Origin: a virus
Strand: one strand, 5' to 3'
DNA: 33,679 bases
IMG/VR virus record: IMGVR_UViG_3300045918_000843
Location: 1-33,679 of that record
Shown: positions 1-33,679 of the stretch, piece by piece
Layout: each line of letters starts with the position of its first letter
How positions within the stretch are numbered: position 1 is the stretch's first letter
Notes under the pieces: generated by a model
Database searches by the model: none
What the model was told of the DNA's origin: nothing
Seen by the model: the letters and a program-made list of their open reading frames with translations, nothing else
Program-made: the position numbers and the translations under genes

Positions 1-660
1 TCATCTACGAAGGCGATTTAGGGTGACCGTGATGTGGTCAGTAATCACCGATTCGACCAAACGCCTATCAGAATCAGGGAATCCAACCAGCGGCCGTGAT
101 GGCACACCTGGATGCACCACACGCTTGCGAATGAGCCCACCAAACGCCAGCGCCTTAGCTTTAACGGGCGAGATGACGTAACTGGCACCACGCGAGCCAT
201 ATTTGCCAGTCCCAAAATGATGCCAAGCGGCTTTTTTGTCCACCGTGCCGATGACAACTTGTGATCCCGACACCTGATATTGAAATCTGAGCAAGTCGCC
301 ATGACGAACTAGGAGCTTATGGCTTGCAACAATATCCCGCGCTGCCGATAGGCTTGATCGAGCACCTCGGCTACCGCTTGCAACGCGCGTCACCTTGTGC
401 TGCCGCGCCTCAATCAGCTGATGAGTCGTGCTTTTGGCCAGCGGCTTCCACGGCGTGCCGTCAGGTGCTTGCTCTTTGTTGTGGCGGTCACGATTGACGC
501 GCAGCAGCGACTCACCAATGCTACCGAGCATCTTTTGTGGCGAAATTAGCTCTGCACGCACGCCACCCAAAGAGCGAATTAAATTTTGTGCTTGAAAGCT
601 GATCGTGTACTGCATATAATCGAGACTGTGAATTGGAAGGAGCGGTACTGCACTACCCAT
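1..660 (-). CDS. Phage virion morphogenesis protein, Mu gpG (gp31) family
   Basis: Tail completion/head-tail joining protein of the phage virion morphogenesis family. The 219-residue product carries features usual in this family: QAPDGTPWKPL near residue 65, a basic middle, HHFGTGKYG near residue 147, and a C-terminal PSRPLVGFPDSD followed by a short amphipathic helix. It is the last gene visible in the leftward lysis/packaging/head operon, directly after MuF, as in Mu where G follows F. The stop codon is at the window edge. The start is uncertain: ATG at 660 gives the full length, ATG at 615 (MQYTISF) would begin nearer the family's usual N-terminus, and neither has a good ribosome binding site. 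Unlike Mu, protease gene I does not follow on the same strand; it lies 18 kb away on the other strand. Confidence 0.85.
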   Translation of the reverse strand: MGSAVPLLPIHSLDYMQYTISFQAQNLIRSLGGVRAELISPQKMLGSIGESLLRVNRDRHNKEQAPDGTPWKPLAKSTTHQLIEARQHKVTRVASGSRGARSSLSAARDIVASHKLLVRHGDLLRFQYQVSGSQVVIGTVDKKAAWHHFGTGKYGSRGASYVISPVKAKALAFGGLIRKRVVHPGVPSRPLVGFPDSDRRLVESVITDHITVTLNRLRR

Positions 661-680
661 CAATAATCTGGTTCACTTAA

Positions 681-713
681 AAGGTTGTCGTGCAGGACGA
701 CCTTTATTTTTTT
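681..713. terminator. Hairpin with flanking T-run between gpG and MuF genes
   Basis: Arms AAGGTTGTC and GACGACCTT (681-704) form a 9-bp stem with one G-U pair. On the plus strand it is followed by a run of seven T (707-713), the form of an intrinsic terminator. On the minus strand the same hairpin is preceded by the A-run and followed by only TTTT-like sequence, so it could attenuate the leftward operon between MuF and gpG. The MuF stop codon (704-706) lies at its edge. The direction of action is inferred. Confidence 0.5.
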
Positions 714-1993
714 GGATAAACCAACAGACCTATTCGCTTCCTGTCATAGGCTCTGCGCTTGGCGGCATCATTTTTTGGGTCGAATGGATAGACGGTTGAT
801 CCTGTCCAACCACTATCACCCCATTCAAAAATTGACATAACGTATTCTTTCGTATCGCCAACCTCAAACGATTTAAGGTATCGCCGCTTCAGCCGCCAAT
901 TACCAGAAATCTTGTCATCTTTTTGCCAAAACCACCATATTTCATCGGGATCGGCGACCGTCATCGCCAATAAATGAACATCCTCTAAGCGATTCATCTT
1001 ATCGCCGCCGCGATTAGTCTGCCATTTGAACTCGCCTTTTCCATTTTGAAATAACGCTTTGCTAATGACAATTGGCGTTCCAGAGGCATCTTCAAAAACG
1101 ACTCCTTGATCCATCGTTGCGCCAAACACATCCAAAAATTGCGTAACAGCTGCTTCAGGCAATGTCCCTTTTGGCAATAAAACGCTAGCAGGCAAAACGG
1201 TGGGAGGCTTGATCGCTGGCGGCGTAAAACCAGTAGGCCACGGCTTACTACGCTCTTTCAAAACATCCTCATATCCAGCCAAAGGCGGCACCGTATGCGG
1301 CTCAAGATAAGCCTTGCCAGGGTTATACGCAAAGCCTGGATCAATCCCTTTTGGCACGCTCACTGTGCGCGGGTTGTTGCTATTTTTGCCAACGACCTTG
1401 TCTTCCCACTCTATTAGCGGGGCGGTGTCTGGCCCTGACTTGCCCTTGGCCTGCCATGCCTGCGCGGCCTCGGTGCGGCTTAGCGAATCCACCCTGCATT
1501 TGCAGCGCCAGCCGTTTTGCGGCATATGCGTATCCCACCACGAATCGTCCGCTGGCAAGATGAGGCCGTCCCATGCTTTGTGTTGCAAGCGCGGATGCTC
1601 TTGGCTGGTATGACGATATTGCCAAAAGGGACGCAGCTCGCGCAAGTCCATCATTTGCTGATACCTGCCTGCGTTATAGGCTTGCGTCATGTTGGTGTCG
1701 TACATGATTTTGCTACGCCAACCCGCCGTTCCGTTGTATGCCCACTTATGGTTAGCGACGATTTTTTCAAAATCCTTTTTGAACTCGCCGTAGCCCGTGC
1801 CTTGCTCTTTGGCTTTCAAAATCGCGTTGTAAAAATCACTCACCAACGCATCGGTCTGAGCGCCAGCCACCACAAACGCTAGGCTTTGCTGCTCATGCCA
1901 AATATCCGTCCAACCTGCGCTTGGCAGCTGGATTTTGTTTTTGAAAAAATCAATCGCCTCTTTGAAAGGCAGTTGCGAGACTGATGCAGGCAT
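704..1993 (-). CDS. MuF minor head protein fused to a PBECR2-type nuclease/toxin domain
   Basis: A 429-residue minor capsid protein of the MuF / SPP1 gp7 family (Mu gpF position), expected inside the capsid near the portal. The MuF core covers roughly residues 35-170, with the signature YDTNMTQAYNAGRYQQM (98-114), HTSQEHPRLQHKAWDGL (128-144) and a final NGWRCKCRV (160-168). After a Pro-rich linker (about 250-280) comes a C-terminal module (about 298-429) not needed for a head protein. Its VADPDEIW (346-353), LKRRYL (368-373) and IGLLVYPK ending resemble my recollection of PBECR2, a phage Barnase-EndoU-ColicinE5/D-RelE-like nuclease domain. MuF toxins with variable C-termini are a known polymorphic class thought to be injected with phage DNA. 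The MuF part is confident. The nuclease assignment rests on pattern memory, and no adjacent immunity gene is evident. Confidence 0.85.
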   Translation of the reverse strand: MPASVSQLPFKEAIDFFKNKIQLPSAGWTDIWHEQQSLAFVVAGAQTDALVSDFYNAILKAKEQGTGYGEFKKDFEKIVANHKWAYNGTAGWRSKIMYDTNMTQAYNAGRYQQMMDLRELRPFWQYRHTSQEHPRLQHKAWDGLILPADDSWWDTHMPQNGWRCKCRVDSLSRTEAAQAWQAKGKSGPDTAPLIEWEDKVVGKNSNNPRTVSVPKGIDPGFAYNPGKAYLEPHTVPPLAGYEDVLKERSKPWPTGFTPPAIKPPTVLPASVLLPKGTLPEAAVTQFLDVFGATMDQGVVFEDASGTPIVISKALFQNGKGEFKWQTNRGGDKMNRLEDVHLLAMTVADPDEIWWFWQKDDKISGNWRLKRRYLKSFEVGDTKEYVMSIFEWGDSGWTGSTVYPFDPKNDAAKRRAYDRKRIGLLVYPKK

Positions 1994-2007
1994 GGCATTA
2001 ACGTAAA

Positions 2008-3582
2008 TTACAACTCACCACGACCTGCAAGGTTTGCGGCCGCAAGTCCAAGCGCCAACGCCTCAGCCAAATCAGTCGAACTTGCATTCATAGCTAATTT
2101 TTCGATTGCCTCAATCGCCGAGTCGTAATCACCAGCCTCGGCTACCAAGGCTGCAATTTGTTCGACTAATGCCTGTTCATGCGGCGCAGATAGCGCCGAC
2201 AACTGGGCAATATAGGCGGGCAGCACATCACTCTTGACATCGCCTGCGGCTTTGGCTTTTGCAAGACTGACCATGCGTGTCAGTGCTGCGTTACCTGCCG
2301 CCGACTCTGGCGACGTAGCGCCTTTGCTCGTCTTCAAAATTTCCACCTTGCCTTCAGCTCGTGGAATTTGCAGTGCCTTGTGCGCCCAGTCAATATCAAT
2401 CTCCATGCCCATGTCGGCAGCTCTTGCCAGTACGTCAGCCATCAAGCGCTGGTCAACCGACTCTGCCGTGTCATAGGTGAACTTGGGCAGCCTGTCCTCG
2501 GTAAACATCCCGTTGAATAAGGCAATCGGGCGCACCAACTGCGATGTCAGCGTCGGTTCAATCTGGCGCACATCGTGCAGCATGATTTCGCGCCGAGCCT
2601 TATCGTGGATCACACCCAGTGCATTCGTGCTGGTCTTGCCATCGGCCTGGCTGGTCAGCGTACCGCCCAAAATCGCCATGCTTTGCTTCTTTTCCCAGTA
2701 CTCAATCGCAGACATAAAGTCAGTGACATTGCCCTTGTTTGTCGCTTGCACAAACTCAATTTGCATGGTGTTTGGCACCACGCCAGCGCCATCGCTGCCT
2801 AAGTTTCGGACGGCTTTAAGTAGTTCGTCGCGCTGCTCTTTGGCAATGCCAGTGGGAAACTTACCCAAACGCAGCGGCATCCCATAAACCTCCAAAAACC
2901 GCTGCATATCGCGCATGTTGTAGGCCTTGTAGGCATACGTCCAGGCCAGCACTCTAAAAAGCGCCGCTTGCTCGATGTAGCCACTCTTGGCGCGGTGCTC
3001 ATGCACAAGCCAGCCGTGCTCACGCAGCGGCTCTGGGATGCCATTTTTAAGCAGCATCAGCTCACCGCTTGTGCGGTCAATTTTGAACATCCTCTGCGGC
3101 ACCCAGTTCAGCATTTTCGGTAGCCACGCCTCGCCAAACTGCCACTCCATCTCTAATGCGGCAAAGCCTTTGCCAATGGCATCGGTTAGGTCATATTGCG
3201 CGTCTTCAAAGCGCGGAATATCGCGCAGCATATCGGCTAGCTCCGTGCAGCGGTCAAGTTCGGACTGGTCGGCGTCTTCCTCGGGTTGAAGTTGCCATCC
3301 CAAGCCTGTGACCGATCGGCGGCGCTTGCCCAGCTCGGCATAGATGTGCGGGTCTTGCTCCTCTACCAATTCAAAAAGCGCAGCTTGGTCTGCTATCCAA
3401 CCCGTATCGGCCTGTGCAAATGCAGCCGCCAGACGCGACGGGTCTAAGGTGTTGACACTGCTGTAATTGAGCGCATGGTTTTGCGCAGCGCGAGCGCCCG
3501 CTTGCGTGCCTGATTCAGACTTACCAGAGAACGCTGTTTTGAGTTTGGCAGCCAACGCTGTCAGTGGATTTTTAGTCGCCAT
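2008..3582 (-). CDS. Portal protein, DUF935 family (Mu gp29)
   Basis: Portal protein, the dodecameric ring through which DNA is packaged and ejected. Typical DUF935 content of the 524-residue product includes a long alpha-helical N-terminus, YGMPLRLGKFPTGI, a segment ending in IEYWEKKQSMAILGGTLTSQ, and TSTNALGVIHDKARREI. The C-terminal quarter is Ala-rich and helical. The open frame extends upstream to 3693, but that stretch lies inside the terminase gene in another frame. I chose the ATG at 3582 within a triple ATG (3582, 3585, 3588), which overlaps the terminase stop by 11 bases, as expected for coupled translation. Neighbours are terminase (upstream) and MuF (downstream), the order found in Mu. 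Confidence 0.93.
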   Translation of the reverse strand: MATKNPLTALAAKLKTAFSGKSESGTQAGARAAQNHALNYSSVNTLDPSRLAAAFAQADTGWIADQAALFELVEEQDPHIYAELGKRRRSVTGLGWQLQPEEDADQSELDRCTELADMLRDIPRFEDAQYDLTDAIGKGFAALEMEWQFGEAWLPKMLNWVPQRMFKIDRTSGELMLLKNGIPEPLREHGWLVHEHRAKSGYIEQAALFRVLAWTYAYKAYNMRDMQRFLEVYGMPLRLGKFPTGIAKEQRDELLKAVRNLGSDGAGVVPNTMQIEFVQATNKGNVTDFMSAIEYWEKKQSMAILGGTLTSQADGKTSTNALGVIHDKARREIMLHDVRQIEPTLTSQLVRPIALFNGMFTEDRLPKFTYDTAESVDQRLMADVLARAADMGMEIDIDWAHKALQIPRAEGKVEILKTSKGATSPESAAGNAALTRMVSLAKAKAAGDVKSDVLPAYIAQLSALSAPHEQALVEQIAALVAEAGDYDSAIEAIEKLAMNASSTDLAEALALGLAAANLAGRGEL

Positions 3583-5323
3583 CATCATCCCAATCAGAAG
3601 TTTTGTAAGCGCGGCTCGTGCGGCGCGGCGCATTTCGCCCACGATAGTTGGCTGCCGAGGTGTAGCTCCACTCGCCGCCGTATTGCCGTGCAATCGTGTC
3701 CAGCATCTCTAGGCAATCGGGGCCATCGTCGTGGTCGGCTTCAGGCCAGAATTTGAGCTGCTCAATCAAGGTAGTTTGATTGCGGTGCAGCCGAATCAAA
3801 CCATTGGATACATGAGGCTGCAAGCTAATGATGCGTAGCCCTTTGTCCGTGCTGGGCATCACAGGAATGCCAGGAAACGAAATGCCGCGCTGCGCCCCAC
3901 GCTTAATCAGCTCGCTGTACAAGAAGGCTTGAAATTGAACAGTCTCAACCGCCCAAGTCAAGCAGCCGTATTCCAACTGCAAATCTAATGCACGGCTAAT
4001 AATGAGGTCAGGCACGCGGCGGCAAATATCGGCTTCCACCACGTCCAGCACCATCGTTTCGCGGTTCAGTCCACCCACCAAAATAGCAGATGGGTCACGC
4101 CCTGCGCCAGCCTTGCCAAGCGAAGGGTCAATCGCACCAAAGAAGATCCAGTCATTACGCCTATCCACCCAAAACTGCACGTTCTTAAACGGGGCGGTGT
4201 CATCGTTACCCGCTTCGTTTTGGTACTCTTGGTTAAAGGCATCGTGGTTAGTGGCGCGGATGCACATGAGGCGATACAGCGGCCTCACATCTGGCCAGCT
4301 CACCACCGAGCCTGCATCCATCGCCTCTTTATTAGCCGTATAAAAGGCTTTTGCCTTTGCTTCAAATGCTATTTTTTCATCGTCTGTGCCGCCAAGCTTG
4401 TACATCGCCTCCCAGATCTCCCACAGCGCCATGTTGTCAGGCCACTGCATGATCGCCTTGAACACCTTACGCCGCCAGCCAGGAGCGCGTGCCACGCGGT
4501 TAATGGCTGCGTCGTAGTGCAGCGACGTACCGACCCAAAACACATCCATACCGCCTGCAGGCGGGGCAAGCCCCAGTACAGCAGACAGCACAAAGCTCTC
4601 GGTCTTGTCGCGCTGCGCCTTGGCACGGACTTGCTCATCGTTTTCTAGGTCATCTAAAAAGATGAGGTCAGGACGGTATGCGCCATGCTTCATGCCGCGC
4701 ATCTTTTTACCTGTGCCGCCAATGCGAATCTTGATGTTGTTTGCCGTTACCGCCGTCGTGGCTTGCCACACACGTCCTTGCCCTGTGGCATCGGGGAAAT
4801 CCTGCGCTAGACGTGGGTTTGTATCCAATTCAGCCTTGATCGACTCCAGCATCTCGGCGGCTTGCTCCTCGGTGTTCATCACGATAGCGATCATGTGCTT
4901 ACGAGCTTTTTTAGCAATCCCATGCGCCAATTTGTCTTTAGCCAATTGGTCTAACCAACCAGCACGGCAAATACACCACAGCGATCCCAGCTGCGTCTCG
5001 TAAGTCGATTTAGCTTCGCCACGCGGCGCTTCGTGGACGTCGCGTCCATCCGTGTCGCCGTCAATCACGGCGGGCAAGCGCTCAAATAAAAACTGCTGGA
5101 ACAAACTAAAGTGCGGCGTTGGTACATAGTGCGGAAAGTATGTCTGACAAAAGAATTGGTAGTCCGTCATCGCCAATTCGCGCCGCACCTTGCTTTGCAC
5201 AGGATCAGTCGAAAACGCCTCACACTCCAGCTCAATATGCTGGCGAATATCCTCGCCAAGCAGCTCTAGCTCGCGCTCAAACTCACGCCATGTACGGATG
5301 GCTTTAACGCTGCTAGCCTCCAT
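3572..5323 (-). CDS. Terminase large subunit, Mu gp28 family
   Basis: Packaging motor ATPase/nuclease that pumps phage DNA into the prohead and makes the headful cut. In the 583-residue protein the ATPase P-loop-like APRGEAKST is at 99-107, and the Walker B strand LIFLDDLE with acidic pair is at 220-227. The RNase H-like nuclease begins at FFGAIDPSLG, where Asp399 is the probable first metal ligand. The C-terminus has a basic patch followed by an acidic tail (DWDDDGD). It overlaps the small terminase gene by 11 bases and the portal gene by 11 bases, a tight translationally coupled cassette. Length and motif spacing are normal for the family, with no sign of damage. Confidence 0.95.
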   Translation of the reverse strand: MEASSVKAIRTWREFERELELLGEDIRQHIELECEAFSTDPVQSKVRRELAMTDYQFFCQTYFPHYVPTPHFSLFQQFLFERLPAVIDGDTDGRDVHEAPRGEAKSTYETQLGSLWCICRAGWLDQLAKDKLAHGIAKKARKHMIAIVMNTEEQAAEMLESIKAELDTNPRLAQDFPDATGQGRVWQATTAVTANNIKIRIGGTGKKMRGMKHGAYRPDLIFLDDLENDEQVRAKAQRDKTESFVLSAVLGLAPPAGGMDVFWVGTSLHYDAAINRVARAPGWRRKVFKAIMQWPDNMALWEIWEAMYKLGGTDDEKIAFEAKAKAFYTANKEAMDAGSVVSWPDVRPLYRLMCIRATNHDAFNQEYQNEAGNDDTAPFKNVQFWVDRRNDWIFFGAIDPSLGKAGAGRDPSAILVGGLNRETMVLDVVEADICRRVPDLIISRALDLQLEYGCLTWAVETVQFQAFLYSELIKRGAQRGISFPGIPVMPSTDKGLRIISLQPHVSNGLIRLHRNQTTLIEQLKFWPEADHDDGPDCLEMLDTIARQYGGEWSYTSAANYRGRNAPRRTSRAYKTSDWDDDGD

Positions 5324-5813
5324 AACGCTTACCCAAAATACCGCCCACTACATCAAAGTGCGGTTGCAGTACGCGCAGCGCCGCAGGGTCTTGCAAGCGC
5401 AAATGCTCGGCTAATGTTTTGAGTGTGTCCAGCGCAACCGAGAGACCGCTGTACTGCGGATTGATGCGGGCAAACGCCTTGCTGAACTTGCTGTAGGCAT
5501 CTGCCAACTGCGCCAGCATCTGCGCCTTGTCAGCGGCTTTAATACCTTCTGCACCCTCAATCTCGCGGGTCGTGACAATAATATTGCGCGCAAAATCTTC
5601 AACAAGGGTACGGTTCAAATCCTCAATCCCTTGGTCGCCAATACGGTGGGCGGTGCGTGCAGTATCCCAGTTGTCGCCAGCGCCTTCAGCGGCGGCTTTC
5701 CAGTCCCGCGCCGTGTCGTAACTCACGCCGCAAGTAATGGCCGATGTTTTAAGTGGCATCCCTTCCACGTAGAGCTTTTTGACCTTATCGCGGGTCTCTT
5801 GACTGTATGCCAT
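5313..5813 (-). CDS. DUF1804 family protein, probable terminase small subunit
   Basis: DNA-recognition partner of the large terminase, in the position of Mu gp27. The N-terminus (MAYSQETRDKVKKLYVEG, then ITCGVSYDTARDWK) reads as a helix-turn-helix of the type seen in small terminases. Residues 60-130 are helical and would serve oligomerisation. It is 166 residues long, normal for DUF1804. It starts at ATG 5813, 27 bases after the stop of the coiled-coil gene, and its stop lies inside the start of the large terminase gene. The role is inferred from family and position; DNA binding is not shown here. Confidence 0.85.
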   Translation of the reverse strand: MAYSQETRDKVKKLYVEGMPLKTSAITCGVSYDTARDWKAAAEGAGDNWDTARTAHRIGDQGIEDLNRTLVEDFARNIIVTTREIEGAEGIKAADKAQMLAQLADAYSKFSKAFARINPQYSGLSVALDTLKTLAEHLRLQDPAALRVLQPHFDVVGGILGKRYGG

Positions 5814-5840
5814 TGGTCAGTTATCCAGCGTTATTTGGCA

Positions 5841-6176
5841 TTAGCGCAAATGCTTAAACAGCTCAACCGCACCCGATACCAATGCCGCTGCAATACCGCC
5901 GCCAAGCGCCGATTGCGTAGCAATTTGACCGATGAAAACCTTGTCCTGCGACTCCAGCTTATCCAGCCGACCGCTGTGCGATTGAAAGCGCTTATCCACC
6001 GATTCACCAAGCTCTTTTATTTGCTCTTTCAGCGATGTTTCCACACGCCCAATATTGGTCGCGTTTTCCTCGCGCATACGGCGGATGTCTTCGCGCATGG
6101 CTTGCACGTTTTCAACTAGCCCTTTGGTGATGCCTGTCAACTCGCCAAGACCACGCTCTAAAGATTCGCCGCTCAT
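5841..6176 (-). CDS. Coiled-coil protein with C-terminal membrane segment
   Basis: A 111-residue protein. Residues about 15-80 are highly charged with heptad-like spacing (VQAMREDIRRMREEN, VETSLKEQIKELGESVDKRF), indicating a long coiled coil. A short hydrophobic stretch near the C-terminus (ALGGGIAAALVSGAVELF) looks like a membrane anchor. The topology resembles XhlA-like holin-associated proteins, and the position between holin and terminase corresponds to Mu gp25 (DUF2730). Its start overlaps the holin stop as ATGA, so the two are probably translated in coupled fashion. A role in lysis or membrane association is inferred; I do not recognise a specific family with certainty. Confidence 0.7.
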   Translation of the reverse strand: MSGESLERGLGELTGITKGLVENVQAMREDIRRMREENATNIGRVETSLKEQIKELGESVDKRFQSHSGRLDKLESQDKVFIGQIATQSALGGGIAAALVSGAVELFKHLR

Positions 6177-6604
6177 TTGGTAAGCCCTTTATTTTTTTCC
6201 CAGGTTCGAACACCTGTGTAGCCCAGATAACCCACGCCAAAGAGCTGCCAAAGCGAATCAGGGATAGCATCTAAAAATGCAGCAATACCCGTTGTAAACC
6301 GCGCCGCGCCGTCGGGGAACCAGACGCTGCAAAGGCTGACAGGAACGGCTAGCAAAATCATCAAATACATCACGTACAAAAATGATGGGCGTGCGCGGCT
6401 GGTATAGGGGTCGGCGCTTTGCGCCTCGGCAATAATGGCACTCATTTGCAAGCGCAAAGTATCGAGTTCGCCGGATTGGTTAGCTTGAAGAAGTTTGAGC
6501 TGTGCATCCGCCTGCTGCGCGGGGTCTGGCCAGACACGATTAATAATTGACTGACCAATTTTTAAGACTACGTCTGCTGGATTTAGATCAGAGAGTAAGC
6601 TCAT
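6173..6604 (-). CDS. Holin, 3-TM family
   Basis: Inner-membrane pore former that releases endolysin at the end of infection. The 143-residue product shows the Holin_3TM pattern: an N-terminal amphipathic part ending in INRVWPDPAQQADAQLKLLQ, a polar helix (GELDTLRLQMSAIIAEAQS), an RARPSFLYVMYL segment that begins the first hydrophobic stretch, then further hydrophobic segments around VPVSLCSVWF and LWQLFGVGYLGYTGV. I chose ATG 6604 rather than the upstream 6664 because it overlaps the endolysin stop as ATGA and gives the family N-terminus (MSLLSDLNPADVV). It sits between endolysin and the coiled-coil gene in a lysis cassette. Confidence 0.87.
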   Translation of the reverse strand: MSLLSDLNPADVVLKIGQSIINRVWPDPAQQADAQLKLLQANQSGELDTLRLQMSAIIAEAQSADPYTSRARPSFLYVMYLMILLAVPVSLCSVWFPDGAARFTTGIAAFLDAIPDSLWQLFGVGYLGYTGVRTWEKNKGLTK

Positions 6605-7089
6605 ACAGCGTCCTTGAGTTGATTGGCAATGCGTACCGCCCAGCCTTTGCCGAAGATTTGCCATGTGGAAAGCTGAGTCAGAAATTCGAGCCGCGTGCCG
6701 ATATAGCGGCGAATCAATACGTCCTCGCGCATGGCGTTGATAGCAGCAAGCGTGACCTTGCCAATCTTGCCGTCCTCGGGCACGCCTACGGATTTTTGCA
6801 GCCAGCGCAAAGAGTTTTCAATACCGCTGTTGACCGCGCCATCAAATACCTGCATCACCACGTGCGCAGGCAGGCCGTCGGCGTGCATCCGAACCCAGTA
6901 ATCGCGGTAGTAAATCGCGCGGGCTTGGTCTAGTGTGAGCGCGGCAATATCCAGCAGCGGATAAGCGCGTTTGCTAATGCCGTACTTAGTCTCGCCGCCC
7001 GCATCACGCGGGTCGTTGACATAGCCGCCCTCGTTATCGATGAGTTTGGCAAAGACTTCGTCAAAGTAAGTGGGGGTGTTTTGTTCCAT
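6601..7089 (-). CDS. Endolysin, glycoside hydrolase family 108
   Basis: Peptidoglycan-cleaving muramidase for host lysis. In the 162-residue protein the N-terminal GH108 domain has NEGGYVNDPRDAGGETKYGIS, with Glu20 of the EGGY motif as the expected catalytic acid. The C-terminal part (about 90-160) fits the peptidoglycan-binding PG_binding_3 domain, with VGVPEDGKIGKVTLAAIN. No signal peptide is seen, so export should depend on the adjacent holin. Start ATG 7089 gives the usual family N-terminus; an in-frame upstream start at 7179 would run through the activator site described at 7098-7146. It is the first gene of the leftward late operon. Confidence 0.92.
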   Translation of the reverse strand: MEQNTPTYFDEVFAKLIDNEGGYVNDPRDAGGETKYGISKRAYPLLDIAALTLDQARAIYYRDYWVRMHADGLPAHVVMQVFDGAVNSGIENSLRWLQKSVGVPEDGKIGKVTLAAINAMREDVLIRRYIGTRLEFLTQLSTWQIFGKGWAVRIANQLKDAV

Positions 7090-7097
7090 GCCCGCAA

Positions 7098-7146
7098 GTG
7101 TCAGGCGGCATGGGGGCGGGGTCAACGCGGGAAATGTTTCCTGCGG
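7098..7146 (-). promoter_or_regulatory. Candidate late promoter of the lysis/packaging operon with activator dyad
   Basis: On the minus strand a 21-base imperfect dyad (7146 down to 7126) reads CCGCAGGAAACATTTCCCGC plus G, with core GGAA-N4-TTCC. The same dyad stands ahead of gpI at 18949-18969 (18 of 21 bases identical). In both places TGACAC follows TTTCCC after exactly 25 bases (here 7103 down to 7098). There is no good -35 hexamer, as expected for an activator-dependent Mu-type late promoter. Binding by the Mor-family protein encoded at 18333-18806 is inferred. Confidence 0.65.
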
Positions 7147-7159
7147 GCTTATTTTTAGA

Positions 7160-7348
7160 TCAACAGCGAGCGCGGTCAATCACACCACGCAGCCACTCAG
7201 ATCCACCCAGCAACTTAAACAATGCGACTTGATCTGGTCTAACGGTAGCGCGAACAACCTTCATGTGCGAGCCTTCGGGCTTGCTGCTATTTTTATTGCC
7301 TAGCGGTGCGCCGCCTTTGCGGCTGGGCGGTTTATTGGTCGTTGTCAT
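7160..7348 (-). CDS. Small basic protein, possible ribbon-helix-helix type
   Basis: A 62-residue protein, not firmly recognised. The first half is low-complexity and basic (SRKGGAPLGNKNSSKPEGSH). The second half contains a predicted strand (KVVRATVRPDQ) followed by two helices (ALFKLLGG, SEWLRGVIDRARC), which resembles small phage DNA-binding proteins of the ribbon-helix-helix kind. It overlaps the upstream gene by 17 bases and ends 70 bases before the endolysin, that is, before the late dyad. It therefore probably closes the short leftward operon that begins at 7998. Confidence 0.6.
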   Translation of the reverse strand: MTTTNKPPSRKGGAPLGNKNSSKPEGSHMKVVRATVRPDQVALFKLLGGSEWLRGVIDRARC

Positions 7349-7712
7349 TTAGCCCCATCCTGTCGTCACGGTCGATACGATTAAGCACAGCCTTGTCGCA
7401 CGTCTCTTTGAGCACATCAGGCTCTGGCCTTGGATCTATCCAAGCAAAATCGGAAAATGCGAGTCCGTGCGTGGTGCAGGCGTACAGCTCTTTGCTGGAG
7501 TTTGGCATTAAGCCAACTGCGCTTATAAGCGCCGTGTCCTTCGGGTGGCTCTCTGCCATGTCGGTACGCTCGGCAACGCGGCAAATAAATCGAGGGTAGC
7601 GCGTGTGGGTGAGGTACTCGTATTGATCAAAGCCATTCTCGGCCTCGTCGGACGTGGCTTCCCCCCAGATGTAGGGGGGTAGCTTGTTGAAGGCGCTGTT
7701 TTTGCTAGACAT
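7332..7712 (-). CDS. Hypothetical protein, 126 residues
   Basis: No family recognised. The protein is acidic and soluble, without signal peptide or membrane segment. It has an aromatic-rich first half (PPYIWGE, YEYLTHTRYPRFICRV), three Cys, and a charged C-terminus rich in Asp (IDRDDRMGLNDNDQ). Its start overlaps the end of the 97-residue gene upstream by 8 bases, and its end overlaps the 62-residue gene, so the three form one translational unit. It may be a moron or host-takeover gene, but nothing in the sequence decides this. Confidence 0.6.
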   Translation of the reverse strand: MSSKNSAFNKLPPYIWGEATSDEAENGFDQYEYLTHTRYPRFICRVAERTDMAESHPKDTALISAVGLMPNSSKELYACTTHGLAFSDFAWIDPRPEPDVLKETCDKAVLNRIDRDDRMGLNDNDQ

Positions 7713-7998
7713 CGGCTACCAATACGGCTTTTACTAAAGTGGGGTTTGGGTAATTAACCATACCAGAGCCAAAGCCCCAACGATTCAAAATCCCCCTAGA
7801 AGTAAAACCATAGGTGTTGTCATTGGTTGGCGCGTCTAATTTTGTCACTTCGATAAAGCCCGAGACGCCGCTTATTTTTGTGACCGTAAAACCATACTCA
7901 GCTTTGTTGTTGGGGTTACGCAAAATACCGACCTTTTGACCGACCAAAAATGGTGTGGCTGTATTTTGTTCAATGATTTGTGTGTAGTCGTATTTCAT
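7705..7998 (-). CDS. Hypothetical protein, 97 residues
   Basis: No family recognised. The composition suggests a small beta-rich soluble domain (PFLVGQKVGILRNPNNKAEYG, then VTKISGVSGFIEVTKLD). There is a strong ribosome binding site (AAAGGA, 7 bases before ATG 7998), unlike most genes of the leftward operon. It is the first gene downstream of the consensus promoter/palindrome at 8046-8083, with about 50 bases of leader. It is expected to be well expressed when that promoter is free. Confidence 0.65.
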   Translation of the reverse strand: MKYDYTQIIEQNTATPFLVGQKVGILRNPNNKAEYGFTVTKISGVSGFIEVTKLDAPTNDNTYGFTSRGILNRWGFGSGMVNYPNPTLVKAVLVADV

Positions 7999-8045
7999 TT
8001 TCGTTTCCTTTAAGACCGAGTCGTCGGTTGGCGTTTATGCGTTTG

Positions 8046-8083
8046 CATGGTTTGAATTATAGCTATAATTCAAACCATGTCAA
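8046..8083 (-). promoter_or_regulatory. Consensus sigma-70 promoter embedded in a perfect 34-bp palindrome
   Basis: Positions 8046-8079 are a perfect inverted repeat with 17-base arms (CATGGTTTGAATTATAG and its complement) and no loop. On the minus strand a consensus -35 TTGACA (8083 down to 8078) and a consensus -10 TATAAT (8061 down to 8056) are separated by 16 bases. The palindrome covers the spacer, the -10 and the likely start point. This is the geometry of a strong promoter under a symmetric operator, reading toward the gene at 7998. The palindrome differs from the GGAATATC repressor half-sites at 9272-9314, so a different regulator is implied. Confidence 0.7.
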
Positions 8084-8091
8084 CGGTATGG

Positions 8092-8376
8092 TTACTTACT
8101 ACCCGCTTTGCCAGTGTCAGGATTGATATTTCCTTTTGTATCCCAGTTGTCAGTCGTCCTATCGTTGCCATTAGATTGGCGATACGGCGCAACCCTAGTG
8201 CCATTCTTTTTTGAGTAACCCCTGACGCTGTGAGCGCTGCGGTTAGCGCCCGTTCCCGTTGCACGTTTGCCACCGCCTCCGCCGCGACTGCCGCCGTGTG
8301 AGCCTTTGGCTTCTACGAATGGCGTTAAAAGAGCGCCCAATAGGGCTGTGAATAGTGAGCGGCGTGTGGTCGTCAT
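8092..8376 (-). CDS. Small secreted Gly-rich protein with VRGY...APYRQ motif
   Basis: A 94-residue protein with an N-terminal export signal (TTRRSLFTALLGALLTPFVEA, probable cleavage near residue 23). The twin arginine could make it a Tat substrate. A Gly-rich linker (GSRGGGGG) follows, then a C-terminal block HSVRGYSKKNGTRVAPYRQ and DNWDTKGNINPDTGK. That block resembles a short motif recurring in small exported phage and bacterial proteins, whose function I do not know. It begins 6 bases after the stop of the membrane-protein gene and ends just before the 8046-8083 promoter. It is probably co-transcribed with the repressor. Confidence 0.7.
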   Translation of the reverse strand: MTTTRRSLFTALLGALLTPFVEAKGSHGGSRGGGGGKRATGTGANRSAHSVRGYSKKNGTRVAPYRQSNGNDRTTDNWDTKGNINPDTGKAGSK

Positions 8377-8382
8377 AAATTG

Positions 8383-8883
8383 CTATTTGAGCGACTTATC
8401 TTTTTTCTCTAATTGATACTGCATGTGTGCCAATGGTGCAAACATTGTCACATTTCTATTTTTATCTAGTGCGAGATTTAACACTGTGTCGGCGACAGTA
8501 AGGCGCCAATACCACTCGCCAGTATCCGATGTTTTATCCCTCTTGATTTCGTAGCCATACCTGCTTGGCGTACCCCACTCGGTATCTGACGGTTTTGCAT
8601 TTTGAATCGTTAAGCCCTCTTCCGATATAACCCAGCGCTCCCATTGATAAGGTTCGCTAGTGCCTGTGAGGGGCTGTGCGAATGTCCAAGTGCCAAGTAA
8701 ATATTTTTGTGCTTGTTGTGGCGTTTCAATATTTGTATTGAGTGCAGCCTTTATTAGATTGATTGCCAAAATTCCAGCAACTATAAAAATCACAAAGGCA
8801 AAGTACTGCCAAGTCTTTGGCAGTTGCGCCAGCTTTTCTTTTTGCGTCTCGCTTTGGATCGGCTCAATTTTTAAGTCCTCCAT
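8383..8883 (-). CDS. Single-span membrane protein with extracytoplasmic domain, unknown function
   Basis: A 166-residue protein. A charged N-terminus is followed by one hydrophobic segment (residues about 27-46, WQYFAFVIFIVAGILAINLI), then a beta-rich domain with YLLGTWTF, YQWERWVISEEGLTIQ, GEWYWRLTVADTVLNLAL and a charged KKDKSLK tail. This is consistent with a periplasmic domain tethered to the inner membrane. There is a good ribosome binding site (AGGGAG). It starts 14 bases after the repressor stop, so it is very likely on the repressor transcript and made in the lysogen. A role such as superinfection exclusion is possible but inferred. The gene looks more AT-rich than the structural genes. 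Confidence 0.7.
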   Translation of the reverse strand: MEDLKIEPIQSETQKEKLAQLPKTWQYFAFVIFIVAGILAINLIKAALNTNIETPQQAQKYLLGTWTFAQPLTGTSEPYQWERWVISEEGLTIQNAKPSDTEWGTPSRYGYEIKRDKTSDTGEWYWRLTVADTVLNLALDKNRNVTMFAPLAHMQYQLEKKDKSLK

Positions 8884-8897
8884 CTCATCTCCCTTTC

Positions 8898-9269
8898 TTA
8901 GGTTGGCATTGTTGGCTCGGGGATTCCCGCAGCATCAAGCACTGTTTTGATTACTTCCCGCGTTTTTGGCGGCGCTGCTAGTAACTGCCTTGCCGCGCGT
9001 TGCACATCTGGTTTTGATCGCCTGAACTCATCTACCAAAAACAATTCTGTTGGCGTGATTTGCACGCCCAGCGTGCCCTTCCCAACCAAGATATAGGCAA
9101 CGTCAATACCTGCCGAACCAAGGGCTGTTAAGTATTGCACGTCAGGTGTTCGTGTGCCTCTTTCATAGTTGTACTGTGCAATTTTTTTAACGCCACCCAA
9201 TGCACCAAAAGCCTCTTGCGTGTAGCCGAGTTTTTCGCGTACTTCACGCAATCTTTCAAATACTTCCAT
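8898..9269 (-). CDS. Phage repressor, XRE-type helix-turn-helix (c-like)
   Basis: A 123-residue DNA-binding protein. The N-terminal HTH spans about residues 3-58 (FERLREVREKLGYTQEAFGALG, then KKIAQYNYERGTRTPDVQYL), followed by VAYILVGKGT and a helical C-terminus for dimerisation. There is no peptidase or RecA-cleavable domain. I chose ATG 9269 over the longer frame to 9443 because it starts at the HTH, has an AGGA site, and leaves the operator repeats free; the start codon itself lies at the edge of the first operator. It is divergent from the gene at 9351, the usual lysis-lysogeny switch arrangement, and should repress both that gene and itself. Confidence 0.85.
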   Translation of the reverse strand: MEVFERLREVREKLGYTQEAFGALGGVKKIAQYNYERGTRTPDVQYLTALGSAGIDVAYILVGKGTLGVQITPTELFLVDEFRRSKPDVQRAARQLLAAPPKTREVIKTVLDAAGIPEPTMPT

Positions 9270-9317
9270 TTGGAATATCCTTACTACTAGTAATGATATT
9301 CCAAATGGAATATCATT
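9267..9317. promoter_or_regulatory. Repressor operator region with three GGAATATC half-sites
   Basis: GGAATATC occurs at 9272-9279 and 9307-9314, and inverted as GATATTCC at 9295-9302. The last two form a near-contiguous dyad with 11-base arms and a 4-base spacer (9292-9317). Outer arms CATTTGGAATATC (9267-9279) and GATATTCCAAATG (9295-9307) also match perfectly around a 15-base spacer. TTGGAA inside the repeats could act as a -35 in each direction. This is the expected operator between divergent repressor and early promoters. In Mu the operators also serve as the transposition enhancer; whether that holds here is unknown. Confidence 0.75.
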
Positions 9318-9350
9318 CGTACATCTTAACAAGACGCAACGGGACAAAAA

Positions 9351-9557
9351 ATGGCACTTACACCGCAACAGGTCAAAACCAAATTCAAACGCGAAGGCGT
9401 AACTTTCACCGACTGGGCAACCAAAAACGGCTTTAACCGCCACCTGGTCTACCTAGTTTTGAATGGCCAGCACAAATGCAACTGGGGTAAGGGTCACGCC
9501 TGCGCCGTTGCGCTTGGTCTCAAAACTTCAGATTCTAGCGAATCGGTGTCAGCTTGA
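9351..9557 (+). CDS. BcepMu gp16-like phage regulator (Ner/Cro-position HTH)
   Basis: A 68-residue DNA-binding protein, the first rightward early gene, opposite the repressor. The pattern LTPQQVKTKFKREGVTFTDWATKNGF, NRHLVYLVLNG and a final AVALGLK fits the BcepMu gp16 phage-associated family (TIGR04111 as I recall it), a small helix-turn-helix. By position it plays the part of Ner in Mu, damping repressor and early transcription. It stops in the bases that form the next gene's start (TTGATG). Confidence 0.8.
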   Translation: MALTPQQVKTKFKREGVTFTDWATKNGFNRHLVYLVLNGQHKCNWGKGHACAVALGLKTSDSSESVSA

Positions 9558-9886
9558 TGTCTACGCCGCCACCCACCCAAACCAACCGCCCGAGCACCAG
9601 AGCGCCACGAGCGCCCGAGAGCCTGCGCGTCGGGTGTGGTGGTGGCACCCATACCCCTACGCCCTCTGTGGCTAGCCGCCTTGGACTGGACCAGCCGCAT
9701 TTGCTGCGGATGCTGGCCGAGGTGTGCGAGCAGATGGAGGTGACACCTGATGAGATGCCTTACGGCTATCGCACGTTGGCACTGGCTGCGCTGCACGACG
9801 TGGACTGCTTGATTACGACCTACATCGCTAGCTATTGCAAAAACAGCCTTGCTAGCAACCCCGCACAACAAACATTTGATTTTTAA
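9557..9886 (+). CDS. Hypothetical early protein, 109 residues
   Basis: No family recognised. The first 35 residues are Pro/Thr/Arg-rich and likely disordered. The rest is helical (PHLLRMLAEVCEQMEVTPDEMPYGYRTLALAALHDVDCLI). Its ATG shares bases with the stop of the regulator gene, and it is followed by the DUF3102-like gene after 11 bases. It is part of the early operon; a small DNA-binding or adaptor role is possible but unsupported. Confidence 0.55.
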   Translation: MSTPPPTQTNRPSTRAPRAPESLRVGCGGGTHTPTPSVASRLGLDQPHLLRMLAEVCEQMEVTPDEMPYGYRTLALAALHDVDCLITTYIASYCKNSLASNPAQQTFDF

Positions 9887-9897
9887 AGGAATGAACC

Positions 9898-10926
9898 ATG
9901 AGTAAAACAACCGCCCTAGCCACCCAAGCCGCCGCCCAGTTTGAGGTGATGACCCCGCTAGAAGAATGCTTGGTAGATTTTGGTTTGCAGCACGCAACAA
10001 CGGATGAGTTGCTGGATGCTGGATTGGTCGCACTCAATAAAAGTATGTACCACGCTTGCCAAGCAGGCGTTGTATTTTGGCGAGTACGAGAGCAATTAAA
10101 TACCGACTGCGACAAATCGCAGTCGGGGAATTTAAAAGATTGGATTGTTAAAAATGGCATTTCAGAGCGGCGCGTGTATGAGTGCATCAAGCTAGCCAAG
10201 TTTTATGCAAGGTTACCTGCGCCTGAGCGTGCAAAGCTACATAAATTGAGTTTGCGCAAAGCGATATTACTTAGCGCTGCCTCCCAAGACGTGATCGACA
10301 AAGCCGCCGAGGGTGGGCAGGACTTGCTAGATGAGGCAGAACTCATGAGCTACCACGACTTGCGCAAGGTGGTGGAGGGTTTGCGCGGTGAGAACGCGAG
10401 TGCGGAGCACAGAATTGAGGTGCTAGAGAAACAGTTGTCGCGCCCCGACCCTGCCACGGTGCGCGGCTCGGACTACAACGCGCAGACGCTGATGGTGCGG
10501 GATGAGTGCATGGCCTATTTGACTAGCCTCACACTCTCTTTGGATGGCATTCGAAGGGTGTTTGACAAGGTTTGCCAGACCCCACAAGCGCCCGAATTTA
10601 ATTTGCAAATAGAGCAGCTTTGGTTGACCGCTTGCATGATGCATGCCAAGGCCTCTACCGTGGTGAGTAGCTTGGCTGAGGAGTCGCCGCTGCCCAGTCT
10701 GCCTGAGGTGGTGCGCCCCGTGCATACGTTAACGGCTGAGGAGTCGGCGCATTGGCTCTCTGAGGAAAAGATGCTGCGTGCGCAGTGGTCGGGCCAGGAA
10801 GCAGGCAGGGCGATTAACCGTGCGGCGACCCTAGCAGATGAGCCACGCGGGCGTGGGCGACCATCGAAGCTGGACGCGCAAGCAAGGCAGGTGGCACAAG
10901 CAGCCAAAGCAAAGACTGTGGGCTAA
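9898..10926 (+). CDS. DUF3102-like phage early protein
   Basis: A 342-residue, mostly helical protein lying directly before the transposase, a place where BcepMu-type phages have a similar gene. Residues about 45-130 (LNKSMYHACQAGVVFWRVREQL, LKDWIVKNGISERRVYECIKLAKFY) resemble the DUF3102 pattern, in which a helical segment precedes an HTH-like ISERRVYECIKLA. A coiled-coil section follows (ENASAEHRIEVLEKQL). The C-terminus carries an AT-hook-like RGRGRPSK. A DNA-binding accessory or regulatory role in transposition is inferred. Confidence 0.65.
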   Translation: MSKTTALATQAAAQFEVMTPLEECLVDFGLQHATTDELLDAGLVALNKSMYHACQAGVVFWRVREQLNTDCDKSQSGNLKDWIVKNGISERRVYECIKLAKFYARLPAPERAKLHKLSLRKAILLSAASQDVIDKAAEGGQDLLDEAELMSYHDLRKVVEGLRGENASAEHRIEVLEKQLSRPDPATVRGSDYNAQTLMVRDECMAYLTSLTLSLDGIRRVFDKVCQTPQAPEFNLQIEQLWLTACMMHAKASTVVSSLAEESPLPSLPEVVRPVHTLTAEESAHWLSEEKMLRAQWSGQEAGRAINRAATLADEPRGRGRPSKLDAQARQVAQAAKAKTVG

Positions 10927-10938
10927 GGATCACCTGCC

Positions 10939-12684
10939 ATGCATAAGCTACCCAGCAAACCTAGCCTTGCCCTGGCACCGCTCACAAAGCGGGGCATGAT
11001 TTTGACGAATCAATCGAGTGCGCCCGTAAGCAAGCAATTAGATTTTGCAAGCGAAAAAATACGGACTCGCACAACCGCACGCAGGGATGTGGTGCTGTAT
11101 GTGGATGGATTAGTTGCCAAGGGACTGTCTCAGCGCAAAGCAGTGGAGCAATTGCGTCGTTCTTATGAGTATGAATTACTCGAGCCCGAATTGATGCGTG
11201 CCCTTTGTGCGGCGGCTGTGGCAGGTCGTGGATGCCCCAGCAAAGCGGTGATTAGCCAGTGGCGCAAGACCCTCAAAGCCATGCCTAGCGAAGACAGCGC
11301 AGCTGCCTTAATGCCCAAGTGGCAAGGTAAGGTCACCGCACCCGCCCCTTGGATGGCGCAAGCGGCTGTCATTTACAACGCCCCTAGCAAGCCTGCGGCG
11401 GCGGCAGTACACCGCGAGTTGACCGAAGTGCATGGCTATACCTGCACCTACGACATGGTGCTTGGCTATTTGCGTGCCTTGCCTGCACAGTACGGCGAGC
11501 AAAGCGCTGCCCGCATGGGAAGCAACTTGCACAGGCTCAAACTAAAACCATACAAGCCTCGGACAACGGAAAACATGCTGGCGGGTGATGTGTATGCCGC
11601 TGACGGCTACCGCGCAGACGTATTGATTGCCCACCCCATTACGGGTGATATTTGGCGACCAGAGTTGACCGTCGGTATGGACGTACGTAGTCGCTTTATT
11701 GTGGGCTAGCGTGCAGATGAGCATGAGGGTACGGTTGCCGTGCAGAACATGTGGGCAGAAGCCTTTACGCGTCATCGCCATGTACCGCTAGACCTCTACA
11801 TCGACAACGGCTCAGGTCATAAAAACAAACTGATGAGCACAGATGGCACAGGTTTTTACGACCGTGCAGGCGTGTGCGTGACGCATGCCCACCCTGGCAA
11901 TCCGCATGGCAAGGGTTGGATTGAGCGCTTCTTTCGCATCATGAAAGAGGACTTCTTAAAACTGTGGCAGCCTGAGTTTTACTTTGGCGGCGACATGGCG
12001 CCTGAGATCAAAAACAAAATCACTCGCGAAGTACGTGCTGGACACCGCAAGCTACCCAGTGCTGCCCAGTTTGCCGATGCATTTAACGCATGGCTTGCAC
12101 GCTATCACAGCCGACCACACCCAGAAATGCCAGGGCGAAGTATTGCCAGTGTGTGGGCTGAATTAGAGCCCGTCTCCCCAGCACTTGACGAAATCAGCCT
12201 GAAGCGCCAAGTCACCCAAATCAGTGTTGTACGCGGGATGCTCAATCACGGCAAACGCAAATACCGTGCGCCAGAATTATTGGCCTATACAGGGCAAAAA
12301 CTCTTACTGGAGTACGACTTGTTAGACGATCAAGTCGCCATTGTTTGCACCTTGGATGGTCGCTTTATTTGCGATGCAGCGCTGGTCAGTGCCATTGATG
12401 TCTTTGCGCCGAATCGACAAGAAGAAAAGCGTCAGCAACGCGCACAAGGACAAGCCAAGCGGACAGCGCTACGTGCTGATGTGCAACGAGCCCGCGCAGG
12501 TTTACTCATCGACGCAGAGGCCACAGCTGTAGGTACGCACGACTTACTAGACGTGCCCACACGCCTGATTTCAAACGGCGCTGAAGACGATTTCGACATC
12601 GACATCGACATTACCGAGCTATCGCCTAGCCCAAACCGACCAACCAATCAACCCTCACCAACCCAAGGAGACCTTGATGACTGA
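10939..12684 (+). pseudogene. MuA-type DDE transposase interrupted by an in-frame amber codon
   Basis: Transposase for integration and replicative transposition. Both halves lie in one frame: codons 1-256 (10939-11706), TAG at 11707-11709, then continuous coding to 12684. The full product would be 581 residues. Residues 45-200 hold HTH DNA-binding subdomains. The catalytic core has AADGYRAD (Asp222), LYIDNGSG (Asp289) and GWIERFF (Glu329), followed by a beta-barrel-like domain and a basic C-terminus for MuB contact. The amber codon lies between Asp222 and Asp289, so the short product lacks two catalytic residues; a restart at ATG 11740 would lack the first. MuA, as I recall it, has Trp at the aligned place (LGWR), so TGG to TAG is a one-base explanation. 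No frameshift or other damage is seen. Suppression or sequencing error remain possible. Confidence 0.9.
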
Positions 12685-13627
12685 AACCACAAAGTATGCA
12701 CCTCACTACAGCAAAGAGGACATCGCCATAGCCGAGCGCGTGAACGCTTGGCTGGTGCAGCGCAGTTACAGCCAAGCCGCGCTGGGACGGCTGGCACGCA
12801 TTGCTGCCAGCACGCTCAATCAGATTTTGAAGGGTAACTATGCCACTAGCCCGACCAAGCAGCTGCAAGCGGTGGACGGTGCTATGCAACGTGCCGACGA
12901 TAGCCAAGCTGATGCCGCTACGCCGCCCGTAGAGACCAGCGTGTACAAGCTCGCGTTTGCCGCCTGCGGCATGGCACGGCGCTACCGCAACTTTGCGGTG
13001 CTATCAGCGCGAGTGGGCACAGGCAAGACGTTTGCGCTCAAGCGCTATGCGCGAAGTAAAGGCAACACGCACCTAATTGAGGCCACGCCCACCATGACCC
13101 CGCAAAGCCTTGTGAAATTATTGGCACGGGTCGTGCTGGGTGTCGAGATTAAAGGCGGCATGGACGACAGATTTCTAGCGGTCGTCGCTGCCCTACGCAA
13201 CACGGATAGCTTGCTCATCATTGACGAAGCCGAAACCATGACCAACAAGCAGCTAGAGGTCATCCGCCGCCTGCGCGACCTTGCCGATGTAGGCGTAGTT
13301 CTGGCAGGCACAGAGTTTTTGAGTGCGCTCATCAAACCCGAGCGCGGCCAGTTTGGACAAATCCGCAGCCGCGCAGGCTACTGGCCTGAGACCGTACAAG
13401 CCATCACCGCAGAGGATGCCGCCGCCTTGGTGCAAGCGCACCTGGGCAACGAAGAAGTGGGCGACGACGTGGTGGCACGGCTCTACGCCTACTCGCGTGG
13501 CAGCGCTCGGATGCTGTGCGAAGGCTTGCTGGCAGGCATCAAAGAGTTCCGCAAGGGCCGCGAGATCAACGTCAAGTTGGTGGATGCCGTCGCCAAGCAA
13601 GCGCTGTGCTTGCAATCTTTAGCTTAA
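12677..13627 (+). CDS. MuB-type AAA+ ATPase, transposition target DNA activator
   Basis: An ATP-dependent DNA-binding protein that delivers target DNA to the transposase and confers target immunity in Mu. In the 316-residue protein an N-terminal HTH covers about 15-65 (YSQAALGRLARIAASTLNQIL). The P-loop ARVGTGKT is at 111-118 and Walker B LLIIDE at 179-184, followed by a sensor-like VVLAGTEF. The C-terminal helical domain includes YAYSRGSARMLCEGLL. ATG 12677 was chosen over TTG 12674 because of a clear AAGGAG site; it overlaps the transposase end by 8 bases. The gene is intact although the transposase is not. Confidence 0.92.
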   Translation: MTETTKYAPHYSKEDIAIAERVNAWLVQRSYSQAALGRLARIAASTLNQILKGNYATSPTKQLQAVDGAMQRADDSQADAATPPVETSVYKLAFAACGMARRYRNFAVLSARVGTGKTFALKRYARSKGNTHLIEATPTMTPQSLVKLLARVVLGVEIKGGMDDRFLAVVAALRNTDSLLIIDEAETMTNKQLEVIRRLRDLADVGVVLAGTEFLSALIKPERGQFGQIRSRAGYWPETVQAITAEDAAALVQAHLGNEEVGDDVVARLYAYSRGSARMLCEGLLAGIKEFRKGREINVKLVDAVAKQALCLQSLA

Positions 13628-13640
13628 ACAGGAGATCACC

Positions 13641-13826
13641 ATGCAACGCAACGAATACGGCTACATCTACACCCCCGATCCACTGCTGACGCGCCGCCAA
13701 AAAGTGCAGCGGTTCTTCCAACGCCGCAAGCCGCTATTTTGGACGCTGGTTGGTGTATTTGGCTACATCGCCATCACAGCGCTCATACAAACACTAGACG
13801 CGCAAGCGCTGCGGAGTTTGGGATGA
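13641..13826 (+). CDS. Small single-span membrane protein
   Basis: A 61-residue protein: a basic, tyrosine-containing N-terminal part (RRQKVQRFFQRRKP), then one transmembrane helix (LFWTLVGVFGYIAITALI), consistent with N-in topology by the positive-inside rule. There is an AGGAG-type binding site 13 bases after MuB. Its stop overlaps the next start as ATGA. Function is unknown; it is part of the early operon. Confidence 0.6.
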   Translation: MQRNEYGYIYTPDPLLTRRQKVQRFFQRRKPLFWTLVGVFGYIAITALIQTLDAQALRSLG

Positions 13827-14098
13827 AAGGCATACACATGGTAGGCGCCGCCGATCCCATGCTGGTAACGCAGGTAATAACGCCCGTGCAGCGCACATCA
13901 AGCGCCACACGCTGTGACCGCATGGGCGTGTGTCAAAACCTGACGCCACGCTGCGCTGGCTGCGATCTAGTACGCGGCTGCAAACCAACACCAAAACCCG
14001 CATGGCCATTTCCGCAAGCGCCTGTGCCGAGCGGGTATCTATCAAAGGCCGAGCTGCCATACCTCAAACGAGAGCACACGCTGTGCGCCGCTGATTAG
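13823..14098 (+). CDS. Cys-rich small protein, possible zinc binding
   Basis: A 91-residue protein. The central CDRMGVCQNLTPRCAGCDLVRGC contains five closely spaced cysteines, suggestive of a zinc knuckle. The C-terminus is Pro-rich (KPTPKPAWPFPQAPVP), then YLSKAELPYLKREHTLC. The ATG overlaps the preceding stop, which favours this start over the longer frame beginning at 13739. No family recognised; zinc binding is inferred from Cys spacing only. Confidence 0.55.
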   Translation: MKGIHMVGAADPMLVTQVITPVQRTSSATRCDRMGVCQNLTPRCAGCDLVRGCKPTPKPAWPFPQAPVPSGYLSKAELPYLKREHTLCAAD

Positions 14099-14107
14099 GA
14101 GTCACGC

Positions 14108-14515
14108 ATGAAATCCAACCTCATCAAAGACATAACTATGTGGCACTTAAACGCCGCGCATAAAGGGCGCAGTTGCGGCATCAAGGTGGAAGCCTTAGCT
14201 CGCAAAGTCAATGTGAGCCAGCGCGACGTGCGTCAAGCCGTGAGCGACCTGCGCGAAGACGGCGTGCCAGTTGCCGCCACGCCAGCCACGGGCTACTACA
14301 TCGCTCAAACGGCAGATGAGGTTGATGAGTGCTGCCAGTTTTTGCGCCGCCGCGCCATGCATAGCCTGCGCCTCGAGTCCCGCCTGCGCAAGGTCGCGCT
14401 GCCAGAGCTGCTCGGGCAGATCAGCCTAGACGTGAGCGAGCCGCCAACCGATATGTCCGTCAACCCGATCACCCAATTTATTAACCACGCCAACCAAGGA
14501 AAACACCATGACTGA
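14108..14515 (+). CDS. Winged-helix DNA-binding protein
   Basis: A 135-residue protein. The N-terminal 75 residues read as a winged helix: MWHLNAAHKGRSCGIKVEALARKVNVSQRDVRQAVSDLRE supplies the HTH, and DGVPVAATPATGYYIAQT the wing. A helical, Arg-rich tail follows (CCQFLRRRAMHSLRLESRLRK). Similar small HTH proteins occur in the early operons of Mu-like phages. There is an AGGAG site, and the stop overlaps the DUF3164 start by 8 bases. The target is unknown; it is one candidate for binding the 8046-8079 palindrome. Confidence 0.7.
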   Translation: MKSNLIKDITMWHLNAAHKGRSCGIKVEALARKVNVSQRDVRQAVSDLREDGVPVAATPATGYYIAQTADEVDECCQFLRRRAMHSLRLESRLRKVALPELLGQISLDVSEPPTDMSVNPITQFINHANQGKHHD

Positions 14516-15128
14516 AAAAACCACCATACCAGAGGGATTCTGGGAACGCGCCGACGGCACATTAGTGCCCGAGACCAAAGTCAAAGAAATCGACAAACTG
14601 CGCGACAGTTTGGTGCGCGAGATCATTGGTAAAGCCCGCAGCACTAACCGAGAACTTGCCACATTCAAAGGCGCGGTCATGGACGATATTGCCGCCTTTG
14701 TCTCCACTAGCGCGACTCAGTACGAGGCCAAGATTGGCGGCACAAAAGGTAACGTCACGTTGCTGTCTTTTGATGGACGCTTAAAAATCCAGCGCTCCAT
14801 GCAAGACAAGATCACGTTTGGCGAGCAGCTGCAAGCCGCCAAGGCGCTGATTGATGAGTGCATGAAGGACTGGACGAAGGACAGCAACGACAACATCAAG
14901 GCGCTTATCAATAACGCCTTCCAAGTCGATGCACAAGGCCAAGTCAGCACAGGCCGCGTGCTTGGGCTGCGCACCATCAAGATCAGCGATGAGCGCTGGA
15001 CGCAGGCGATGCAGGCTATTGCCGACTCAATGCAAACGGTCAGCAGCAAAGCGTACATACGCTGCTACGAGCGCAACGATGCAAGCGGTGAATACACCCC
15101 GATTAGCTTAGATGTTGCGAGTGCCTAA
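14508..15128 (+). CDS. DUF3164 family phage protein
   Basis: A 206-residue protein of a family widespread in the early region of Mu-like phages. The signature is IPEGFWERADGTLVPETKVKEIDKLRDSLV at the start, an ATQYEAKIGGTKGNVTLLSFDGRLKIQRS beta segment, and TGRVLGLRTIKISDERWTQAMQAIADSM near the end. Length is normal. The biochemical role is unknown; the family is sometimes labelled sulfate transporter-like without basis. It lies in a coupled run with the winged-helix gene. Confidence 0.85.
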   Translation: MTEKTTIPEGFWERADGTLVPETKVKEIDKLRDSLVREIIGKARSTNRELATFKGAVMDDIAAFVSTSATQYEAKIGGTKGNVTLLSFDGRLKIQRSMQDKITFGEQLQAAKALIDECMKDWTKDSNDNIKALINNAFQVDAQGQVSTGRVLGLRTIKISDERWTQAMQAIADSMQTVSSKAYIRCYERNDASGEYTPISLDVASA

Positions 15129-15131
15129 ACC

Positions 15132-15308
15132 ATGAAAAGCATCGAACAAATAGCCGAAATCGCCTACACCGAATACATGCGCGTGCGACAAGCTAATACG
15201 CGCGGCGCATGCATGACCTTTGGCTGGTCAGCGCTCGATACCACCACTAAATCGGCGTGGATATCTGCCATACAAAAAGTACGTGATGAGATAGCCGCAG
15301 TCCATTAA
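15132..15308 (+). CDS. Small hypothetical protein, 58 residues
   Basis: Starts with MKSIEQIAEIAYTEY three bases after the DUF3164 stop and ends at TAA 15306-15308. It is helical with a W-containing segment (GWSALDTTTKSAWISAIQKVRDEI). Similar short proteins follow DUF3164 in several Mu-like phages as far as I recall, but no function is known. It is supported by tight spacing and continuous early-operon context. Confidence 0.55.
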   Translation: MKSIEQIAEIAYTEYMRVRQANTRGACMTFGWSALDTTTKSAWISAIQKVRDEIAAVH

Positions 15309-15325
15309 CCACACGAAAGAAAACT

Positions 15326-15571
15326 ATGCAACTCAAATCAATGGGAATCCTCGGCGCAATCTTTGCGATGGCGTTATCGACTCGCAGTACCGATCCACGT
15401 AGCCGTGAATTGAACCGTTCAAGTCGCACTCGTAATCAGCCTGATGTCGATAAGCCGTGCTTTGGCGACAAGCTAGCACGCAAGGCGCTCAAAGGCCGCA
15501 TCGGTACGTGCCACGGCACTGGCTATGTAGCTAGCAAGGCGGCAAAAAAGCGCCGCAATGCGATCAAGTAA
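15326..15571 (+). CDS. Small basic hypothetical protein, possibly exported
   Basis: An 81-residue protein. The first about 20 residues (MQLKSMGILGAIFAMALST) could be a signal peptide or membrane anchor. The remainder is strongly basic (SRELNRSSRTRNQ, KLARKALKGRIG, AAKKRRNAIK) with two Cys. No family recognised. It sits between two small early genes with a normal binding site (AAAGAAAA). Its end overlaps an upstream in-frame extension of the next gene, which is why a later start was chosen for that gene. Confidence 0.5.
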   Translation: MQLKSMGILGAIFAMALSTRSTDPRSRELNRSSRTRNQPDVDKPCFGDKLARKALKGRIGTCHGTGYVASKAAKKRRNAIK

Positions 15572-15581
15572 AGAGCACACC

Positions 15582-15752
15582 ATGAAAGTAACCATCACTT
15601 TAGAAGACGAAGCAAACGGCGATATGACTGCGCAAATCGACTTTGATCCACCCATAGATGAAAACACAGCCGAGACGACAGCAGGCAGATTAGGGCTCGA
15701 AATCGTACACCTCTTAAAGAATAAAGCGACAGAAGTTTCTGTTGAGGATTAA
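15582..15752 (+). CDS. Small acidic hypothetical protein, 56 residues
   Basis: MKVTITLEDEANGDMTAQIDF starts at 15582 after AAAGAG; the in-frame ATG at 15558 is inside the preceding gene. It is acidic and of mixed alpha/beta composition (beta hairpin, then a helix ETTAGRLGLEIVHLLKN). It looks like the short MKVTITL-type proteins found in Mu-like early regions. It is the last gene before the paired hairpins at 15770-15841. Function unknown. Confidence 0.6.
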   Translation: MKVTITLEDEANGDMTAQIDFDPPIDENTAETTAGRLGLEIVHLLKNKATEVSVED

Positions 15753-15769
15753 TTTATTTATTTGAGTCA

Positions 15770-15841
15770 GGCGGAAGCAATGCAGTTGCCGCCTTTTATC
15801 CCCGAGGCCTGTGTCTGTGGCATGGTGCTTCGGGGCTTTTT
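15770..15841 (+). terminator. Two tandem intrinsic-terminator-like hairpins
   Basis: The first hairpin (15770-15793) pairs GGCG with CGCC and GCAA with TTGC, and is followed by TTTT. The second pairs CCCCGAGGC with GCTTCGGGG (15800-15835, one G-U) and is followed by CTTTTT (15836-15841). Both have rightward terminator form and separate the transposition operon from the gene starting at 15894. Confidence 0.75.
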
Positions 15842-15893
15842 GATGACGCTTTAAACGCCGTTTAGAGCTTCACCAAAAAGGAGTTAAACCAAG

Positions 15894-16499
15894 ATGATGA
15901 ATGACGAATATCCAACCCAAAGACGCGTTGATGCTGCACGCACTACTGCGCCAAAAACGACAGGCGCATCTAGCGTTTTTAGTATGGGCGGCAGCCCTGC
16001 TGCACCGCCTGCAAAATCCAAACGCAAAGGCGAAGACTCGCCAATGTTTCTGATTTTGCGGGCGTTAGATTCAGGTGTAGCGCTAACAGCGACCCAACTG
16101 GCAATTCAAGTTGAACTTGATAACAAGGTGGTCTCTCAAGCTTTGTATGGTATGAATAAGAACTTTCTTGTGCGCAGAATTGGGCACGCATACGAGATCA
16201 CCAGAGCTGGCAAAACGCGACTGTCAAACTTTGATGCAGACGCCAAATTCAGCAAGCCAAAAAGCAAGCTATCGCCAGTCGTTGAGAAATTCATAGCTGA
16301 TGCGACTCAATCCATACATTCCATAGTCGAGGTGATGCCTAAACCGCTAACGATTCGGCTTGCGTACTTTAACGATGGCGGCGTGATGGTCGAGCGGGGC
16401 ACAGCGCGGCTTGAATTGACACCTGAAGACGTACTGACGGTGGTCGAATTCTTTGCCAAAGTTGGCGTGGGAGCGGAGGCAAGCCATGCCAGCCTATAA
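15894..16499 (+). CDS. Putative winged-helix protein, 201 residues
   Basis: First gene after the terminators, with a strong AAGGAG site 9 bases before the start. Residues 1-50 are low-complexity and basic. Residues about 52-110 read as a winged helix (MFLILRALDSGVALTATQLAIQVELDNKVVSQALYGMNKN, then FLVRRIGHAYEITRAGKTRLSNF). The C-terminal domain (about 125-195) is of mixed alpha/beta type and ends EDVLTVVEFFAKVGVGAE. A transcription regulator role is inferred from the fold prediction only. The end overlaps the ASCH remnant by 14 bases. Confidence 0.65.
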   Translation: MMNDEYPTQRRVDAARTTAPKTTGASSVFSMGGSPAAPPAKSKRKGEDSPMFLILRALDSGVALTATQLAIQVELDNKVVSQALYGMNKNFLVRRIGHAYEITRAGKTRLSNFDADAKFSKPKSKLSPVVEKFIADATQSIHSIVEVMPKPLTIRLAYFNDGGVMVERGTARLELTPEDVLTVVEFFAKVGVGAEASHASL

Positions 16500-16688
16500 C
16501 TTTCAAAAGCAATTTGCACCCGCCGTCGAGCGCGGTGAGAAGCTCTGCACCATCCGCCGCAAAGCACCTAAGGTGGGCGATAAGGCGTATCTCTACACAG
16601 GAATGCGCACTAAGGCTTGCCGTCCGCTGGGCGTGGGTGTGGCAACGACTTCGACGGCTTTTTGATTGAGTGGGAGAAGCAAGCATGA
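16486..16688 (+). pseudogene. Degraded ASCH-domain gene with internal deletion and frameshift
   Basis: The N-terminus (MPAYNFQKQFAPAVERGEKLCTIRR, LYTGMRTKACRPLG) is a clear phage ASCH-domain start, a predicted RNA-binding fold. The open frame then stops at 16665 after a short unrelated tail, about 59 residues in all, whereas intact relatives I remember are over 100. The expected family ending (FDGFLIEWEK) appears in another frame at 16650-16682 and runs to TGA 16686-16688, overlapping the HNH start. The middle of the gene is therefore missing, with a frame change at the junction near 16630-16641. It is upstream-coupled to the 15894 gene. Confidence 0.75.
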
Positions 16689-17329
16689 CTAAAAGCCGTC
16701 ACATCAACACTCCGCGTAAGTCTTGGACAGCGCTTGAAATCGCGCAGCTGACGAAGCGATATCCAAACGAAACAGCATCCGATTTAGCGACTGCCTTTGG
16801 TGTAATGACGTCCGTTATTTATGCAAAAGCACGTCGCCTCGGCTTGCATAAATCAGCCGAATTTTTAGCGAGTGAAAAATCTGGTCGGCTTGATGGCATC
16901 AAGGGGGCAGCGACACGATTTGCTAAGGGCGGTCAAAGCTGGAATGCTGGCATGACTGGCCTAAAAATTGGTGGCACACAGACGCAATTTAAGCCGGGGC
17001 AAGTACCTCACAACTACACACCGATCGGAACGATACGCACCACCACGAAAGATATGTATTGGAAGGTCAAAGTAGCCGAGCCAAACGTGTGGGAGTTTCT
17101 ACATCGCCACACATGGGAAGCCGTAAACGGAGTGATTCCCGAAGGCCATGCATTGTTATTTAAAGACAAAAACCGAAACAACTGCGCGATAGAAAACTTG
17201 GAGCTGGTGACACGCGCTGAGCTAAGCCGCCGTAATTGCGTTTGGCACACCTGGCCATTGGAGCTGAAGCAAGTCATTCGGTTGAACAACAAACTCATCA
17301 AGGAAATTAAAAATGCAACAAAACAATAA
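16685..17329 (+). CDS. HNH endonuclease (homing-type) with N-terminal HTH
   Basis: A 214-residue protein. The N-terminal half has a Myb/HTH-like segment (WTALEIAQLTKRYPNETASDLATAFGV, VIYAKARRLGL) that would give DNA specificity. The C-terminal HNH_3 core contains WEFLHRHTWEAVNG (His140/His142), PEGHALLFKDKNRNNCAIENLELVT (His155, Asn166). Such free-standing nucleases move between phage genomes and also occur as phage packaging or host-DNA nucleases. ATG 16685 overlaps the stop of the broken ASCH remnant as ATGA. The adjacent remnant suggests local rearrangement. Confidence 0.85.
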   Translation: MTKSRHINTPRKSWTALEIAQLTKRYPNETASDLATAFGVMTSVIYAKARRLGLHKSAEFLASEKSGRLDGIKGAATRFAKGGQSWNAGMTGLKIGGTQTQFKPGQVPHNYTPIGTIRTTTKDMYWKVKVAEPNVWEFLHRHTWEAVNGVIPEGHALLFKDKNRNNCAIENLELVTRAELSRRNCVWHTWPLELKQVIRLNNKLIKEIKNATKQ

Positions 17330-17576
17330 ATCTCTTGCCGATGTGCGTACGCATCTGTTCGCGGCACTGGACGGTCTGAAGGATGGCTCAATGGCGATTG
17401 ATAAAGCGATGGCGATCAGAGACATCGGGCAGACGCTCATCAACAGCGCCAAGGTTGAGGTTGATTTCCTACGAGTAACCGATGGCCAAGCGTCAGGGTT
17501 TATCGAGTCAGCGACCAAGCCGCCAGCGTTGCCCAATGGGATCAAGGGCGTAACACGTCATTTGATGAACGGATGA
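17313..17576 (+). CDS. Conserved phage hypothetical protein, 87 residues
   Basis: Contains the pattern LADVRTHLFAALDGLKDGSMAIDKAMAIRDIGQTLINSAKVEVDFL, common in small proteins of the middle region of many temperate phages. It is helical, with a C-terminal Pro/Gly segment ending in GVTRHLMNG. It starts inside the HNH gene's last codons and ends overlapping the DUF7220-like start, so translation is coupled. No established function. Confidence 0.7.
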   Translation: MQQNNKSLADVRTHLFAALDGLKDGSMAIDKAMAIRDIGQTLINSAKVEVDFLRVTDGQASGFIESATKPPALPNGIKGVTRHLMNG

Positions 17577-17827
17577 GCAGCATGACCCGCCTCACTACTC
17601 CCATGACCCAATCCCGCCTCCAATCCTTTATCGAAGCATGGTCAAACACGCTAATCGGCTACTTCATCAACTTGGCCGTGCAGCTGGTGGTCTATCCGTT
17701 TTACGGCGCAACTTTTAGCTTTGGCCAAAACATCCAGATTGGCCTCATTTTTATGGTGGTCAGTATGGTGCGGTCTTATGTGCTGCGGCGGGTTTTTAAT
17801 GCGCGGGTTGGGGGTAAGAAGTCGTGA
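17573..17827 (+). CDS. DUF7220-like small membrane protein
   Basis: An 84-residue protein with two hydrophobic segments (about 26-45, IGYFINLAVQLVVYPFYG, and about 52-68, IQIGLIFMVVSMVRSYVL), then a basic tail RRVFNARVGGKK. The order SRLQSFIEAWSNTLIGYFINLAVQ...SMVRSYVLRRVFN matches what I recall of DUF7220, frequent just before gemA in Mu-like phages. ATG 17573 is used, but ATG 17582 or 17603 could also serve. Function unknown. Confidence 0.75.
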   Translation: MSSMTRLTTPMTQSRLQSFIEAWSNTLIGYFINLAVQLVVYPFYGATFSFGQNIQIGLIFMVVSMVRSYVLRRVFNARVGGKKS

Positions 17828-18312
17828 GCGACCTTACCAAACACTACATCCAGCTCGTGGGCATTGCTAAGTCTTGGGCTTGCAAAAACATCGCTGGCTG
17901 GGATGACCAGATGCACCGTGATTTATTAGCTCGGCATGGGGCGGCTGAACGCGATGGCCGCACCTCTGCCAGTACTCTTAACGCGCCGCAGTTGGATGCG
18001 GTGCTATCGGATTACGAAGCTCGCGGCTGGACGCGCCAGCGCCGCCAGTTTGCGGAGCACGCCGTGGGCGCTAGCAATGGCGGTCAAAGTACCGTCCGCA
18101 CAGTTCGCGCTGTGCCTGCCCGTATCGCTCTTATTGTCAAGCTGTGGGCTGGTCTTGCCGAGGCAGGCAAGATTGAGCATGGCGACCGTAAGGCGCTGCT
18201 GGCTTGGGTAGAGCGTCAGACGGGACACACCGTGCCGAACCTTGATGCGCTGACTGTGCCCGAGTGCCAAAAGCTGATCGAGGCCCTCAAGGGCTATATG
18301 GCTCGCAAGTAA
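17824..18312 (+). CDS. gemA: GemA-like regulatory protein (Mu gp16, DUF1018)
   Basis: A 162-residue protein of the GemA family, which in Mu alters host gene expression and DNA supercoiling during lytic growth. The signature is an N-terminal HYIQLVGIAKSWACKNIAGWDDQMHRDLLARHG and a C-terminal LIVKLWAGLAEAGKIEHGDRKALLAWVERQTG, with ECQKLIEALKGY at the end. The start is GTG 17824, overlapping the preceding stop. It is directly followed by mor, as in Mu. Confidence 0.88.
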   Translation: MSDLTKHYIQLVGIAKSWACKNIAGWDDQMHRDLLARHGAAERDGRTSASTLNAPQLDAVLSDYEARGWTRQRRQFAEHAVGASNGGQSTVRTVRAVPARIALIVKLWAGLAEAGKIEHGDRKALLAWVERQTGHTVPNLDALTVPECQKLIEALKGYMARK

Positions 18313-18332
18313 CGCAGCAGCAGTAACAAGCC

Positions 18333-18806
18333 ATGAGTAAGCTCCGCGCCCGTCAACCCATTCAGCCTGTCCATCGCAAGCCTAAAGAGCAAGCGGTGTT
18401 GGATTGGCCGCTTGTGGAGGATGATCTGCTGCGCACGCTGCCGCCTATCTTGCGTGCTGTGGTGAAGGCGCTAGGGTTTAGCGGTGCGCGGGATTTTTTA
18501 GAAGAGCATGGCGGCGTGAACGTGTGGATACCGCAATTCAAAGAGACAGCCTATGGCCGTAGTGCTCAAGAGTTGGCGCGGCTGCGCATCACACTAGAGC
18601 CACACATAGACGCTACACGCCGCGTGACGCTGCCAAAAGTGGATAAATTATTTTTGAGCTATCGCAACCTCACCATCCAGCGCGAGCATGGTCGGATGAG
18701 TGCTCCACAGCTTGCCAAGCGCTACAAGCTGACCTCCCGCCATATCACCAATATCTTGGCAGGTGATGTGGGCATCAAGCCACAGATGGCTTTTGCGTTT
18801 GGATGA
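18333..18806 (+). CDS. mor: Mor/C-family transcription activator of late genes
   Basis: A 157-residue activator. The N-terminal dimerisation half has LPPILRAVVKALGFSGARDFLEEHGGVNVWIP. The C-terminal HTH is FLSYRNLTIQREHGRMSAPQLAKRYKLTSRHITNILAG, the Mor-family arrangement. Only one such gene is present in the window, whereas Mu uses Mor then C, so it may drive the late operons directly. The nearly identical dyads at 18949-18969 (just downstream) and 7126-7146 are its likely sites. A product of the middle operon with gemA. Confidence 0.9.
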   Translation: MSKLRARQPIQPVHRKPKEQAVLDWPLVEDDLLRTLPPILRAVVKALGFSGARDFLEEHGGVNVWIPQFKETAYGRSAQELARLRITLEPHIDATRRVTLPKVDKLFLSYRNLTIQREHGRMSAPQLAKRYKLTSRHITNILAGDVGIKPQMAFAFG

Positions 18807-18948
18807 TACTGCCACTACTCGCGCACTAAGCCGTTTAAACGCATTCGAATGCGCGCCTTCTGGCCTAGTTGGTATGCTGATGCCACTCAAGGCTTAAAAC
18901 GCCTAAAACAGCCCCTAACACAGAGCGTGCAAAAAGTAAGCGCATAGA

Positions 18949-18997
18949 CCGCAGGAAGTATTTCCCACGTGGTGCTAATGCCCCATAAATTTGACAC
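18949..18997 (+). promoter_or_regulatory. Candidate late promoter of the head/tail operon with activator dyad
   Basis: The 21-base dyad at 18949-18969 (core GGAAGTATTTCC) matches the lysis-operon site at 18 of 21 positions. TGACAC (18992-18997) follows TTTCCC after 25 bases, exactly as there. CATAAA (18984-18989), about 27 bases from the dyad centre, is a plausible -10, and no -35 is visible. Transcription would then begin near 18997, which argues against a TTG start at 18991 for gpI. Confidence 0.68.
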
Positions 18998-19032
18998 TAC
19001 ATCCATCGCAACTAATTGATGGAATTCAAACA

Positions 19033-20046
19033 GTGTCAAAGCATCAAAAATCACCTCTAGGTCACAAACCCACGACCGCTGTTGCGGCTTTGAGCTTTGA
19101 GATTGGTGCGCTTGGCTCGGTTAAAGACTCCGCGCACTTGTTGCCTGTTGGCCCTTTCCGCGCTACCGATGGTCGCCCTTACGAGTGCACTAATTGGTTG
19201 CTGGATGCCGATATCGCCGCTCGCGTGATTACTCGCATGGCTGATCGCGCCAATGACACCTTGATTGACTATGAGCACCAAAGCCTCAACGCATCCATGA
19301 ATGGTCGGCCTGCCCCTGCGGCTGGCTGGTTCAAAAAAATGCAGTGGGTCGATGGTAAGGGCTTGTTTGCCGTAGGCATCGACTGGGTAGCTGACGCTGC
19401 CGAGATGATCGCCGCCAAAAAATACCGCTATATCAGTGCGGTGTTTTCTTATTACGCAGCCACTGGAGAGGTCTTAGAGATTGTCTCCGTGGCGCTCACC
19501 AACACGCCAGCCCTGGACGGCTTAGACGACGTGTGCGAATGCGCTGCGCTCTCGCGCTCTGCTTTTTTCGATTCTTCAACCAATCCATCATCTAACGGAG
19601 GAACTATGGATCCACGAGACCAGCAAATTGTTGCACTAACGACTGAGCGCGACGCGCTCAAAGCCAACCAAGCTACAAGCTTGGCAGCACTCACTACCGA
19701 GCGCGATGGGCTAAAGACGCAAGTCGCAGCCTTGACGGCTGAGCGCGATGCGCAGGTGGCGGCTACGACCGCTGCCGCAGCCGAAGCGGATAAAGCCAAG
19801 CACGCTGGGGTGCTATCTGCTGCGCTCACTGCGGGCACGCTTTCACCAGCGCAAAAGCCTTGGGCAGAAAAGCAAAGCCTTGCCGCACTCACCGAATACC
19901 TTGCCGCGACCAAGCCGCTCTTGCCTAACGAACGCCAAGCGGGCGATCTGGGCGCAGGCGGCGCAGAAAGCTTGACGGATGTTGAGCTGGCGACTTGCAC
20001 ACGCATGGGCGTCTCGCCTAAAGATTTCTTGGCTGCCAAGAAGTAA
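19033..20046 (+). CDS. Mu gpI-like prohead protease with C-terminal scaffold domain
   Basis: Head maturation protease fused to scaffold; 337 residues from GTG 19033. The protease part (about 15-180) has AALSFEIGALG, LLPVGPFRATDGRP, DYEHQSLNASMNGRPAPAAGWF and YISAVFSYYAATGEVLEIVSVALTNTPALDG, typical of Mu-like gpI. After SSNGGTMDPRDQQ comes a coiled-coil scaffold with repeated LTTERDALK/LTTERDGLK/LTAERDAQ units, and a C-terminal VELATCTRMGVSPKDFLAAKK that likely binds the capsid protein. The frame is open from TTG 18991. GTG 19033 was chosen because the predicted late transcript starts after 18991 and GATGGA lies about 10 bases upstream. Confidence 0.88.
   Translation: MSKHQKSPLGHKPTTAVAALSFEIGALGSVKDSAHLLPVGPFRATDGRPYECTNWLLDADIAARVITRMADRANDTLIDYEHQSLNASMNGRPAPAAGWFKKMQWVDGKGLFAVGIDWVADAAEMIAAKKYRYISAVFSYYAATGEVLEIVSVALTNTPALDGLDDVCECAALSRSAFFDSSTNPSSNGGTMDPRDQQIVALTTERDALKANQATSLAALTTERDGLKTQVAALTAERDAQVAATTAAAAEADKAKHAGVLSAALTAGTLSPAQKPWAEKQSLAALTEYLAATKPLLPNERQAGDLGAGGAESLTDVELATCTRMGVSPKDFLAAKK
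19606..20046 (+). CDS. Nested in-frame scaffold protein (Mu gpZ equivalent)
   Basis: Inside gpI, in the same frame, ATG 19606 is preceded by ACGGAGGAACT, the best Shine-Dalgarno sequence in the region, at the exact junction between protease and scaffold domains. The 146-residue product would be the free scaffold, with the LTTERD coiled-coil repeats and the capsid-binding tail. Mu makes gpZ in the same way from within I. Separate translation is inferred from the internal binding site. Confidence 0.78.
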   Translation: MDPRDQQIVALTTERDALKANQATSLAALTTERDGLKTQVAALTAERDAQVAATTAAAAEADKAKHAGVLSAALTAGTLSPAQKPWAEKQSLAALTEYLAATKPLLPNERQAGDLGAGGAESLTDVELATCTRMGVSPKDFLAAKK

Positions 20047-20078
20047 TCCACTGATTAACCAACCCAAAAGGAACTGCC

Positions 20079-20978
20079 ATGTTGACCCAAGCACAAATTG
20101 ATGCACTAAAAACCACACTCAAAGCTCGCTTTAATGCGGGCTTGACCCTATCGTCTGACGATTGGAAAAAAGTCGCGGGCTTTATCACCAGTGACTCCAA
20201 GAGCAACACCTATGCGTGGCTGTCTAGCTTCCCAGCTTTTCGCGAATGGGTAGGCGCTCGCACGCACAAAGCGGTTGCTGAGAAGGCCTACAGCGTCGTC
20301 AACAAAAAGTTTGAGAGCACGATTGATGTGCTGCGCACGGACGTGGAAGACGACACCTTCGGTCACTACGCCACGGTGGCCGAGTCTTATGGCCAATCGG
20401 TCAAAGACTTGATGAACGACTTGATTTTTCAGGCGCTGGCCAATGGCTTTACGGGCGCGTGCTACGACGATCAGTACTTCTTCGATACCGATCATCCTGT
20501 GTACGCCAACGAAGACGGCACGGGCGTGGTAACGCCTACCAGCAATATGCAGGCAGGCACAGGCGCTCCGTGGATCATGCTGTGTACCAAACGCGCACCG
20601 AAGGCGCTTTATTTACAAGAGCGTGTGGCACCGCAGTTTGAGGCGCTCACCTCGGCCAACAACACCAACGTGTTTGAGTTGGATGCCTACTCTTTTGGTG
20701 GACGCTGGCGCGGCAATGCGGCTTATGGCTTTTGGCAATGCGCCTTTGGCTCTAAGGCTGCGCTGACCACTGACAACTTCAATGCTGCTTACGACGCCAT
20801 GATGACGCTCAAGGGTGACGGCGCTCGCAAGCTGGGCTTGGTGCCTGATACCTTGCTGGTCGGCACCAGCAACCGCGCTGCTGCCGAGCAAATTTTGCTG
20901 GCCGAGCGTCTTGCCAACGGCGCATCCAACGTCAACTACAAGCGCTTGGAGCTTGTGGTGACACCTTGGATGGCTTAA
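20079..20978 (+). CDS. Major capsid protein, Mu gpT family
   Basis: Main head shell subunit, 299 residues, the usual length. Recognisable segments are AGLTLSSDDWKKVAGFITSDSK, the WLSSFPAFREWVG motif, VVNKKFESTIDVLRTDVEDDTFG, YFFDTDHPVY, and a C-terminal LLVGTSNRAAAEQIL with LELVVTPWM. It probably adopts the HK97 fold. An AAGGAA site precedes the ATG. Its place right after gpI/Z matches Mu gene order. Confidence 0.95.
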   Translation: MLTQAQIDALKTTLKARFNAGLTLSSDDWKKVAGFITSDSKSNTYAWLSSFPAFREWVGARTHKAVAEKAYSVVNKKFESTIDVLRTDVEDDTFGHYATVAESYGQSVKDLMNDLIFQALANGFTGACYDDQYFFDTDHPVYANEDGTGVVTPTSNMQAGTGAPWIMLCTKRAPKALYLQERVAPQFEALTSANNTNVFELDAYSFGGRWRGNAAYGFWQCAFGSKAALTTDNFNAAYDAMMTLKGDGARKLGLVPDTLLVGTSNRAAAEQILLAERLANGASNVNYKRLELVVTPWMA

Positions 20979-21002
20979 CGAAAACCCTATTAGGAGCTAA
21001 CC

Positions 21003-21314
21003 ATGAATTCAATTTATGTGCGCGTATTGCCCAAGACAGGGCTCTCAAAATTCTTCCGCTGCGGTATCGAGTTTGACCAGCAGTGGGCGGAGTTGTCAGA
21101 TTTGGACAAAGCCACCACTAAGCGTTTGCGCGAAGAACAAATGCTGGAGGTCAGTGACAACGTGCCTGCTGACTTGGCATCCGATACGCCAACGGCAGAT
21201 GCACAAGCGGCTGCCGATGTGGAGGCAAAGGCGCAAGCCAAAGCCGCTGCTGACGCTCAGGCCGTCGCCGATGCGCAGGCTGCCGAAGCCGCTAAGAGCA
21301 ACGCTAAAAAGTAA
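21003..21314 (+). CDS. HI1506-like / Mu gp35-like protein with Ala-rich tail
   Basis: A 103-residue protein. The N-terminal half (YVRVLPKTGLSKFFRCGIEFDQQWAEL, KATTKRLREEQMLEV) resembles the HI1506-related family found between capsid and gp36 in Mu-like phages. The last 45 residues are an Ala/Gln/Asp/Lys repeat (ADAQAAADVEAKAQAKAAADAQ), predicted as a helical or disordered tail. The role in virion assembly is not established. Confidence 0.75.
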   Translation: MNSIYVRVLPKTGLSKFFRCGIEFDQQWAELSDLDKATTKRLREEQMLEVSDNVPADLASDTPTADAQAAADVEAKAQAKAAADAQAVADAQAAEAAKSNAKK

Positions 21315-21320
21315 CGCGCC

Positions 21321-21830
21321 ATGAGCTTCGCTACACGCCAAGACCTACTCGCACGTACCAACGCTAGACGTTTGGCACAGTTGGCTATGCCCGCAGACTT
21401 GCCAATGGTGACGCTAGAGGCCATGCGTGCAGCGATTGAAGGCGATAATTTATCGGGCTATGACGTAACGACGCAAAGCGGCTTAGCACTAGGGATTAGC
21501 GCTATCGACAAAGCACTGCAAGATGCGGACGCGCTGATTGTGAGTTATGGCATCCCTCCCAATGTGTCCAGCTCGGCGCTGACGCGCATTGCGTGCACGC
21601 TGGCGATGTACTACTTGCAAGGCGCAGAGCGTTTGCAAAAGGAAGATGCCATTGCTTATGACGGTGCCGTCAAACTGCTCACGCAGCACGCTCGCGGCGA
21701 AGTGACGCTGGCAGCGCCCTCAAGCACGAGCAATGGCAGCTTGCCTGTTGGCGTTGATTTTGCCGTGGTCGATAGCAGCGCTAGGCGTTATCGCGGCGGC
21801 GCTGACGCTAACTGGGAGTCTGGCTCATGA
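21321..21830 (+). CDS. Mu gp36-like connector protein (DUF1320)
   Basis: A 169-residue head-tail connector candidate. The family start SFATRQDLLARTNARRLAQLA is followed by ISAIDKALQDADALIVSYG, LTRIACTLAMYYLQG and a C-terminal RRYRGGADANWESGS, typical of gp36. It overlaps the gp37 gene by 4 bases (ATGA) and follows the gp35-like gene by 6 bases. Confidence 0.9.
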   Translation: MSFATRQDLLARTNARRLAQLAMPADLPMVTLEAMRAAIEGDNLSGYDVTTQSGLALGISAIDKALQDADALIVSYGIPPNVSSSALTRIACTLAMYYLQGAERLQKEDAIAYDGAVKLLTQHARGEVTLAAPSSTSNGSLPVGVDFAVVDSSARRYRGGADANWESGS

Positions 21831-22294
21831 TCTCCGTCTTACCAATCATCCAACGCATCAAGGACGGCAAGCCTGACGGCTTTGCCACGGACTGGTTTCG
21901 CCAAGTGGCAGGCGCAGCAGAGTTTGCACGCTTACGCATGGAGGCACTGCCCTTGCCCGCTTGCTGGGTGGTGCGCGGCCATGACTCGGCCACGCATTTT
22001 GGTGAGCGTACAGAAAACGTCAAGATTGCTTTTGATGTGGTGATTGCCATTACCAACGCCCGCACGCACACGGATGGCGATACCGATGAGGCGTTGGTGC
22101 GTTACCGAGTCGCGGTCAAAAACTTATTGCTGGGCTACGAGATAGACGGTGCAGGCGGGCAGCGCCTGCGCCCCGTCAAGTTTGAGTCTGGTCAAGTTAT
22201 CGAATACACCGATGGCGATATTTGGTGGCGCGACTCCTACACATTTGAGGGACTGGTGACTAACTATTTGCCAGACCCAGAACCTAATACTTAA
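21827..22294 (+). CDS. Mu gp37-like tail completion protein (DUF1834)
   Basis: A 155-residue protein of the DUF1834/gp37 family, thought to form the tail terminator or connector. Seen are VLPIIQRIKDG at the start, the WVVRGHDSATHFGERTENVKIAFDVVIAITNAR beta region, and a C-terminal YTDGDIWWRDSYTFEGLVTNYL typical of such proteins. The sheath gene follows after 15 bases; the small DUF2635 gene (gp38) that Mu has at this place is absent. Confidence 0.85.
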   Translation: MISVLPIIQRIKDGKPDGFATDWFRQVAGAAEFARLRMEALPLPACWVVRGHDSATHFGERTENVKIAFDVVIAITNARTHTDGDTDEALVRYRVAVKNLLLGYEIDGAGGQRLRPVKFESGQVIEYTDGDIWWRDSYTFEGLVTNYLPDPEPNT

Positions 22295-22309
22295 CCACTG
22301 GAGAAATCT

Positions 22310-23770
22310 ATGAACGGCTTTAACTACATTCCCTCTGCCCTGCGCTATCCAGGTGTTGATATCGAAATTGACGGCTCGCAAGCGGGGCTTGGCGGCGATA
22401 TTCCTGCCGTGCTGATCGTGGGCCAGAAGCTGGCAACGGGCACAGCAGCGGCAGGCGAGATTTCGCTGGTGAGCAGCGTTGCCGATGCCCAAGCCAAAGC
22501 GGGCGCGGGCTCCATGCTGGCACAAATGGTGGAGCGCTACCGAGCCATCGACAAAGTGTTTGATGTGTATATGCTGCCTTATGCTGACTCACCGCAAGGT
22601 CAAGCAGCGATGGGATCAATCGCCATAACTGGCACGGCAACCGAAAGCGGTATCTTATCGCTCTACGTTGCGGGTCGCTTGCTATCTGTAGCCGTCCAAA
22701 AAGATCAGACTAGCAACATGCTAGCAGCTGCAATTTCGCAAGCACTTGCAGCCGCTCCCACTTTGCCAGTCAAACTCTATAACCAATCGGGCTCGACTGT
22801 TGGTTTGATGGCGAATCATGCAGGCACATGCGGTAACGATATTGATTTGCGCCTTAATCTGTTTGGCGAGACAACACCCGCAGGTTTGACGATCAGCCTC
22901 TCGGCCATGACGGGTGGCGTAGGCAATCCTGTGGCGGGTGACTTGACAGCGATTCTTGGTCAGCGCTGGTTCCGCTATGTGGTCATGGGCATCAACGATA
23001 CCGCTACGCTGGCGGCATGGGGCGCAGAAGCTGCACGTCGTTATCAGCCTCCTGTCCAAGCTGGATTTCGCGCTTTTACAGCGATGCGCGGAGACTATGC
23101 CAGCGCAGTAGCGTATGGCTCTAGCAAAAACTATCCGCATATTTGCGCCTTGGCGCTTGGACTCAATCCGACCTCGACTTGGGAGGCGGCAGCCATCACC
23201 GCTGCTGCTGCTGCGCCGCGCCTCTACAACAGCCCTGTGACTAGCTTAGAGGGCACGGCGCTGACAGGCATGATAGGCGTGAGCTACTTTGACTGGACGC
23301 AGGCGAACAGTTTGCTGTTCAAGGGCATGTCCGTATTGCAAATGGCCAAGGATGGCAGCTGCTCCATCAAACGTCTCATCTCGATGTATCAATTCCGTGC
23401 AGATGGAAGTGCCGATGATGCCTACCTTGATATCAATGCAGCTGAAGTAATGGAGCGCATCCGCTATGAGCAGCGCATCGGTGCGATCAAACGTTTTGTA
23501 GGTACGGCGGCGGCTAAAAGCAACGAGGGCTACCGTCCAGGTCTACGCATCACCACGCAGGACGATGTGCAGGCTTACTTGCTAAGTCTTTATAAAAACA
23601 CGCTCATGCGCGAGCTGGGCTGGGTGCAAGACTACGACTTTTACAAAGCCAATTTGATTGTGGAACAAGACGCGTACAACCCGAGCCGTTTCAACTTCCG
23701 CGATACGCCTGTAATTTTGAGTCCGTTCTACAACTTGGCAGGCTTGGCGCAGTTCCGTAAGTCTATTTAA
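22310..23770 (+). CDS. Contractile tail sheath protein, Mu gpL family
   Basis: Sheath subunit, 486 residues, showing the phage is a myovirus. The start FNYIPSALRYPGVDIEIDGSQAG is the gpL N-terminus. The core holds MLPYADSPQGQAAMGSIAITGTAT and MRGDYASAVAYGSSKNYPHI. The conserved C-terminal sheath domain has DAYLDINAAEVMERIRYEQR and FNFRDTPVILSPFYNLAGLAQFRKS. Good GGAG site. The gene is intact and of normal length. Confidence 0.95.
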   Translation: MNGFNYIPSALRYPGVDIEIDGSQAGLGGDIPAVLIVGQKLATGTAAAGEISLVSSVADAQAKAGAGSMLAQMVERYRAIDKVFDVYMLPYADSPQGQAAMGSIAITGTATESGILSLYVAGRLLSVAVQKDQTSNMLAAAISQALAAAPTLPVKLYNQSGSTVGLMANHAGTCGNDIDLRLNLFGETTPAGLTISLSAMTGGVGNPVAGDLTAILGQRWFRYVVMGINDTATLAAWGAEAARRYQPPVQAGFRAFTAMRGDYASAVAYGSSKNYPHICALALGLNPTSTWEAAAITAAAAAPRLYNSPVTSLEGTALTGMIGVSYFDWTQANSLLFKGMSVLQMAKDGSCSIKRLISMYQFRADGSADDAYLDINAAEVMERIRYEQRIGAIKRFVGTAAAKSNEGYRPGLRITTQDDVQAYLLSLYKNTLMRELGWVQDYDFYKANLIVEQDAYNPSRFNFRDTPVILSPFYNLAGLAQFRKSI

Positions 23771-23806
23771 GCGCCGTTCAAACACCATTCAAACAAGGAA
23801 TAAATC

Positions 23807-24169
23807 ATGTCAGAAATTGCAAACGTCAAAACTGTCAACGTGCCATCGGTCGGCAAACTCCCGCTTGCGGATAAGCCAGGCACTTTTACGCCCAGCGGCG
23901 TCAAGCGCGAACACAAGGCTGGCCGCTTGGCCGAAGACGGTGGCTACATAGAAACCCCCGTCCCTGCCAAGTTGGAGCTGAGCATCCACTTGCTTCCAGG
24001 CGTGGATGTCACCAAGCTAAACGCGATCAAAGACGAAGACGTGACGGTGCGCTTGTCCAATGGCGAGGTGCACATGATGGCCAGGGCTTTTGTAACCGAC
24101 TCTGTCCCTGTGGGTGACGGGGAGAGCAAGATCACCATCATGGCGAATATCAGCGAAAAAATTAGCTAG
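23807..24169 (+). CDS. Tail tube protein, Mu gpM family
   Basis: Subunit of the inner tail tube, 120 residues. The segment KLPLADKPGTFTPSGVKREHKAGRLAEDGG and the strand pattern ending VRLSNGEVHMMARAFVTDSVPVGDGESKITIMAN are characteristic of the Mu tube family. It follows the sheath gene, the standard order, with an AAGGAA site. Confidence 0.9.
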   Translation: MSEIANVKTVNVPSVGKLPLADKPGTFTPSGVKREHKAGRLAEDGGYIETPVPAKLELSIHLLPGVDVTKLNAIKDEDVTVRLSNGEVHMMARAFVTDSVPVGDGESKITIMANISEKIS

Positions 24170-24181
24170 GGCTGACACACC

Positions 24182-24544
24182 ATGATTTTTAAACTCAAAC
24201 ACCCAATCACGTTTGGCAAGATCACGCTGGATAAGCTGACCTTGCGTGAGCACACCACAGCCGAGGATTACCTAGCCTTTGACCAGCGCGGCGGTGTGGC
24301 GCAGCGCATTGCTTTGATTGCCAGCATCTCGGGGCAAGATGAGCACATCATCAAGCAGCTACATGGACTTGACTACCAACGCGCTGTGGTTGAAGTGGAT
24401 CGGCTTTTGAGTGCAGATGATTTGGACGCAAACATAAACGATGGCGGCACGGACACTGCCCTAGCTGAATTGAAGGAAAAAGCCGCTGCGGGCGATGCAC
24501 ACGCGATCAAACAACTGGCGGAGCTAGAGACCAAAAAAAAGTAG
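24182..24544 (+). CDS. Tail assembly chaperone, short form (Mu gp41 / E-like)
   Basis: The 120-residue upstream product of the tail chaperone pair. It starts FKLKHPITFGKITLDKLTLREHTTAEDYLAF, typical of the gp41/phage tail assembly E family, and ends in a charged helix (ELETKKK). The stop lies right after an A-run, the site of the predicted frameshift that makes the longer form. Confidence 0.85.
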   Translation: MIFKLKHPITFGKITLDKLTLREHTTAEDYLAFDQRGGVAQRIALIASISGQDEHIIKQLHGLDYQRAVVEVDRLLSADDLDANINDGGTDTALAELKEKAAAGDAHAIKQLAELETKKK

Positions 24545-24675
24545 TGCACGCCACCTTGCTGGTGGCCAGTGTGCTGCACCAGCCGCTGCCTGTGATTAAA
24601 AAAATGTCCAGGCGAGAACTCTTTTTTTGGGCTAGCAACGCGGCCGCCATGTCAGGTAAGGAATTTAAACCATGA
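24182..24675 (+). CDS. Tail assembly chaperone, -1 frameshift product
   Basis: An A AAA AAG heptamer (24535-24541) lies in the right frame, just before the TAG of the short form (24542-24544). Slipping back one base joins GTA at 24541 and gives 44 further codons to TGA 24673-24675: VVHATLLVASVLHQPLP, MSRRELFFWASNAAAMSG, KEFKP. The whole would be 164 residues. The extension ends on the start codon of the tape measure gene, the conserved position of the frameshifted partner in long-tailed phages. A AAA AAG is the well-known efficient slip site (dnaX). Mu itself uses another slip type here, as I recall. Confidence 0.82.
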
Positions 24676-26825
24676 GCAATCAAGCCGCTGTTGATGTCGC
24701 CGTCAAGATTGCGCTGCAAGATACTGCATCCGATGGACTAGAGCGCTTTGCCGCCAAGCAGCAAAAGGTGATGGCAGGAACTGAGAAGTTTGCCCTAGCC
24801 AGTAACGAGCGTCAGCAAACGGCATTTGACCGCCTTGCAATGGCGAGAGAAAAAATTGGTATCCGCTCGGAAAAAGCAATCCAAGAGCAAATAAAAGGCA
24901 CAGAGCGCGCCTACCGAATGCTGGCAGAGTCGGGCAAGCTGTCGGCAGAGGAACAAGCCAGAGCGCTAGACAAAACCCGCGAACACGTCACGCGCCTGAC
25001 CAATGAGATGGGCAAGCTGACAGCGGAGCAAACCAAGCAAGCGAACCTTGCAAAAAACCAAGAGCGCGGACGTGGTGTTTTGACAGCGGGCGGCGCGTTG
25101 GTTGCAGGCGCAGCGGCGGCGAGTTATGTGCTGCGTCCAAAGATTGAAACGGCGATGCAGTACGACTACGCGCTCGCACACATGTCCAATACCGCCTTTA
25201 ATGACCGCGACGTAGCGGGCAGGCGCATCGGTATGACCCAGCTAGAGGATGCGATTACCAAAGCTCGCAAGGAAGGCGGCGGTACACGTGAGTCTGGCGC
25301 TGAAGCACTGGATGCAATGATTGCCAGCGGCACCGTGAGTGCCAAGGATGCAATGTCCATGCTGCCCTCCATCATGAAGGCATCGACAGCGTCGAACACC
25401 AGCTCAACGGATATTGCCAATATCGCAATCCGCGCCCAGCAAAATATGAAGATCAAGGCCGAAGATTTGCCCAATATCTTGAACATGGCGATGGCGGCGG
25501 GTCAAGCGGGCGGCTTTGAGCTGAAGGATATGGCCAAGTGGCTACCGCAACAAATGGCAATGGCGAAGTTGTCGGGAATCTCGGGCAAAGACGGCATTAA
25601 AAAACTACTGGCGTGGAATCAAGCCTCGGTGATTACGGCAGGCACAAAAGACGAAGCGGGTAACAACCTGCGTGACCTGTTGATGGAGGTGAACACGCCG
25701 CACTTCCAAGCGCAAATGGCGAAGTCGTATTTGAATGGTGGACACCAGCTCAAAAAAGGGCAAAAAGAGAGCAAGATTAAAAGCGTGAACGATGTGTTTT
25801 TGGACTACCAAAGCCAAGGTATCAACAAGGTGGAAGCCACGGTGGATATGGTCGATAAGGTGGTCTCAAAAAACAAAGAGTACCAAGCGCTGCAAGCCAA
25901 ACTCAAAGCGATTGACCCGAAGGATAAAGAGAGCCAATCACAAATTATTGAAGCGATGGCGGCGCAGGTTAAGGGTACAGAAGTCGGGAAGATTTTTCAT
26001 AACCAGCAGTCCTTGATGGCCGTGCTGGCGATCATGAACAGCCCCGAGTACATCAAGTCTCTAGAGATAGGCGCAATCGCCAAAAACGATGTGAACTCTG
26101 GCGGTGCAGTTGACGGCGCACAAGACCTGCTTAAAGGTACTGGCAGCTACAACCAACAACAACGCCAAGAGGCGATTAAGAATGCTGAGAAAAAAGCGCT
26201 GGATGGCACAGGCTATGGCGCTAGTTTGAATAAATCTATTGGCGAATTGGCTGATAACTTCCCCAAGCTAACAGGCTCGCTCACATTGGCAACCGCAGGC
26301 GCAACGGCGTTAGCTGGTGCGGCCATGCTGGCAGCGGGAGCGCTTGGATTCAAAGGTAGCGGCGGTGTCTTTGGAAAGATTGGGGATGCGGCAGGCGCAG
26401 TGCTACCCGCTGCTGCCAAATGGTTGCCGCGTGTGGCCAAAGGTGCCACAGTTGCTGGCGTTGCCTCGGTGGCTGGTGAATATGCGCTCGGTAAGGCGTT
26501 CGGAGAGCAGTCGGCCGTGACACGTTATGGCACTGCCATTTCAACGGGTGCTGGCTTGGGCGCTATGGCAGGCGCTCCTTTTGCAGGGGTTGGCGCAATA
26601 CCTGGCGCAATTGGTGGCGGCTTGCTTGGCATGGCTTGGGAGTTGGGCAATGACTTTAAGGCAATGTTTAACAAGACGGCTGAAGCTGAAAAACCGAAGA
26701 TGGATGCTACCGTCAACATTAAGGTCAGCGATGATCGTGTCAGCGTGTCTCAAACGCAAGTCACCTCGCAAAACGTCAATACGCAAGTCAATGTGGGTAA
26801 TGTTTTGTCTGGAGCGCCGCTATGA
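24672..26825 (+). CDS. Tail tape measure protein
   Basis: Sets tail length and travels inside the tube; 717 residues, which by the rule of about 0.15 nm per residue suggests a tail near 105 nm. The N-terminal 130 residues are coiled coil (ERFAAKQQKVMAG, EQARALDKTREHVTRL). The TP901-type region includes YALAHMSNTAFNDRD and AAGQAGGFELKDMAKWLP. Hydrophobic segments occur near 540-560 and 600-660 (Gly/Ala-rich). The C-terminus is beta-rich and polar (VSVSQTQVTSQNVNTQVNVG). The start overlaps the chaperone frameshift product, and the end overlaps gpN by 4 bases. Confidence 0.93.
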   Translation: MSNQAAVDVAVKIALQDTASDGLERFAAKQQKVMAGTEKFALASNERQQTAFDRLAMAREKIGIRSEKAIQEQIKGTERAYRMLAESGKLSAEEQARALDKTREHVTRLTNEMGKLTAEQTKQANLAKNQERGRGVLTAGGALVAGAAAASYVLRPKIETAMQYDYALAHMSNTAFNDRDVAGRRIGMTQLEDAITKARKEGGGTRESGAEALDAMIASGTVSAKDAMSMLPSIMKASTASNTSSTDIANIAIRAQQNMKIKAEDLPNILNMAMAAGQAGGFELKDMAKWLPQQMAMAKLSGISGKDGIKKLLAWNQASVITAGTKDEAGNNLRDLLMEVNTPHFQAQMAKSYLNGGHQLKKGQKESKIKSVNDVFLDYQSQGINKVEATVDMVDKVVSKNKEYQALQAKLKAIDPKDKESQSQIIEAMAAQVKGTEVGKIFHNQQSLMAVLAIMNSPEYIKSLEIGAIAKNDVNSGGAVDGAQDLLKGTGSYNQQQRQEAIKNAEKKALDGTGYGASLNKSIGELADNFPKLTGSLTLATAGATALAGAAMLAAGALGFKGSGGVFGKIGDAAGAVLPAAAKWLPRVAKGATVAGVASVAGEYALGKAFGEQSAVTRYGTAISTGAGLGAMAGAPFAGVGAIPGAIGGGLLGMAWELGNDFKAMFNKTAEAEKPKMDATVNIKVSDDRVSVSQTQVTSQNVNTQVNVGNVLSGAPL

Positions 26826-27985
26826 CCGATACATGGCGCGACCGCCTCAAGTACGCTAAATGGCGAGGCATTTCTTTTTTGACTGAAAACCACGATGCTA
26901 AAGGCGGCAATCGTTTAGTCATCCATGAGTTTCCTGGACGCAATGAGCCTGTGATTGAAAACCTCGGTCTCAAGGCCGCAGGCTACAAAATAAACGCCTA
27001 CTTTATTGGCGAAAACTATGACCAAGATCGCAATGCGTTTTTGAATGCGCTGGCTGTTGCAGGCTCTGATTGGCTGACGCATCCTTGGCTTGGCGATTTA
27101 TTTGTGGCGGTGCATGACTGGAGTCTGCACGAATCCTCTGATAAGGGCGGTTTTTGTACAGTCTCTGTAGATTTTGTGATTGGCAATAGCGTACCGCTGC
27201 TACCCACTGCCGATGCTACCGACACCGCCTTGGGTGCTATCCAGCGCCACCGTGCGGCCATTGTGCTTGTCACGCCTACGCTCTCGGTGGATGCGCTCAC
27301 GCTACTCAAGCAGCGCATCAACGCGGCTTTGAGTGCTGTGCGCAACGCCTTGGCGCGTGCCCGCTTGCCGCTGGCTTATGCGGGCGAGTTGTTTGGACTG
27401 GTAGATCAAATTAAAGGGCAGTTAGCAGATTTACTCTCGCTGCCGCAGGCCTATAAAAATGCACTGGGCTCGCTGGCTAATGTGCTGGGCAGCTTGGGCG
27501 CGACAGCGACTGAGCCTTTGAGCGACGCGCAGCGCGTGCGCGGCGTGACGGCTTTGACGCGGCTGGCTGTGCCCACTAATAATGCAGCTGGGCTAGGTGC
27601 AATTGATACGCCCGCCTTGCGGCAAACTCTGACCGATCACGATTTGGCACGCGCTCACTTTTTGCTGAGCAGCGCGATGGAAGCTGCTCTTGCCGACTAT
27701 ACGGGCGCAGAAGCACGGGATGCGGCTTTAAACGCCATTCAAACAGCGATTGATAGCTTGTTACCCACGGCTTCAGACGCGCTGTTTGAGGCCCTTGCAG
27801 ACGCCCGTGTGCAGTTGATGCGGGCTTTGCAGTCGCAGAAGCTGACCTCTGCGGCACCGCGAGATATTGTGCAGCCGCTGCCTGCCGCGCAGCTGGCGTA
27901 TCGGCTTGGCATAAGCGAGGCGGCATTTATTGAGCGCAATGCGGTGCGTCATCCGCTTTTTGTGCAAGGGCAGATTTATGTTTGA
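26822..27985 (+). CDS. DNA circulation / baseplate-associated protein, Mu gpN (gp43)
   Basis: A 387-residue protein of the DNA circularisation N-terminal family; in Mu gpN is a baseplate component. The N-terminal domain shows WRDRLKYAKWRGISFLTENHDAKGGNRLVIHEFPGRNEPVIENLG and GDLFVAVHDWSLHESSDKGGFCTVSVDF. The remainder is helical and ends LAYRLGISEAAFIERNAVRHPLFVQGQIYV. It overlaps the tape measure and gpP genes. Confidence 0.88.
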   Translation: MTDTWRDRLKYAKWRGISFLTENHDAKGGNRLVIHEFPGRNEPVIENLGLKAAGYKINAYFIGENYDQDRNAFLNALAVAGSDWLTHPWLGDLFVAVHDWSLHESSDKGGFCTVSVDFVIGNSVPLLPTADATDTALGAIQRHRAAIVLVTPTLSVDALTLLKQRINAALSAVRNALARARLPLAYAGELFGLVDQIKGQLADLLSLPQAYKNALGSLANVLGSLGATATEPLSDAQRVRGVTALTRLAVPTNNAAGLGAIDTPALRQTLTDHDLARAHFLLSSAMEAALADYTGAEARDAALNAIQTAIDSLLPTASDALFEALADARVQLMRALQSQKLTSAAPRDIVQPLPAAQLAYRLGISEAAFIERNAVRHPLFVQGQIYV

Positions 27986-29036
27986 AATTAGATTTGACGG
28001 TATGCGGTTTAGCACTTGGAATAGCGTGGAGCTGCGCGAATCGGTGGACGATTTATGCGCCTCTTTACGCCTTGCTGTGGCCATGCCTGACGTGGGTACT
28101 GGGCTGGGCTTGACAGCCAATAGCGTGGTAACGGTGTGGGCTGACGATGCGGCTGGCGTGCCAGAGCTGGTGACCACGGTGCGGCTAGATTCGTTGCGCC
28201 GATCGGTGGGCGCGACTAGCCACGAGATTGCGATTGAGGCGCGTAGTCTTGGCCGCGAGCTGGTGGATTGCCAGTACTCTAAAACCCTGAGCGGTATGCG
28301 GCTAGAGGGCATCATTAAGGCGCTGTGCAAGACGTTTGATGTACCCGTGGAAATTTTGGCTAAGTACGTGGGTAAAACGCAGGTAGTGCCTGAGTTTGCC
28401 ATGCAGTGCGAGTTGCCTGCTAACGCGCTAATTAACGCGGCCAGAGCCGCAAACCTGCTACTGCATCCGCTGCCAACAGGCGGATTGTTGTTGACCGAAC
28501 CGACCGATGCAAGCGCCGTTGCCACTTTGTTTTATGGCGAGCAACTCAAGAGCTACGCCGTGGTGGATGAGTACCGCCTGCGCTTTAGTGACTACGTGGT
28601 GAAGTCGTTTGACTATGACTCGGGTGCTGCGCCCAAGGGTGTGGCCAAAGACGACGGTATTAGCTTTTTTAGACCGATGCACTTGGTGGCAGATAAGCAT
28701 GGCCACAGTCTTGGCGCTTGCGAGCGCCGTGCGCAGACGGAGCGTAATCGCCGCCAAGCGCGGGCGCATAGGCTAAGCCTTGTGGTGCAAGGTTGGTCGC
28801 ACGCAGCGGGGCTGTGGCGTATCAATACGCAGGTGCGCGTGGTGATTCCGTCCGAAGATATTGATGAGGTATTTTTGATTGGTGACCGCACATTTAAGTT
28901 TGATGGTCAAGGCGGCCAGACCACGCACATCGAGGTGATGCCGCGCAATGCCTTTGTGGGCGAACCAAAGGCGCATAAGAAGCGTGCGAGTGAGGCTGGC
29001 AATGCTGCGCCGCGTAAAAATGGAGTGGGTAAATGA
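27978..29036 (+). CDS. Baseplate hub protein, Mu gpP (gp44)
   Basis: Hub protein similar in fold to T4 gp27, which joins tube and spike; 352 residues from ATG 27978. The upstream frame to 27930 lies inside gpN and is rejected. Features seen: EIRFDGMRFSTWNSVELRESVDDLCASLRL, SLGRELVDCQYSKTLSGM, and a C-terminal GDRTFKFDGQGGQTTHIEVMPRNAF followed by a basic tail. It overlaps gpN by 8 bases and the gp45 gene by 4 bases. Confidence 0.87.
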   Translation: MFEIRFDGMRFSTWNSVELRESVDDLCASLRLAVAMPDVGTGLGLTANSVVTVWADDAAGVPELVTTVRLDSLRRSVGATSHEIAIEARSLGRELVDCQYSKTLSGMRLEGIIKALCKTFDVPVEILAKYVGKTQVVPEFAMQCELPANALINAARAANLLLHPLPTGGLLLTEPTDASAVATLFYGEQLKSYAVVDEYRLRFSDYVVKSFDYDSGAAPKGVAKDDGISFFRPMHLVADKHGHSLGACERRAQTERNRRQARAHRLSLVVQGWSHAAGLWRINTQVRVVIPSEDIDEVFLIGDRTFKFDGQGGQTTHIEVMPRNAFVGEPKAHKKRASEAGNAAPRKNGVGK

Positions 29037-29494
29037 TCGGCCAAGTTTGGGCACGACTGCGGTTGATGCTGGCGCAAGGCGTGGGCACGCTGATTGGCGC
29101 GGAGTTTGTCCAGGTGCGCGTGTTTGATGATGAGGTGCTACCCAAGGTGCGCCGCGTAGAGCCGTATGGCTTTTCATATCGCCCTAAGAGCGGCTCGCAG
29201 GTTTATATGATGTTCCCGTCGGGTGATCGCTCGCAAGGCATTGCACTGTTGATTGGGGATAAGCGGTATCAAATGGATTTGCTAGAGGGCGAGGTGGCAC
29301 TGCATGATGACGATGGCAATTTTGTCAAGATGGGTCGTGGCGGTATCGTGTCGGTGAAAGCTAAGACTAAGATATTGCAGGATGCGCCAGTGATTGAGTT
29401 TGTCGGAAAACTCATCCATAACGGCAAAGAGATTGGCAGCCCGCATACGCACACATCGACCCCGCCAGGTCAACCTACGAGTGGGGTAATTTAA
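29033..29494 (+). CDS. Baseplate spike, Mu gp45 (phage baseplate assembly protein V type)
   Basis: Membrane-piercing central spike, 153 residues. The OB-fold part has VRRVEPYGFSYRPKSGSQVYMMFPSGDRSQGIALLIGD, followed by a triple-helical beta stretch (MDLLEGEVALHDDDGNFVKMGRGGIVSVKAK). The tip sequence PHTHTSTPPGQPTSGV carries a His-x-His motif of the kind that holds a metal ion at the point of contractile-tail spikes. The length matches Mu gp45. Confidence 0.9.
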   Translation: MIGQVWARLRLMLAQGVGTLIGAEFVQVRVFDDEVLPKVRRVEPYGFSYRPKSGSQVYMMFPSGDRSQGIALLIGDKRYQMDLLEGEVALHDDDGNFVKMGRGGIVSVKAKTKILQDAPVIEFVGKLIHNGKEIGSPHTHTSTPPGQPTSGVI

Positions 29495-29907
29495 TGCTCA
29501 ACCTTGTACAAACCAAGCACGGTGTTTTTGATTTGGCTATTGCCGACCCTAAGGCTACCGATGCGCAAGCGATGGCAGCGACGGTGATTTATGCAGCGCT
29601 GTTTACCGACAGCCGAGCCAGCGATGTGTGGGTAGCTGACGACTTTGACAAGCGCGGCTGGTGGGACAATCCAGACGCAGGCTCAGGCCTTTGGTATGTA
29701 CGTCGCCAAGCCCTAAGCGGCGCGGCTAGAGCCGAGGCGATTGAGATGGTGCGCTTGGCGCTGGCGACAAAAACAACATCGCTGACCGATGTGGTTGTGA
29801 CTGACGTTACATCCGCAACCAATACCGCAGGAAGCGTTTCCGCCGTACACGTAGAGATCACTGGCAAACACAATGGAGTCGAGTTTTTAGCTCGTACCTC
29901 ATTGTGA
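29494..29907 (+). CDS. Baseplate wedge protein, Mu gp46 family
   Basis: A 137-residue protein of the gp46 (GPW/gp25-like) family. The motifs are DLAIADPKATDAQAMAATVIYAALFTDSRAS and the strongly conserved DKRGWWDNP followed by GSGLWYVRRQ. The C-terminus has VEITGKHNGVEFLARTSL. It overlaps the spike stop by one base. A dyad resembling the late-activator site lies within its last 30 codons. Confidence 0.9.
   Translation: MLNLVQTKHGVFDLAIADPKATDAQAMAATVIYAALFTDSRASDVWVADDFDKRGWWDNPDAGSGLWYVRRQALSGAARAEAIEMVRLALATKTTSLTDVVVTDVTSATNTAGSVSAVHVEITGKHNGVEFLARTSL
29825..29845 (+). promoter_or_regulatory. Third copy of the late-activator dyad, inside gp46
   Basis: CCGCAGGAAGCGTTTCCGCC plus G matches each of the two late-promoter dyads at 18 of 21 bases and is more symmetric in its core (GGAAGCGTTTCC). 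It lies 72 bases before gp47, compared with 64 before gpI and 37 before the endolysin. The TGACAC element at fixed spacing is not present, and the bases also encode gp46, so chance remains possible. Confidence 0.35.
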
Positions 29908-29916
29908 TTTTCATCT

Positions 29917-30966
29917 GTGACCAACACCTACGACCGACCCTCTTACCAAGACCTTAAAGCCCGCATAGAAGCCGATTTGGCTGCTATGCCAGACGTGCTG
30001 CGTGTGCCCTTGGCTGCTTGCTGGGCAAGGGCTTGTAACGGCATTCATGGGCACTTGGATTGGCTTGATCTGCAAAACTCGCCGCTGACTTGCGATCTTG
30101 ATCGTTTGTACGACTGGGCAGAGCTGTACGGTGTTCCGCGCTTATTGGCGACGGCGTCCGTTGGTACGGCGACAGCCACGGGTAACACGGGTGCGATGCT
30201 GTTGGCAGGCACACTGGCACGCGGTATTAATAATTTTAATTATTCTGCTTTGGGCGCTGTGACTTTAATCGCTGGTGTGGCGACGGTATCGCTGCGCTGC
30301 GAGACGACGGGTGCGGCGGGTAATTTGACGTCTGGTCAATTACTGACCTTGGTTGACCCAGTGTCGGGCGTGTCTAGCACCCTAACGGTAGATTCTGCTG
30401 GCCTGACAGGCGGATCGGATGATGAGTTGGCCGAAGATTGGCGACTACGTGTGATTGATCAGTGGCAAACGATGACTACGGATGGTGCGCGTGGTGGAAA
30501 ACCAGCCGACTATAAATTTTGGGCGAAAACGGCGCACCCATCGGTGACTGATGCACTGGTTTTTAATCATGCGCAGGGAATGGGTACAGTGGTGGTGAAA
30601 CCTATCTGCGATGCGCTTACCAGTCGGTTGCCAAGTGCCGCTGTACTCCAGACCGTGACGACTGCTTTGTCGGCGCTGGCTCCTATGACGGCCGAGGTTT
30701 ATGTAAGCGCACCAACGCCACGAGTGGTCAGTTTTAATTTGCATTTGAGCGCAGTTGTTGATACCGCGCCAAATCGCGCTGCAATTGAGCAGGCTCTACG
30801 GTCGCTGATCCTCGCGGAGACCAGCGAGCAGGCGGTGCTGTTGCTGGCCGAGATTGACTCGGCTGTGAGCTCGGTGACAACTCAATACACACGTCAAGCG
30901 CCGACAGCCGATACAGTTTGCGCCGCAGGCGAAATCCTTGTTTTTGGTGCCGTGAACTGGGTTTAA
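29917..30966 (+). CDS. Baseplate J-like protein, Mu gp47
   Basis: Large baseplate wedge subunit of the baseplate J/gp47 family, 349 residues from GTG 29917. It shows YQDLKARIEADLAAM, WAELYGVPRLLATASVGTATATG, LRCETTGAAGNLTSGQLLTLVDPVSGV and the typical DDELAEDWRLRVIDQWQ. The C-terminus is IDSAVSSVTTQYTRQAP...GEILVFGAVNW. The GTG start has a poor binding site, 9 bases after gp46, so initiation may be by coupling or from another promoter. Confidence 0.92.
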   Translation: MTNTYDRPSYQDLKARIEADLAAMPDVLRVPLAACWARACNGIHGHLDWLDLQNSPLTCDLDRLYDWAELYGVPRLLATASVGTATATGNTGAMLLAGTLARGINNFNYSALGAVTLIAGVATVSLRCETTGAAGNLTSGQLLTLVDPVSGVSSTLTVDSAGLTGGSDDELAEDWRLRVIDQWQTMTTDGARGGKPADYKFWAKTAHPSVTDALVFNHAQGMGTVVVKPICDALTSRLPSAAVLQTVTTALSALAPMTAEVYVSAPTPRVVSFNLHLSAVVDTAPNRAAIEQALRSLILAETSEQAVLLLAEIDSAVSSVTTQYTRQAPTADTVCAAGEILVFGAVNWV

Positions 30967-30971
30967 AAGCG

Positions 30972-31451
30972 ATGCAAATACAAGCCCATACCGCAGCTAA
31001 TTTTGTTGATGCCATGCGCGGCCTTTTGCCGCCTGGGCAAGCATGGCAGTGGCCTGACAGCGGTATGGGAGCACAGCTATTAAACGGTATGGCGCAAGAG
31101 CTGGCGCGAATGGATGCGTTTGCTGCCCCTTTGTTAGATGCTGCGGTGACCGCGCACACGCCCGAGCATCACAGCTGGCGATTGGCTGACTATCAAGCTA
31201 TTGCATCAGGCTCGCAAACAGGCTTTGCGCAGTATTCGGTGACTGTTGGCATCGTCAAACCGCTGACGGTCGGGAGCCATGTTGGCGATGTCCTATGGGG
31301 CGCGAGATGTCGCTATGTGATTGCCGTGACCTATATGTCTGGCTTGGTCGATTTGTCCAAATTAGTCGCGGCGTTGTTGGCTTTTAAACAAGCGCATGCC
31401 GTTTTATTTTTTGTTGATCGCACCACAGGTGCAAAGGTGATCTATGGATAG
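30972..31451 (+). CDS. Mu gp48-like baseplate/tail protein (DUF2313, YmfQ)
   Basis: A 159-residue protein that connects baseplate and fibre in related phages. The segments FVDAMRGLLPPGQAWQWP and LLNGMAQELARMDAFAAPLLDAA are diagnostic of DUF2313. The C-terminal half keeps a beta domain ending in HAVLFFVDRTTGAKVIYG. ATG 30972 was chosen because the upstream frame (from 30918) lies inside gp47. It overlaps the fibre gene by 8 bases. Confidence 0.88.
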   Translation: MQIQAHTAANFVDAMRGLLPPGQAWQWPDSGMGAQLLNGMAQELARMDAFAAPLLDAAVTAHTPEHHSWRLADYQAIASGSQTGFAQYSVTVGIVKPLTVGSHVGDVLWGARCRYVIAVTYMSGLVDLSKLVAALLAFKQAHAVLFFVDRTTGAKVIYG

Positions 31452-32352
31452 GATTAACGCGGCTAATCATGTGAGCCATTTGTTTGCCGAGGCAGACTTG
31501 TCTCGTGGCAGGTTGCCAACCGAAATATCGGCGGCTTGGCTAAACACAATTCAAGAAGAGCTAGCCAACATCGTGTTAGACAGCGGCGGCGCTTTAAACC
31601 CAAGCGACAACACGCAGGTCATCACAAAAATCAAGGCATTGATCGCGGCGGCTATTAACAATATCCCAGCCGATAAATATCTGCAAGGACTGTCTGGCTA
31701 CAACGCCGAGACCAATGTGCTCTCGTTGCTGATGCACGACGGATCAACAGTGTCCGTTGACATGACCGCTTTACTTGCAGATGCCGTAGCCAGTGTGCCC
31801 GTTATCAACAACGCAACCGACACAGTGGCAGGCAAAGTCGCTCTCAATCTTGGCAACGCAACAGGTGACGACATAAACGCCGCCGATGCGCTCACGGCGG
31901 CTGGGCTTAAAGCGTTGTTGAGTGCAGGTAGTAACGCGCTTATTACGGCGCTTAGGAATATCTTAGGACTGGCTTTTAGCCCTACCTTCGCACCGCATGA
32001 TGTCACTCAAAATAGATATTTTGGAGTTAACTACACAAATACAACGCCGTACATGATGTATGTCTATGCGGTCGGTTCTTATGCGCCTTATTTTTATTCA
32101 TACGGCGGCTACATCATTGACAGCAACATCGGTTGCATATCAAAATTTTATGTAAACAATGAGCTTTACCCAATTCAAGCGCCTGGGCTTGTGCCGATCC
32201 CGCCTGGCGCTAGTTATAAGCTAGTTTTACAAAATACCGTGATTGGTGGTACCAACAATACAGTGTTTTACCCACCTAACAATGGCAGCATATCAATTGG
32301 TGGCGCGTCCCAGCCTAGCTACTTTACTAATTCGGTGCTTGAATATTATTAA
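31444..32352 (+). CDS. Tail fibre protein with divergent Tyr/Asn-rich tip
   Basis: A 302-residue fibre. Residues 1-70 are a conserved baseplate-attachment part with PTEISAAWLNTIQEELANIVLDSGGALNPSD, a motif found at the head of many phage fibres. A helical/beta linker follows (70-180, LLADAVASVPVINNATDTVAGKV). From about residue 182 (base 31987 onward) the protein turns Tyr/Asn/Gly-rich (NYTNTTPYMMYVYAVGSYAP) and the DNA becomes visibly richer in A+T, which suggests an exchanged receptor-binding tip. The host receptor is unknown. Confidence 0.8.
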   Translation: MDRINAANHVSHLFAEADLSRGRLPTEISAAWLNTIQEELANIVLDSGGALNPSDNTQVITKIKALIAAAINNIPADKYLQGLSGYNAETNVLSLLMHDGSTVSVDMTALLADAVASVPVINNATDTVAGKVALNLGNATGDDINAADALTAAGLKALLSAGSNALITALRNILGLAFSPTFAPHDVTQNRYFGVNYTNTTPYMMYVYAVGSYAPYFYSYGGYIIDSNIGCISKFYVNNELYPIQAPGLVPIPPGASYKLVLQNTVIGGTNNTVFYPPNNGSISIGGASQPSYFTNSVLEYY

Positions 32353-32364
32353 GGAAACGCGAAT

Positions 32365-32805
32365 ATGTTTTACACAATAGATGCTGGCGGCGAGATTTAT
32401 GGGTATGACCAGAGTGAGTCTAGTCAAGCCCTCATGGACGCTCGAATTAAGCTTGATGGCCACAGGCTTTACAGTCCGCCAGAGCTGGATTCACCGCCGC
32501 CGCCTACCCCTGAACAAATTGCGGCTGCAGCTCAAGCCGCATCTCGAGTGACTGCTAAAGCTGCCCGAGACAATGCGTTGGCAACCATCGTTGTCACCAC
32601 GCAAAGCGGCAAGACTTTTGACGGCAACGAAACTGCGCGAAGCAATATGCTTTGCGCGATTACGGTTGCTGGCTTTGTCAATCAGACCTCGACCAATTGG
32701 CGATTGGCTGACAACACAGTCGCCCAAGTCACGTTTGACGAAGTGCGCGAGGCGCTGGCCTTGTCTATTACTCGCGCTGGCGAGATTTACACGGCAGCAA
32801 TATGA
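32365..32805 (+). CDS. DUF4376-type fibre-associated protein
   Basis: A 146-residue protein. After an N-terminal FYTIDAGGEIYGYDQSESSQALMDARIKLDG and a PPPPTPEQIAAAAQAA spacer, the C-terminal domain has DNALATIVVTTQSGKTFDGNETARSNMLCAI, WRLADNTVAQVTFDEVREALAL, which is the DUF4376 pattern of proteins encoded next to tail fibres. It may be a fibre subunit or an assembly chaperone. AAGGAA precedes the start, and it overlaps the next gene by 4 bases. Confidence 0.78.
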   Translation: MFYTIDAGGEIYGYDQSESSQALMDARIKLDGHRLYSPPELDSPPPPTPEQIAAAAQAASRVTAKAARDNALATIVVTTQSGKTFDGNETARSNMLCAITVAGFVNQTSTNWRLADNTVAQVTFDEVREALALSITRAGEIYTAAI

Positions 32806-33161
32806 GAGACGTATCTCCCGTCGTCTTTGGCCAAGGTTTCCCCGTTGTGTTGGCTTGTCAGTTCCGCGAGCTGAGCGGCACAGCGCTGCCGATCGACCTT
32901 ACTAACTACTCACAGGTTGAGTTTTTGGCCAAGCACAAAGAGGGCAGCGTAATTGCAATGGCCGTACAGGTTATTAATGCCGCGCAGGGCACGCTGTCGG
33001 CCACGATTGCGGATACGTCTAGCTTGCCGCTTGGCCAGTACGAAATTGAGGCTAATTACATCGATGCGGCAGGCGTGGCGCAGTCGTCCAAGATGGATAT
33101 TTTTACGCTGGCGCGAACGTTAAAAGGCGAGCTGCGCAAACAACAGGCGGCTCATGTCTAG
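32802..33161 (+). CDS. Baseplate/fibre-linked beta-sandwich protein
   Basis: A 119-residue protein with the pattern of a BppU-like N-terminal or Ig-like beta-sandwich: GFPVVLACQFRELSGTALPIDLTNYSQVEFLAKHKEG, GTLSATIADTSSLPLGQYEIEANYIDAAG, then KMDIFTLART. Such domains anchor receptor-binding proteins to baseplates. It lies in a coupled pair with the collagen-repeat gene. The assignment is by pattern and position only. Confidence 0.6.
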   Translation: MRDVSPVVFGQGFPVVLACQFRELSGTALPIDLTNYSQVEFLAKHKEGSVIAMAVQVINAAQGTLSATIADTSSLPLGQYEIEANYIDAAGVAQSSKMDIFTLARTLKGELRKQQAAHV

Positions 33162-33573
33162 CGTGCGAATCATTGGTCACGCCGTGCCCATGAGCACGCT
33201 TGCGCTGATTGCGCAAAGCACTACCACGCTCATCGAGTGCCACGCCGCTGCGCAAGCCGTACTGCGGCTGGGCGGTGCGCAAAGCCGCATTGTGCTGGAG
33301 GTGGTGCCGCTGATGCGGGGCGAAAAGGGTGCCAAGGGCGACAGTGTTAAGGGTGACAAAGGCGATACAGGCGCGACAGGCGGCGCATTTGAGTTTGTGC
33401 AATCCACACCAGCCGCCATGTGGACGGTCAATCACAACCTCGGTTTTAAGCCTGCCGTCAAGGCGCTCACCGTTGGCGGCGTTGAGATGTGGGCCGAGGT
33501 AATCCACGCCAATAGCAACCAAGTGTTTATTTATTTTGATGCGCCAACAGCGGGCATCGCAACGTGTTCGTGA
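33154..33573 (+). CDS. Fibre protein with collagen-like repeat
   Basis: A 139-residue protein. The N-terminal beta part is followed at about residues 56-77 by an interrupted G-x-y collagen-like repeat (GEKGAKGDSVKGDKGDTGATGG), which forms trimeric stalks. The C-terminal domain FEFVQSTPAAMWTVNHNLGFKPAVKALTV has the TW-HNLG-P pattern common at phage fibre tips, with NQVFIYFDAPTAGIA closing it. It probably forms a trimeric fibre with the protein encoded before it. Confidence 0.75.
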   Translation: MSSVRIIGHAVPMSTLALIAQSTTTLIECHAAAQAVLRLGGAQSRIVLEVVPLMRGEKGAKGDSVKGDKGDTGATGGAFEFVQSTPAAMWTVNHNLGFKPAVKALTVGGVEMWAEVIHANSNQVFIYFDAPTAGIATCS

Positions 33574-33607
33574 TTTTTTATTTTTGATTTTTTAACAGGA
33601 GAAAACT

Positions 33608-33679
33608 ATGGCAATTGATGTTCAACGCAGTATGGATTTTGGCGGCTCACGCCGTGTACTTAATTTACCTAATGCGGTA
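33608..33679 (+). CDS. Partial gene, probable tail fibre/structural protein N-terminus
   Basis: The last 24 codons (MAIDVQRSMDFGGSRRVLN, LPNAV) run off the window edge. An AGGAG binding site lies 8 bases upstream. The phrase resembles N-termini of phage fibre or tail proteins located after collagen-type fibre genes, but too little is visible to assign it. Confidence 0.6.
   Translation, partial: MAIDVQRSMDFGGSRRVLNLPNAV

Follow-up and report, generated by a model that had tools for sequence, protein, structure and literature searches.

A shared dyad and -10 element ahead of the opposed late operons of a split Mu-like phage, with a candidate Mor-family activator

How can two late arms that run in opposite directions be started together? 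The question has been open since 2008 for Burkholderia phage KS10 (NC_011216), whose authors could offer no account of what keeps its two head modules in step (PMC2628397). The window (the whole stretch of 33,679 nucleotides analysed here) has the same split order, with a Mor-family gene followed by the protease gene.

Dyads ahead of the late operons

The left arm is encoded on the minus strand. Its first gene is a GH108 endolysin (6601..7089; Pfam PF05838, 3.6e-24; phrog_315). The rest of the arm comprises a holin-like protein, p5841, a gp27-type DNA-binding protein or small terminase, TerL, portal and gp30/F (704..6664; phrog_3427, phrog_756, phrog_38, phrog_113, phrog_220). The right arm begins on the plus strand with gpI, a Mu-like protease/scaffold (19033..20046; PF10123, 4.6e-65). 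The start of gpI is most likely the GTG at 19033, not the ORF start at 18991.

An earlier note on this DNA had described two 21-base dyads agreeing at 18 of 21 positions, each with TTTCCC followed by TGACAC after 25 bases. We find both where they were placed, CCGCAGGAAACATTTCCCGCG at 7146-7126 (minus) and CCGCAGGAAGTATTTCCCACG at 18949-18969 (plus), and confirm the agreement at 18/21. The window contains these two instances of the combination TTTCCC-N25-TGACAC and no further copy (0.01 expected; none of 100 shuffles contained two). The core left dyad, GCAGGAAACATTTCCCGC (7127..7144, minus), lies ahead of the lysis/terminase/portal/head arm and scores 33.5 bits with a matrix from whose training the window was excluded. 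The gpI dyad, GCAGGAAGTATTTCCCAC (18951..18968, plus), scores 21.1 bits.

Both dyads at the two opposed operons are therefore real, but a third site (29827-29874) had been overlooked. The dyad GCAGGAAGCGTTTCCGCC (29827..29844, plus) falls inside the final codons of the gene for the gp46 homologue. It scores 16.4 bits, and none of 60 simulated windows exceeded 14.7. It is followed by the -10 hexamer CACAAT (29869..29874, plus; CACAAT or CATAAT in 25/25). The first gene past this promoter encodes a gp47-like baseplate protein (29917..30966, plus; phrog_6, 1.3e-54). The placing is identical in all 24 relatives that reach the region. The dyad uses the codons GGA and TCC, and its Gly codon is GGA in 24/24 cases versus 11/151 elsewhere in gp46. 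As these codons are rare in the rest of the gene, selection acts on the DNA, and protein-coding conservation is ruled out as the cause of the site. No tape-measure promoter was found in the window (best score -13 bits). Promoters of this design number three in the window and four in most relatives.

A fixed -10 hexamer and conservation in relatives

TGACAC had been taken for a fixed-distance box of its own. The conserved hexamer is GACACT, one base further downstream, at 7097..7102 (minus; TGACAC is 7103-7098) and at 18993..18998 (plus), where the gpI transcript is expected to start at about 19005-19006. Counted from the dyad centre, the hexamer occupies p34-39 in the main clade. Its pattern, nAnnnT, stands at this one distance in 44 of 45 distinct gpI upstream regions (A at p35, T at p39), and any other offset is seen in 13 at most. 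The same A and T are present at 23/24 left sites. Over all sites, AnnnT is found on the operon strand at 115 of 117 and on the opposite strand at 11. Because the nAnnnT column is conserved in 44/45, the TGACAC box is the -10 element GACACT read one base early. A separate protein-binding box was rejected, as TGACAC is kept in a few near relatives only and conservation falls on columns A35 and T39.

Matches to the -35 element at 17-bp spacing average 2.0-2.5 of 6 across the sites. The left site of the window has TTGACC (7125-7120), a -35-like match with a 17-bp spacer before GACACT. This promoter may, given TTGACC, have some activator-independent activity.

A GAARYRTTTC dyad is present between the Mor-family gene and gpI in 45/45 distinct relatives. 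Whole relatives mostly carry four such promoters at constant places, ahead of the lysis/packaging/head arm (minus), gpI, the tape measure and gp47. In the 26 records compared, each of these positions leads into an operon. The site is kept at gpI in 26/26, at the left arm in 23/25, at the tape measure in 23/25 and at gp47 in 24/24. Two relatives have no left site over the threshold, and two no recognisable tape-measure site. No dyad was found upstream of mor in the 26 records. The earlier note had staked its reading in part on relatives keeping the dyads ahead of their late operons; they do, and so do KS10 and Curvibacter phage TJ1 (MH766655). Matrix matches numbered 159, versus 1 for a reversed-matrix decoy (897 kb).

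These results bear on whether the two sites in the window resemble each other by chance. The dyad is not rare by itself, with 5 copies at up to three mismatches in the window versus 2.9 expected; the case is carried by the pairing of the two sites, their spacing and their conservation. The shuffles, the fixed hexamer spacing, the decoy and the conservation in relatives leave chance with practically no probability.

A single Mor-family activator

The protein encoded at 18333..18806 (plus) had been assigned to the Mor family. This is borne out by PF08765 (29.1 bits versus a curated cut-off of 24.9; E 1.1e-6) and by phrog_836, late activator (8e-14). The PF08765 match spans residues 97-142, the C-terminal helix-turn-helix, with a conserved LSSRxxxNI segment. 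In the PDB, Mu-type C is matched weakly (E 0.87). The protein is the single Mor/C-family match in the window and follows a GemA homologue (17824..18312, plus; PF06252, 1.2e-15), an order shared by the relatives. Where detected, there is one Mor-family locus per genome; the two matches in G021 are pieces of one frame. The gene adjoins the gpI promoter at every locus (partly due to how loci were found), and also in KS10 and TJ1. A simple recognition code was rejected, since recognition-helix residues and half-site bases show no clean one-to-one pattern.

We put the probability that the dyads are operators of this protein, with one protein starting all late operons, at roughly 87%. Joint activation of both arms by it, as suggested earlier, is supported by the dyads kept before late operons, by KS10 and TJ1, and by the margin over the decoy. 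The activator would be made from the early transcript, as its last gene. Its dimer would bind each dyad, replacing or propping up a poor -35, and would recruit host RNA polymerase to nAnnnT at p34-39, with the dyad centre near -45.5. All late operons would start together, lysis/packaging/head to the left and gpI/capsid/tail to the right, along with the downstream tail promoters, gp47 in the window and also the tape measure in relatives. Since the same palindromic element stands before each late block, one activator can probably switch both arms together. We propose that, when the lysis-to-head block was moved and inverted, its promoter went along with it, so that the split arms stay synchronous.

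The dyads could aid these promoters through another early protein (HNH, other, or DksA-like). Binding by the Mor homologue is itself predicted from sequence, and the KS10 authors, who described no shared operator, put forward DksA-like gp7 as coordinator (PMC2628397). However, gp7 is absent from similar phages according to the same authors (PMC2628397), the Mor-family gene lies beside the gpI promoter at each locus, and Mor/C proteins show this promoter geometry in Mu. We consider another early activator very unlikely.

Palindromes at promoters are also typical of repressor operators, and an HTH repressor is encoded at 8898-9443. Operators of cI or Ner would shut the late promoters in the lysogen. 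Yet none of the 26 records has a dyad in the divergent early/repressor control region, and a dyad at the -35 place, at a fixed distance to a poor -10, is activator geometry. Repression is a very improbable role. We give equally little credence to a host LacI-family regulator acting on Cra/FruR-like palindromes (TGAAACGTTTCA), by which the late genes would answer to host metabolism. The core GAAACGTTTC is similar to the Cra consensus, but the exact palindrome GGAAAYRTTTCC has only four copies in two host genomes of ~2.4 Mb (Ferriphaselus, Nitrosomonadales), every one inside the prophage locus or immediately flanking it. These genomes show no sign of a host regulon, and the four phage positions recur across many host genera, always with the Mor gene.

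The proposed Mor-type activation has a parallel in Mu. There, Pm carries a dyad centred at -43.5 to which Mor binds as a dimer, and C recognises related dyads at four late promoters (PMC4390567, PMC4287176). As in Plys, PI, PP and Pmom (C) and in Pm (Mor), a Mor/C-family activator is paired with a dyad just upstream of the -10; the -35, poor or absent in Mu, is poor here on average, with TTGACC at the left site of the window. Mu likewise has four late promoters, and one of them precedes lysis and another gpI. Unlike Mu, there is a single activator per genome; no Mor-to-C relay was seen, and the two Mor/C-family proteins of a two-step cascade were not found. The scheme would amount to the Mu cascade with one activator. 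The palindrome GSTGGAAACRTTTCCAGC is near-contiguous, whereas Mu has two 5-bp repeats around 6 bp, and the lysis promoter is inverted at the left end, with other promoters before the tape measure and gp47. With the last hexamer base taken as -7, predicted starts put the dyad centre of main-clade sites at -45.5, about 2 bp more distant from the -10 than in Mu, and that of KS10 and TJ1 at -43.5, as in Mu. The spacing was set against Mu through the papers only, because our matrix gave no matches in Mu, B23 or YPCBV-1 and the C-site pattern TTATN6ATAA failed to locate the Mu late promoters.

KS10 and TJ1 are independent phages in culture, and both share the split order. KS10 has three dyad sites, TGAAACATTTCA ahead of the holin (minus) and one-mismatch versions ahead of the protease and gp44. 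In TJ1 there are four GGTGAARYRYTTCACC dyads, each at a fixed distance from its -10, with sites at 8207 (minus) and at 18571, 25573 and 31236 (plus). Unlike the main clade, both have the -10 at p32-37 (AnnnT at p33/p37), a spacing 2 bp shorter; KS10 has no tape-measure site that we could see, and in TJ1 the third site is one gene earlier. We regard the shared Mor dyad as the best, and a testable, answer to the timing of the opposed arms of the split capsid module. Split-arm Mu-like phages are widespread, and the operator-promoter pattern can be applied to many uncultured Mu-like phages of betaproteobacteria to call their late promoters.

Predicted hairpins over the ribosome-binding sites

At gpI, an inverted repeat formed by TTTGACACT (18990-18998) and AGTGTCAAA (19032-19040), with inner TCCATC/GATGGA, encloses the Shine-Dalgarno and GTG start (18990..19040, plus). 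The predicted folding energy of the leader is -15.6 kcal/mol in read-through RNA (z -4.7) and -4.0 in RNA starting at the promoter (z 0). At three promoters, those of gpI, the left arm and the tape measure, the segment spanning the -10 and the start is predicted to pair with the downstream Shine-Dalgarno. The arms covary at these three operon starts, the 5' arm being the promoter/start region and the 3' arm the ribosome-binding site. Own versus swapped arms score 5.33/4.20 (gpI), 6.68/4.45 (left) and 8.77/6.45 (tape measure), with own arms above all 200 swaps each.

The Shine-Dalgarno would be hidden in read-through RNA and exposed in RNA that begins at the promoter itself, an arrangement like that of T4 gene e. 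Late promoters within ribosome-binding-site hairpins are known for T4 gene e, soc and I-TevI (PMC3014915, PMC2988022). As there, a promoter in the 5' arm and a ribosome-binding site in the 3' arm would leave only late-promoter RNA well translated. The phage, the polymerase partner and the promoter type differ from T4, and the three operon starts here are known from sequence. Gating of translation in the T4 style may therefore also have arisen in transposable phages that are unrelated. We lean slightly towards a double lock in split Mu-like phages, in which one Mor-type activator would start all arms and a hairpin would hide the ribosome-binding site at gpI, the left arm and the tape measure, with hairpin-less first genes leaderless. 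As the hairpin would hide this site in read-through RNA, early transcripts running past mor could not make late proteins.

The endolysin ATG coincides with the expected transcript start, after a 7-nt spacer from the -10, and its mRNA is thus probably leaderless. TJ1 differs from the window in having three leaderless-type starts.

Genome layout and the paired dyads

The window is a Mu-like phage genome in an IMG/VR virus record. The gp30/F, portal, terminase, small DNA-binding protein, holin-like and endolysin genes (704-7089) form a leftward arm. After them comes a repressor-like HTH gene (8898-9443), and the transposase, B, GemA and Mor-family (18333-18806) genes, followed by gpI, capsid and tail genes, run rightward. 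The Mor-family identity comes from PF08765 (1.1e-6, over the cut-off) and phrog_836 (8e-14). The transposase A gene (10939-12684) is broken by an in-frame TAG at 11707-11709, which is either a defective copy or a sequencing error; it is a single intact ORF in a relative (L009). Five small minus-strand genes (7160-8883) separate the repressor from the left late promoter and belong outside the late regulon. The three nearest the promoter had no match in a Pfam search, and the five may be expressed alongside the repressor in the lysogen.

The earlier note described two 21-base dyads, before the endolysin gene (minus strand, 7146-7126) and before gpI (18949-18969), which are indeed identical at 18 of 21 positions. 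The dyad alone, at ≤3 mismatches, is not rare in the window. TTTCCC-N25-TGACAC is found exactly twice, at these two dyads, where 0.01 is expected. The observation holds, and more strongly than the note put it. With the Mor protein and a seven-relative alignment as queries, viral contigs yielded 44 loci and genome contigs 11, most of them betaproteobacterial (one Methylomonas, one labelled Latescibacterota). The dyad, as GAARYRTTTC, precedes gpI in all 45 distinct Mor-to-gpI regions. Counted from the dyad centre, an A at p35 with a T at p39 is present in 44 of these 45; the next best offset reaches 13. The second element at a fixed distance stands, but as a variable hexamer: GACACT, GAAGAT, AAAAAT, CACAAT and CATGAT are among those seen. 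TGACAC is therefore just the -10 element GACACT with a T in front of it, and few relatives, all close ones (L011, L013, L047 and similar), retain it in that form.

Upstream of gpI, a cluster of TTTAAA/TTTGAA/TTCAAA elements is observed in the window (18840-18905) and in 45 relatives, mostly 100-120 nt before the dyad (1.98 elements per 250 nt, against 0.21 in random windows). The equivalent G-I gap of Mu contains its annotated gyrase cut site, and by this analogy the cluster may represent the strong central gyrase site in this phage group.

Promoter sites of the late arms

A matrix trained on the gpI sites, with the window left out, was scanned over 26 relative records. In a decoy comparison the matrix gave 159 matches and its reversed version 1. 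Four syntenic positions carry the sites: upstream of the left lysis/packaging/head arm (23 of the 25 records reaching that place), of gpI (26/26) and of the tape measure (23/25), and, preceding gp47, inside the last part of gp46 (24/24). The -10 signature AnnnT is on the operon strand at 115 of 117 sites. The window sites score 33.5, 21.1 and 16.4 bits (maximum among 60 simulated windows, 14.7) and include a third, at 29827-29844, absent from the earlier note. The window shows no recognisable tape-measure site.

The gp47 site codes for G-[N/S]-[V/I]-S. Its glycine is GGA in 24/24 cases (11/151 glycines elsewhere in the same genes) and its serine TCC in 23/25 (15/117 elsewhere). This codon bias rules out a protein artefact. 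A host operator is also countered. The exact palindrome GGAAAYRTTTCC occurs four times in each of two host genomes (~2.4 Mb), and in both the copies lie close together on the prophage contig, inside the fetched prophage locus or immediately next to it.

Over all promoter types of the 26 relatives and the window, two -10 classes are observed, which may set the relative strength or timing of the promoters. Left and tape-measure sites carry TAANCT; in the other class the first position is not T at gpI sites, and gp47 sites have CACAAT/CATAAT. An alternating CGCGCGCG tract lies immediately upstream of the hexamer at left and some tape-measure promoters of relatives (for example G012 8671, G017 8016 and G024 25716, oriented coordinates); the window is without it. 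In seven relatives (7/24 left sites) an additional AnnnT hexamer on the opposite strand has equal spacing; in some phages transcription from the left dyad may thus run in both directions.

A probable single activator for opposed arms

The -35 region matches TTGACA at a mean of only 2.0-2.5 of 6 positions; the left promoter of the window, however, carries TTGACC at a 17-bp spacing. From the sequence, we infer activation by Mor at the dyads. Mor, the last early gene, would be produced by early transcription and would then act at all dyads, bringing RNA polymerase to a poor -10. This is a variant on Mu's known Mor/C late-promoter system, in which a single activator would serve several promoters across split, opposed late arms. 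Mu uses a Mor-to-C relay, whereas here there is a single Mor/C-family gene. The matrix scan of the 26 relative records found no dyad upstream of this gene, so the relay seems to have been reduced to a single step.

The split gene order is shared by Burkholderia phage KS10, whose authors considered the divided capsid module unique and the reason for the arrangement unknown; they proposed that a DksA-like protein might act as coordinator (PMC2628397). The holin, protease and gp44 genes of KS10 are each preceded by a TGAAACATTTCA-type dyad (≤1 mismatch), and all three dyads have AnnnT at p33/p37. Curvibacter phage TJ1, also split, has four dyads with AnnnT at p33/p37. With the last hexamer base taken as -7, the dyad centre is at -45.5 in the main clade and at -43.5 in KS10 and TJ1, which is the published position of Mor at Mu Pm (PMC4390567).

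Predicted Shine-Dalgarno hairpins and leaderless starts

The first gene after each of the gpI, left and tape-measure promoters has a Shine-Dalgarno region complementary to the promoter's own -10/start region (about p34-48). Complementarity of own versus swapped arms is 5.33/4.20, 6.68/4.45 and 8.77/6.45, respectively, and exceeds every one of 200 shuffles in which arms were swapped between relatives. The Shine-Dalgarno is predicted to be less accessible in read-through RNA than in RNA starting at the promoter in 42/43, 20/21 and 22/22 cases; as the relatives are not independent, neither these nor the arm-swap counts are probabilities. The window gpI hairpin (TTTGACACT/AGTGTCAAA plus TCCATC/GATGGA) encloses the GTG start and folds with z -4.7 in read-through RNA and ~0 in RNA from 19005. 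Hairpin-gated translation following the same logic is an established feature of T4 gene e and I-TevI (PMC3014915, PMC2988022); here it is predicted by folding. A translational gate added to the one-activator late regulon is probable.

Promoters lacking the hairpin have the start codon 6-8 nt past the -10, as at the window endolysin (ATG at 7089) and gpI of TJ1 and KS10, so leaderless messages are predicted. Leaderless late mRNAs have probably recurred in separate phages (the window, TJ1 = L118, KS10 = L113, and the relatives L057 and L054). The same spacing is observed at the TJ1 25573 and 31236 sites and at gpI of L057 and L054.
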